Origin: Periplaneta americana
Lineage: Eukaryota; Arthropoda; Insecta; Blattodea; Blattidae
Direction: 5' to 3'
NCBI RefSeq assembly: GCF_040183065.1
Contig: NC_091119.1
Coordinates: 101,985,774 to 102,049,773 of the forward strand
Length of the DNA: 64,000 nucleotides
Positions 1 through 64,000 of this stretch are shown here, piece after piece (position 1 is the first letter of the stretch; each line of letters starts with the position of its first letter). The notes under the pieces were generated by a model. It ran no database searches. It was not told where the DNA came from and saw only the letters and a program-made list of their open reading frames with translations. The position numbers and the translations under genes are program-made.

Positions 1-403
1 ATAGTTTTTAAATTGAATAATTTAATACATGAAATATAAATCAAATGGCTCGCAAAATAACAAGTGAAATGTTCGAACCAATCGGGACAGGGACCTGTTC
101 GGATTATCGAAATTTGGGATTAAGTGAGGGACAGGGATGCAAGTAGGGAAACCACGCCTTATCCATCCCCTCCCCACCCTTCACTGATCACCTTCTGTTC
201 AGTTTCATGGTCGGAAGAAGCTTAGGCTACAGATTATCATAAAATTATAGCAAACAAGAACTTACATTCATTCATTAGTGATAAAATAAGTTGTAATACT
301 GCATATACTTGTATAACCAGTTTCGTATTTACTTTTAAATATTTACGAAGACTTTCGGTATTTTTTTAGTTTTCCATTGCTCTCTTCTATTCTCTGTTCC
401 ATT
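1..403. other. unassigned AT-rich DNA
   Basis: No open frame, RNA gene or repeat that I can name. It precedes a truncated SINE. Confidence 0.5.
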
Positions 404-590
404 CCAGCTTGGGCTGATTAGTTGGTTGGTTTTGTCCGAGATTTTCCCCAACCGTAAGACGAATGTCAGGTAATCTGTGGGGAATCCTCGAGCTCATTTC
501 GCCAAATACCACCTCGCTATCACCAATTCCATCAGCACTAAATAACCTAGTAGTTGATACGGCGTCGTTAAATAACCAAATAAAACAAGT
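404..590 (+). repeat. SINE-A, 5'-truncated copy
   Basis: This matches the body and tail of the complete SINE starting at 624: the 'cttgggctgatta' junction, the 'ccccaaccgtaa' block, the 'tcgccaaatacca' block and the terminal 'ggcgtcgttaaataacc'. The tRNA-like head is missing. It lies head-to-tail with the complete copy only about 35 bases downstream. Confidence 0.75.
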
Positions 591-623
591 GTGTTATATT
601 ATTCCTTGAACTTCATATCGCCA

Positions 624-878
624 CCGACGTAGCTCAGACGGCTGAGACGCTTACCAGCCGATTCGGAGTGCGCTCGGGAGTGGGTTCGATTCCCGCTTGG
701 GCTGATTACCTGATTGGGTTTTTACAGAGATTTTTCCCAACCGTAAAGTGAATGTCAGTTAATCTATGGCGAATCCTCTACCTCATTTTGCCAAATACTA
801 TCTCGCCATCATCAATTCCATCGACAGTAAATAATCTCGTAGTTGATACAGCGTCGTTAAATAAGCAATTAAAAAAAA
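624..878 (+). repeat. SINE-A, full tRNA-derived copy
   Basis: The head carries a pol III A box (tagctcagacgg near 630) and a B box (ggttcgattcc, 683-693). The body runs to a conserved 'cagcgtcgttaaataa' end and a short A tract at 871-878. The same body, or a close relative, occurs at 404, 4887, 37691 and, reversed, at 42026. Such tRNA-derived SINEs are copied by a partner LINE. The reading frames crossing it are chance. Confidence 0.8.
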
Positions 879-1259
879 CTTTCCTATCAAATTCTATAAT
901 GCGCGCAAACTTGGAACCGAGAGCGGAATTGTGGACTCATCTGAGAGAGCAGGCTCGTAGGGACAAGACGTGCACGGGTCCGGGGCTGTGGTGCCTCCCC
1001 TCTCTCTGAGGACCGCGTCCGGATTGATCCCCAAACCCTCATGAATGACGTCCGAGTGGATTCCAGATTTGATTTCTACCTATGTTTACCTAACGTCCGA
1101 GTTGATTCCCTTTGCTTATATAGAGTCAGCGAGAGGGTGATGTTTAAATAATGTCTGTGTTGATAACTTCTGCCTGTAGGCTGTAGAGGGCCAGCGAGAG
1201 GGTGGTGTTTGCCTGTCGTATGCTGAGGACTTTAGTGCTGCAGTAATCTGTGATCGAAT
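879..1259. other. unassigned, short imperfect repeats
   Basis: Two imperfect units around 'cagcgagagggtg' lie at about 1127 and 1192, and 'gtccgag' phrases recur near 1048 and 1094. No gene is seen. Confidence 0.4.
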
Positions 1260-1862
1260 ATTGTACGAAATGGAACTATAAAAATTGGAGATTTATCTTT
1301 CGATGAGGTGGAAAAATTCAAATAATTCGGTTGAGAAGCTTTTGTCATCTAGTCTTCTGTCAAAAAATCTGAAAGTTAGAATTTATAAAACAGTTATATT
1401 ACCGGTTGTTCTGTATGGTTGTGAAACTTGGACTCTCACTTTGAGAGAGGAACAGAGATTAAGGGTGTTTGAGAATAAGGTTCTTAGGAAAATATTTGGG
1501 GCTAAGAGGGATGAAGTTAGAGGAGAATGGAGAAAGTTACACAACGCAGAACTGCACGCATTGTATTCTTCACCTGACATAATTAGGAACATTAAATCCA
1601 GACGTTTGAGATGGGCAGGACATATAGCACGTATGGACGAATCCAGAAATACATATAGAGTGTTAGTTGGGAGGCCAGAGGGAAAAAGACCTTTGGGGAG
1701 GCCGAGACGTAGGTGGGAAGGTAATATTAAAATGGATTTGAGGGAGGTGGGATATGATGGTAGAGACTGGATTAATCTTGCTCAGGATAGGGACCAATGG
1801 CGAGCTTACGTAAGGGCAGCAATGAACCTCTGGGTTCCTTAAAAGCCAGTAAGTAAGTAAGT
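1260..1862 (+). mobile_element. non-LTR retrotransposon (LINE) 3' end, copy 1
   Basis: The frame 1285-1842 encodes the C-terminal part of a LINE reverse transcriptase, beyond the catalytic YxDD. Visible family signatures are YKTVILPVVLYGCETWTL, LRVFENKVLRKIFG, the basic RRLRWAGHIARM and the RPLGRPRRRWE block, ending in WINLAQDRDQWRAY. An upstream frame remnant (YEMEL then a stop) followed by a jump into NSVEKLL suggests an internal deletion near 1325. The stop is followed by a GTAA/AAGT-type tandem tail (about 1846-1862), the same tail seen in the reversed copies at 12736 and 24276. It is 5'-truncated, as is usual for LINE copies, and is unlikely to be functional. Confidence 0.88.
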
Positions 1863-4111
1863 AGTAATCTGTGATCATGGAATATAAGTAGGGGGCGAAT
1901 GTTGATGAAAAGTCATCCTCTTATTTTTCACACTAGGACCATGTCCATTAATATACAAATCCTTCCTATGTTAATATCAACGTAAAAAATAATTTCTTAT
2001 ATTGCATTTTTTTTATGTTTTTGAACTGATAAGTCAATTTTATTTTATTTTTTTTTTCGCAATTTATTGGTCATTCTTAATACTTTGAAGGACTTTTAGT
2101 TCATTTGGAATGCATTTTTAATTTCTTCTTTGCCGATAGGTCTGTTAATTCATTTTCTAAGAAACTAGGTCAGTAGTAATTACCTACTGAATAAGTGAAT
2201 GACAGTGAAGTTTGAGTTTTGTAGTTTGGAATAGACTCTGAAGTCCAGCCCTCATTCCACTGAAGGCTTCACTTCACACAACGGAAGTAATATAAAATGC
2301 TTAACAACAGATTAGTTTAAGTCAAGTCCCTACAGTCTCGGGTGCGCGGAACAAGGAAACCAGGACAAATTGAACGCTGCGCTTGCCGCCATGATGATGG
2401 AGAGCAGATGGATAATAGCAGTACGTAAATCACACACTCTAACGCTGTGATGATCTAAAATTGACAGATTATGACCATTTTCGACGTTTAATGTAAAATT
2501 AGGACAAAATAAATATATTCAAAGTTTCATTGATGTGGGTCAGAGCATTAAAGAAAAGAAAATACTTACTCAGCAATTGATAGAAAACATGCTCATACAT
2601 CCATAAATAGCCCTACACAATACACATTATACTGAATGTTCATTTCAAAGTGTGTCATGACGTCACTGTTGATGAGTCAGCGATTTGAAGCGAGTTTCAG
2701 CTTTTGTGTCAGAGAAGTTGCCTATTAATCAAGGCGTTCAATCTGAACTTGAGAACGTGTACGGTATAACTTGAACGTCGTAGCAACAGATGGCGGTCTG
2801 TAAGATCTGTGTGCTATCATAACCTCTTTCGAACTGTGTTTTTCGCGGCCAAGTCGTACGCAGGGCATTTGTTATCATCGGTTGCGTACGGCAAAATTCC
2901 ACAACACAAATCAAATGCTCCGTGTCCATGTTGACCGTCGAAATTAATGTCAACAAATATGTAAATAATCGTCTTAACCCTCTCCCCATATCCCGACAGT
3001 AAGAAAAAACTCACCTCAGTACATGTTTCGAAACAGTTCACATTCCTGCCACTACCGGCGTTACCGTACGTATCGGTAAGTATTCTTCTGAATGAACGCC
3101 GTACTTGCTAGGCAACTTCTCTGGCAGATAAGTAATACACCTCTGCGGAAGTGTAGGAAGATTGAATTCTCTAGGCTCATCGACTAGCCACATGACGGCA
3201 TACAGCGAGCCATGACACACTTTGAACTGAACAGCCAGTAGAATGTATAATTTTACGTTAATCAGCATATTGTTAGGTTTCAGAGAATCAAACATTATAT
3301 TAACATACATTACTCTTAGATCACAAGACGTAAATACATGCACCTTGATTACACAAGTTCTTATTATAATCAAAGACTTAAGTGAAATAAATATGTGATA
3401 ATCAGTATAGACCTGTTGTTAAGTTTTAGAGAATCGAAAATTATTTTACCGGTACTTTTACACGACAGGACATAAGTAACCACGCAAAATATAATGCGCA
3501 AAGGTAGCCAAATTACATTGAATTTATAAGTCATTCTTCAATTAATAAAGGGAATGCTATCAATTATAAAAAGTAGTCTACCAGTACCTAATACATTGCA
3601 AATACCGGTAATAGATAACATGACCTAAAAACTAAACATTGTGCAAAATAAAAAAAACATACTTTTTATGAGTGGATTTTTTTTACATACTGTATTGCTA
3701 TTTTAAATAAATAAATACGTATCATTGCTTGCGGACTGATAGTATCTAGATAAGGTGTGTGAGAAAGTTTTGTGTTTATTTGGTTTCACTTATAGATGTG
3801 AACAGTTATTTTCTATTACGAAAATAAACAAATCTCAAACAAGAAATGATGGGCTTTTAACGGCAGTTCTTCTCATAGCTTGTGCTAATACAGTTTCTCC
3901 AAATCTTGAGAAATTGAGTAATATGAATTAATGTGCAACAGACATGTTTTGTTTTTTGTTTAAGGAAGTGTTTCATTACTTTGTGTTCTTATTCAGTTTG
4001 GTAGAATAACATTTTCTTTTGAAACATATAGTACGTACGAAACTTGAATAAACCGGTTTTCGTGCACTCTATAAGCACACTTCTCTCGTAGTAGGGCATA
4101 CACCGTGAAAG
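1863..4111. other. unassigned intergenic DNA
   Basis: AT-rich DNA with only short frames on both strands (longest about 110 codons, 3038-3373 reversed). None shows a motif I recognise. No RNA gene or clear repeat is seen. Confidence 0.5.
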
Positions 4112-4292
4112 CAGTCTAGTATATACAGTCGCGAAGCTCAATACGTAGTAAATATGCAAACATTAGATAGTTGCTCACCACTAGGATCGCTAATATCGCC
4201 TCATTACAGGCAATGCAAAATAGTACCGTCACAGTCTATTGTTTCTAGCACCCTCAAAACTCAAGCTTCGTGACTGTATATAGTAGACTGTG
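4112..4292. mobile_element. MITE-7, copy 1 (7-bp target duplication)
   Basis: 181 bp with terminal inverted repeats: the left end reads cagtctagtatatacagtcg and the right end, reversed, cacagtctactatatacagt. The flanks are gtgaaag (4105-4111) and gtgcaag (4293-4299), a 7-bp duplication with one mismatch. Two further copies are at 34079 and 36526. It has no coding capacity. The internal 'gatcgctaatatcgcc' segment is conserved among the copies. The left end has lost two bases compared with the others. Confidence 0.85.
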
Positions 4293-4886
4293 GTGCAAGC
4301 ACAGAGTGCAAAATTCTGCCCAACCCTGCTCTAAATCTCCTACATAAATACACGCCTTCAGTAATTCACACTAGATGGCATCAACAACGATGTTAATTCC
4401 GAGCATTGAAAACAGGGTTTAAGCAGACGTTCCCTCAACACGACACAGTTAACCAGCTTTGAGTGAAATCAACAGTAAATAGAGAGCAGTGAACCGTCAG
4501 TGCAGTGTACCTACTCCAATTTTACGAACAATATCCGTATAAGTTAATGTTAATAGTGTTTTATTACTACAAAATATCACATCGACAATTCAAAAGTACG
4601 AATGAAGACGTGAATTAGATACAAGGTGAGCACTAAAATGACATATTATCTAGTACTAAAACTACATATTATCTGGCACTAAAATTACATATTATCTATA
4701 GGCCTATATATTTGTGTGTCAATGCTTCCTCTACCTGCAAAGACGATATCCATTGCATTTACGATACAGCTGGGGCAAGCCTACGCTGCCCCCAAGATAC
4801 CTTCGCCATAACCCTTCTATACAGACCGTCAAAAACCAACATAATGCATAACAAACATAGATAAAATTGTTAGAGTTAACAATAAT
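4293..4886. other. unassigned intergenic DNA
   Basis: No gene is seen. 'attatctagtactaaaact' type phrases are repeated three times at about 4645-4698, giving a short tandem of about 27 bp. Confidence 0.4.
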
Positions 4887-5149
4887 GCCGTCCACACCTG
4901 TGGAGTAACGGTCAGCACGTCTGGCCGCGAAACCAGGTGGCCCGGGTTCGAATCTCGGTCGGGGCAAGTTACCTGGTTGAGATTTTTCCGAGGTTTTCCC
5001 TCAACCCAATACGAGAAAATGCTGGGTAACTTTCGGTGCTGGACCCTGGACTCATTTCACCGGCATTATCACCTTCATTTCATTCAGACGCTAAATAACC
5101 TGAGATGTTGATACAGCGTCGTAAAATAACCCAGTAATAAAAAAAAACA
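4887..5149 (+). repeat. SINE-A relative, full copy
   Basis: The tRNA-like head has a B box (gggttcgaatctcgg from about 4944). The body contains 'ggttttccctcaaccca' and 'cattatcaccttcat' blocks and the terminal 'gatacagcgtcgtaaaataa', then an A tract. It is closely matched by the copy at 37691. Confidence 0.8.
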
Positions 5150-6014
5150 ATGCCTACGAGATTTGAGAGTAGTTCAAAAGTGGCACATGTGAACAGCTGG
5201 CGTCTTCTACGCAATTACCACACGCCCGCTCCGGTATTGTGCACTTCAGCCTACTTTGATCTAAAGGTACCAGTATTTTATTCTTCGGACTTCGTACAAA
5301 ATTACTGGAAAAGTATCACACTTCAAGCAAAATGACATCATTACAATAAACTGCATCATAGTTCTGTTTAATAGTAAAACTTAAAATTTACTACGGGATA
5401 TAAACTCCTAGTCATAAGAAATCTCACGACAATATTATGAGAAAGTATTTTAAAAAGATAATCATGAAAGCAAGTTTTGCTGCTGTTCGATATTAACCTT
5501 TCGCTGTCAAAATGTAGGCTACATCGAGCAATGTTATACAAAAACAACAATTATGATTTAAAAACTTTCCGCGTATCTGCATTACATTCGTCATATGAAG
5601 TCTTCACGTTTAGCCAGGTTTTTTTTAGAAGAGTTCTACTCCTTGCTTTGCGATTTTGTTAGTCTATGTCAATCGAGCCTGTGTGTAATGTGTCATGTAT
5701 ATATACACTGCACGCGAACATTAATATGGTTGTTTCATAATATCGCGCTACCCAATATTATCTCATAGGCTATTTCCACGTAAACAGTGAAGAGAAGAAT
5801 TGGAATGCTTGGTTCTAAACCTCGGACGCAATATCAATACAGAGTGTAAGGGGTATAAGTTCTGTCCTTTTCACAGTCGTTGTGAACAGTTTACAGCAGT
5901 GGTCGTCAGCACTCTCTGAAATGTGCAAAGTGTAAGCGGTGCCGTCCCGTGTGCACCGTCGTGCAGCAGAAAGCGGTAAAGAGCATACCCGCTAGCAGCT
6001 ACGAGTGCACCATG
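5150..6014. other. unassigned intergenic DNA
   Basis: No supported gene. A 'cagtggtcgtcagcac' phrase near 5896 resembles hAT terminal repeats, but I see no convincing partner. See the inverted repeat at 6015/6737. Confidence 0.4.
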
Positions 6015-6772
6015 GTGCACCAGCGAATAGGGATTACAAAGAATGGACATTGAGCGAATTTTCCTGTGTTTTGTTTCTCTGTGCGCCAGCGTTTAGTTCC
6101 ACTTTCAAGCGCTAGAGGTTAGTGTAATCGAACATACGCTAAGATAATAATTGAGAACAGAGTTGAGACACAGGATCCAAACATCGCCTACCTTATTGCA
6201 TAATCCAGTAACGCTTTGCTTCAAATACATTCAAGTTAACAGCTTTTCCTTATTTCTCAGTGACAAACTAGTTGTAATAATAATATTTTATATTTCAGAT
6301 ATAATAAATTATATTATAAAATAATATAATACATTATAAAATTAAGTATCGAATTCGTTTAATATTTGTATATAATATAATATAGGTATATGGTTTTACT
6401 TCTCGTAACAGTTTTGTTTTTCCATTTTCAGCGCTATCAAATCATTACATATTTTAATTGTTGTTGGGGTCAACGTCTCAACTCTTATTATAAAGGAACT
6501 CTAGAGTCTAGATATTACAGTTAATGGCGGATTTATTATTATATGGATCCAATTTATTTTATTTGAGTACATAATGTACCTAGATGTATTAATTATATGT
6601 GTTATATTTCCGCTGTGTAGACTGCTAGTTGGTGTGATGTCAGCGCCAACTCTAGGGAGAAAGCAGAATCTCACGCTTTAGCTGGCTTGAAGGTCATTGA
6701 AATCAGTCCGGCTACATCAAAGGTACCGACGCGAAGTGTCCATTCTTTATAATCCCTATTCGCTGGGTGCAC
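6015..6772. repeat. inverted repeat pair, about 35 bp arms
   Basis: The arm at 6015-6049 (gtgcaccagcgaataggg...) is repeated in reverse complement at 6737-6772 with about three differences. The 690 bp between them is very AT-rich and noncoding. This may be the subterminal repeats of a nonautonomous DNA transposon whose outer ends I could not fix. Confidence 0.55.
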
Positions 6773-7673
6773 TGTGTTTTCCGTGGGTAAGAGACGCTAG
6801 CCCCAGGGTGCTCTGCGTACATAATGTGTTGAAAGATTGGGTGGAAGAAGTTGCCGATGATAATTGGAAAGCTCGGCCTAAATGGTGTAAGGTGATATTG
6901 AAATGTTCAGATTTAATTATCCATACGATTTTGCATAGAACATTGAATGTACAAAGTGACACACACTTTCCATAATTTAGTCTACATTTTTATAAAATTC
7001 TCTAACTCCTAAAACTGTATAGTTTGTATTTCAAATTTGGAAGTGAAGTGTTAAGAAAAATATGGAGTTTTTCAACTACAGTTCAGCGGTTTTTTTTAAA
7101 GCTTGTGCAGCGGTAAATGGAATTCTGAGTTGGCAACACTGCACCTCTCCCTCATGCCGTTCGGAACAGTTCGGCTTCAGTATTCGTGGCGGACATATTA
7201 AAATCTCTATGTAGCATCGAGCCTTGCGATATAGAATTTAATAAATAAGTAATGTCCAACTAATAGATATTTATACAAAAGTTGGATATTTACAGTTAAT
7301 AACTTACTAAATTGTCACATAAAATATTGGCCGCGATCAGTATGTTATGAATTAAAAAGATATCGCAACAATGAGTATCAATTATTCCTGACTGCATGAT
7401 GCGTTGAGGAAGGTGGTAATGGATAGCCAACTTTACAAGGCCGAAAAAGTAAACTGGTGTGATTCTGTCTTCCGGTGACATTTGCATTAAAAGTAAATAA
7501 ATAAATAGAAGTAACCTATAGGTAAATGAGAAGTACTGTGCTGTTGATATCAGTTATTTTTACTTCATTTACATACAGGATACATACCTTAAGGAAATGG
7601 AATGATTTTACTGGACATTATGATATCTTGGTACTACTGTAAAGTAGTGTGTTGATCGTCCTCGTCTCCTTGT
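6773..7673. other. unassigned intergenic DNA
   Basis: A 92-codon frame overlaps the start (6697-6975) but has no recognisable motif. Nothing else is seen. Confidence 0.4.
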
Positions 7674-7684
7674 GTGATTAAAAG

Positions 7685-8094
7685 ATAATGCAGCAATAAC
7701 CCCAAAATATCTGCATCTCATAGGAAGGGGAGAATCTCCATTGTGTGAGTGCCAACAACAGTTGGGAGAAATAAACCATATGTTCTTTCAATGTCAACTC
7801 CATAAACAATCCATAGACGAACTAATACACGACATCAGCCAAAAACTAGGATTGGGACCCTGGAAGATTCCAGAGATATTAGTCGAAAATGAAATCCAGA
7901 TAGGAAAACTCTTATATACCCTCATGAAAATCTGTAAAATGAAAATATATATATAAAAAAAAACACAGTCAGACTCTCAATATACTATGATATTACAGTG
8001 AAAATTGTGCTCACAAAACACGACGCCAAAATCGAATGAAAGAGGATCGATATAGCGTCAGAAAATAAAAGAAGAAGAAGAAGAAGAAGAAGAA
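7685..8094 (+). mobile_element. Jockey-like LINE 3' end, 5'-truncated
   Basis: It encodes the last part of a LINE ORF2, including a C-terminal zinc-type motif (CECQQQLGEINHMFFQCQLH) and LGPWKIPEI, then a short 3' UTR ending in (GAA)n. The same protein end and UTR close the large element at 50321-60405, on the other strand. The exact 11-bp duplication gtgattaaaag at 7674-7684 and 8095-8105 fixes both ends. The exact duplication suggests a fairly recent insertion. Confidence 0.92.
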
Positions 8095-8296
8095 GTGATT
8101 AAAAGCGCGGACGCTCGGTGGGTGATATTTCAGTGAATGGTGAAGTGTTAACTTAATACATATCATACAAATATATCGTAATGTGTGTGTGGTGAAAAAT
8201 TGGAAAATACATAGCTTCCAAGGAATTTCTTCGCGAGTTGAGAGGTTAGTTTAATGTTTATAATTATTATAAAACATATATGGCTCCTATGGCCTT

Positions 8297-8681
8297 GTAG
8301 TGGCAAAAAAAAAAAAAAAACCGGACCGACGGAATAATCAAAATCCCCGAAATGAACTGCTGCGCATGCCGCCCGCATTCACAAGATAGCGAGTAATCTA
8401 TTGAAATTGTTGTAGTTTCGACTGCTGACTTAGCCCATTTCGAAAGCCATTACAAAATAAGCTGGTAAAATTCATGTTCTGGGAATAATAAGTTAATTAA
8501 GTAGTAAAATATCGCTGCAATCGAAAAGTATTGGGAATAAATTTGAATAAGGAACAAAAAAAGTTTCCTTCCCAGGCAGGATTCAACCACGAAAGTCTTA
8601 GTTACCAGTCTATCTTGGCTCTGGAGTGAACAAGGCTCTGAAGTCAGCTACAAGGGTCGGTCCGGTTTTTTTTGCCACTAC
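8297..8681. mobile_element. small TIR element (MITE candidate)
   Basis: The left end has gtagtggc, an A tract and ccggaccgac (8297-8330). The right end has the reverse complement (8656-8681). The A tract is longer on the left. A tRNA B-box-like 'ggttgaatcctgcctgg' on the minus strand lies near 8575, so a SINE piece may be inside. The flanking duplication is unclear. Confidence 0.6.
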
Positions 8682-8863
8682 CGTACATAAAAACGGAAAT
8701 TCACTAATAATTCATGGCACCAAAAATAAGTAGTGGAAAAACCAAATACTAAGATACGGTTAATTTATTGATTCCTTCATAACATTATAGCTTGACTTCT
8801 TATGTTCATAAGGACTGCATTTTATTCATAACTGACATATAATAATGATGATGTTCATGGCAG

Positions 8864-9037
8864 CATTATGACATGAAAACGAAGACTGATAAAGATGAAG
8901 AGGTGACCATGATGGATGTGTACAAAGAGTTCAATGAGAAGATAGCAGAAAGCCACAAAATCCTGCAGTTCAAATCCCGCAAAGTTGACGCAACTACGCA
9001 TTTGATATTCCAGGAGTACCTAGAGGTTGTATACCCT
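8864..9037 (+). pseudogene. POLA1-like exon block 1
   Basis: It encodes MMDVYKEFNEKIAESHKILQ and then EYLEVVYP, matching the stretch that precedes the exonuclease-like domain of POLA1. The acceptor is ggcag before 8864 and the donor is gtaagt at 9038, phase 0. About ten residues seem lost before EYLEV. Confidence 0.85.
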
Positions 9038-9614
9038 GTAAGTAATGGGAAGGAAAGTTCTTTCCGTGACATTGATTCTTACATGAAAGGAGAATTAAAA
9101 GTAGTGGTTTCACAGAAAGATACACGAACAGACTGATCCAAATTTTGGCATCATTTCTAATGAGAAATGTTATTACTCATGGGTTTCATACAATTGTTGT
9201 GGAGATGTAATATAATACCAATTTGTAAAATCTTTCACAGCTCTGATTTAGCTTTTGTATGTTCACAGGTTGTCTCATGCTTGCTCAGGAGGGATTATGT
9301 ATATAGACGAATCCAAAATTTTCAGTTTGCATAAATATTCAACAAGACAGACGTGTTCTATTTCTAAATTAACTGTTGCTACTTCTTTCCTTGGTTTAAA
9401 TACGTTTTCCTTGCAAATTTTTTGTCCAGTGGTTCCTTCTCTTACCTTACACGAGTTTTGTGTAATAAAAGTAGTTTTATTGCATTTCATTTTTAATGTT
9501 ATAATATATTATAATAACGACATTTTCTACTTAGAATACAAATTGGACTGAGAAATATTTCTGCATTAAGTGTAAAATGAACAACCATAACAAGCATTGA
9601 TTGTTTATGTGCAG

Positions 9615-9747
9615 GCTAATCAGCCAATGGTACCAAGTGATCTGCAGGTCGAGGTATTCAGCCATGCGTTTGGCACCAATACAAGTGCACTGGAGCATTT
9701 ACTGTGGGGCCTTGCTGGCTGGACCTGTCTGCTGGTGCAAAGTCGAG
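9615..9747 (+). pseudogene. POLA1-like exon block 2, frameshifted
   Basis: The acceptor is gcag and the frame opens in phase 0 with VPSDLQ and FSHAFGTNTSALEHLL. After about 9703 homology continues only in another frame (GPVCWCKVE), so bases were lost here. The donor is gtgcgt at 9748. Relative to POLA1, roughly fifteen codons between LEHLL and CKVE are missing. Confidence 0.85.
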
Positions 9748-10249
9748 GTGCGTACCAAAGATTCAAAAGGGAGATGTCTGGGCTGGTATTTTTACTATTT
9801 AACATTTTCAATTAATACTCATGCTATAAATAGGGGTGTGATTTTTTAGTATTAACAATATACACGAAATGTGTTAAAAACTTAATTCTATGCATGGAAC
9901 ATGCAATTCCCTTAATGGAAGTACAAAATTAAGTGGAATATATCCGCGAAACTAATAGAAATCAATTAAATTACTTCAATAATCATGATATTTTCAATAA
10001 AAAGCAGATTTCGTGGAGAATTCGCACGAAAAAAGACTCTGTCTTTCAAACAAAACGTAAATTTTTTTTCGTTACAAGATATAGATGAACATTTCTATAT
10101 ATTTGACCCTTCAGCATTATGTGCCTGTGACATTTGGCGACAATGTATGCATAGTTTCAAGGACTACTTCCAGGGAACAGCGCAAGCAGACAATGGTCAT
10201 TTCTCTTTCCAGCAACAACTGCCTTTCCATTTAACATGAAATAAGCATA

Positions 10250-11035
10250 TTTTGGCTGTCTGAGAAAATTGCTCCAATGTCTGGTATTTTGAAAAGGCTT
10301 AAAAGATCTTTGCCTATATCTTGTCTCTTGAATGGATATTATGCTTTTATCCATTCTCATTTAATGTATATGTAATTTATTTGGGGACATAATAAGAAAA
10401 CTGCTTTGAGACCTTTACAAATTATTCAAAATAGAGCTTTAAGAAATTTATTGGGTTTTCATTATTTGACTCCAGTTAAATATCTATATCAATTTTCTTT
10501 CGTTCTACCAGTTGAATCAATTATCAAATTAGGTGCTGCTATTTTCATGTACAAAGTTATTAACAATTTAATACATAATAATATTACATTTCAGTTTAAT
10601 AAAGATGTACATAGGCCTACTTATTTAACAAGACAAAAAAACATATTTTTTTTCTCAGCATAGCTCCGTAACTTATGGAATGAAAGGACTTAACCATTTT
10701 TAACAACTTTTAACCAACTTCCTTTAGAATATAAACTTTTACCAAATTGCCCGTGTTTTAATATGTTTTTGGGAAGATTATTTATTTTAATTCTCAGTTG
10801 ATTTATTTATTTCATGGTTTAAAACTTTTTCTTCTTTCTGCCCAAAACTTTGTTATCTTACTATTTGTTCTTATTTTGCTTTCTTTCTTTCATACATTCT
10901 TGTGTTATTGTTTGTTTTCACAGAATGTGGTTTCATGACTTTACAATTACATTGTATAACATATGTATGTTCTTGTATAGCCCCTACATATGAGTTATAC
11001 TCGTTGGGCCATACTCAATAAATTAAAAAAAGAAA
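10250..11035 (+). mobile_element. LINE reverse transcriptase C-terminal fragment
   Basis: Within a POLA1-like intron. Frames encode LLNGYYAFIHSHLMY, then RPLQIIQNRALRNLL, YLTPVKYLYQ and VESIIKLGAAIFMYKVINN, the post-catalytic part of a non-LTR reverse transcriptase. The part from 10406 is open for 85 codons, preceded by a stop and followed by a frame change. The 3' end is near 'actcaataaattaaaaaaag'. It may belong to the same family as the decayed piece at 43150. Confidence 0.75.
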
Positions 11036-12735
11036 AGCCAGTGCTGTCACCCCTCGCAGTCGAATGAAATTGAATTATGAATTTAATTAAATTACTGTAC
11101 TTGGTTCACTCGTGAAACTTTATAAACTATACAAGACTCCATAATATGTCATCTACATGGGCAGGCTGAAGAGAGTGGAAGGAGTATATCTTTCAGAGAA
11201 AAAATTATGGAAAGTTTTCAACCCACAAACTAACTAAAGCTGAAGCTGCAAAGGTGGAAAAACAGGATGTACAAAAGACTCTAGTGACTTGCATGACATG
11301 TCCTTTAAAAATTCAATCAGCGAATCAGAAGATTCCTGAACCAGCTTATTCTCAACATCAAAATACGAAATTCCCAGCTGAATTGAATTCAAACATAGAC
11401 ATATGAATTTATTAAGAGAACTTCATATATCTTACCTTGTGCCTACATTCCAAATGTACAAAAATACATACGATTATTACCTTAAAAACCTAGAAATACA
11501 CGATAATAAATCAAAGCAAGAGTGGTTTTGTTATCAAAAGTCGGAAATTAATTACAGTTCATGACCAACATTTCGTTGTTTCTTATTAGGACAGTTTTGT
11601 ATTGTAAAAACTTCTTTCACTTCACACTAGTGGTGCTCCCATGGTGAAAGGGGTCAACCCCTCCCCTACCAAAAAAAAAAAAAAGGGAGAAAGAAGAAAC
11701 TTTTTATTGCCGTGACATGACTGCAGGGTGCGAATTAAGATTTCTGATGAGGTAGGCATAGAATCCTAGATAGAGAATACCGTGCATAAAATTATTATTA
11801 CCCTCATTCGATACAGCTCAACGCTTGGTCACACTGAGTTGCTTGTCTTGCATTTTGATCATAATAATAATAATAATAATAATAATATTCATGAACAGAC
11901 TTAAGATTATATATGTAATTCCTAAGTTATTGATTGTTGTCAGCTTGCCGGTGATGATAATACATCAATATTATTTTCTTTGCTTACTTTATAGCTACTT
12001 TATAAAGTATACTCGTATTAAAACAATTATATTATATAGAAGTTATCCCTGGCAGGGATATTAATATAAATTTATGAGAGGGGGATAACTTTTCAAAGGG
12101 GGGAAATCCCCCCCCCCCCATCCCCTCCGTTAATTCGCACCCTGCATGACTGTACCTATTATTGTGGAAAGTGTGTGATCTGTGAAATATTTACTGTACC
12201 ACATTTTCTTAAATACCCTGCACACTTTTTTCCGAAATACACAAGTAAAAAATACGAGTGTGTGGGCTTATTCGAAATGAAGTTGGCAACATTGCCCAAT
12301 TTTCTTCCTGCACAATTCCTAAGATGGTAGCACTTGTCATTATCTTCCCATGTGGGTATTTCAATTCTTAACATTGTTAAATGGCATTTGATTAACATTA
12401 TGTGTGTCAGAATAAAGTTCAAGTGTATAGTTTGTGCGTCTTATATTTTCAATGGATCCTTCTCCCTTTTATTGAAAGATGTGAGTAGTAGTTAGTTCCA
12501 TTGTAAACCATAAATAGAATGTGTAAACATTTTGGTACTCAGAAGTTTCACTATATTTTTGTGGTGGTAATGTTGATAGAAGTTTCATTCTAGTCCACAA
12601 ATAAAATTAATAATACTTTTAACATCATTTTATGTTAGTAGTGCAGATAGACATTCCACTCTTTTCCATGAATGTAATATATTACCTTCAGTACTGTATC
12701 TAGAATTTTCATATAATTTTATGGTGGCAGTGTCG
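11036..12735. other. intronic DNA, unassigned
   Basis: An (AAT)n microsatellite lies at about 11859-11887. A stretch at 11640-12140 begins and ends with C-rich tracts and shares 'gtgcgaattaa' near 11729 with its reverse complement near 12131, which may mark an inverted-repeat element. A stop-poor stretch at about 11163-11405 has no recognisable motif. The expected POLA1 exon covering the next 70 residues was not found. Confidence 0.4.
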
Positions 12736-12920
12736 ATACTTACTTACTTACAAATGGCTTTTAAGGAACCCAAAGGTTCATTGCCGCCCTCACATAAGCC
12801 CGCCAGTGGTCCCTATCCTGTGCAAGATTAATCCAGTCTCTATCATCATACCCCACCTCCCTCAAATCCATTGTAATATTATCCTCCCATCTACGTCTCG
12901 GCCTCCCTAAAGGTCTTTTG
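12736..12920 (-). mobile_element. LINE 3' end, copy 2
   Basis: Reverse orientation of the 1260-1862 family: the (tact)n tail, 'ggcttttaaggaaccc', then the coding end (WINLAQDRD region) up to the GRPRRRW block. It is strongly 5'-truncated and sits just upstream of POLA1-like exon block 3. Confidence 0.85.
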
Positions 12921-12993
12921 ATAGTAATTTTATTTTTCTGTACCTGAAATTTTCACTTAATTGCTATTGTGACATTTGCGCATGATGTTGCAG

Positions 12994-13244
12994 CCTTCAC
13001 GAGACCATCACACATGGCCTGGCCATTTGACTTCAATGCTGCATCATCACGCTACCTCTCCACAAAGCTGGAGAGGATGGATACAGAACAACCCCTTCCG
13101 GGCTTCTTCCTGGCCAAGCTAGACCCTGACCTGATCATGGGTCACGACTTCATGGCTATGGGCTGGCACCGCATGAATGTTAACAAGATTCCACAGTGGT
13201 CCAAGCTTGGCAGACTGCGTAGAGCCAACATACAGACCAAGAAG
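12994..13244 (+). pseudogene. POLA1-like exon block 3
   Basis: It encodes FTRPSHMAWPFDFN, then PGFFLAKLDPDLIMGHDF, RMNVNKIPQWSKLGRLRRAN, the exonuclease-like domain of POLA1. Compared with the family, two residues are missing inside FFLAK-LDPD and several inside GHDF-HRMN, both without net frame loss. The acceptor is gttgcag and the donor gtgtgt at 13245, phase 0. Confidence 0.88.
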
Positions 13245-13376
13245 GTGTGTGAAGTAATTGGTTTCGTTTGCTGTACTATTGGCTGTTATTCTGTTATTAC
13301 ATGGGACAGGAAAGAAACTAATGCAGCAATAATTTATTTTAAAGATTACTTTACTATAAAATAGCTTCAAAGGGTT

Positions 13377-13455
13377 TCAATCAATCAATCCAATCAATCA
13401 GTCTTCTTAATGTATCCAGCTGTTTGCTGATAACATAAAGTCCACTGTAGTCTAT
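13377..13455 (-). repeat. short (TCAA)n-tailed retroelement, copy 1
   Basis: (tcaa)n followed by 'tcttcttaatgtatccagc' and 'cataaagtccact', matching the 75-bp insert at 18528. The simple repeat is at the left, so the element is read on the minus strand. It is intronic. Confidence 0.6.
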
Positions 13456-14548
13456 TCAGTTGTTTTTCACGAGAAATGAATATTTTGATCAGTGTTCACT
13501 ATAGATGCCTGTTGCTATAGTCCTGACGCTGTTATTTCCGGCGTGACTCTGCCTCTTTGCTTACGTCTTAGAAAGTGAAGGCTCTATAAAGTCTAGGTAG
13601 GTATTATCATTAGCCATTTTTGTTCTTACGTTGCCGAGCTACCATACGAGGAATCTATTTGCAGCACCGTTAAACATTATCATGTCGTAACTCCTATGAT
13701 AATAAATCAAACGCAATGTAATTCAGCAAATAATTGAGCAGCAAATAACGTCTTCGTGTGCTTTCTGCGAACGCCAACTAAAGAGCTAAAATGGCGGGCG
13801 ATTATATTAACTATTTATCGAGCCTTAAGAAATGAATCAGCGAATCACAATACGCACACGTTTAAATGTAGCTGACCTGCAACGCGATTGGCTGCCGGAA
13901 ATTAGAGCGACGGGACTTTAGTAGCCAGAGTTGGGGTGTAGTCAATATATACTGGAGGGCTGTGTCTTCTGCAACTGGTACTGATGATTTTAATTTACTT
14001 CTTTTGTGGTTTATGGATGGACAGTATAGAAGAATGTGTTCCAGATCTTCATCATGATTATTACACCACAGACAAGTAGGATTATCAGAAAAGGTTTCAA
14101 ATGTGGTGAAATGTATGTGGGGGGGGGAGGGGGAACCTGCTTCTTATTTTTATTGGAATTGCGATATTTTCATGCCTCTGCACATATGCTTTCTGTCATA
14201 GAGTCCATCCTCTTCATGTATTTTCTGAGTGATATCATCTGCCCCAGATTATTGATATCAAACTGATATTAACCATTTGGTGCCCACAAAGTATACACTC
14301 ATGATTTCTATGATAGAGCTCATTCTAATCATGTGTTTTCTGAGTTGTATTATATCCCCGGGATGTATGTTTAATTCTGTCAATATATAAATTCATGTAC
14401 TGGAGCCATTTCCTGTGTTAAATTTAACAAGGAAAACGAGATTTTGTCTTTCTTGCACTATTGATAAAGCACAGAGATGAGTGGATCATCACTCACGAAT
14501 ATGGTATCATAATTTTATTCTTTTAAATATAATTTATCATGTTTGTAG
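13456..14548. other. intronic DNA, unassigned
   Basis: Nothing recognised apart from a short G tract near 14120. Phrases such as 'ttttctgagt' recur at about 14219 and 14336. Confidence 0.4.
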
Positions 14549-14668
14549 GGACGCACATTCAACCTGGAGAAGAATGTGATGTGTGGCCGTCTTGTGTGTG
14601 ATGTGAAGATATCTGCCAAAGAGTTGATCCGCTCCAGGAGTTATGATTTGGGTGCACTCTGTGAGAAT
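14549..14668 (+). pseudogene. POLA1-like exon block 4
   Basis: Forty codons, fully open: NVMCGRLVCDVKISAKELIR then SYDLGAL, a signature of the alpha polymerase exonuclease-like domain. The acceptor is gttgtag-type (tttgtag) and the donor gtaaga at 14669. Both borders are in phase 0. Confidence 0.9.
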
Positions 14669-15281
14669 GTAAGACTGTTCACCAACACAATAATTAGTTG
14701 TTTAATGACTCTTTTCAATTGTAAAGACTGTATAGCTTAAGTGAAATGCTACATTTGGGGTAAATGTTCTTAATTTTTGCTTTCTCATTATACGGAATAT
14801 ACAGTGTTCGAAAATTTCTTGGTAATGCAAGTTTTAAACTTTCCTCATACTAGAAAAGTGGTTTTTGGCATACTGTCTACACTGATCTCATAAATTACCT
14901 ATATTGATTGGGTATTCATATTCAATATCTAAGACTCAGTTTGAGAGTGATGGATGCAAAACAATTTTTAGTAAAAGGTTAATCAACCTATTTTTGAAAT
15001 CAAAAATGCAGTGGCTCTCAACTTCAAGAATCATCAAATGGTTACCTCTGTAATTTTTTGTATTACCGTATTTTCTTGAATCCTACAAATTTTTATAATG
15101 TATTTCTGCTGGAGCATTAATCCATTGAAACTGAATTTACCTCATTTGACTTTATATTAAGATGTGCTACTAAAAAAATGTTTGCAATGGGAAAATAATG
15201 TAACAGCAAAATAGTTTTCGTTTGAAATAGATGGAGGCTCTTAAAAGTTCTGAGTACGATGCTGTATGTATTTGTAACCAG

Positions 15282-15465
15282 GTGTTGCACGTGAAAGAAG
15301 AAGAACAGGCTGAGGTGACCATTGATTAAGTGAAACGTCTGTATGGGGCATCACAGTCACTTCTGCAGCTCATCTCCTGCACTATGCAGGATGCTGCTTA
15401 CATCATCCGACTCATGTGTGAGCTCAACATGATGCCCCTTGCTCTTCAGATTACAAACATTGCTG
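15282..15465 (+). pseudogene. POLA1-like exon block 5 with premature stop
   Basis: It encodes VLHVKEEEQAEVTID, an in-frame TAA at 15327-15329, then VKRLYGASQSLLQLISCTMQ and LMCELNMMPLALQITNIAG. One base change from a sense codon would explain the TAA. The donor gtatgt at 15466 leaves phase 1, which the next block continues correctly. Confidence 0.9.
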
Positions 15466-15498
15466 GTATGTAGAGATCAAATCAGTGTGCTACATAAA

Positions 15499-16454
15499 GG
15501 TAAGGTCGCACGTCGCTACATTTGCTGTGCAACTTTTGTACTGCAGCTGTAAAAGTTGTGTGTCATGTTGGCACATAAACCAAAAGTAGCACGCTGCAGG
15601 CTACATTTCATGCTGCACAACCCGAGCACTGCAAAAGTTGCAACTGGAGGTTGCGAGTCTGTTCACACACAAGGCGCTACTTTTGCAGCCACAGTCTAGC
15701 TGCAGCTTTTCATCTCCATGTTGACTTTTCAATATACATTTTGTGGTTATGTTCGCATTAAAGTTTCGGGTTATGAAACTAATGCGATACCTTACTTACC
15801 TATTATTTGCTTTTCTGTCCTAACTAGTATTCAGAAATTGGCATTATTTTTACTTTAAAGTTATTAAAAAACGCCTTTATACTTAAATGATAACCAAGTA
15901 ACCAATGTTGGCAACTCTCCTGTTGGAAACCATGCTACGGAAAATTAAAAAAAAGGAATTATATCTTCAGTAAATATACTCTGACTGTGTTGTACATTTA
16001 GTAATTGTTACAAAGCATTTATTTTCATCACATTAAAATATATCCAAACAATAAAAAGTATCGTTGACACATTTGGGTGGCAACACTGGTTGCAACTGCT
16101 GCACAAGTTTCAACAAAATTGGTATAAAAAATGCTGCAGCTGCAACCTTGAGAACCCTGTTCATATATCGCTACTTTTAAGCTGCGCACAGCATGAAAAG
16201 GTAGCAGGCAGCAGGTTCGGCTTTGAAGCTGGGTACATGGTTCTAATGAAGTACATTGGTAGCAACATAAAACATGGGGGCATGAGATAGTTACTACTGT
16301 TATAAATTCACTTCAATTAAAGTCCCCAATTAAAAAAAAAGTTTGGCAGCCGCTACTTTTTGGATTGCATCATTGTTCACATATCACAGTACAAGAGTTG
16401 CGCAGTTTTTTGTACTGCAGCGCTGCAAAAGTAGCGACGTGTGACCGTACCTTA
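15499..16454. mobile_element. TIR element in POLA1-like intron
   Basis: The left end (taaggtcgcacgtcgctac, from 15501) is mirrored by the right end, which in reverse complement reads taaggtacggtcacacgtcg. The interior is rich in repeated 'gctgcaaaagtt/ gtactgcagc' phrases and has no transposase. It seems related to the piece at 35640-35905. The target duplication was not resolved. Confidence 0.7.
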
Positions 16455-16513
16455 ACTGATTATCTAATTGGGCATGAGGCAGAGAATTTAATTTGTGATG
16501 TAATCATACGCAG

Positions 16514-16849
16514 GTAATGTGATGTCACAAACACTGATGGGTGGACGCTCAGAGAGAAATGAATTCCTGCTGCTGCATGCCTTCACTGAAAAAAACTTCA
16601 TCGTACCTGACAAGTAGTAAGCCAAGGAGCAGGTGGACGAATTCGACATGGATGAATTAGCTGTTCAAAAGAAAGGACGGAGTGGAAAGAGGAAACCAGC
16701 ATACACAGGGGGTCTCGTGTTGGAGCCACGCAAGGGGTTCTGTGACAAACTGATCCTGCTCACTGTATCCCAGTATCATCCAGGAATACAACTTCTGCTT
16801 CACCACGATCAGTCTGGGAAAAGTGGCATCAAAAGGCAATGAGGATGAG
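16514..16849 (+). pseudogene. POLA1-like exon block 6, motif A deleted
   Basis: It encodes [25 protein letters not shown], then TAG-TAA (16615-16620), DEFDMDELAVQKKG, YTGGLVLEPRKGF and DKLILL. In the family the next residues are motif A, whose first aspartate binds the catalytic metal ions. Here the sequence jumps from ILL to LYPSIIQEYN in another frame (near 16762-16766), so that aspartate and its neighbours are deleted. The donor gtgtag follows at 16850. Confidence 0.9.
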
Positions 16850-17449
16850 GTGTAGTGTATCTCACAGAGAAAACTAGGATAAAGTTGTACCACTCTGAGG
16901 AACAATCCATTTTTATGAAGTGCCTCCTCCCCTTCCCCCCATTGGCAGAGCTCTTAACTTGTCATTATTATTCAATTTTTTTGACAGGAATTGATTACGA
17001 AAAATGTCACGAAGGTGATACATATTTTATTATTATTCAGCAGCTAGTAATCAAGCAAATTTACGTCCTAACCTCACTTAATTTATGTTGTCCTACAGGG
17101 TTATTACAAGATTCTCATTCTAATGAAGTCTTCCTGATAGCCTGGAAGTGTTGTATGACCTTTCTGCGCTATACAAGAATATTGAATTGTACTATAGTTA
17201 CTGTGCAGTAGTACTGTTGTAGTTGAGGACCCTACTATAAAAAGATAGAAAATAAAATACAATAAAATAGCGAATTGGTTCGTTGGAGAGGTGTGGGCAT
17301 AATATTTTTTCTGGAGTATTTGAGAGTTATTCAGAAGTCCATGAAACATTACAAAAATTCACCACTAATAACTAAGCACGGATACCAAATTTTATTATAC
17401 TGAAATAGAGGTAAACTAACCAAGTTTATTTATTTATTTATTTATTTTT

Positions 17450-17850
17450 TACATATTTCACAAATGCTCAATGTGTCGATTTTTGCAGATATGGCAAATA
17501 TCTGTGTGATAATCCATTTCTTCCTATGTGTATGTCTACGAGAATCACAGCTGTGGTGATACGTTTGCGAAGATCTTGAAGATTAGCGGGGAGTGGAAGC
17601 ACAAAGACAAAGCTCCGCAAGAGAAAGTCACACAGTTAAATCTGGGGACCAAGGTGGTCACTGAATTAACGTGTCATCTTGTCCCATGTGCTCTATCCAT
17701 CTTTGTGGTAAATTTTGATTGAGATATCCTCGCATGCCTTTTCAGTAATGAATTGGACGGCCGTCTTGTTCAAAGGTGTAATCATTACCCTGTCTTTATT
17801 CAGCTGTGGCATCATCCAGTTTTCCAACATGTCCATATAAATCCAGAATT
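17450..17850 (-). mobile_element. mariner-type transposase C-terminal fragment
   Basis: Read on the minus strand, decayed frames give FEQDGRP, GYLNQNLPQRWI, PPWSPDLT, CDFLL, LPANLQDLRKRITTAV and LSHRYLPYLQ. These are the hallmarks of the second half of a Tc1/mariner-superfamily transposase of the kind common in insects. Frameshifts and stops are frequent. No terminal repeats are seen. It is intronic. Confidence 0.8.
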
Positions 17851-18072
17851 TTTCATATCATTTCTTGATACTGTAGAAAACAGATGCTGACTTCTGGAAT
17901 TATTTTCGAAATCATCGCTGTACAATCATAATGGATGAGGTTCTTGCATATTTCAACACAAAATGACTGCTCACATTTACTGAATGCCATATTTGTTACT
18001 ACTGACCCCTGGTGGCAAAGCATGGTAACTATGCACGTGAACTGCATTTTTCTGTACTGAAATGTGTTACAG

Positions 18073-18213
18073 AATGAAATTCAAGTTGAACTTCCCAGCC
18101 CAGGACTGGAACCTGGGATCCTTCCAACAGAAATCCGCAAGTTGGTTGAGAGTAGACGTGAAGTCAAGAAGCTGATGAAAGCACCAGAGCTCTCATCGGA
18201 CTTGAAAATGCAG
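18073..18213 (+). pseudogene. POLA1-like exon block 7
   Basis: Forty-seven open codons: [20 protein letters not shown] then [14 protein letters not shown], matching the finger region between motifs A and B. The acceptor is ttacag and the donor gtgaga at 18214, both phase 0. Confidence 0.9.
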
Positions 18214-18527
18214 GTGAGAACCTGATGAACATGATTCTGTTGTGACTGATTTTTACTGAACTTGCACAATGTATAATGAATTACATTACTGTAAAATAAT
18301 ATTATTACTGGATACTGTTAATATTGGATACTAACACAGTTGTTATGATAGACTTTTTTTATAGATTTATAAATTCTCCTAAATTCCAATTAAAATTTTT
18401 ACAGGAAAAAAATATAGTGTCACGAAATTGACACATGTTTTTCAATTACAGTGAAACCTCTCCTTACGGACACCCCCAAGATACGGATACTCCTCATATA
18501 CAGACAGATTTTTATGTCCCAACTGAA

Positions 18528-18602
18528 TCAATCAATCAATCAATCTTCTTAATGTATCCAGCAGTTTGCTGACAACATAAAGTCCACTTTAGTCCACTGT
18601 AG
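18528..18602 (-). mobile_element. 75-bp (TCAA)n-tailed retroinsert, copy 2
   Basis: Bounded by an exact 15-bp duplication, tatgtcccaactgaa, at 18513-18527 and 18603-18617. It has the same sequence as the copy at 13377. It must be a short retroposed fragment, the tail end of a SINE or LINE, inserted into the pogo-like element. Confidence 0.88.
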
Positions 18603-19065
18603 TATGTCCCAACTGAAAAAATATAGAAATAATGATAAATTTAACTCTCGTTTACGGACACTCAGACACGGACACGGACAGCTGTTTCACAGTCCTACAG
18701 CTTGCTTTACCTCCTGACTGGGGACAGAACTTGGATTTCAAGACCTAATGTGTTACAAAAATGGAAAACTTGGTTTTGAGAACTGTACAGAAATTCCTTA
18801 ACATGAAGGAAGACAATAAGGGTCTTGTAGGCTATCCCTAGTTCAGCTAGCTGACCCTTGTTAGCTGGAAGCGGGTGGATAAACAAAGTCATAAAATTTA
18901 ACCTGTCTGATGGGTCCAGGTTTCCACGATCGTGAAATTGTATTCAACACATGATAAGGTTAGTAGGATTATTCTCTTCACTTCAGTCATTTGTTCGGTT
19001 TCGAGAGACATGGTACCTGAATGTAAAAGTTAAGTTGAAAACTGTAAATTACAATACTGTATAAC

Positions 19066-19159
19066 TAATTGATTAACTAGCGGACTTACTCGTGTTAATT
19101 ATGTAAGATTTGTGCGGCTTACATAATTAACATGAGTAAGTCCGCTAGTTAATCAATTA
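19066..19159. repeat. 42-bp-arm hairpin
   Basis: Arms 19066-19107 and 19118-19159 are complementary over 42 bp with a single difference (a G-T pair) and a 10-base loop, atttgtgcgg. It lies inside the pogo-like element. Confidence 0.92.
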
Positions 19160-20043
19160 ATTATATTCAAGTGTTAAAAGTAGTGTACGCAAGATTCAAA
19201 ATGGACTGGATAATTGTTGTTGACCTAGAATAAAATTGTATAGCACTGTACTGAATTTTTCTTTTTCGGACTTATCAGCTGTAGTTCAAAGTTGCAAGAA
19301 TTTAGTATAGTATATTATATTTAGAATTAAACTACAGTAATACATTTCATTTACAGCGTGAAGGGATACATAATGCATATTATAAATTTGCTGTAAGATT
19401 GGGGAGCCTCCCTCCCAATAAAGGACACCCCCCCAGATGCGGACAGATTGTTACGTCCCTTCGATGTCTGTAAATGAGAAGTTTCACTGTATACATTTTA
19501 TATTTTCATAACAGTTCAGTTCCTTTGTTATGTTTCAAATTATATTACCGCTTGTAGTTTATCTTCTTGGACTGTTTTTTGAAAGACATTCATAAATGAA
19601 ATCATTGACTATGCAATCAAATAAGATGAACTTTTATTTTCTATATTGTATGTAACAAGGAGCTGCTTTTCACTAAGAGTAGTGGCTATGCCTGAATTAG
19701 CTTGATGAGATTTGGGGAACCATTATAGAGTTTGACTAAGTTTGCAGCAAAAATGAGAAATAATTCTCCATATGATAATTAATTTCTCCGAGAGTAGGAT
19801 CTCTGGGGACTTTCTGTACAGCTGTCTTCATTTTATGCAAGAAACAAGAATAAAAAAAGTTTAATCTAATTTCGACTTCATCACAATTTGCTATTTTATT
19901 TTCTAACTTTTTGTAGTAGGGTTCTCAACTACTGGACAGTAACGTTTTTACTAAAAATTATTATATTAAATATAGAATTCAGTATTCTGTATTATTTTCG
20001 AAATACTGTGAAACTCAGTTGGTATTCAAACTGCCTGTTTCAG

Positions 20044-20143
20044 TATAATATTCGTCAGATGGCACTGAAGTTGACTGCCAATAGAATGTACAGTTGTCTG
20101 GGATTCTCATTCTACGTGAAGCCACTAGCATCACTAATCACAG
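20044..20143 (+). pseudogene. POLA1-like exon block 8 (motif B)
   Basis: It encodes [20 protein letters not shown] then [11 protein letters not shown]. Family motif B normally reads KLTANSMYG; here Ser is replaced by Arg and Gly by Ser, and two residues before FYVKPL are missing. The acceptor is tttcag and the donor gtgtgt at 20144, phase 1. Confidence 0.9.
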
Positions 20144-20752
20144 GTGTGTAGCATGTTTACCTTAACTTGATGACATGCAGAAAGAAACCAGTTCACGAAG
20201 TTTAAGCCGAACCAAATGTATAACTTTATTTCTTTACATTAATGTAATCTCTATGTCACCTTTTCTTATAGAATTGAACTGATATTTGTAAAAGTGTTTG
20301 ATATGAAATTTGGTTTAAGTTTCCTTTACATTTGTTGGTCTCTAGTCTTTCTTGCACAGATCCATTTATGCATACTACCCTTACAGAATGATGTCAGCAA
20401 CCCTACAAACATGCATCTAGTATCACATAATTGAACAATAGATGTGAGAATTCATTAATATATATTATGTTGCAATGAAAGCATCCAGTGAAAATAACTT
20501 TGTTAGGTTAATGTGACTAGAACTATAGTCAGTGATTAAACGACCTAAATTTCTCACTCATTTTTTTCGTATTGTATTTGACTACCAGTGTTGGATGAGT
20601 ATGTGTAAAATGCAATTAAGATTCACTGTGAACTGATGTACAGGTGCTTCTGAAAATGAACTGCAAAATGATTTGCTATGTTTATAGCAATTAAAATTTA
20701 ATTACCTTACCTTTTATAATTAAATGATCTGATTTATTTCTGCAGAATTATA
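20144..20752. other. intronic DNA, unassigned
   Basis: AT-rich DNA; nothing recognised. Confidence 0.4.
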
Positions 20753-21583
20753 CAGGGTATTTCAGAAGTAATGTTAAAAAATTAAGGATGAGAAGTAAAA
20801 ACGAAAAGAAGCAAAAAAGTTCCAGTAAACATAGGTTCGCAAATTAACCCTTTACGAGATAATGCCTTTTTTTTTGCTGCTTGGGACTGCCAGTGAACCG
20901 AGCACCTGGACATGGTTAAATACAAAATTCATGTTTTGTACTCTTCCTTCTAAGTGTGAGGTGATATATAAATAGACGATATCATAAACAGTGGATGGGC
21001 AATTGAGGATCTGTACCTAGATCACTGGATTTAAATTCTTTGGATTTTTGTGTGTGGGGTTATGCAAAAAGCCTTGTTTACACAATTGACATCACCACAC
21101 CTGAAGAATTGCAGCATCGGATTGTAGATGTCTTCCAGAAAATGAAGAATGGTCAAACTGCTTGAGCACATTCTTGGATCTTTGCGGAGAAAACTAGACA
21201 GATGCATTCAAGTGCATGGTCAGTATTTTGAATACCTGCTGTAAAATTATTCAGTATCATGTTCATACTGTACTGTATCTTGTTTACCTACAAACTTTAC
21301 TGTTGTTCAAACAAAAAAGTTTATTTTGTGTGTGTTTAATTAGATTTCTATGGTGTTGAAGCCAAAATTATGAATTTTATTGTCTCGTGATTGATAAATA
21401 AAATTGAATTATCATTGCTTTTGCTAGAATTAGTACTTAGTAATCAGCGGGCCCCAACCAGCACAAAATGGCATTATCTCATAAACAGTTAATTTGTGGA
21501 TCCATGTTTACTGGAATTTTTTGCTTCTCTTCGTTTTTACTTTGCATCCCTAAATTTTTTACCATCACTTTTGAAACATTCTG
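20753..21583 (+). mobile_element. Tc1/mariner element, internally deleted
   Basis: Long terminal inverted repeats of about 130 bp: the left starts cagggtatttcagaagtaat, the right reversed cagaatgtttcaaaagtgat. TA flanks at 20751-20752 and 21584-21585. Inside, on the + strand, remain transposase C-terminal phrases: SLDFCVWGYAKSLVYTIDIT, TPEELQHRIVDVFQKM, and in another frame SLRRKLDRCIQVHGQYFEYL. The N-terminal DNA-binding part and the first catalytic residues are deleted. It is nonautonomous. Confidence 0.9.
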
Positions 21584-21974
21584 TATATGGATATACTGTA
21601 TGTGGTATATGTGCAGTTAACACTAAATAATGGTTTCTGTAAAATTATCTTTAATATATCTTGGGAGTCAGTGTTCACAAAGTTTGTATCATTTCCAAAG
21701 CACATAGGATGGGTCTGTTCTATACAGGATTGTCAGATGTCTCAACATGCTTGGATTTTTATTTTGCATGAAAAGAGCTCCTTGTATTGAGAATTATTGT
21801 GGTAGAATATCGTAATATAAGTATGGAAACTTAATACTCCCTCTGTCCCATAATAATTGTCCGGTATGCTTTTATTTCTTGTCCCATAATAATTGTCCGA
21901 TGTCCATAATTTTACACTGACGTTAACATAGGAGCAAAATGAAACACATGAATGAGTAATATAACTGTATTACT

Positions 21975-22215
21975 CTAGAATCAGTGCAAAATTGTCACTC
22001 AATTAGCAAAAGAAAAAAATTATTAGTCCGGGATCTGTATAAATTGGCCAATCGTTGAGCCAAAAAAAGAACATGAATACTACTTGTACAACTTTATGGC
22101 TCCAGGATCAGTACAAATTGGCTAGTCAATGAGCCGAAAATAAATACTCCTAGGAGTGCAACTTTATTAACTCCAGGAGTAGTACAAATTGACCAAGAAG
22201 TGAAACAAAGAAAAA
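21975..22215. repeat. subterminal tandem repeats of the mariner
   Basis: About four diverged units of some 70 bp built on 'ggatcagtacaaattggc...tgagcc' followed by 'caactttat..ctcca'. They lie just inside the left terminal repeat of the element. Such repeats often serve as transposase binding sites; that role here is inferred. Confidence 0.7.
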
Positions 22216-22440
22216 CATTCTCCTACGAGTAAAGACGAAAAAACTGCCTGTTAGACCAGGAAGGTTGTCATTCTAACAGCTTGCCTAGAACCACAGACCT
22301 ATTGCTGCAGTGCTACTGTAGCCTCGTCGTAAATGTTTCGAGGACACTGCAAGCGAGATGGCAGGATGTTGAGGTGGTCCAGGTGCCCCTTTTGCATATG
22401 GGGAATCTTGTTGTTGTTCCCGTCATTGACTTTTATTATT

Positions 22441-23010
22441 TCAGTGAGATTGGACTCCATTGTTGAGCTTGTCGCGTGTCAGCTGAGAGAAAGCTGTTTC
22501 AATGGCGGCGATCAACTCCTCAATAGTTTGTGGAGCTGCCTGATGCTGGAGAGACTGAATTGCCCGGAAGTACCCCAGATCTAAAACATTCGTATTCAGA
22601 TTGTTTGGCGGTTGGCACACGAGTTCTAAAGTGATTCCACTGGCTGCTGCAGCGTCCATCCAGGTGCGGTCATTGGGAGCAATATGCAGACGCGCATTGT
22701 CCTGCTGAACTGACACCTGAATTCTCCCTGTGCGCGGTCCAGGAGGCCATTTTGCATTTATTGCTGGGATTAATTTGGTGATGGGCATGAATCCACTTTC
22801 CAAAGATTGCCTCCCCCGTTGCCAAATGCAGCGTGCTGTTCTTTTACTGACATGAAATTTCTCGGCCGCACCTGTTATGGCACCTTTCTTCACTATGTCA
22901 GCCATAGTGTTTTTCAACAAAAACTCCTATACTGCCTCCCGTTCACTGTCTGTAAGGTTCTTGCTACCCCTGTCATTCACTACCGCCAGTTGTGTTCCCA
23001 GAATGTTCAT
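22441..23010 (-). pseudogene. mariner transposase, internally deleted
   Basis: From an ATG at 23010 the frame gives NLTDSEREAV, an in-frame TAG, then EFLLKNTMADIV and the helix-turn-helix ITGAAEKFHVSKRTARCIW. It then jumps to VSVQQDNARLHI (second catalytic Asp), LELVCQPPNNLNTNVLDLGY, FRAIQSLQHQAAPQTIEELI. The QPPN..NVLDLGFFRAIQSLQ type block resembles plant-clade mariner transposases. In that block the usual SPDLN is NLNTN, so the third catalytic position also looks altered. The segment with the first catalytic Asp is missing. About 190 codons remain against the 350 or more usual for the family. Confidence 0.85.
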
Positions 23011-23365
23011 GTCTGTTCAAACGTACGTACTCACTGCAGGAGTATGCTCTACTAACGATTTCCAGCTTGCTTTGCTACAATTGTTTGTATATAGTGACAC
23101 ACCGGTGAGTTGAAAACCAATACCCACTTTCGGTAATCTTCTGGGTGATGTGTGTTGCTTGTCTCGATAAAATCACGTTATTGCTCTGCATAACCTTGTG
23201 CACTGATCTACAGCGCTTCTCCTCATGCGTGCACTTCTCATTTGCCCCGTCGTCTGTAATTACTATAATACCATTTCGGCATACTGGACAATTATTATGG
23301 GACAGAGGGAGTAGATTTTATTTTTTCTGATACGTACACATGCACTCACTTGTGTGCACAGGCGC

Positions 23366-23388
23366 GCACACACACACACACACACACG
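23366..23388. repeat. (CA)n microsatellite
   Basis: A run of CA dinucleotides just outside the mariner element. Confidence 0.95.
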
Positions 23389-23936
23389 TATACTGTGTAG
23401 GATTGACAATCATTCTAATACCCTAATGAAATTCTAGAAACATTTTTTCCTTCTTAAAGAATTCACTAATAGACTTGTTGCTAATGTGTGCTTGGTATAT
23501 TGTGGTCAGTTCATTAGTTCTTTTAGCCTCTGTGTTACCACTATTCAGAATTCTGGTAGCAAAGTGAATGAGAACATATGTTTCTCTCTACCTTGTACTG
23601 TCTAAAATTATTGCACATGCATGAGAATTGTTAATGCTTGGCAATCTGATCTACATTCAAACAGTCATCAATTTATCCACACATACCAGTTGTCACAACA
23701 ATAACATTCTAATTTAAATACAGTGTTGCTAGAAAGTTTAGGGACACCTTATAATTCTTATGAAATGCTGTCATGGCCTTAAATTATTAGAGAAACTAAC
23801 ATGTTTATAACTGTTGATTAACAATAGCAAAGACTAATTTTTAGTGCAGTTTCGGTATTTATATGATGACTGTTAGTCCTTATCGAGAATTTATAAGTTT
23901 TTCAAACAAAATAAATAGTCTTACATTTTCAGTATT

Positions 23937-24245
23937 TTAGTAAATCTACTCTGTGAAAAGATTTATTAAATCTACATACTTAGACTTCAACAAACAAAAT
24001 TTGATATCACAATCTCAAGGGAAAAAATGGAAGTTACTGCATCATAATCCACAGTTAATTCCCGATTTACCACGAAAATCGTCTGTAGCTGCATTTAGAT
24101 TGGCAACAGGCCATGACTGTTTGGCCAAACACCTGCATAGCTCAAAATCTGTGCTTCATTGGCTGACCATGATAATATATTTGAAAAATATTGGAGTGCA
24201 AGGGGTCAAATGACTTTGTCAAACGCCTGGCATTAGAAAACAACA
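23937..24245 (+). mobile_element. LINE 3' end nested in foldback arm
   Basis: Bounded by a 14-bp duplication, acattttcagtatt, at 23923-23936 and 24246-24259. The + strand encodes KKWKLLHHNPQLIPDLPRKS, VAAFRLATGHDCLAKHLH, then after a shift LADHDNIFEKYWSARGQMTL, the C-terminal end of a LINE ORF2 with an internal deletion where zinc-type cysteines are expected. It ends in an A-rich tail. Confidence 0.88.
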
Positions 24246-24275
24246 ACATTTTCAGTATTAAAGTTGAAAATGAAT

Positions 24276-24530
24276 ACTTACTTACTGGCTTTTAAGGAAC
24301 CCGGAGGTTCATTGCCGCCCTCACATAAGCCTGCCATTGGTCCTGTCCTGAGCAAGATTAATCCAGTCTCTATCATCATATCCCACCTCCCCCAAATCCA
24401 TTTGAATACTATCTTCCCATCTACGTCTCGGCCTCTCCAAAGGTCTTTTTCCCTCCGTCCTCCCAACTAACACACTATATGCATTTCTGGATTCGCCCAT
24501 ACGTGCTACATGCCCTACCCATTTCAAACA
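24276..24530 (-). mobile_element. LINE 3' end, copy 3, nested in foldback arm
   Basis: Third copy of the 1260-1862 family, reversed, with the (tact)n tail on the left and coding end WINLAQDRT, RWEDSIQMDLGEVGYDDRDW and HVARMGESRNAYSVLVGR. A 12-bp duplication, ttgaaaatgaat, borders it at 24264-24275 and 24531-24542. Confidence 0.92.
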
Positions 24531-25233
24531 TTGAAAATGAATGAGTAACCTAATTAATTGGTGTACTATTCTCAACTGTTGCTGGATGATGTAGGATATA
24601 TTACTCTTTAAATTAGTAAAGCTCAAATATTTGTAAAAAATTTCTTTGTGAATGTCCTAGCACTTTCTAAGGTTTGAAGTTTTAAAAAATGGGGACTTTT
24701 GTTAATAGTCGGTTCTTCTGTGACTGCTGAATAGAGACAGTACAGTAATAGTTATGAGGTTTGCACAGCTGCGCCTCCCTACCACTGTAATCCCAAGGAA
24801 CGCAGCTCCATTCAAGAGTTACAGATGAATCAACCAATAACAAAATGTCCCCATTTTTTTTTAAACTTAAAACTTTAGAAAGTGCTAGGACATTCACAAA
24901 GAAAAGTATTTTTTACAAATAGTTGATCTTTACTAATTTAAAGAGTAATATATCCTACATCATCCATCAACAATTGAGAATTATGCACCGATTAGTTATT
25001 CATTCATTTTCAACTTTAATGCTGAAAATGTAAGACTGTTTATTTTGTTTGAAAAACTTATAAATTCTCGATAAGGACGACAGTCCTTATTATAAGGATT
25101 ATAAGGTAACAGAATTATAAGGTGTCCCTAAACTTTGTAAAAACACCATATACTTGTAGTCAGGTACAGTTCTGTAAGAAAGGAAAGGAAGTTTATGCTT
25201 TGTTATTTTTCATTTGTTTTTTCTCGTTTTAAG

Positions 25234-25373
25234 CAAAAGGCAGAGAAATATTAATGAACACGAAGGACCTCGTGGAGAAGATGAATTTTCAAGTTATTTA
25301 TGGTGACACAGATTCGATCATGATCAATACAAACTGTCTGGATTACGATCAAATCTTCAAGATAGGCCACAAG
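25234..25373 (+). pseudogene. POLA1-like exon block 9 (motif C)
   Basis: It encodes [20 protein letters not shown], then [13 protein letters not shown] and [11 protein letters not shown]. Motif C with its two metal-binding aspartates is intact, and the block is fully open. The acceptor is ttttaag and the donor gtatgt at 25374. The incoming phase fits block 8. No later exon is recognised. Confidence 0.9.
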
Positions 25374-27089
25374 GTATGTACAATCATCTCATTAAGACTT
25401 AGATATACAACATATTTTGGAATGCGTAAATTAAACTATGATTGTAGGAGATACTTTCATCAATTAAGTGACACTTGGAAAAGTGTTGAATATGCAAGGT
25501 AATTCGAACAAACCATGTTATATGAACACTGTAAAAATCCATATGTTGTACTATGAATCAAGCTTGTAACATGTTTTCATCTTAATAAATAGTGTGGCCA
25601 GACTAAGGAGAGTGAGATTCTGCTGAAACGTGAAATGCAGAGAGGTCAGGTCTGGTGACATCAGTTGTCGATAAGTAGCCTAACAACCATTTTGTGATGT
25701 TACATTGGAAGAGGTCCCATTAGAGACCAGGCGATGAATGTATTATCAACATGATGGTGTCTCCCTTCACTTTCCTCGTGTAGTAGCAGTTCACTTACGA
25801 AAGTACAGACTTGAGAACAATTAGTTACTGATATTGTGAACACTACTGTGCTTATCAACTAGACTGAGCTATGAAATGCTATGCTAGTGATTCACATCTG
25901 TGCCACAAAGTGCATGAAGTGGAAGGAGGAATATTTGAAAATGTCCTTTCAAACTGAAATTTGCTTAGTTTCTGTTTAATACCAGTACAGTATTTTTTAA
26001 TAATCTTTCCATGGATGAATATATAATAGGATGCGAAACTTACTGAGTTTCCCGTAACACATGCTAGAGGTGCTAATGTAGAAACTGATCTTGCTGCCAT
26101 TTGTTGGACGGTGGAAAAATTATTACATCTAGCAACGCACCTGGTGACGAAAATGTTAAACTATGCAGAAAATATTCATTCTCTTCCACCCTCATCGATA
26201 TTCTCAACTAACCCACTTTAAAATAAAACATTTACATTTTTATTTCTCACACCATCTTCCACTGAAAATTCTTACCAGAGCCAGCAGGAAGAGTAAAGAG
26301 ATGATCTTTTTTACACTACCCAATTAAAATATAACCAAACAGAGACAGAAAATAAAGCAAAAGGTTAGATAATTGGGATTGTATTCTTTGGGTATTTAGT
26401 GTACAGCGCAATGGAAATTCTGCAAAAACTACTTACATAGTTCAATTTATTATATTACTATTACTTTACAATACATTCAACAACACTATTTTTACAACGT
26501 CCATAAACATCACTGTTTAACATACAGTGCTATGCACACATTTAATATCACTTTATGTCCACTCATTAGCAAGTTTCTGGCTGCCATCTTGTCTTCTCTA
26601 GCATCGTCTGTTCGTCTCGAACGAACAGATAAATAAAGAACTCTGGGTAATCTACCCAACACGTAGTTCTAATGTTCACCACACACTACGTCGGGCGCTG
26701 ATCATCTTATTTGAACCCCCTTCTGTCAGATGGTGCTGACTGCAGTTTCGCATCGTATTAAATATTCATCATGATCTTTCTGTATAGTTTTAATTGATTC
26801 CCATTAATTCTCTTCACAACTGCTTCTACTTTCTTAGGATTGGAATAGCTGTAGTTCCTTAAATATTCATCATCGTATGTATGTTCATGTGACAGTTTTT
26901 CTCACAATGACCTATAAACTGATTCCTAATGCATGGGTCATGAGTCATCCTGCATAGTACAACCTCTCTTTTACACTTCTCAAGGGACCAGGGGAAACAT
27001 GGTGTAAATTGAGGGAAAGTGCAAATCCAAGGAAATGATTTTATATAAAATTACAGTAACTTACAGATTTCATAATAACTCACTTACAG
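25374..27089. other. unassigned DNA after last polymerase exon
   Basis: I looked for the next POLA1 exon, which would start about KSEVNKLYK, and did not find it. No repeat or RNA gene is recognised. A cagtggcgtgcgg phrase at 27090 resembles a hAT terminus and may mark the left end of the next element. Confidence 0.45.
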
Positions 27090-27830
27090 CAGTGGCGTGC
27101 GGATCCTATTGCATTAGGGTAGGCTCTTCATGTTTGCATGCTACATAGGTATACAACTTACAATATCTCGAACATATTGATAATAATTTTATATTTGATA
27201 TAATTTTAGTGAGTTCTGACATCAAACCAGAGCAGCAGCCAGAAGGAGGGTAAGAAAACGGAAACCTTCGGAAACTAATGATAAAATAAATTAGTAATTA
27301 AATAAATCATACCTTATTTACTTGAAGGTGAACTCCATTTTGCGTCCCTTTTTAGAAAACTCCTCAATGACATCGCTGTGGAATGTAGGGGATTTTCGGA
27401 TTTCTTTCAGCTTTTTTCTTCTCCATGGACATCAAGGCTAGACTGCTCAATCTTTCTTGCCCTTGAGTTGATCTTTGAAATGATTTAATCTGCTTAAGGG
27501 CAGAAAATGACCTCTCAGTAGATGCAGATGTGCTTGGTATGGTCAAGACCAGTAGGGTCAATTTGTACAATTCGACAAATGCGGTGTGGAGTTGTTTTGA
27601 TTTTAAATGTGTTACCAGTTCATGAGGGTATTTTCCACGAAACTCCTCCATTGAATATAGGACTGTCAGTTCATTTTTTAGACGGACTATGTCAAACATT
27701 GCACTGTACTTTACATTCAGCGCATCCAGGGCGGAATTAGGAAAATTTAATTTATAAGACTGAAATTTGGTTGGATCAAGCAATGAAATAAATTCCAAAT
27801 GAGAGAGATTTCCAAACCTATCTGTAATAT

Positions 27831-28088
27831 CGTCGTGTGAATGTAAGAACTAGGTAACTTGATTTTTCATATTTTGTGACATTGCCTATTTACTTATTTA
27901 TTGCACTAAGGAATAAGTCTCGTTTTCATTCACCTATTTGTTATATTGGAAAATAGATGTTACTGGTATCGTTCAATCAGGTACCAAGTTCTTGCATTAC
28001 ATTTTGTGCGATTTTTGCTATGCTATAAAAGAGCTAACTAAAAACGCAAATTTCGAGTTACCTAATTCTTGCATTCACACGACGATAT
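27831..28088. mobile_element. 258-bp MITE inside the hAT gene
   Basis: Inverted ends: cgtcgtgtgaatgtaagaac (27831 on) and, reversed at the right, cgtcgtgtgaatgcaagaat. The flanking bases atat occur on both sides. Without it the hAT frame reads through DNVTNHITDRFGNLSHLEF, which fits the family, so the ends and a 4-bp (or shorter) duplication are well placed. Confidence 0.8.
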
Positions 28089-29064
28089 GGTTTGTCACAT
28101 TGTCTATTATTTCAAAAAATATTCTCCTGTATTTTATGACATCATTTTCTTTTTCGCTGCACTTCTTCACATTCGACTTCATTACAAATGCATCAAATCT
28201 GTCTCTCTCGTGTAGAACAATACGTTTTGTTTCATTAATTTTTTCTACACAATACAGAATATCCAAATGCTTCGTTTGAAGAATTTTGTACAGAATATCA
28301 GTGTATGCAAAGATCTTTGATAACACATTTAGAAGAAATTTGGTCTCAAACTCTGAAAGGAAAGACAAATATCCACGTGCAAGAGCAACAGTTTCACTTT
28401 CCCAGTCTGATGAGTTGTTGAGTATATTTTTAAAAAAGTCCACCAGCAATTCACGGTTCTCCTTTACAATATTGACTATTCTGGAAGAGAAATTCCATCT
28501 TGTGGGTGCATTTCTTGGAATTATTCTGTTAGAATATTCAGTAAGAGCATGCGCGCATTTTGTAGACTTGGAGAAGAAGCTACTTACTCCATTCAATGTT
28601 TGAAAAAAGATCCGGCACTCCTTAATACTCATAGCTGACTGAGATAAGACTAGATTTAGGACATGACTGAAACAATGAACAAATAGAGCTCTAGGATAAA
28701 TGTCTTGAACTTTGGTTGTAAGTCCATTTATTTCTCCAACCATCACTGCCGCACCGTCATATGTTTGACCAACTAATTTGTCTCTGATATCATAAGATGC
28801 CACTATGTCCATTACATGATTAAATAAACCATTAGCGGATCTATCTGCACTCACATCAATGAAGGAAATAAACGTTTCTTGAACCTGTGCTGTCTGGTCA
28901 TGGACATACCTGAGAATGGTGGATAGTTGTGATTTGTTGCTTACATTGGATGTTTCATCTAAAATAATTGCAACATGCTGGGCCATGGAAATGTCATTCT
29001 TAATAGATTCCATCAACACACCACTGATAGCAGTTATCAGGTCATTTTGAATTCTGTTCGATGT

Positions 29065-29300
29065 TAAATGTTAAAATGTTATGTTTTATTTAACGACGCT
29101 CGTAACTGCAGAGGTTATATCAGCGTCGCCGGATGTGCCGGAATTTTGTCCCGCAGGAGTTCTTTTACATGCCAGTAAATCTACTGACATGAGGCTGTTG
29201 CATTTAAGCACACTTAAATGCCATCGACCAGGCCCGGGATCGAACCCGCATCCTTGGGCATAGAAGGCCAGCGCTATATCAACTCGCCAACCAGGTCGAC
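29065..29300 (-). mobile_element. SINE-B inserted in the hAT gene
   Basis: Exact 15-bp duplication aattctgttcgatgt at 29050-29064 and 29301-29315. The tRNA-like head, on the minus strand, has a B box gggttcgatcccgg near 29235 and an A-box-like part near 29285. The body includes 'catttaagtgtgctt' and the end 'cgtcgttaaataaaa'. A second copy on the + strand is at 38331. Confidence 0.92.
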
Positions 29301-29955
29301 AATTCTGTTCGATGTGCCCTTAAATGTTGTAGACGACTCTAGATGCTCTCGAAGAGTAGTGTAGTAGCTGCTCAACAAATGTAAAAGTTCTATATAGTTA
29401 CCTTTGTTAAGTGAATCTTCACTTTCGCCATGCCCTCTGAATGGCAGTTCTTGCATGGCTAAGAAGCACATTGCGTCAATTAGGCATTTCAATATTTCTC
29501 TGTTCTTCTTCACCATTTCATTGTGACATGCCACATCCAATTTCAATTGTTGATCAAGTTGGATGTCAATACGAACACTTCCAAAACAAGAAAGCTGAAC
29601 AACCGAATGCAAATGACACTGCGATCATTCGTGTTTGACAATGGCATTGCTGAAATTATTTAAATTTAAATAACCCTCTTTGTTCCACACACTTTGTTCG
29701 TTACAAAATAATAAGTATGGCCAACAAAATAATTTATTAAGATGACAGCATCCGATTACCCAATTAGTTTTCACATATTGGTTCACATTGAAATAACGTA
29801 AATATTCTCTACTCTTTTCTTTATGTAAAAATTTTAAGTTCGGAAGCGCCAGCACTGGTCTTCCCCCACAGTTACAATTTCAACTTTTTCGCTAAATGAT
29901 CTACAACCGAAAGGCTTTTTAAAAATCTGTTCAATTATACAGTGATCTTCTGCCA

Positions 29956-31899
29956 TATTACAACAATATCGCACTAGTTATACCTCACTTTGTTCAAATA
30001 AACTCTATAACACACTCACTTTACCACCAGAAGTTCAAATAAACACTATAATACAGTAATTTCATCACCAAAGCGCTTTCAATAGCGCCTACCAGCCTAG
30101 CGTATTATGACAATGGGCAAGACACGTAAATCAGGGCGCATGCGCCAGCTGTTTTAATGTACTGACTATGAAGGGAAACACTATGCTCACTGCAGGGCCG
30201 GGTAGGCTGTGGTGCCGGGAGCCCAACTCTCCCCTACTTCTTTGTATAAACTATAGTTGAAAATGTGAAAAACACTCAGTTTTTAAGTTAATGTCTGCAA
30301 CTTTGAGTGACTGTCCTTGAGCTTCATTTTAATATGGCTATTACAAATGCTAGTTGCAGTGAAATTGCTGTTACTTACAATCGAAAGGCATGCTAGTGAG
30401 TATCATAGGAATGCGTGGGATAAAAACATCTTCTCCTTTTGTTTTGCCAGTTAATACCTATTGCCATTTCTATTACTACGTTTTGAATGAGTTTTTTTCA
30501 CGCCAATTCTTGTTCCGCTGCATAATTTTGGTGGATCAATATTTCGCAATAGTACAAATTGGTGATTCATATTAAGTATTAAATTATATGGTGGCAATCT
30601 TTGTGGTTTCAAAGAATTCAAGAATTCATTTGGATAAAACACAGTCTGGTCACTATCTACAACTGCATCGAGAAATTCGCAATATTATTATGGTCCTGGA
30701 CTGCGTAAAGATACTTATTGCATGAATTATCTAGATTTTGGCCTTCATGATGTATATCAACAATGTTATTCAGTTTCGTGTTATAATTTCCATGGCCTCG
30801 TGAAATTCGATATTGAATACAACAGACAATAATAAAAAACAATTGACTATAGAAGATTGCATTTTAATATTATAAATGAATGTTTAATCGTATTTATTTC
30901 TATTTTTTATTTTTTAATTAACTTATGGTCCATTTGCACAATTTTAATGTGGCCTATGTTCTTCTCCTGGTTATGAAGGTTAAATGTGCAAACTTTGGCA
31001 CATATTGGTCAATGCATATAGATTTGTATAGAGAACATACACACATACATACATACCCACATTCAATTTTATATATTAAGAAGATTACTATAATTATTCG
31101 TTGTTTCTAAAATTAATTTTCCCTAATATATTTCTTTCCACTTTAGTAATTCCCAAAGGAAACTCAGCGAGTCAAAGAATATACAAGTCAAAAGACTTTT
31201 ATCTACTAACTGACAATAAATTAAGAATAAATATCATGCAAAAGAAAACAACAACAAAAATTGTAATAGAAGTACAAACAACCATGTAAAATGAATGGCC
31301 ATGCTTTAACTTTTTAGGAATGAGATAGAAAGCGAAACTCAAATGTCATGTAAAGGACACACAGATTAAGACTTTAAAAACAGTGAAATAACAAATCAAA
31401 GTTATTCATTTTACAGTAGAGAATTACAATAATTTAGTGCAAAGTAAATTTACAAATACATATGAATACATGCGTAAGTTAATTGTAAATACTTTTCTTA
31501 ATCTTACTCCTGTTTTTTGTTACTTCATCAGAAGGAAAAGTAAATATCGCTACTAAGTTCCCTTTTGGTAATTGAATTTGCAGCCAGGCATACAATACTT
31601 TGCCATTTTATTCAGGCCTAATGTATTAAAAAATAAAACAAGTGATATTGATGAGTGCAGTGAAATTTGACTCTCGAATTAGCTCTAAGATATCGCAATT
31701 TGTACCACCCCGCTTATCTTATAATGTTAGAATATCTTTTGTTTGTGAAAAACTTTGAGATATGAGACTGTAACATACCCTAAGATTCACCTTTCAGTTT
31801 CCCCCTCCCCCGAAATTTAATAATCTGAGAAACGTGATCTATCATGTTTAAGATAACGTAAACTCTTTTTTCAATGGTTGAAATTCTCAGTATGTATAT
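29956..31899. other. unassigned intergenic DNA
   Basis: No gene seen. The 30100-30240 part is GC-richer and may be the 5' part of the hAT element. A short (ACAT)n tract lies near 31038. Confidence 0.4.
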
Positions 31900-33040
31900 G
31901 GGCTATTCCATATGAAATCGATCAGTAAAAATCCTCGCATTTTTTTATACTCTAATTTTTTTCCCCTATTTATAGAAGGTGCTGAGGGGAGTGCATTTGC
32001 AAAAATATACTATCGAAAGTCAAATGGTTTTCGTATTGTTGAGTGACAAATTTAGCGTATTTTAGAAAAACAAGCCTCTTTCAGCGCTCAGAACTCTGGA
32101 ACCATTTACTGTAGAACATTGAACAAGAGCTCATTTTGAAGCTGACATTTGGTAGGTTATGATAAGTAATCCTTATTTTTATTGTGTACAGAGAGACAGA
32201 TAATCTGATTTTACTTACTTTTAGGCTTTTTGCCAATTTGTAAAAATGTAAAAATATATTGAGAAAAAACCTAGCATTATTAAGAGGAATTCGGCATTGT
32301 TTGCTTAGTGGTATGGCAATAAGTTTCGAGGGTATTAAATAAATTATTTTCACACGCCTAGATTTGAACAGTGCAGTACCACACGCACTGGCCGAGAGAT
32401 GATGATAAGCAAGCGTTGGGCGTCATTTTACTCCTGTGTTTATGAAAATTTGTGATAAAGCTAGCCCAGCTATGCGCTACTAGACGAAACATCACTTGTT
32501 TGTCTCCTGGCCTTGCCTGTCTCGGCTAGCTCCTGTCTCACAGTCACCTGGTTAGTTCACTCACATACTATTTATTTTCTTTATTTGATATTTTCAATAC
32601 TTTCTTATCAACACACCATCAGTAAAAAATATGTGTTTATTTGTAATTTCAATGCGGAATCTGACTATATATTTTTAAAATATTTTTTCCTAGGCAAAGG
32701 CGTCTTAATGAGGAAAAATCTAAATTTCTCCATTTCCATAAAAAGTAAGAAAATCTGTTTATATGTTAATATAAACTTTAATTTCTCAGCATCAAAATAA
32801 ACCATGATTTTGATCATTGGCTGAAAGAGTTTCGGAGTTACAACAGTTAAAAGTTGCAAATTTTATGAAAATACAATAAATTTAAATATTTTAAATTTAA
32901 ACACTATGAAGTTCTGATGCCTCAAACTTTGCACAAAGCATTGTATCACAGTTCTCTACGTACAAAAAAGGTTTCATTGTATTTAGAAATTGTAAGGTCA
33001 ATTTTCTCTATATTTCGGTCGATTTGAGATGGAATAGCTC
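31900..33040. mobile_element. 1.1-kb TIR element
   Basis: The left end gggctattccatatgaaatc is mirrored by the right end, reversed gagctattccatctcaaatc. The next base blocks (gatcag / gaccga) are also similar. No transposase is seen. The target duplication is not clear because the flanks are themselves ATATG/CATAT. Confidence 0.65.
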
Positions 33041-33244
33041 ATATGTAATCATAACAACAGAATCAACTTGTGTTTATGAGGGAGTGAAGTAGAGAGGGAG
33101 ATTGACTTGTAGATGGGAAATTATTATCATGACAGATTTATAACAATCGGATGCCAATATATTATGACATATTTTGTTACTAACAATACGGTGCCAATAA
33201 ATATTGCTTCGCTTATGTATAGTCCAGGCTAAGTTGCCCTATTG

Positions 33245-33995
33245 TTAACTCTCTTCAAAATATCTTTCTTTCAAAGTACATACATTTTTCTTCTTTCAAT
33301 TTCGACCTAAAGAATTCTTCAATAATAAAATGTATACAAAAACGTTCTAGCAAACATTTCACAGCAAGTTTGTTTGGTAAAAAACGTACAATTCTTTTGC
33401 AGGACAGACCTCACAAATCAGTATTGTTTATAAATATTATTGTATTATAAAAACATTTTCACTTTGAGTTGTATTTTGGGATATAAGGGTCAAGTTTAAA
33501 TTGCTGCAACGTCCAATAAGCAATCTGCAAAACCAAGAAAAAGAGAACTTTTATAATAGATGTGTTTATTTGTACTCTTTTCAAAATATCGCTCTTTGAG
33601 AGTACATATTTTTTTCATTTTCGAACAAAGGTATCCTTCAATAATAAAATCTATACAGTAGCATTCCAGTAAACCCTTCACAGTGACTTCATTTGGTATA
33701 AAAAAAAAAAAAAAAAAAACACATTTCTTTTACAAGACAGATCTCTCAAATATGTTACAAACAGATTGTCTCTTTGTGTTGTGTTTTGGGTCTTGTTTAA
33801 AACTCCTTTTTACTTGGAGATGCTTTAGAAATTCATGTATTGACAAGGGAAGAGCATGTCTAATCTGTTGTAAATCCCAATGACCCTTCTACAGAACCAC
33901 GAGAAATTAGGTCTTCATACAGCCTTTCAGCAAACCCTTCACCCACACCGTACTTCCGATTGTTACTGACAAACAATATTGCCTGTTGTAAAATC
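33245..33995. repeat. diverged tandem repeat, about 325 bp unit
   Basis: The segment starting at 33249 (ctcttcaaaatatc, tcaataataaaatgtatac, agcaaacatttcacag, gacagacctcacaaat) recurs from 33575 with many differences, and part again near 33938 (cagcaaacccttcac). An A tract at 33701-33719 lies in unit two. Origin unknown. Confidence 0.65.
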
Positions 33996-34078
33996 GACAC
34001 CAGGAATAAAAATCAACTTTATGGCACTGCTATAAATTTTCTTCTCATGTGCATTACAATTGTGTGTGACCGTAATAA

Positions 34079-35615
34079 CACAGTCTACTATATACAGTCA
34101 CGAAGCTTGGGATGATTTTTTGCCAACGAGTTGCATTTCTTGCGATAGTTGCTAACCGCTTGGAGCACTGTGTGTAATAGGAACAATAGACTGTGTCACT
34201 GCCATCATGATCTAATACAGGCCGTAAGGCAGACCATGTGACTCGCTTAACTTGATCACGAAGGGTGGCGTTTCAACCATATAAATTAATTGGAATGCGT
34301 AAAGAGTAACCTACAGTATATTTCTCTAAAATGTAGTGTAATTGCATTAATAAAATTGAAAATAGTGATTAGCAGACGTAATTCCTTGAGAGTTAAAGTG
34401 TAATATTATTTTTTGTGTGAAAATTACGTTGTTCGTATGTGTAATACCTGCCTTTATTTCGATTAAATATTGCGAAATTCTTGTACATTCATTTATGCAT
34501 GATTCAATAATTTTCAATTGCACCGCACGGATATTTAGATATATTGAAATTATAGGTTACGTTTACTGTACCAGTTGCTCCTTTCTGTCTAAATTTAGTG
34601 ATCTCCAATTCCTTGCCATTCATATGAAAATTATAGGTTATGTTTACTATATTTAACGTATATTCCTAAATTCGCAATCATACATTATAATTAACCATAA
34701 TGTCATGTATGATACCCCAGACATTCAATTTGTCTGTATTTTAATACTACAATTGAATACTGAATTGTTGTATTTATCTACTTAAGAGACGAAGTAACAC
34801 GTACGTACACTAATTTCATAGGAGTGGTGTGGTAAATGTTTTGTCTAAAATTAAGGAAGGTAGATGTGCTAAATTGAAATCACAATATAAATTCTTTTTT
34901 AATAAACCTCAAAATAGTTTTCATTCTAAACTTAAAATGTTGATGCGAACAGCTTATTTTAACACGTAAAATTCTCTTCACATTAAAATAACACAGTTTT
35001 GTAATTATTTCTGCAACATATTATGCAACAAGAAGTAAACATAAGTTATGGACACATTACATTAAATAAAACTTAGCAATGATACGCAATAAAGTTATAA
35101 TATAATATTTCACTGAGATCCATACACTGAAATAGAAAACCTGAACAGACATTACAGCCTGGTCTAGATCGAAAAGGCATTGACTGTGCCGTATTTCTCA
35201 TTTTTGTGAAAAGCTATGTAAACTGTGAAATGTTCGTTATCGGTTGTGATAACTGTAAATGGCTAAATACAATAATTTGAATAATAATATTGGACAAGGA
35301 GACTTTTGTAGTACTATAAATTGTAAGAAAAATAGGTTAGAGTTATCCTTCTTCCTAAAGATCCAGGAAGATGAGTTTATAGAATATAATATATATTTTA
35401 TGAAAATAATATATAAACCTGATGTATTTCATATTTCAATAGTGGAAGGAAGGTGTTAATTTTTTCAGAAGAACACGATATCGAAAGTACAATACATTTT
35501 ATCATATGCTAGGGAAAGAGACTGTGATGAGGCGATAGTAGCGATCCTGGTGGTGACATGTATGTTTGCATATTTAGTTAGTATTGAGCTTCATGACTGT
35601 ATATATTAGACTGTG
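34079..35615. mobile_element. MITE-7, long copy (1.5 kb)
   Basis: Ends cacagtctactatatacagt and, reversed, cacagtctaatatatacagt, with an exact 7-bp duplication gtaataa at 34072-34078 and 35616-35622. Both end regions match the short copies (left: 'gaacaatagactgtg'; right: 'gcgatcctgg'). The 1.3 kb in the middle is AT-rich with frames below 80 codons. It is either a less deleted relative or a short copy with another insert. Confidence 0.85.
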
Positions 35616-35639
35616 GTAATAATGTACACTAACAATACA

Positions 35640-35905
35640 CACAAAGCGACTTTGGCTTCATAATCCATCTCGGAAGAAAGCTTCCACTATGCTACTGCTG
35701 AGTGCTGCAAAACGCAAAAGAACTAGCTACAAATGTCGCTACGTGTGGCATGTCATGTGGCCACACTTAGCAAAATTTAACGCAGAAACTGAGCAGTAAT
35801 AATTGTCGTGCCCGTGTGGCCACCCATTTTGCGACAATTACGGCAGCTACATTTGTAGCAGAAAACCTGCGATAAATGTAGCTCATGTGGCCGTACCCTA
35901 AGGCC
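35640..35905. repeat. possible degenerate TIR element
   Basis: The right end reversed begins ttagggtacggccacatgag and the interior contains repeated 'gctacaaatgtcgc' and 'gtgtggccac' in both directions. It resembles the element at 15499. The left end is not defined. Confidence 0.45.
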
Positions 35906-36092
35906 ACAAACGAAACACTGGAGAAGGGGAAATAGATCAATGACATTTCAGCCGTCGTTTTTCTTCTATTGTAACCTGTGAAAGTATATTTCAGTAAAAT
36001 CTTGAGTTACTTTCCTGTGATCTGCAGAATTCAGTAAACATTTCCATAACTCTGGATACTTCTTAATAGACGTACTAGTCTCTGATGTAAGT

Positions 36093-36427
36093 CGCGTATC
36101 CACGAACCGAGGCTGCCTCATGATGCTTGCTTCGCTCAGTGGATAATTTTCCTCGCAATAGTGCGCGGCTGCCTCACCTATGAGCCAAATCAAGCCTGTT
36201 TTTGGATGGGATCAAAGGTGTCTCGCAGTGATTAACTTGCTCCATGTGGACTATTCGTTGATAAAGATGATATCAAGAAACCCGACGTTAACTGCTTCAA
36301 TTGCCGCGCACTAACTGGTGGCTGACGCTGCTTCGCGTTCCTGCCTCGCTACCAAAAGAACCAAACCGCAAGGCAAACAACAAGCGAGGCTGCCGCGCGT
36401 GACAGCCTCGCTTCGTGGATACGCGCC
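36093..36427. mobile_element. 335-bp MITE with GC-rich ends
   Basis: Left cgcgtatccacgaaccgagg, right reversed ggcgcgtatccacgaagcga, both followed by ggctg. The flanks read gtaagt on each side (36087-36092 and 36428-36433). The exact ends differ by two bases, so the duplication may be 4 to 6 bp. The GC content is well above the surrounding DNA. Confidence 0.8.
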
Positions 36428-36525
36428 GTAAGTATAAAGTCGAAGTTTTAATGTTGTGTGAAATTCACAGTCTTGTATTTGCATCCGCTTCGGTCATAGG
36501 CATCTATCCTCTGTCAGCATAATAC

Positions 36526-36707
36526 CACAGTCTAGTATATACAGTCACGAAGCTTGAGTTGTGAGGTTGCTAGGAACAATAGACTGTGCAGGTACTATTT
36601 CGCATTGTCTGTAATGGGGTGATAGCAGCGATCCTAGTGGTTAGCAACTATCTATGGATGCATATTTACTACGTATAGAGCTTCGTGACTGTATATACTA
36701 GACTGTG
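36526..36707. mobile_element. MITE-7, copy 3
   Basis: 182 bp, ends cacagtctagtatatacagt on both strands, with an exact 7-bp duplication ataatac at 36519-36525 and 36708-36714. The interior matches the copy at 4112. Confidence 0.93.
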
Positions 36708-36714
36708 ATAATAC

Positions 36715-37039
36715 TCTGTAAAAACACAAGTTAGATGTCGTGCCGGTCTTCCAGAAGTTGGGTGATAGATAGTCCAATATGTATCGTGAACACCCACGTT
36801 CAAGAGTGAATACATAAAAACATTTTCGCAAACTATAATGAAGCTATTCTGTAGTAGGCCTACATTTACCGCAGACAGAGGATCAAATTAAAATCAACGA
36901 GGTATATGAATCGTTCTTTTGGACAATTATATTAAGTATTTTCACTAGAAAAAATATAAATGACCAAAATTTATAATTTTTCTGTCTATTGAGCTATAGT
37001 AAACTAGACTGCTGATAGAACTGATAAATTATAAAAATG

Positions 37040-37078
<39 letters not shown>

Positions 37079-37648
37079 GTTCTTTATTAATTATGTAATA
37101 TATTCAGAAGAGCAACAACATATTTAAGAACACGTGTGTCTGTATGTCTCAGATTTAGAATAATTATTACTCCAATGATATTGACGTAAGAAGAATCAAG
37201 AACTATTGGCAATTTGCACTCTCATTTTGTTGTCTGGTCCCTTCAATGCTTGCACTGCGTGTAGGCCTACTATAGAGGATTCCAGATTAAGAAAAAAGCA
37301 TTAGTCGTACGGGCCTTGGCTAGTACTGTACACTGTTGCCGTAAGATGCCTCCGTTAGAAGAAAGAGTGAGATACAGTACCTTTGTCTCACTCTCTTCCT
37401 AACACGTACAGTGTTCTCGCAAGTTTATTGCACAAGATAGGTACGCCGAGTCCGCTTAAATGATAAAAAAAAAAAAAAAAAGATAAATTAATGCCATAAT
37501 GATACCTGAAAAAAAAATATACATTATAAGTAGACTTCAGACATTTAGGCCATTAATCTACTTTTAGACACCTAAACTAGGCTCTAAACTGATCATAAGT
37601 AGGCACTGAAAAACAGTTTTAGGTACCTAAAAAGTTACTGCAGTTACA
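36715..37648. other. unassigned intergenic DNA
   Basis: (ATT)n microsatellite at 37038-37078. An 'gatacagtacctttgtctcactctcttc' region near 37370 mirrors 'gaagaaagagtgagatacag' just before it, a short inverted repeat. No gene. Confidence 0.45.

Positions 37649-37692
<44 letters not shown>
37649..37692. repeat. (AAT)n microsatellite, left of SINE
   Basis: About 14 AAT units directly before the SINE. A second AAT run of similar length follows the SINE. Confidence 0.95.
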
Positions 37693-37693
<1 letters not shown>

Positions 37694-37921
37694 CAGTTAG
37701 CGCGTCTGGCCGCGAAACCAGGTGGCCCGGGTTCGAATCCCGGTTGGGACAAGTTACCTGGCTGAGGTTTTTTCCGGGGTTTTCCCTCAACCCAATTTGA
37801 GCAAATGCTGCGTAACTTTCGGTGCAGGACCCTGGACTCATTTCACCGGCATTATCACCTTCACCTCATTCAGATGCTAAATAACCTGAGATGTTGATAC
37901 AGTGTCGTAAAATAACCTACT

Positions 37922-37923
<2 letters not shown>
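37693..37923 (+). repeat. SINE-A relative between two AAT tracts
   Basis: tRNA-like head with B box gggttcgaatcccgg near 37731, body as at 4887, end 'gatacagtgtcgtaaaataacc'. It is bounded by AAT microsatellites on both sides (37649-37692 and 37924-37962). Insertion into an existing AAT tract or later expansion would both explain this. Confidence 0.85.
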
Positions 37924-37962
<39 letters not shown>

Positions 37963-37964
<2 letters not shown>

Positions 37965-38213
37965 GAACTGTGTCAAACATCAATATAGTTATTTTATTCG
38001 GTTAAGAAGCGTTTATAAAACATATTTAAGATTATGTGCAGCACATGTTTTCTGTCATTAACTGTTCTGTTAAGGGGACACTCTGGATAAAAAATTTGAA
38101 TTTTAGGTTTTTTTTTTTTAAATCGCATCTTTAATATGTTGTGAAACATATCTGCAAAGGATTTGACAAAACTCCAATTGTGTGTTAAAAATTATTTATG
38201 AAATGCTTACAGG
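37963..38213. other. unassigned
   Basis: No feature; it ends with the cttacagg target duplication of the hAT element. Confidence 0.4.
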
Positions 38214-38330
38214 CAGGGGCGGACGCAGGATTTTTTTTCGGGGAGGAATTTGAGGAGATAGTAAAAATGGAATAATGAGAAATAAGTTTATTATCCTCAC
38301 AATTTGTTTCCGAGTCACAAACATTCACAA

Positions 38331-38560
38331 GTTGGCCTGAGTAGTGTAGTCGGTATAGCCTTCTATGCTCAAAGTTGCGGGTTCTATCCCAGCACAGTTC
38401 GATGGCATTTAAGTGTGCTTAAATGTGACAGGCCTCATATCTGTAAATTTATTGGCATGTAAAAGAAGTCCTGTGGGAAAAAATTCTGGCGCACCAGTGA
38501 TGCTGATATAACCTCGGCAATTGCGAGCGTTGTTAAATAAACCACAATTTTAAATTTTAA
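38331..38560 (+). repeat. SINE-B copy 2
   Basis: Head ggcctgagtagtgtagtcgg with B-box-like gggttctatccc near 38380, body 'catttaagtgtgctt', end 'gagcgttgttaaataaa'. It matches the insert at 29065 in the opposite orientation. Confidence 0.8.
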
Positions 38561-38689
38561 TATTTACAATGACTGCAATACAAAAACAATGACAGAGTGA
38601 TATTTACAGAAGAAGGTGACGAGGCTTCTTAGACATTTGATCCAGTACTTCATAAGCTTTTATTTCTACATTTTTATGTATCATCCTCA

Positions 38690-39400
38690 AGACCAGTCCA
38701 TTTAATCTGTCCGCTCCTCAAGTAAGTCTTCAAACACTGCAATGTTGACAACGACCATTCTGGTGTTGCTGTAGTTACAGTAACATGCAGAAAAGTTTTA
38801 TCGCCTTGTGAGTGCAGGGAAAAATAATTTCATTGCACCTGTTCAAAGATGATATAAAATCAGTAGGCATTAGGTGAAGATTTTTCTGATCAAGGAAATT
38901 TCTTCTCCACATCTTCAGTTCATTGAAGAAAGACTCTGGTGATGCATCAACATCATTGGGCCACTGATTTACTATAGCCTCAACAGCAGTTTCTAAATCT
39001 TCATCTGATGCTCGCACTATGTTTTTAGGCAGCAAAGTTTGTATGGACTTCAGGATTTCCTTATGATTTAAAAACCTGTCCTTAAGCTAAATAGTCTAAG
39101 AAGGGAAGGAGAATTGAAAGCCTAAAATACTCTTCAGGACTCTCTGTCTTGAAGTTAGAATGCTGTGTTTGTCTCCCTGCAGTTCTTGGAATTTCCAGCA
39201 TAATTCCAGTAAGTTCAGCAACACTTTTTGCCTCTAGGTTCACTGCCTGAAAATTTAAACGAAAATCTTCCAGTTCTCTTTCTAGATCCTCACATAGTTC
39301 AATGCATGTCTTAAGGTCTATCTGTTCTGACTGTAGTAGACTGGCTAAACCATGTGACAGGCTAAAAACATGACTAGCTACAATCATTGACACTAAAAAT
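38690..39400 (-). pseudogene. hAT transposase C-terminal half, '52 kDa repressor' type
   Basis: Two minus-strand frames: 39082-39393 (HVFSLSHGLASLLQSEQIDL, CEDLERELEDFR, then PEEYFRLSILLPFLDYL) and 38775-39035 (MLPKNIVRASDEDLETAVEA, PESFFNELKMWRRNFL, ADF-like MPTDFISSLNRCNEIIFPCT). The order and motifs match the C-terminal half of the hAT proteins usually named 52 kDa repressor of the inhibitor of the protein kinase-like. A stop or shift separates them near 39040-39080, and the N-terminal half is gone. Confidence 0.82.
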
Positions 39401-39512
39401 GTTGGTTTCTGTATGGCTTATATTACGATGTACCGAAGTGCATATGATAATATTTCAGTGCAGAAATTCTCCGTCATCATATGATGACGGAAGAGTGGAA
39501 CAGAGAAAAATT

Positions 39513-39588
39513 CTCTCCGGCAACGGGATTTGAACCCGGGTTTTCAGCTCTACGTGCTGATGCTTTATCCACTAAGCCACACCGGATT
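39513..39588 (-). repeat. tRNA-like SINE head (anticodon loop reads GTA)
   Basis: On the minus strand a cloverleaf can be drawn: tggcttagtggataaagc D arm, anticodon stem tcagc/gctga with loop acgtaga, T arm with gggttcaaatcccg. Position 33 is C and not T, and it sits in a hAT element with extra 3' sequence, so I call it a SINE head, not a tRNA gene. Confidence 0.65.
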
Positions 39589-40129
39589 CCCATCCCGATG
39601 TCAGATCGAATCCTTTCAGTTTAAGTTCCACTTCTTGGGTTCCCTCTAGTGGCCTACCCTCATGCACGGTGTCATAGAGATGTATGACAATGGCACAATG
39701 TCCATACATATGCAGAGGTGCATATCATGATATGCGAAAAATAATCACTTTGTGATTTAAGATGGTGCTTATTCCGTCGGATCCTGGCCACTTAGTCACT
39801 CATAATGAGTTATATTATTAGTCCTCTTGCGTTGGATCTCTTGCAGTAAGTTCAGAGAACAGTGCTAATCTCCAGTGGGCAGTGGATCAGAGTTGTGAAG
39901 CAGAGGCACGAAAAATCCCAGATATAGGGATTTCTTTCAATGCAAAGATACGTTTATTTAACATTTTTAGCAAAGAGAATTTACGTGGAAAACCCTCTAA
40001 TTCCTACGTACATTCACGAATTAAAATCAATATTATTTTTGTTTCTTGTTTCGTATTTTTCTCAAAATTTCGGGAGGGGATATATCCCCATAATTCCCCC
40101 CCCCCCTTTCGTCCGCCCCTGCTTACAGG

Positions 40130-42025
40130 AGTATGGTATATAATGACAGCTGTCAAAATCAGTAATTTATCGCAGTTTTGAGAAGAGCTCGATCTCAGTA
40201 GACTGTGTCTCAGCCTAGGCCCTAGATCATGGGTCTCAGCCTAGATCATATATACTAACAGATAGCTCTTTTATATAGGCTTTAGGGTTTGCAGTCGAGG
40301 CCGGCTTGATGTAGTTCTATAATCGTCAACAGATGGCACAATGACCAACACCATCACGAGACACGAACTCTAAATCGATTATTTCTTGCTTACGAGATAA
40401 TCTCGGTATGTACTGTCGACAACTGATGACCATGGATAAATATTATTGGCCTATATGACCTTGGCAACTTTGCAAGTTCGGAACATAGACAAGTTCGGAA
40501 CGAGGCAGCTATTTATAGTTGTCACGTGGGCGAAGCGAAGAGATAAGATAAAGTACGCCTTTGTATTGAATATAATTCAGAATCTCTGCCAGGCAAAGCA
40601 ATATGTAGACAATGTTGTAATGGACCGTATCGGGCAGCAATAATATGATTCGTTATCTCTTCTGTTTTTATATATTTGTCGTGAATATTATTTATATTAT
40701 CAACTGAGTATAACATAATTTATCCGTTAATTGATATTTTATTAATGATAAATCCAAAGAACAATGGAAAATAAGGGACTGAAAAATAAATGAAATAAGA
40801 GAATTTGACGTTCATGATTATAATGTTGTCGGAGTTTTATTATACTTTACTTTGAATTATTTTAACTCGCACCACAAAAGCGTATGAAAATTAATGTTAA
40901 CATTACCTATTTAGTTATGATAGTAGTATATTGGAAAATTTGTGCATATAGCCCGATTACAATATATAAATAATACTATCCTAACCTAAGCAATAGTAGT
41001 CTTGTTTATTTCATACATGTTCGTATAATTATACAAACACAAGAATAATCTAGTTTGCAGCCTGTGATGTCTCGTTTACAGTATTATATAATATACATAT
41101 TACGATATTTACTAGGTACTTTAACAATATATAGTTAATAATATTATAAAGTATACAGGCCTAATCCATTACCAAGGAATACCCCTTCCCTCACATTTTC
41201 AATACTGTTTATCTCAAAAGGCCTTCACACATTATTAGACACTGGATTAAAATAGTCATGTTGATGTAGGCCTACAACATTACATTTTTTTGTCACTACT
41301 CCTGATCCCATTCTAACAGTTTCAGGTTTTGTAATTTGTAACAATACTATCAATACTGATGGGTCATTCCATAGTGACACACATAACATTTTCGAAGTAA
41401 CTATGATCGTCACAGGATATTTAATTAAATACTTAAGAGTTTATGAAAGAGACATCACTGTCTTTTAACGTAAGCATTCCAAAATATAAACAGAAAATCT
41501 TAATGAAAAGGAATAATCAATAATGTAAAAAATATGAAATATTATATGGTGTGACATATGAACATTTTCTTGCCACTTAATTTATTACCAAAATGGAAAA
41601 TGTTCATATTATTGTGCCAAATGACATAAATAGTTGTTTTCCAAAGAATTAAGACACTTGTGTAGTACATGTAACTGCTGACGTACTTTAATAAAAATAA
41701 CAGTGCCATTAACAAATAAAATATTACGAATTATATCGTGACACACGAACATTTCTGCCAAGTTGATAACTATTTTTTTCAGATGCATATCGAGATTTAT
41801 ACACAGTGTCTACAGTTCTTACTAAAATACACATTCAGATTTAAAATGTCCTTGGTTATTTACAACCATATGTAGTGATATCTCCTGTGTAATATCATGT
41901 GATGAATACACCAATATAGGCTATCTACTTTTCCTCCCATTTGTAGTACTTTCCTTTGTTGAACATCACGGAAACTTTAAATTCTCCACCACAAGCTTTT
42001 GTAACTTCCTCTGCTTATCTGACGT
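40130..42025. other. unassigned intergenic DNA, one diverged tandem array
   Basis: Between 41370 and 41765 a unit of about 183 bp recurs three times (agtgacacacataacatttt at 41373; gtgtgacatatgaacatttt near 41553; gtgacacacgaacatttctg near 41740). No genes are seen. Confidence 0.5.
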
Positions 42026-42278
42026 CTTTTTTAAATTGATTATTTAACGATGTTGTATCAACTACTAGGTTATTTAGCCTCGATGGGATTGGTGATAGTG
42101 AAATGATATTTGGCGAGATGAGGTTGAGGATTCGCCATAGATTACATGACATTCGCTTTACAATTGGGGAAAACCTCGGAAAAAACCTCAACCAGGTAAC
42201 TTGTCCCAATCAGGATTTGAACCCGGGCCCACTCATTTCACGGTCAGATGTGCCTACCATTACTCCACAGCAGTGGAC
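42026..42278 (-). repeat. SINE-A relative, reversed
   Basis: Reads on the minus strand from a tRNA-like head (B box gggttcaaatcctg near 42215) through the 'ggttttttccgaggttttcc' and 'tcgccaaatatca' blocks to the 'gttaaataatc' end and an A-rich tail at 42026. The 189-codon + frame across it is a chance frame. Confidence 0.8.
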
Positions 42279-42583
42279 CGAACATGGGTTATGTACAGTT
42301 ACCCTTAAAAGGAATGAGACGACTCTTGGTCGTCGGAAGTTAAGTTCTACAGCGCGGTTCACTCGATATCGACGTAACAATAAATACCATGACATATACA
42401 ACAAGAATTGTTACAAGGACCACAACAAGGACAAGGACCAGAATAAGAATCACGAAGAAGATAGCGATTTAAGGCCACGATTTCACAACATAGCTCGAGT
42501 CACAAAATATCATTGCTTCTCTGTACCGAATGGCAAACGCCTGCTATGGGATCGACATTCTGGAGTGCTGCTGTCACTGTCTT

Positions 42584-42660
42584 GTCTCGGTAGCTCATAT
42601 AGTAGCGTGTCGGTTCTACTATATAACCGAAACGTCTCGTGTTCGATCCCGGATAAAACT
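42584..42660 (+). repeat. tRNA-like SINE head
   Basis: A box region tagctcatatagtagcg and B box gttcgatcccgg (42641-42652). No complete cloverleaf and no tRNA context. It is followed by a T tract. Confidence 0.5.
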
Positions 42661-42849
42661 TTTTTTTATTGACGTGTAATTAATTTCTTCACAGTTCCTC
42701 GACTGTCTAATTTGTCGAAAAATATGGAATAATTTATGCCCAAATTCTGGGTCTTACAAGTGGGCTGAATCTCGTCAAAAAAAAATCTTACTTGGAAGTT
42801 AAAAGTATTCTTCCTGAAACAATAATCATAAGAAACAAAACGAGACCTG

Positions 42850-43060
42850 TTAACTTAAAATCTTGTCCACATGCCATCAGCTTCTATTACAGCTCTAAGT
42901 CAATCCGGCATGGATGTCACAAGATTGTGCAATAGGTTCTGATCCTCGGCGAGATCTTCCCAGGTGTCAATAACTTGATTCCACAATTCGTCTCGATTTT
43001 GAGGGCGTCGGTGGGCATAGGTGGCTACTCTGTAGTGACATAAACATAGATTATCTCTCG
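42850..43060 (-). pseudogene. Tc1-like transposase C-terminal fragment
   Basis: Minus strand: HRRPQNRDELWNQVIDTWED, LAEDQNLLHNLVTSMPD, an in-frame stop, then LRAVIEADGMWTRF and a stop. This is the typical end of an insect Tc1-like transposase. No terminal repeats are seen. Confidence 0.8.
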
Positions 43061-43149
43061 GAACTTTTCCGTAAAAGTAAATTAAATTCACTCCTTGAAA
43101 CTGACAACCTTAGTTGTAGCGTAATTTTCCTACCAGCATACAAGCTGAA

Positions 43150-43870
43150 GTAGCACAGCCATTGATAAAAGTTTTGTACATAGAATTAGACTGAATTTCT
43201 ATTCGACAGAATCTATAATCAATGGCTTTTCTGAACATGATAAACAAATCCTAAGTGTTTCCAATGTCACTGAGCAGTTTCAAGTATCTAGTGATTATTT
43301 ACATTTATGTCTACAATATGAATCTTGGAAAAACGTATATGATACTGGTACTACTGGTATTAAGGGTAAATGTATTGTATCTTTCACTTAATTTCAGAAT
43401 CACTTCAGTGGATGTTCTCCACTGAATGTTGTGAAAAAATTCAAAAGTAAAAAAATGTAGATAATGCAGGGACTTAAAAATCTAATGTATTAAAAAGAAG
43501 AATCTCTATGTAATGAGCTGAAATGTAATGATCCTCATGTTCTTAAATACTACAAGAAGTACAGTGTAATTTATAAAAAATAATGAAAGAGGGAAATAGA
43601 ATACATTTGAATAGAAAAGTACAAAATTCAGATAATGCAATTAAAGCTATTCGGAATATTATTAAAGTTAAACTTGTAGATATTCTAAGAAAGAAAATAT
43701 TTTTCCATTAAAACAAGTGATTATAAAGTAGAGGATTCCAAATCTATTGCAAATTCTTTTAACGTCTTATAGTATATGGTACAGAAATATTATTGACAAC
43801 TTAAACATTAAAGATTTTGCAAAAGACACTGCAATTGGTTACTTAACAGTTGCATTTAATAATTAGTATT
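43150..43870 (+). pseudogene. LINE ORF2 remnant (endonuclease-RT linker)
   Basis: Broken + frames read SIINGFSEHDKQILSVSNV, YESWKNVYDTG, then after shifts ESLCNELKCNDPHVLKYYKK, and DSKSIANSFN. The order fits the region between the endonuclease and reverse transcriptase of an insect Jockey/CR1-like LINE. It is heavily decayed with many stops. Confidence 0.65.
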
Positions 43871-44230
43871 AATATATGTAATTAGTCAATAACTGCAACA
43901 GTGCTTTTTCATTCAATCATAACATGAATAAAATTGAATGCACATTAAATTAAACACTATTGGAAACACGTAGATAAAATAGTTAAAATCAACTGAAGGG
44001 GTGAGAGTGAAATAATCCAAAGCCACACTTTTAACAAAAAGTGTTTTGTGCGAGTGCATTTCTTACACATATGGGAAAGCTACTAATAAAATATTGTAAT
44101 AATTACTCAGCAAATGACATAGCCTAAGGACTCTAAACCTTTGTAAAAGTTTGTCTGTGTAGCTTAGGAATAATTTTTAAATTTCATTTTAATTGTTAGT
44201 TTTTAATATATATGCATTTACATTGTATAT

Positions 44231-44250
44231 GTGTGTGTGTGTGTGTGTAA
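44231..44250. repeat. (GT)n microsatellite
   Basis: About ten GT units. Confidence 0.9.
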
Positions 44251-44390
44251 ATGCATTCACTAGATTAACGTTTATAATATTATAACTTGTAATTTTGTAT
44301 TGTCTGTGATCAGTTTTAATTTCAGGACTTTGTAAAACTCTATTTTAACGTTACTTAACTATTTCAACATTATTTAGACAAAAAAAATCG

Positions 44391-44470
44391 TTGACGTAGA
44401 CTAAGAATCGAACTCGCTCTCTTCTACACAACAGGCAGAAGTCTTAGCGTCTGAGCTATTGAAACGACAC
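44391..44470 (-). repeat. tRNA-like SINE head
   Basis: Minus strand: A-box region tagctcagacgctaagac and B box gagttcgattctta. Spacing fits a pol III promoter. No poly-A tail or target duplication found. Confidence 0.45.
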
Positions 44471-47400
44471 GAAAGTTTTCCTTTCTGTGCGGAGTGTTGA
44501 TCTAGTCATGAAGGTCCATTGTCGATTTTACTACACGATTTACGTATATATTTATATTTTATTTACGTAATATTATCATATTTTTTTGCAATATTTGAAG
44601 TGAATTTCGGAACGATGGTAGTAACAAACCAAATAGCCTGCATTTAAGTAACTCAATATTCGTTATCTTGTGTATCAGTGCTCTGGTCTCCGATCATGCG
44701 CAGTGTCTTACATCTGAGACTTGGGAATATTCAATCGTCTCATCCTTTTCCAGGGAAACTGTACATTAATTCTTTTGACTTTCGGTTAGCTTTCTTAAGA
44801 ATACACATAAAGAAATGTAGTGCTTTCCAAGCTATCCTTGTAATATTAGTGACTTATTTCAACCAGTTTGTTACTAAAATATATACAGTACCTAAGTGTT
44901 TACTTGTGGCGCTGGTGATCCATTTAATTGGTATGTGAGACGAATTTAATTTTGTGTTTTACAGGAGGATACATATTGATTTACTTTTGCTCACATTGAT
45001 TTTAATTTTATTTGTTGTAGTCCAGTTCTCAATAACGTCAAGCTAGTTTTGCAAGGTGGTGATATAAGATTTATCACTCATTTTTTCTATATATCATACA
45101 TTCATCCACGAATAACCTTGCCTGAGAAGTGGCATTTCTATTCAAATCCTACAATAATTTTCAGTAAATATTTTTCACCGAGAAGCTATTATACATTTAA
45201 TTTTACTTCTGAGACCAGTGAAATATATGCAAATTTTATTAGAAAGGTGCATGTATAATTATCCAATAGCATGATGTTATCTGCAACAAAAACTAAAGGG
45301 CAAGAAAGAAAAGAAGAAAACATTAATGCTGTGGTTCTTAGAGTTCCATTAGAGTTACACATTCATTGTCCACTGAAAGTTGTATTTCTCTATTGAAGTG
45401 TAAAAGAGAAACTCTCATAAATTATGTCAGAAACAAAGAAAGGCCCCACCCAAATATGTGGGATAATTAATTTAAAGTTATTACCGGGACTTGAAAAAAG
45501 CAATCATATCTAATGGGTGGGGAAAAAAATACTTTTTAATCGCGCTTCTATAGTTTGACAATGCTGACTATTCAGAGTTTTGCCTGACAGGTGAGCTACC
45601 ATAAATTCCTTGGAAGTCCTAGTTATTACTGAAGCCAAATGTGTGTCTCTTGTCAAGAGTCTATTTTATTTATACTTGTTAAGACATCATTCATAGACTA
45701 GTTACCGCTTTCAGTTTTGATACTAAATACATTGAAATTAATCTATTATTATTCGTCCTATTTATACATTTATATTGAATGATTCGGTCTACCTTCATAA
45801 CACATCTCATCAACAATACTCGATAAAGAGTTGAATTAGCTTCCATGCTGCGTTGTATTTATTTTGTCATGTTCCTATAGCAGGAATATTAAATAGGAAT
45901 TCCTTAAAACAGATTTATATTCACTCCTATGCCTTTATATAGAATACCACTACATATACTGTATTTCTTAAGATTTGGTTACTTTATAAACAGTATGTTA
46001 GTGCAAGAACTCTTTTTTTCATATTTAATAATTCTGGCATGTGTCAATAAATATGCTTGAGACCTCTGTCTCTCTGAATTACTCTTTACTAACTGGAAAA
46101 ATATTCCAAATTTACATTTTAAAAAAGTATTAAAATATCCTCACAATTTAGAGCATAACAATTCCCGAAATAATCATCCTACATTAAATTATTAAGATAA
46201 AAATGATTCAATCTATCGCTTGTAAAAATACCTTTATGGTCCTAATAAATTAAGAAATAATTTACATCCAACAGATTTATTTTAAAATGACCTGCAGTTA
46301 TTATTTTGAATTTTATTGTACCTTAATAAATTGAGTTAAGGTACAATACAATTTCATAAAGTTTCAAACAAAGTAATTCCATCTTTCCAACAGGGGGACA
46401 ATAAATACTTAAAGTAATGCTAAACTCGAAAAACTTATTGATGCAACTTAATTTTATATTCTATACCACTGGCACCAAAAAAAAAAAGTGTCCTATTGTT
46501 CATACTGATTCAAGATGAATAGTTTCTTAGTGTTTGTCCATTCCACTTTTTTTTATTGTCCTTCCCATTTCTATTTCTCTCATTTTTAGCAGGTACTTCA
46601 CATGTAGTATATGTTTTACTTTAATACATATAATGACCATGAAGATATTTGGATATGTCTTACAAAATTCTTGCTGAAGACCACTGTGGTAACATTCTGC
46701 CGCATCTGTAGTTTGTACATTTTGAAATTTTCGTGCTTCAGCTCAGAATTCAGGCGGGGGGAGGGGAGGTTGATGTGCCAATGTAGTTTTCCAGAATATA
46801 ATAATATTCGAAACATTCTCTAATAGGAGGGGCCTCTGATATTAGCTCTGCAAAAAATCTGATACTGGTACTTCTGTTGCTGGTAAATAAAAAAGAACGA
46901 AATATAAAAATTTTTAACCACTTTCGAATTTCAGGTGCTTTGTGTCTCAGCTGCTGGTTTGACGTACGGTTTGTTTCCTTTAATTTTCCAGAGCAAAAAC
47001 TGTCCTAAGCGAAATTTACACTCTGTAATTTTAACACTGGGAACATTTATTTTGGTAGCATTGTGTGATGCTATTTCATAATATAACAAGAGCTTTGAAA
47101 TGATTAACTGCTAACTACTACCTGGGTGAAAGTAGCACTGAAGCAGTTCCTGTGATTTCTGAAGTGAAAACTGTTCAATTTATAAGGAATTTTTTTGTGG
47201 AGATGCAGTTGATTGTATATGCAAGGTGTAAAAGTGCCTAAACTAACTGACCCCACTGCTGTCATGGAGGCCACACGAGGCCATATATCGTATGGAACCT
47301 ACAATTTTTTTTAATTAATCGTATGGGGAAATGAAAATTTTGTCTGTAAAGAGCCATACGGCATATGGGTGCCTAAGTTTTGTACCTGGAGATCTATACA

Positions 47401-47715
47401 GATCTTAGATCATCTCTTGCTGTTCCTACTGTACCTACCGGTATTTTGTTTGATGTTCATAAACAAAAAATTATCCACCTCTTTTCAGCACTGTAATCCA
47501 GAATTATATAAAATAATGGTTGAAAAACGAGAAGTGCTGCAAATATGCACTCCAGGATTCATCGAGACAAGTGTGCATCAATGGTGGTGCTACATGGTGT
47601 ATTCTTTAAATCAAACTTGTACAATTAAATTGTAAAGCAAAACAATTTTACTTCTTCTTTAATATTAAAAAAAAAAACTAAATGACAATTTGAGAGATAG
47701 AGAGAGGAGAGTAAA
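44471..47715. other. unassigned AT-rich intergenic DNA
   Basis: No supported gene on either strand; the longest frame (47369-47635) has no known motif. A small hairpin with 11-bp arms (ttgtaccttaa, 46316-46346) is the only structure noted. Confidence 0.45.
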
Positions 47716-48049
47716 ATATATTTCAAGGGAGAAAACAAGTGGTGGGGTGCATGGCCAAGAAAAAAATTACCATGACAGCACTGACCAAACCTAACCTGTT
47801 ACAGACTCATGTATGCAAGGTGAAGAAGCTGAGTATGAAGGAAACTACCTCAGCGCTAATCAAGATTTTCAGGTATATCTCCCTGCAAAGTTGATTTGAA
47901 TAATTTCTAGGGAAAAATTGTTCCGGGGCCGGGCATCGAACCTGGGATCTTTGGTTTAACGTACCAACGCTCTACCAACTGAGCTACCCGGGAACTCTAC
48001 CCGGCACCGATATATTTCAAGGGAGAAAACAAGGGGTGGGGTACATGGC
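47716..48049. repeat. 40-bp direct repeats flanking a tRNA-like unit
   Basis: The 40-bp stretch from 47716 (atatatttcaagggagaaaa...) recurs at 48010-48049 with about two differences, 294 bp apart. Between them is a tRNA-like sequence. It is too long for a usual retroelement target duplication, so a local tandem duplication is as likely. Confidence 0.7.
47920..47995 (-). repeat. tRNA-like sequence (anticodon loop reads GTT)
   Basis: Minus strand: gttcccgggtagctcagttg start, D arm gctc...gagc, anticodon stem ttggt/accaa with loop acgttaa, T loop ttcgatg, and a 3' ccggaac that pairs with the 5' end apart from one base. It has near-complete cloverleaf pairing but C at position 33, so a SINE head or tRNA pseudogene is more likely than a working tRNA gene. 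Confidence 0.55.
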
Positions 48050-50320
48050 ATGGTGCAGCGCTAGTTTAACTCTTATAGATGAACTATATATATATATATA
48101 TATAAAGAACTTCAAGTGTCAATATTGTCTCAAAGGTTTCTGTGTAACAAACTTCATTTAGAAATGTCCATCTGCGATTATGTTAACTGCAGAAGAAGGA
48201 AGAAATATTGTCGTAATATGAAGTTACTCAAATTTTCAATCAAGGGCAAGGAAAGGCTACAAAAATTATTTTTGATTTCACCCTTATAAATTGAAAGATT
48301 TTCACTTCAGAAATCACCGTAACTAGCTCAGCACTAGTTTATGTAATTTAAGGACCAGTATAAATGAAATTTGATTAAAGTGAGAAAGAAATTCGTAAGG
48401 GAGGCGATCTGGAGGGATTGAGGTTGTCTGCTAATTCGTTACAAACAACTATTATAGATTATTTCATTTGACTAACGATGATTTGTAGAGAGCAAAATAC
48501 CTCAGTAGGGTAAAGAATCTAAATCAGTACGTTTATGAGAACGGATATAAAAGTGTCAGGAAAATAACAGAATTACCGTATATTGCAATTAACTCTGCAT
48601 TGGCAGAGAAACCGCACAGGGTATCGTAAATCTGGCGAAAATTAGAAAATTGTGTAAAAAAATGCATTCAGAGCGAATTTTCCAGCCTGATATCATCTCG
48701 CCCACGTTATGGACATAATTCAATACCGTAAGACTGATATGAAACGAATACTAGAACAATTTGTTAACCAAAGACGATGTTCAGTAGTTGTTTAACAACA
48801 TACAGAGCAAATAAAAACACAAACGCATATTCTAGCAATAGTTCAGATGAAAAGAAAATGATTAGTACGACCGCTTATTCGTAAAAAGAACACTGCCAGC
48901 TGTGTAGCCTACATGAAGCAATATATCAGGCCTACATTATGAACACGTTGAATTTAATGTGGACGAGAAACGTACAGTTATTATTTATCTGCTTCCATAT
49001 CGCATCATATAATACACCTGTAAAATGAAAACATGTAGGCCTAGCAAAGAGGAAACATGTTTGGGGAGGAGGAAGTTGTAATTCTTCCCCTATCGGATAA
49101 ATTTCAGAAGAGGAATACCTGCTTTTCCTTCATATTAAAAAATTGTAATCTTGTGCACACAAAATAAATTAGTGCCTTTTCGTGAGCATGATGATGTGCA
49201 TTCAACAAACGCAGACAAATCTGTTCTTTTTAGTATTTTGTGTTAATTGTTGCTAGTGAGATATTGTATACTGAAAATTAAAAACAATTAGATATCGTAC
49301 ATCAAATGATGACAGATTATATATTGAACGCAAACAACATTATATCAGCCATGTACCAAAATGTCATCTATGTGTGTTGATGAATTGGGTAAAACAAGCT
49401 TCTGTAGGCTACAATTTAGCAACACATCAAAGTAACATAATCTCACATTACAATGAGAAAGAAATTTGGAGGTGGCATGACGTAAAAAAGTCATGCCACA
49501 GTCGTATTACTCTATGTACTTTCAGGTACTCTGCCATCTAGTGTTGGTTATTGCAAGCTCATTTCTCGACACTAGCGACGCATAGCGTCCGTTATTTTCC
49601 AGTTGCGTCTAAATTTAATATAAGCTTGGTCAATCTGTTTTATATATGATCTAGGGTCTCAGTCACAAGACTGTGGTCTCACGTCAGTGCCATAGTCTTT
49701 TGCTGTATTAGTTTTCAAGTGTTGCCTATCCTGAAAACGCTACAGTACAGTATCTACATCTGTGTGAGAAGTTGAAACAGAGTGGTTTGTTTTGGTGTTG
49801 TTGGCGCGATAATTATTTGTTATTGTTTTGCGCAATACGGCTTTATGATATTGTATATGTTGTAAATTATAATTTTAAACCGTTTTAGTATAAATACAAT
49901 GATAGGATAAATAGTTGAGAGGCAATATATTTAGTAGGCATAGTGTGAATAGTTCACAGGCAGTGTGTATAGTACGTACAGAGTAAATAATTTTTAGGAA
50001 TATAGGTTAGGTTACACTCACCTCAAATGTAGGCTAACAGTGTATATAGTGTATATTTCTTCATTAGGTTAGTAAAAACAAGGTGTGTACTGTGCTATCT
50101 ATTATCTAGTGTATTATTAATATTTCTGCGATGGGAAATTGGTCTAATTCTAAAAAGGCAAAAGCCAAATCTGCAATTTTATTGCTGCCAGGCGGACAAA
50201 AAATAGGGTCAATCTAGAGTTTCCAACAGCCACTTCCAACGGACTCGTAACGAATATTTACACGTTAATTACTGGGATTGTGGCGCTGGAAATCAATTTT
50301 GAACACTTTTATCACAGCCA
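48050..50320. other. unassigned intergenic DNA
   Basis: A (TA)n tract at about 48087-48104, a hairpin at 49472-49499 (gtggcatgac arms) and ggttagg phrases near 50007. No gene is supported. Confidence 0.45.
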
Positions 50321-50511
50321 CTTCTTCTTCTTCTTCTTTTTCTCCTTCTTCTTCTCCTCCTTCTTCTCCTTCTTCTTCCCGATGCTATATCGATCCTTCT
50401 TTCGTTTTTGGTGTTGTGAGTGTCTTGTGAAACAATTATCACTGTAATTTCAAAGTATATTGAGAGTCGGACTGTGTATTTTTTTAAATTACATTTTACA
50501 AATCTTCATGT

Positions 50512-50733
50512 TCATATATATATATATAAGGGTTTTCCTATCTGGATTTCATTTTCAACTGGTATGTCTGGAATCTTCCAGGGTCCAAATCCTAGTTTTT
50601 GGCTGATCTCGTGTATTATTTGGTCTAGGGATTGTTTGTGTAGTTGACATTGAAAGAACATATGGTTTATTTCTCCTGACTGTTGTTGACAGTCACACAA
50701 AGAAGATTCTCCCCTTCCAATGAGGTATAGGTA
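50512..50733 (-). pseudogene. LINE ORF2 C-terminus
   Basis: CDCQQQSGEINHMFFQCQLH is a C-terminal Cys/His motif typical of Jockey-group LINEs, followed by GFGPWKIPDIPVENEIQIGK. It corresponds residue for residue to the frame at 7741-7956. The 3' UTR runs to the GAA-rich end at 50321. Confidence 0.88.
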
Positions 50734-51964
50734 CTGTCATTGCAAGTTATCTTGAACCTTACATCCCCTAAGTCTGTCTTTGGAACTGCTCGGTACGGCG
50801 TGTACTCATCAACGTAACGACACGGCAAAGATGCCCCTCCCTCAGGTAACGTGACTCTTTTCAAAAAACGTTGGTTCTTCTACCTTACGGCTCTTTACTG
50901 TAAAAGAACTTGGTTCAATACAGACATCATCTTCTCTCGATACGCCGGTTTTGAGAGGAGAACATAGTTTCATAGCAAGCTTTAATTAACCTGTAATGAG
51001 TAAGTATTTATATATAATCGTGTGTACACTCCTCTCTCATCCGGGCTGGGGACCGGCAATGGAGGAGTTACTACAGCTACTTCTATACATTATATAGGCC
51101 TGCATGACTTATACCTTCAGCTAATATGTACATATTCTTATAACAATATTTTACAGGCTTATTATTTGAATTTACATTATTTTACAATTATACACAATCC
51201 ATATCCCTATCATTGCTGCCATCATCGCTTGTTTCAAAATTAATTATTTCGCCAATGGCATCATTCATTCGGAATTATCTTCTTAATCGTAGGTACTACT
51301 TTCTGAACAAGATAGAATTCTTCGATTGTATCCCGAATAACATGTTGATCGAAGTCGTCCACTTCAACTTTACACAAGTCTAATTCTGGAATGAAATAAT
51401 ATGTTTAGTAGAACTATAAGAAAATAATAACTTGCAACAGTAATTCGTTATGTCGCTCTCAATACACACACTATTTTACATAACTATTATAGCAATAATT
51501 TTTAAACATTAGATACCTATTCTTTCCCGGAGTAGTGTGAGGTTCATTCGGTTGTAATTCAATATTATTTTTAATTCTGTTCACAGAACTAATACTTTTG
51601 CCAGAGTATTTAGCTGCTCTCTCATATTCCTTAGCAAGAGGTTCCAGCAAATATATGTTTAATTTTTCCTCCTCGCAACGCTTAATTTTATTATATTTGC
51701 GATAATTTCTCTTTCTCGGCTATAGATAACAGCGTTACTTTTTCTCCGCAGTGGTGTGATTTCACCATAATTACTACCCTATGGTTGCTACTCCATGGTA
51801 ACACTACTGGTACACAGTGAAGGAAATAGTACTATGTTTCTTGACAAGAGATTATGCTGTGGAGCATGCGCAAACAACTCAGTTGGCTCCACCCTCGTTA
51901 CGCTCTTCCTTCCCTCTGCCCCTCTGACCCCGCTCAGAAGGTTCAAGATAACTTGCAATAACAG
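50734..51964 (-). mobile_element. Tc1/mariner-superfamily element inserted in the LINE
   Basis: Ends ctgtcattgcaagttatctt and, reversed at the right, ctgttattgcaagttatctt. TA on both sides (50732-50733, 51965-51966). The intact LINE copy at 7685 shows the empty site, aaaatatctgcatctcat, confirming a TA duplication. Inside, minus-strand remnants (51245-51720) encode the transposase N-terminus only. Confidence 0.9.
51245..51720 (-). pseudogene. mariner-like transposase N-terminal remnant
   Basis: Minus strand, broken frames: EEKLNIYLLEPLAKEYERAA, KYSGKSISSVNRIKNN, then KVEVDDFDQHVIRDTIEEFY and VPTIKKI. The order (helix-turn-helix, then a DDFD..I..I.EFY..K..PT block) matches the DNA-binding part of a common insect IS630/Tc1/mariner transposase. 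The catalytic part is absent. Confidence 0.7.
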
Positions 51965-51966
51965 TA

Positions 51967-53126
51967 TTTTGGAGTTACTGTTGCATTATGTTTTAGTTTG
52001 TTACTGAAATGAATGGTCGTGTTAATTTTTTGTGTAACTAGGCCTACCATGGTTTGTCTGCCTGTGTGGCTTCTGTGTTTGTCTTATATTTTGTTTTATT
52101 AAGTCAGTGATCTGAATATTTATTGATGAGGCAGGGTTGGACGTTATGGCTGCTTTCGCAAGAGAGTCTGCAATCTCATTACCTTGTATGCTTTTATGTC
52201 CCGGTATCCAAATTAATTTTATTTTGTTCTCCTTTCCTATGTTATATATAACTGTTTGATGTTTATTACTATCCAGGGGGGTCTTCGCAGAAAGGGCATT
52301 ATTTTTTATTTTTTGTAATGCACTCAGTGAATCACGAATATGAGTATAGCTTTTCCTGTTAGGTGCTTTGCTGAGATAGGACCTGCCGAATTGCAAATAA
52401 TTCTGCTCTGCAGATGGATGACTGTTTGTGGAGTTTGATTTTCCCTCTACCTGCTGTTGTTGTATTTACAAATGCTGCACCCATCCCCATGTCAGATTTG
52501 GATCCACAGTGTAAATCTGCACTTTGTTGGGCTCCTGTTCTTCCATGTTGGTTATAAATTCTCAGAATCGTTGTCCCGTATTTGTCTCTTGTTTATTGAA
52601 GGTTGTGGTGTCTGTATGTATGCTTTTTTGGAAAACCTCATACTGAATGCAATACAGTGGAAAGCGAGGAAAGATTGGACAATGTAGAGTGCGGTAATAT
52701 TCTGTAAAAGTTTGGATTATTTGGGGAATTTGATATGGTATAGGATGTTCGCTGTTTTGGGTTAAGTGTGTGATTCCTTTGAGCTTGTTGTATATTGGCC
52801 TGTGGCATGCTAACTTTCTCCTGTGATGTAACGACTGGTAGTTTATTGTCTTAGTACAGAAAGGGTATGTGGTTTGCCACTTATACCCAGGATTTGTTTT
52901 GCTACCTGGTAGTGGATTGAATTTAGTTGTGCTTCTATTTGGGCCTGAGGCTTTGGTAATATGGCCATGGTGTAGTCTTGTAGTGCTATCAAGAAGTTGT
53001 TGTATAGTAGGTGAAATACCATAGGGTGATTTCCCCAATATCTGCTGATCATATACTTGAATATTATTGCTCTCCGTTTTAATTTCTGAAGGAGGTTTGA
53101 GTAATGTGTTTTTCCAGAGAAGTTAC
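51967..53126 (-). pseudogene. LINE RT end and RNase H domain
   Basis: From 53100 down: RT thumb-like region (SPTIQQLLDSTTRLHHGHIT) and, at 52022-52396, the RNase H domain with SYTHIRDSLSALQKIKNNAL and KIKLIWIPGHKSIQGNEIAD. DS and D in these blocks are catalytic RNase H positions. There are at least two frame breaks. It continues the RT piece at 55869-56970. Confidence 0.85.
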
Positions 53127-53574
53127 ATATGGGCCGTAAGAATAAAGTTGAGCATATCCTTTTACTCTATTATTTTGAAGGATGTGCTTCAGATTTTAAT
53201 AATAAAATGCAGAGCACAACCTTCTCCTCCTGATGACGCAACAGGAAAAGAGCACTTGCTTCACAGGAAGAAGCATTTGCTTGGAGAGCAACCTCTTGCT
53301 TCAAAATTAGAAAAAATGTATGAATAAAGTGAAGCATATCCTTCGATTCAGAAGCATATCCTTCTAAAAAGTGAAGTCTGGTCAGGAGCAGACTCATCTC
53401 TGTGACGGTTGAATTACCAGTCGTATTACGACGTGAAAAGTACTACAAATTATGGTGGTGTGCTGTTAGGGAGCAGTATAAGAGTTTATATACACTTCAT
53501 GAAGAAAATGACCTATGGATTAACCCATTTTCTGGAAGAAACAAGGGAGAAGAGTAGGGGCATTCTCGGAAATA

Positions 53575-54045
53575 GCCGCCTCTTTAGCCCAAGTGCTAGC
53601 TGCTGTTTTCAATCCAGGAAGCCCGGATTCGATCCCCATCCAGATCATGATGGAAATTGTGGTGGAAAAATCAGACGTTGCAAAGGATTTTCTCGGGATA
53701 CTCCCGTTTCTCTCTATCATTTCATTTCATCTATTATCTGCAATAGTAAAAATAGGTTAGTGTAAAGTCTTGGGAGTTTCCGATGTTGGGGCCTGGAGCT
53801 CTCAGGTTTATAAGGCTACTCGTCATGAAACGAGACCTGGCTGCATCTGGAGCTGAGGCAGGTTGGCCAACTTATCAGCATCGGATTCACGAATGCCACC
53901 GAAGCCACTGTCGGACTTGGATAATTATCGGATATAGGCCTACAGAGCTCACAGTGGACCAAACCGTGCCTAAGCGTGCGGACTCGTATCGGATCCAGCC
54001 CTCTTAAAGCCAGCCAGACATCCTCGGAAATGAAGATGATGATTT
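53575..54045 (+). repeat. tRNA-derived SINE-D
   Basis: Head tagcccaagtgctagctgc with B box ggattcgatcccc near 53626; long body with 'ctttctctatcatttcattt' and 'ggcctggagctctcagg', ending in 'gaaatgaagatgatgatttt'. Frames across it (118 and 74 codons) are shadows of the SINE. Confidence 0.7.
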
Positions 54046-54156
54046 TATTTTATTTATTATTTATTTTTTGCAGTTTATGGTCGATCCGAGATTCTAATCA
54101 GGTATTGCAGAAGAGGTGGTTATACATGGCACCACTATGAGTAAAACAGTTATTTT

Positions 54157-54502
54157 AGTGTAAAAGTAAAAGTAAATCTATGGCACTACAGCCCATGAAG
54201 GGCCAAGACCGACCAGCCGGCTGCTGGCCTCACGTCCCAAAGCCGAAGCAGAGATGGACGATCATCCAACCAGAATGGAGATATTGTGTGGTTAGCACGA
54301 TGATCCCTCCAGCAGTTATAGCTGGTTTGCAAAACCGGATTTTCGCTACCTATCGTAGCTCCCCAAGTGTGATCACCGGTCCCATACACTGGCCGAAATT
54401 TCATGAGAAAATTTCTTCCTCCATGAAGACTCGAACCAGTGCTCATTCCGTAACGCGAGTCCTAGGCAGGATTCCTTAGATCACGACGCCACGGCGCGGG
54501 AC
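54157..54502 (-). repeat. tRNA-derived SINE-C
   Basis: On the minus strand the head starts ggtcccgcgccgtggcgtcg with B box ggttcgagtcttc near 54431. The end is the 'ctgtagtgccatagatttac' side at 54157-54200. I recall similar sequence from many insect genomes but could not check that here. Confidence 0.72.
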
Positions 54503-55868
54503 CTTAACGGAAAAAGTGAACATATGGCTCAAGTTGTCAACATCATTACAAGATACGTACAACTGTTGTAATAACTGAATAGTTATAGAAATTTAGTTTT
54601 CCGAATGCTATTAGTGTATTAGATTGGACTTTTGTGTATTCCTAAACCTACACAGCATGCTGGTATGATCATGAAATGATGAGCATGTTGCAGGCTACAT
54701 GCAATGCAAAAGAACGCTTTACGAGTGTTACAGCTAGTTGGCCAGGGTCCGTCCATGACTGTAGAATAAGGAAAAATTCATCAGTTCGTGATGTGTGAAG
54801 TGGATTTAAAAATACTGTCCTATTGGGTGAAGGCTTGGAACCATGGCTCATGATATCATATCGAAATCGGATTTTAAAATAAGGGGACAGCTATTTTATA
54901 ATAGAACTTTCATTTGGCCAACTAAGAAGTAGGTTTTCTATTCTACAATACGCCTGTACAATTGCTGCCTCAAACGTCCAAACAATCATTGTTTGTTGCA
55001 TTGTGTTGCACAATGTAGGCTAGAGAAGTACCTACATGATCATGACTATGACTTTACAGAAAATATACAGGATTTAAATGAAGATGAAAATACTTTAGAG
55101 CCTGAGGAACCTGCCACTGGAAGGACTTCAAATGTATTCACGTCATTGCATTGACATAATTTTTCTACTCGTATTTTATTGATGCACATAGATTAACGCA
55201 GAAACGTTAATTAACTATCATTATTTCTCACACTCATAGTAGGCGCAATAATATTTAATAATGCTATTATGACCACTGCAAAGACGCATGTTAGGAGGTA
55301 GCTATTAGTATGCCGAATTTTCTTCGAAATATTTTATCATTTTCTGAAATGCTGTCTCTTTTTCTTCTCCTTTGCACTTCCGGAAATTGTGACTTTTTTT
55401 TCTAATATTCCGGGATGTGTAGCCTGCAAATATCATTGTACTTTCAAGGGGCGCACAGCTACTGCCGCGGCGCGCCGTCTGAATCAGAAGATCCAGTTTT
55501 AACCACGCGGAATCTTTATCTAGTTGTGATTGAAATGAGTGTAGTTTATTAGCATTAGAAGAAAAGTTGCTGAGTCATTGGGAGGCCTACCGTGGCTGCT
55601 TATCGAATTTCTTTATGAAACCGAACACCCGCACTCAGTTGACAAAGAGCACCGACAAATACACAGTATTGCAACATGAAACGTCACAACAACTTTTATG
55701 AGCACATGCTCCTGTCTTAGAAGCAGAAGGTTGAAGGATAAGGTAGAGGTTATTCTTACAATTCGAAGCATATGCTCATACTTCAACCTCTTGCTTCGAA
55801 GCATAACCTTATACTTCAACCTCTTGCTTCGAAGGAAATCCTTCAGTTTTATTCATATGGCCCCATAT

Positions 55869-56970
55869 CTACACCCAGGATTTTGATACAGGTTTGGGAT
55901 CTAGTCTGTGTTTCTGGATTTCTGTTTCATTCCATAAGTAAGGGCGCTTTCGTCTTTTATGGAATATGATATGTTTACTTTTCCTAGGATTTATTGTTAG
56001 TCCTTGTTGATTAAGGTAAAACTGGATGGTCTCAATGTCTTCTTGAATGTATTGTTTGAGATTTTCTGTAGGTTTGTCTTGGAGATTTTGGTTGTTATAA
56101 TATAAGCTTATATGTCATCTGTGAAAATTAGTATGTTGCTTTTTTGTAGTGGGAGCTGTGATAGGTCCATGATGTAAATGGTGAAAAGTATTGGACTGAG
56201 CGACGAACCCTGTGGTATTCCTAAGTTGGTAATTCTGGTTGTTGTGTTTCCATAGGCTGGCGGGAAGGACACAGTTCTATTGGTCATGAGATTAATGATG
56301 ACTTTAATTATATCTGGCGGGAGTAAAATTTTTTTCAATTTCTTGTTGTAGACTTAAGAGTATCACTGAATCATAGGCTTTTGATATGTCCATCGCTTCT
56401 AGATTGAGATGTTGTCTTTGGGTCCATACTGATAAAATATATAAGACTATATGCAATAAACAATGTGTTGTATTGTGTCCCTTTCTATATCCATATTGAC
56501 ATTTGGGCCATTGTCCCATTCTTTCCATATAGAATGATATTCATTGTGTTAGAATTTTTTCATATATTTTCCTTACGGTATTTGTTAGGATTATTGGACG
56601 AAAATCTTGTGCCTGGAATCCTGTCATTCCTGGTTTTTGTATGGGTATGAAATAATATTGTCTCCATGAATTAGGGATCGCATTTTGTTTTAGAATATGT
56701 GTGTATGCTTTTGCTAATATTGTATAGTATTTGTCAGGCAAATTTTTCACAATTTCGTAAGAGATTCCATCAGGTCCCGTGGCCATTCCTTTTTGCACTG
56801 TTTGTAGAGCTATTTTAATTTCTTCAGGCGTGATGTCTGTTGTGAGGTTATCTGCCACCCTGTCATAAATGAAATGTGGCAAGCGGTTTTTATTCTGGAC
56901 CTCATCTGGTGCGATCATGTTTATGAAATCCTCCTATAACTTAGGGTGTCTGGGTATAATGGAGTTTTGG
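55869..56970 (-). pseudogene. LINE reverse transcriptase
   Basis: Minus strand: EIKIALQTVQKGMATGPDGI, DFRPIILTNTVRKIYEKIL, GYRKGHNTTHCLL, motif A EAMDISKAYDSV, then NLGIPQGSSLSPILFTIYIM and FTDDI where FADD is usual. The blocks lie in three frames, so several indels separate them. Both aspartates of the catalytic DD are kept, but the frame is not. Confidence 0.9.
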
Positions 56971-58219
56971 CAGCGGCGGATTTTCAGGGGAGGCAAGGGA
57001 GGCCGAGCCTCCCCTAATATTTTACCAGAACACAATATGGCAATAATAATTCCAGCTGAATTAACATCACAGACAAGTTACAGCAAATGACGAACATTTT
57101 TCCTTTTATATTAATTTTACTATTCACTATGACTAAGATGTAAGTTACGTAAAGTCGACCACATCCAGTTTGTGATGACCGCTCGCTATACTGTAGATAG
57201 TACAAATAATTCGTACTGGAAAATAACAGATAGCGCTGTACCTGTGTAGTCGACATCTAGCAGCCTGCTGTGTCTATGCGAGAGCAGGAGAGAGGAGTCG
57301 GCTACATGACGCTACTCCCCAGTAACCATGGCAACAGCAGTTCAACCAATAAGATAGCTGGTTAGAAGAGTGTTTAAACTTGATAAAACGCGCGAGGGGA
57401 GCCGATTTGGAGACGTCCTACCCACCGCTGACAACTGTACTGCTTATAGTCACAGCTGGTTTCGGCTGTGTTGGGAAGCTCTCTCTCTTTCTCTCTTCTT
57501 GATTTTAGAAAATTGAGTCATGTGTTGTTAGTTTTCTCTCCCAGTGTAAAAGTTTTCATTTATGTTGTTAGATTTTTCTCTTGTTTGCAGGTGTTCTTGT
57601 TATTTTATTCTTTTGTGTTACAAGATGTATATGATATATTTACTTCTACAGTATTTTAAATATATCGAGAGTTTAGAAACAAATGCAGATTTGTCTCTAG
57701 TTTCTTCTAGTAGCAATTATTCAGTATGCTGTGACCTATTTGATCGGTTTGCAAAGAAAGAGGAACATCGAGTTAATTTGCTGTAAAATTAGACTATGTA
57801 ATAGTAATGAGCAAGCCCCGGATTCTTAGGTTCGAATCAATTTTGTTGCTGCTCTGGAAATATTGCTTTTCTTATTCGTTTTATGTAGCAAAGCGTAACA
57901 TTCTTAAATTCAATATGACCTAAAAAGACCTAATTCGTAGGTTAGGACTTGGAGTGTCCTAAAGAGAGACAATCTTTACCAAGCCGTCGTAATAATATTA
58001 ACAGTATGTTGTTTATTTTTATTTTTTCCCGTAAAATTATATAAATTCCTAAACATAAGATTTAAAATCCTAAAACATAAATTGGAAAACCTAATTTTAA
58101 TTTCTTAAAACCTATAACTTCTGTGCTTGATAATGAGGTATGTCACAGGCCTTATATTTTTATATTCTCATCATTCACGTCTTGGCCTCCCCAACTTTCA
58201 AACTCACCACCCGCTACTG
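56971..58219. mobile_element. hAT element inserted in the LINE
   Basis: Ends cagcggcggattttcagggg and, reversed at the right, cagtagcgggtggtgagttt; both ends carry a 'gaggc' rich part. Exact 8-bp duplication agttttgg at 56963-56970 and 58220-58227. The interior has promoter-like CT-rich DNA (57475) and a 74-codon frame at 57562 that may be the start of a transposase, but no catalytic region. It is nonautonomous. Confidence 0.9.
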
Positions 58220-59345
58220 AGTTTTGGGGACTTTCTTTTCTGGTAAACCATTTTATTTGCTTCCAGACCATTGAAGTGGATGTGTGGCCTATAATTTGGG
58301 AGCAGAAGGTTTTCCAGGCCTTGCGTTTGGCATTGAGAATGAGCCTTCATATCTTTGCATGTTGTCGTTTGTAGGCAATGTAATTGGTTAAATTTTTTTT
58401 GGCGGATGAAAGTTTTTGCCATTTCTTTCCTCGTGTTGATTTCCTCCCTTATCTCCTCACTCCACCATTTGGGTTTGACAGTACTGTGCCAGTTTTTGGT
58501 CAATTTGGCTGGTTTGTTGCAATTTTCCTCAAATTGGCTGTAGTCTGTTATGATTTGCACGAGCTGCTCGATATCCACTTTTGTGCCTACCTGTATGATA
58601 ACTACTTTTGTGCTCTATTGGCGAATTGTTTGTCGCTTGATTACTTGGTTGATTGATATGGATATGGGAAAATAATCACTGCTCATATTATCCATTTTGA
58701 TTTGCCAGGTCGTAGTTGGAATGAGATTGTGTGAGAGGAAAGTGAGGTCTGGTGAGCTATTTTGCTGTCCTAATTGGCTGTCCTAACGTGTCGGATGGTC
58801 TTCATTGATTAAGGAGATGTCCTGTTGTAGGTGTTGGGCAAATTTGTATCTCAAAGAGATGCTGTTTCGAGTTATTGTGATGTGTAGATTAAAGTCTCTC
58901 ATAATGATATATTTTTTGTTGCTATTTATAGGAAAGTGATTTGTCCAGAAAGTCTGGGTTATGTGGTTGCCTGGGGCGTTGTAGATTCCAATGATTTGGT
59001 AAGCATCTATATCTATTTCTATTGTTTGAAACGAGTCATTGTAATTGGTGACAGTGCGTACGTTGTGGATGAGAATGTCCTTTCTTATCATGAATAAAAT
59101 TCCTCCACCTTCTCTTTGTAGTCTGTCTAGGCGTATGATTGTGAAACCCTGGATAGTAAATTTGTTGATGAGTGTAACCATGTTTCAGATATGAAAACTA
59201 TGTCAGGCTCTTCTTGTATAATAAATTGTTGGAATTCTACCGTTTTGTTATGAATGGTTCGGGCATTCCATTGGATTAGTTTAAGACCTCGAAGACCTTC
59301 TGGGATTTGAGCTGGAGTTTTTTTTTTTTTTGTTTTTTTTTTTTT

Positions 59346-59391
<46 letters not shown>

Positions 59392-59402
59392 CTCATTAAC
59401 AT
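58204..59402 (-). pseudogene. LINE ORF2 N-terminal endonuclease
   Basis: Minus strand: LKLIQWNARTIHNKTVEFQQ (endonuclease start with the metal-binding Asn), EEPDIVFISETWLH (catalytic Glu), REGGGILFMIRKDI, then YNAPGN and MRDFNLH, where the family has GDFN. Next comes LTKNWHSTVKPKWWSEEIRE leading to the RT. The frame is broken near 59180 and 58780. Confidence 0.88.
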
Positions 59403-60405
59403 TTGGTAGAATTTGTTGGATCATTTTGTAAATTTCTAGTCTCTCATTTTCCATTTTCTTCGGCTTTTCTGGCTTTGTTTCTTGGTAAGGAGGGTTTGTT
59501 CCCGCATGTTTTGGGTATTGTAGGGTTGATGCACTACTTTTCTTGTAGTCTTGGGTTGTTGTGATTTCTGCTAATTCTGTATATTGGATCTCTTTACCAT
59601 ATAGTTCTTTATACTGTTTGCCTGGTGTGGTTCGACACTGGACCTGCTTGTTGTTTTCCTCTTCGTCTACCTTCCTACTCAGGGGGAGCCCCAGTTTTGA
59701 TGTAGGTGTTTCTGTGGAGTCTCTTTTCTTCCTACTTGTTTCTGGTTGTGTACTGTTTTCTACCTGTGGGCTATGTACAGTTTGTGTGGTATTTATTTTT
59801 GGTAGCTCCGGAAAGTTATCTTTACTTGTATTTGAGTTGTTCTGTATTGCGACTGCTGCGTAGGACTTGCGACCAGTTAGTAGCTGCATGGCATCATATC
59901 GTGACATTCGTGTTTCATTTACTATCTGCAAAATTTGTGTTTCCAGCTTTTTGTTTGGGCAGTTATTGTCTACTGGGGTGTGAGGACCCTGACAGTTGCT
60001 ACATTTTATGCAGGTGCTGGGACATCGTTCCATCGGATGTGTGTTGCCACATTTTCTGCACTTCTGTGTATTTTTACAGAATTTGGCTGGGTGTCCAAAT
60101 TTGTAGCAGTTTAGGCATTGTAATATGGAAGCTTGAAAATTTCGTATCTGTTGCAATACAGAGTGAGGGCTTTTGGCAGAGACTGTGACCTACATGTTAT
60201 TGCTACTGTTTGGGTGGGGATATATTCTACTTGCCCATCCTGGTTGATGCTCCTTTTTTTGAAACAATGGATATGCGTGATTTTTGCGCCCCCTTCCATT
60301 TTGGCTGCCTGCAATATTTCCTTATCTTGAATGTTCACTTCCACTAGATGACTCTCGATTTCCGGTAGACGACAGGCTATAGGTGTAGCAGGGATGCCAA
60401 TATCT
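59281..60405 (-). pseudogene. LINE ORF1 (zinc-knuckle gag-like protein)
   Basis: A 291-codon minus frame (59281-60156) opens with QCLNCYKFGHPAKFCKNTQK, a CX2CX4HX4C knuckle, followed by CRKCGNTHPMERC and CIKCSNC. These knuckles bind the element's RNA. The preceding part lies in another frame (60111-60344; SHLVEVNIQDKEIL, LTLYCNRYEIFK). The C-terminal end runs into a long lysine run encoded by the A tract at 59321-59388 and overlaps the start of ORF2. Confidence 0.88.
59321..59388 (-). repeat. long A tract at ORF1/ORF2 junction
   Basis: Sixty-eight bases, T on the + strand with two interruptions (tgttt), i.e. A with aaac units on the LINE sense strand. Both ORFs read it as poly-lysine. Confidence 0.95.
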
Positions 60406-60439
60406 GCAAACGAAATGAAACTAATGTGAGGAATGTTAC

Positions 60440-60810
60440 AACAGGTGTGCTAAACGTGAGGAATGTTACATTAGGTGTGTAGTATAATGTTACATTAGGT
60501 TACATAACGTGTGTATTGCGTTATGTTAGGTTTGGTTAGGTGTGTAAATTTAGAACAGGTGTGTAGTATTTTCTGACAGGTTTCAACGTTACATTTTGTA
60601 CTATTCTCAGATGTTATGTTAGGTTAGGTTAGGTGAGGTGAGTACTATTCTCAGATGTTAGGTTAGGTTAAGTTAGGTGTGTACTATTCTCAGACGTTAG
60701 GTTAGATTAGGTTAAGTGTGTACTATTCTCAGACGTTAGGTTAGGTTAGGTTAGATTAGATTAGATTAGGTGTATAAGATTATATGAATGGTTACGTTAG
60801 GTTAGGTTTA
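60440..60810 (+). repeat. TTAGG-rich minisatellite
   Basis: About four units of roughly 50 bp, each 'gtactattctcaga' plus 'gttaggttaggtta' (60600-60770), preceded and followed by looser ggttagg and gttacattagg phrases. TTAGG is the insect telomere unit, but here the runs are short and mixed. Confidence 0.85.
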
Positions 60811-61600
60811 TATTGTCGGACCATCTGATCTGTTCCCCCGTAAGATACGCGAACTGAACCCTAATTCCTTCTCAGCCTCGGTAATTCATTTCTCTCCCTG
60901 CATTTCTATCTCTCTCTTTTCTATCTCTCTCCCTTTCTCTCCCCCACAATTCACAATTTTGAGTCTTCTTGCGGGACAGTTTATTTGCACTTGCAGTCCA
61001 GTATTGTCAACTCAACATGAATACTGCAGCACGGAGTCATAGTCTTAGGCTGTGACGGAGTGGTGAAAAAATATTATTAAGCAAGTAATAACATTTTGCG
61101 ATGAAGAGAAACAAACAGGTCATCTCTTTCCTATAGGCAACGATAAAAAGAGCTGCGATCACAGGTGAGACTTATTTTATTTCAATTGATTATGTATTAA
61201 AATTACTTACTCACCTAATACTAATACAACATGTTATGTAATTTATATAGGCAGGTCAGAGCGCCTAATAAAGAAAATCAGGAGAGGGAGAGTCTGTGGA
61301 GGAGATGAAAAATTAGAATCACCAGGGAAGAACAGACCTAGAGAACCTTTAATTCTTGTAGATCATATGAACCGATGTATATTTTAAGAAAAAAGATACA
61401 AGAATTTAATACCTTGCAGAAATAAATTCCGACATTGAAGAAATTACTGAAGGTTATGAGAGAAGCAATAATTTCCAAGGTTGGAGAGAAACGCTACGGA
61501 AAGTGATTCGAGACATGCAATTTAGGTTTAAAAAATGTAGAAATACAAGATGTATTTTGATTGAAAGAAATTATATTGTAGCATGGAGGACCAGTTATGT
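60811..61600. other. unassigned
   Basis: A CT-rich stretch at 60888-60950, then nothing recognised. It has no gene-like frames. Confidence 0.4.
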
Positions 61601-61779
61601 ATGACGACGTTTGACGGAAGTTTGGCAACATCCCTATTCGGCAAGGTTCGTGGTCTGCTGTTTGACGTGGTGGGAGGAAAGCGGGTGGAATGGAGTGAGT
61701 ACAGGCGTTAACTTTTTCAAGAACGACGACAGCGCTGAAGGGGCACAGATCCGATGGTCCAATAGTAATACTTACCCAT

Positions 61780-62538
61780 TTATGGTTGTGGTGGGTAGAG
61801 CAGTGCTGCCCTTTTGAAGAACTCGCACAACAGACGGGACCTCGGGAATTTCGACTTCAATATGTGCTCAGCAAAGTAGCCCTCGAAATGCTCCTTCCTT
61901 CGGCCGAACACATGCATCGAGTACTTGATGGAGAGCCACTTCCTCTCAATGTTCTGGGTGTGAACGGGCAAGATTTGTCTCGCTAGACATGATACATTTT
62001 CCATGTGAATCTCGCCGCTGGCGTCCGTGTCAACAAACTCACCAGAATGGTTAACACGGAGATGCACGAAGCCTTCATTTTGCAAGACATTATAAGCTTT
62101 CCAGCAGTCATACACTATAGTCGTGCCAGGAAGAATCCACTGTGTAATTAGATTTAGCAACGTTTCTGCATTGCGGTTCTGTACAGGGACAAGGAAGAAG
62201 TTACCAGGATTTCCTCGGTCTATCCCCCCAAAAACCCATTGACTCTCAACGCGTCTGCCCCAGTTGTATTTACTGCGTCCATATTTACTCTCATCAATTT
62301 CGATTACAGATAACTTGCTTCCGCCCACAAATGAACCACGTCTAGCACTACGTTCAAAATTACATCTCAATGCCATTCCGTGGCGTTTGTTGCACCTATA
62401 ATAACATCTGTTGTTCCTGCCTATTACCTGTCTGATATCGGCACACGTTGGACACGCCACTGACTGCCTGAAAATATTGTGTGAAACTAGAAAATTCTCC
62501 CACTCCACTGTATTTCGCAGTATACCTACAAAATCCAT
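61780..62538 (-). CDS. Merlin (ISXO2-domain) DNA transposase, open 252 codons
   Basis: The enzyme would cut and move its own element. The frame is open over 252 codons from ATG at 62538. An N-terminal zinc-ribbon-like part (CPTC ... RCYYRCNKRHG, residues about 29-52) is followed by the catalytic domain: IEIDESKYGRSKYNWGR (first acid), WVFGGIDRGNPGNFFLVPV, AETLLNLITQWILPG, TIVYDCWKAYN (second acid), HLRVNHSGEFVDTDASGEIH and NIERKWLSIK (third acid). Length and order fit the ISXO2-like transposases of the Merlin superfamily. The family usually has TIE.LW; here NIERKW. Terminal repeats and the 8- to 9-bp duplication were not found, so it may be an immobile remnant. It lies between the minisatellite and a Tigger element. 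Confidence 0.88.
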   Translation of the reverse strand: MDFVGILRNTVEWENFLVSHNIFRQSVACPTCADIRQVIGRNNRCYYRCNKRHGMALRCNFERSARRGSFVGGSKLSVIEIDESKYGRSKYNWGRRVESQWVFGGIDRGNPGNFFLVPVQNRNAETLLNLITQWILPGTTIVYDCWKAYNVLQNEGFVHLRVNHSGEFVDTDASGEIHMENVSCLARQILPVHTQNIERKWLSIKYSMHVFGRRKEHFEGYFAEHILKSKFPRSRLLCEFFKRAALLYPPQP

Positions 62539-62779
62539 ACTTTCATATCATATCGCGCGCATGCCATTTCAAGTTCAGATCTCACACTACGCGCGTCATT
62601 TACCACAGTTAGCGACACTGCAATCATTCTCCCACTCCACTTCAAATTACGTCACAACGACGAAATACAGTGAAACCTGTCTAAAGCGGCCATCTGAAGT
62701 TACCTTGTAAAATGGCCGTTTTATCAGGTGGCTACTTGATTAAGGTTGCTGTTTTTATAAAAATACTGAATTTCATTGA

Positions 62780-63783
62780 CTTTTTAGTACTGTGCGCCTA
62801 CAACAATCGTGCATATTAATCTCAGCCTCTTCCAATTCTTGCAACTAGCCTTTTCAAAACTCGCTTGCGGTACCTCAATTTAAATGGCTGGATAATACCT
62901 TGATCAAGGGGCTGGAGGTGTAATGTATTTGGGGGAGGAAACACCAATTTCACTGATCACATTGCGATTTTGGCATTTAATCTTGGAATTGAAATCGCAT
63001 ACAGTAGCTAATTCTCAAACAATGTGATTTCATCCAAGCTTTATTGTTGGCAGTCCACTTCACCCCCAACAAGCCCATGTCAACATTTTTCCAACATCTC
63101 GGGTTCAATGATTTTCCTATCATTAAGAGTGCTTCTTTTCCTCCTGCAGCATTGCAACAAAATAGCAGGGTTATTCTGTCTTTTGCCAACTTCCCCTCTT
63201 TACACTCTTTTTCTTAAAACTTAAAGTTTTATTAGGGAGGGTCCTGAAAAAAACCTGTTTCGTCAACATTGTAAATGTCTCTGAGTTCATATTCCGCAAG
63301 AATTGAAGGCAATCTATTTTTTCCATTCTTCATTAACATTGGTTGCAATGTCACCTCCTTCACCAGACACAGAACGAAATGCAATGTTATGCCGTTTTCT
63401 AAAGCATTCTACTCTAACCTCCCATTACTAGAAACAAAATTGCTTACATTGAGTTCTTTGGCAATTCAAGAGTTTACTCTTGAATCATAGACCCACTTAC
63501 TGGCAATTTCTTCGCCCTCGCACACTTGAATCATTTGTAAACGAAATCATTCACATTACTAAACACAGATTCTCTCTTCTTTTTTGGCATATTTTTCTCC
63601 AATTCTTCTAATATTTCATCTTTATTCTTAATTATACCGTTTATTTGTGTCCTTCCACATTTGAATATTTCTGCAATTTCTCTCGCAGATGTTCCCTTCT
63701 CACTTTCTTCAATCATTTTTCGTCTCACCTCTAAACTTAACATCACTCTAGATTTATTGTAAGTCATGATTTCTCTCTCAAAC
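62780..63783 (-). pseudogene. Tigger-like transposase, broken
   Basis: Reading from 63768: MTYNKSRVMLSLEVRRKMIE, GTSAREIAEIFKCGRTQING (helix-turn-helix of the CENP-B N-terminal type), IIKNKDEILEELEKN. The catalytic core follows in pieces at 62977-63240, then the conserved PLDQGIIQPFKLRYRKRVLK. The DNCxAH block was not found. Stops and shifts interrupt the middle. Confidence 0.85.
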
Positions 63784-63894
63784 TGCAATTTCTCTCGCAG
63801 ATGTTCCCTTCTCACTTTCTTCAATCATTTTTCGTCTCACCTCTAAACTTAACATCACTCTAGATTTATTGTAAGTCATGATTTCTCTCTCAAA
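63671..63894. repeat. exact 112-bp tandem duplication
   Basis: 63671-63782 and 63783-63894 appear identical base for base. It duplicates the start codon and helix-turn-helix region of the Tigger transposase. As 112 is not a multiple of three, the extra copy joins in another frame. Confidence 0.95.
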
Positions 63895-64000
63895 CTAGCT
63901 TCACAGTTCTGAATCAACTGAATGAAAAGAAAAATTCGTAATAGCTGGTCCAAATAGAGAAAGATAGAAAGAGGAGAAAAAAATTCGAATGGTTAACTAC

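Follow-up and report, generated by a model that had tools for sequence, protein, structure and literature searches.

Elements of the PlantMar group are described in excerpts of PMC7325037 as DD39D mariners of 2-6 kb with short terminal inverted repeats, whose hosts are plants and, in a few cases, oomycetes; in the data that those excerpts cover, no further return to non-plant hosts was seen. DD39D/Guest elements are listed for bees in portions of PMC8472432, where a table of that paper gives DD39D a copy number of 3, with no intact copy, in the Apoidea. Stowaways are MITEs, small elements of less than 500 bp with the consensus end CTCCCTCCRT (excerpts of PMC1925063), and the non-autonomous forms found in carrot are thought to be mobilised in trans by DD39D mariners (excerpts of PMC6881990). 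For bamboo, partial text of PMC6696609 describes Ppmar2, which resides in a plant host and transposes in yeast assays. Repeats in the bee Frieseomelitta varia carry the label TcMar-Stowaway, as a repeat-masker class only (67 copies, 15,985 bp; excerpts of PMC7268684).

The element that we describe here lies in a stretch of 64,000 nucleotides of Periplaneta americana DNA, hereafter called the window. It is very probably a dead copy, with an internal deletion, of a Tc1/mariner transposon of the plant-type DD39D (Guest/PlantMar) kind, with the history that we propose below. An earlier note, made from the letters of the window, had marked out a 1.5-kb element flanked by TA on both sides, with termini like those of plant Stowaways and their mariner partners. 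Both observations hold. The element measures 1475 bp, its inverted ends agree at 97% and its limits are matched by two empty sites elsewhere in the genome, and the mask CTCCCTYYSKYMC, given for the terminal inverted repeats of carrot Stowaway MITEs and Dcmar mariners in excerpts of PMC6881990, fits both ends and nowhere else in the window. When the TA is included, positions 21835-21869 and 23279-23313 form inverted repeats of 35 nt with 97% complementarity (Table 1). Likewise, CTCCCTCTGTCCCATAATAA is found within the window only at the two element ends when up to three mismatches are allowed, the expected number being 0. The CTCCCTC terminal inverted repeat and the TA duplication, which are features of the family, are both present.

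Comparison with the described systems reveals likenesses and differences. By eye, the cockroach element matches 15 of the first 16 letters, TA included, of the bamboo Ppmar2NA-TIR1 end, TACTCCCTC.GTCCCA in partial text of PMC6696609. In contrast to Stowaway MITEs, which stay below 500 bp in the excerpts of PMC1925063, it extends over 1475 bp and carries a coding remnant, and so exceeds their size limit. The PlantMar elements in the excerpts of PMC7325037 live in plants and oomycetes, whereas the host here is an animal. Like the cockroach element, the DD39D/Guest (GT) element of Lepidotrigona ventralis hoosana has an insect host, an incomplete transposase and a beginning that reads CTCCC; however, it is 2381 bp long, and DD39D has a copy number of 3 in the Apoidea, whereas in the cockroach a deletion form of 1.5 kb accounts for about 31 insertion events by the flank test, in addition to diverged lineages, a comparison made by description only (excerpts of PMC8472432). 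Because a DD39D element with CTCCC ends is already reported from a bee in this source, the cockroach case adds another animal host, one with more copies and lineages, and an insect clade combining DD39D and CTCCC ends may exist, judging from the same excerpts. Our literature searches found no paper that names TcMar-Stowaway together with both insect and cockroach, and DD39D occurs in none of the 12 papers listed out of 2,138 for it with cockroaches and termites, which does not in itself prove absence. Wang et al. are said to have recorded, in 2021, a small number of DD39D elements in animals.

Across the cockroach genome, the exact 28-nt end together with its TA occurs 227 times (121 forward, 106 reverse), and a reversed control sequence 0 times. 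Among 100 of these 227 places, 32 pairs of ends face each other and span 1270-1494 bp. All 38 copies that are complete at both ends are flanked by TA on either side (49 copies compared, 11 of them incomplete).

Table 1. Features of the element and its surroundings, in window positions.
Feature	Positions	Strand	Remarks
Non-autonomous mariner, very probably DD39D (Guest/PlantMar-type), 1475 bp	21837..23311	- (coding strand)	
TA target duplication, left	21835..21836		single TA in two empty sites
TA target duplication, right	23312..23313		single TA in two empty sites
Terminal inverted repeat, 33 nt, CTCCCTCTGTCCCATAATAATTGTCC...	21837..21869	+	
Terminal inverted repeat, other end	23279..23311	-	1/33 mismatch
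Subterminal second copy of TGTCCCATAATAATTGTCC, complementary to far end	21880..21898	+	inverted-repeat comparison
161-aa open frame, transposase remnant	22444..22926	-	in-frame TAG before it
DUF7769 (PF24964) match, frame residues 2-44	22795..22923	-	E 2.1e-5, 24.6 bits
Second catalytic Asp (QQDNA), residue 76	22699..22701	-	
Third catalytic Asp (NVLDLGYF), residue 116	22579..22581	-	39 after second
Junction of 618-nt internal deletion (GGATT/CATGC)	22789..22790	-	CAT on both sides in L069
Larger repeated stretch holding the element	13421..30232	.	main pieces match C12, C15, C22 at 94-98%

The peptides quoted in the earlier note do occur in the 161-aa frame, which occupies nearly the range given there (22441-22920), and its assignment of them to the plant DD39D type, as opposed to the usual insect mariners, is borne out by two features. 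First, the spacing of the last two catalytic acids, which it had proposed to measure, is 39 residues, as the DD39D family requires, whereas an ordinary mariner from the same genome (L078) has a spacing of 34. At these two positions, D is present in 46 and 47 of the 49 copies, respectively. Second, the N-terminus resembles DUF7769, which we take to be a mark of plant DD39D transposases. The window frame alone scores below the 27-bit cut-off of this family, but it reaches 38.5 bits when the preceding TAG is read through, and the same N-terminal domain scores 41.2 bits in the longer relative L069 and 42 bits in the L071 type. Pfam describes no function for DUF7769, and no mention of it was found in the literature searched. 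The ordinary mariner L078 matches Transposase_1, DDE_3 and HTH_48, and has no DUF7769 match at E 0.1; conversely, neither the window frame nor the proteins of the longer relatives have a Pfam match to Transposase_1 or DDE_3. Sequence comparison with solved structures matched no transposase. The D of SPDLN, which is lost in the window copy, was considered as the third acid and dropped, because a count as in Mos1 places this acid in VLDLG, in agreement with the alignment with L078, and VLDLG was kept.

The window copy itself lacks the first catalytic D and the second helix-turn-helix (HTH) region, and its membership of DD39D follows from the ends, shared sequence and deletion that tie it to the L069 type. 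L069 (C12:82.76 Mb) is a decayed element of 2089 bp end to end with TA on both sides. Its best stretch of 967 nt shows 87% identity with the window copy, and it is a diverged relative and not the direct parent. Relative to L069, the window copy is missing 618 nt, and the same deletion is common to all 49 copies compared. In L069 this segment encodes the first catalytic D, in HVDEKWFY, as well as the second HTH, such that HVDEKWF, DNA and NVLDLG stand in register with a mariner and the full DDD triad is seen at the level of the family. A five-row profile of cockroach proteins, four of whose rows were joined across frames, could be aligned to L078 across 302 columns, and all three acids fell into register (E 1e-4, at a probability of only 57.5%). 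The bamboo comparison, which covers the 22-aa DNA-binding domain and the terminal inverted repeat given in partial text of PMC6696609, showed identity of the second HTH to Ppmar2 at 12 of 22 positions for L069, 11 for L071 and L079, and 9 for L075. As controls, L078 reached 6 at best and the six frames of the window 8 at best, and Ppmar1 against Ppmar2 gave 10 of 22; the 5-7 of 22 positions shared by the cockroach proteins with the Ppmar1 domain are background.

In the search for full-length genomic relatives that the note had proposed, the 2089-bp L069 was recovered in a decayed state, and no intact transposase was present among 93 matches (the best 150 of 204 candidates were scored, so that these counts are lower bounds). 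The three closest copies (C12:82.76, C12:86.90 and C3:59.44 Mb) all contain stops or frameshifts, and stops and frameshifts break all of L069, L073 and L074. Since no intact transposase was found, the mobilising protein is something that we infer. A genome search with DUF7769 gave 247 first-look candidates, with 84 matches among 150 scored, and one with Transposase_1 gave 19,038 first-look candidates, of which 150 were scored; ordinary mariners look far commoner than the DUF7769 type in this genome. BLASTN matched 28 of 30 DUF7769 loci (L039-L068) to the window element, and the remaining two (L040 and L062) coincide in place with L071 and L070, which have frames that read as relatives. Judged by sequence, L071/L070 and L075/L079 seem to represent additional lineages of DD39D-type element, the L071 and L075 readings being 43% and 36% identical to L069 in the alignment. 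By eye, L071 has E at the third position and a shorter spacing, and the third-acid region of L075 is scrambled, so that DD39D is read directly in the window and L069 type and would be an extrapolation for the others. The L075 piece, which is without the DUF7769 part, matches no family. Genome copies are 60-69% like the query, and others are 32-48% like it, 12 of these on C5:57.82-58.40 Mb. In this region (G000:C5:57824594-58400639) the twelve diverged DD39D-type matches (32-47%) lie on one strand at distances of 17-102 kb, as if a tandemly duplicated block contained an old copy.

Plant-like ends and transposase domains are also what a recent horizontal transfer from a plant to the cockroach would leave behind. 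However, several diverged DD39D-type lineages are present in the same genome and all those read are broken, which favours long residence or several old entries, and we consider a recent transfer unlikely. Searches with one peptide pattern for each of the viral and prokaryote contig sets returned no relative.

We compared 49 copies after removal of repeats of the same place. Partial or interrupted examples were dropped (L027, L036 and L072, of which L072 coincides in place with L039), and L047/L069, L073 and L074 were set aside as longer copies; these places come from the best-scoring searches and represent a sample and not a census. Seven full-length copies, including that of the window, are 98.6-100% identical to the window copy and are located on several contigs, as might be expected if the element had transposed by itself recently or were still active, and a recent burst was our first reading of these identities. 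This reading was dropped after comparison of the flanks. All seven near-identical copies share both 1.5-kb flanks at 97.8-99.9% (one flank of L007 aligns in two pieces, a short one of 70-78 nt at 93-95% and a longer one of 1.4 kb at 98-99%), and a second close group of 12 copies likewise shares both flanks, which means that larger repeats were copied and not the element by itself. By contrast, when 500-bp flanks were tested, 30 of the 49 places lacked any partner with both flanks in common. These partnerless copies stand at K2P 0.0253-0.0453 (mean 0.0339) from their majority sequence, the window copy stands at 0.0334 from the same majority, and the 30 fit one older burst. Recent or present activity is therefore a very improbable source of the seven copies. 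One partnerless copy, L057, is probably the same insertion as that of the window: it has one flank in common with L007 at 92%, and in the matching C12 repeat the left flank and the initial 382 nt of the element are found at a distance of about 2.5 kb. Counting 29 places and one event for each of the two groups, there were about 31 insertion events. The closest pair with different surroundings, L031 and L032 (C11:91343160 and C11:91388400), lies 45 kb apart in opposite orientation and differs by 1.1%, with no shared flank found.

The larger repeat that holds the window element also provides sites without it. A 19.9-kb query around the element, for which 3 of 40,412 first-look candidates were scored, identified C15:147.08 Mb and C22:2.22 Mb, where the left flank ends at 21836 and the right flank begins at 23312 with an overlap of two bases. 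These empty sites read TTAATA-GATT and the window reads TTAATA-element-TAGATT. A single TA with no footprint fits a site that was never occupied, and the two empty sites show the window element to be one clean insertion. The same larger repeat contains hAT-type remnants on the minus strand (27367-29070), with a 331-aa frame carrying DUF4371 and a 161-aa frame carrying a hAT dimerisation region.

Elsewhere in the window, another large repeat begins at 40238-40240 and runs beyond 49000 (95-98% over up to 8.8 kb), with five of eight scored places sharing the left boundary within 3 bases. On the minus strand are a 255-aa open frame with an ISXO2-like (IS1595/Merlin-type) transposase domain (61783-62547; PF12762, E 8.3e-14), frames that by eye resemble a non-LTR retrotransposon (52025-60189; gag-like CCHC and RT/RNase H-like pieces), and ARAGORN predictions of tRNA-Tyr (gta) at 39515-39586 and tRNA-Asn (gtt) at 47920-47993, which may belong to SINEs. 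The earlier note had also spoken of insect mariners nearby, but no other mariner frame came up when the window's frames of at least 60 aa were put through a simple motif scan, although strongly decayed ones could escape it.

It could be argued that the 161-aa frame has been kept as a repressor or a domesticated protein, given that it is open in many copies and retains the DUF7769 part, and that a 243-aa frame without a stop exists at C7:69.93 Mb. However, private substitutions among the 49 copies are spread evenly over codon positions (65/51/54, p 0.38) and are about as dense within the frame (0.352 per site) as outside it (0.354 and 0.405), and 44 of the 49 copies have an in-frame TAG ahead of the frame, with TAA there in one other. 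Selection leaves no sign in the frame, which evolves neutrally, and retention for a host function is exceedingly improbable. Nor is there support for the window copy being more than a remnant: it is a deletion derivative with a neutral frame and no first catalytic D. The chance that the element is an ordinary DD34D insect mariner with convergent ends is practically negligible: although a Tc1/mariner-type DDD domain and a TA target would suit it, the element shows neither the 34-residue spacing nor the Transposase_1/HTH_48 matches of DD34D, having a spacing of 39, DUF7769 in place of HTH_48 and no Pfam match to Transposase_1 or DDE_3.

The history that we favour for the dead DD39D copy would begin with an autonomous ancestor of about 2.1 kb, which, judging from homology and the decayed L069, encoded a transposase that combined DUF7769 at its N-terminus with a second HTH and a catalytic domain of the DD39D type. 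On the same grounds, this protein would have bound the CTCCCTC ends and inserted the element at TA. One copy then lost the 618 nt, probably through faulty gap repair at the CAT microhomology. A DD39D transposase would then have mobilised the defective form, now seen in its many copies, in trans during a single burst that dates back about 3% of divergence. The two empty sites document that the window copy inserted at a TA within the larger repeat, and it is evident from the shared flanks that this repeat later took the element to seven known places.

A general caution follows from these observations: transposon copies that are nearly identical need not signal activity, as they can have hitchhiked within larger repeats. 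For the family, PlantMar is called confined to plants and a few oomycetes in excerpts of PMC7325037, yet a few decayed copies are reported from bees in excerpts of PMC8472432. With several diverged lineages and about 31 insertion events present in a single cockroach genome, both the direction and the age of transfer can be put to the test. Because several anciently diverged lineages occur in this one genome, plant-type DD39D mariners might be long-term residents of animals, a tentative reading to which we give somewhat less than even weight. If so, the notion of a one-way switch to plants may be wrong, and animals may have served as a reservoir or a source.
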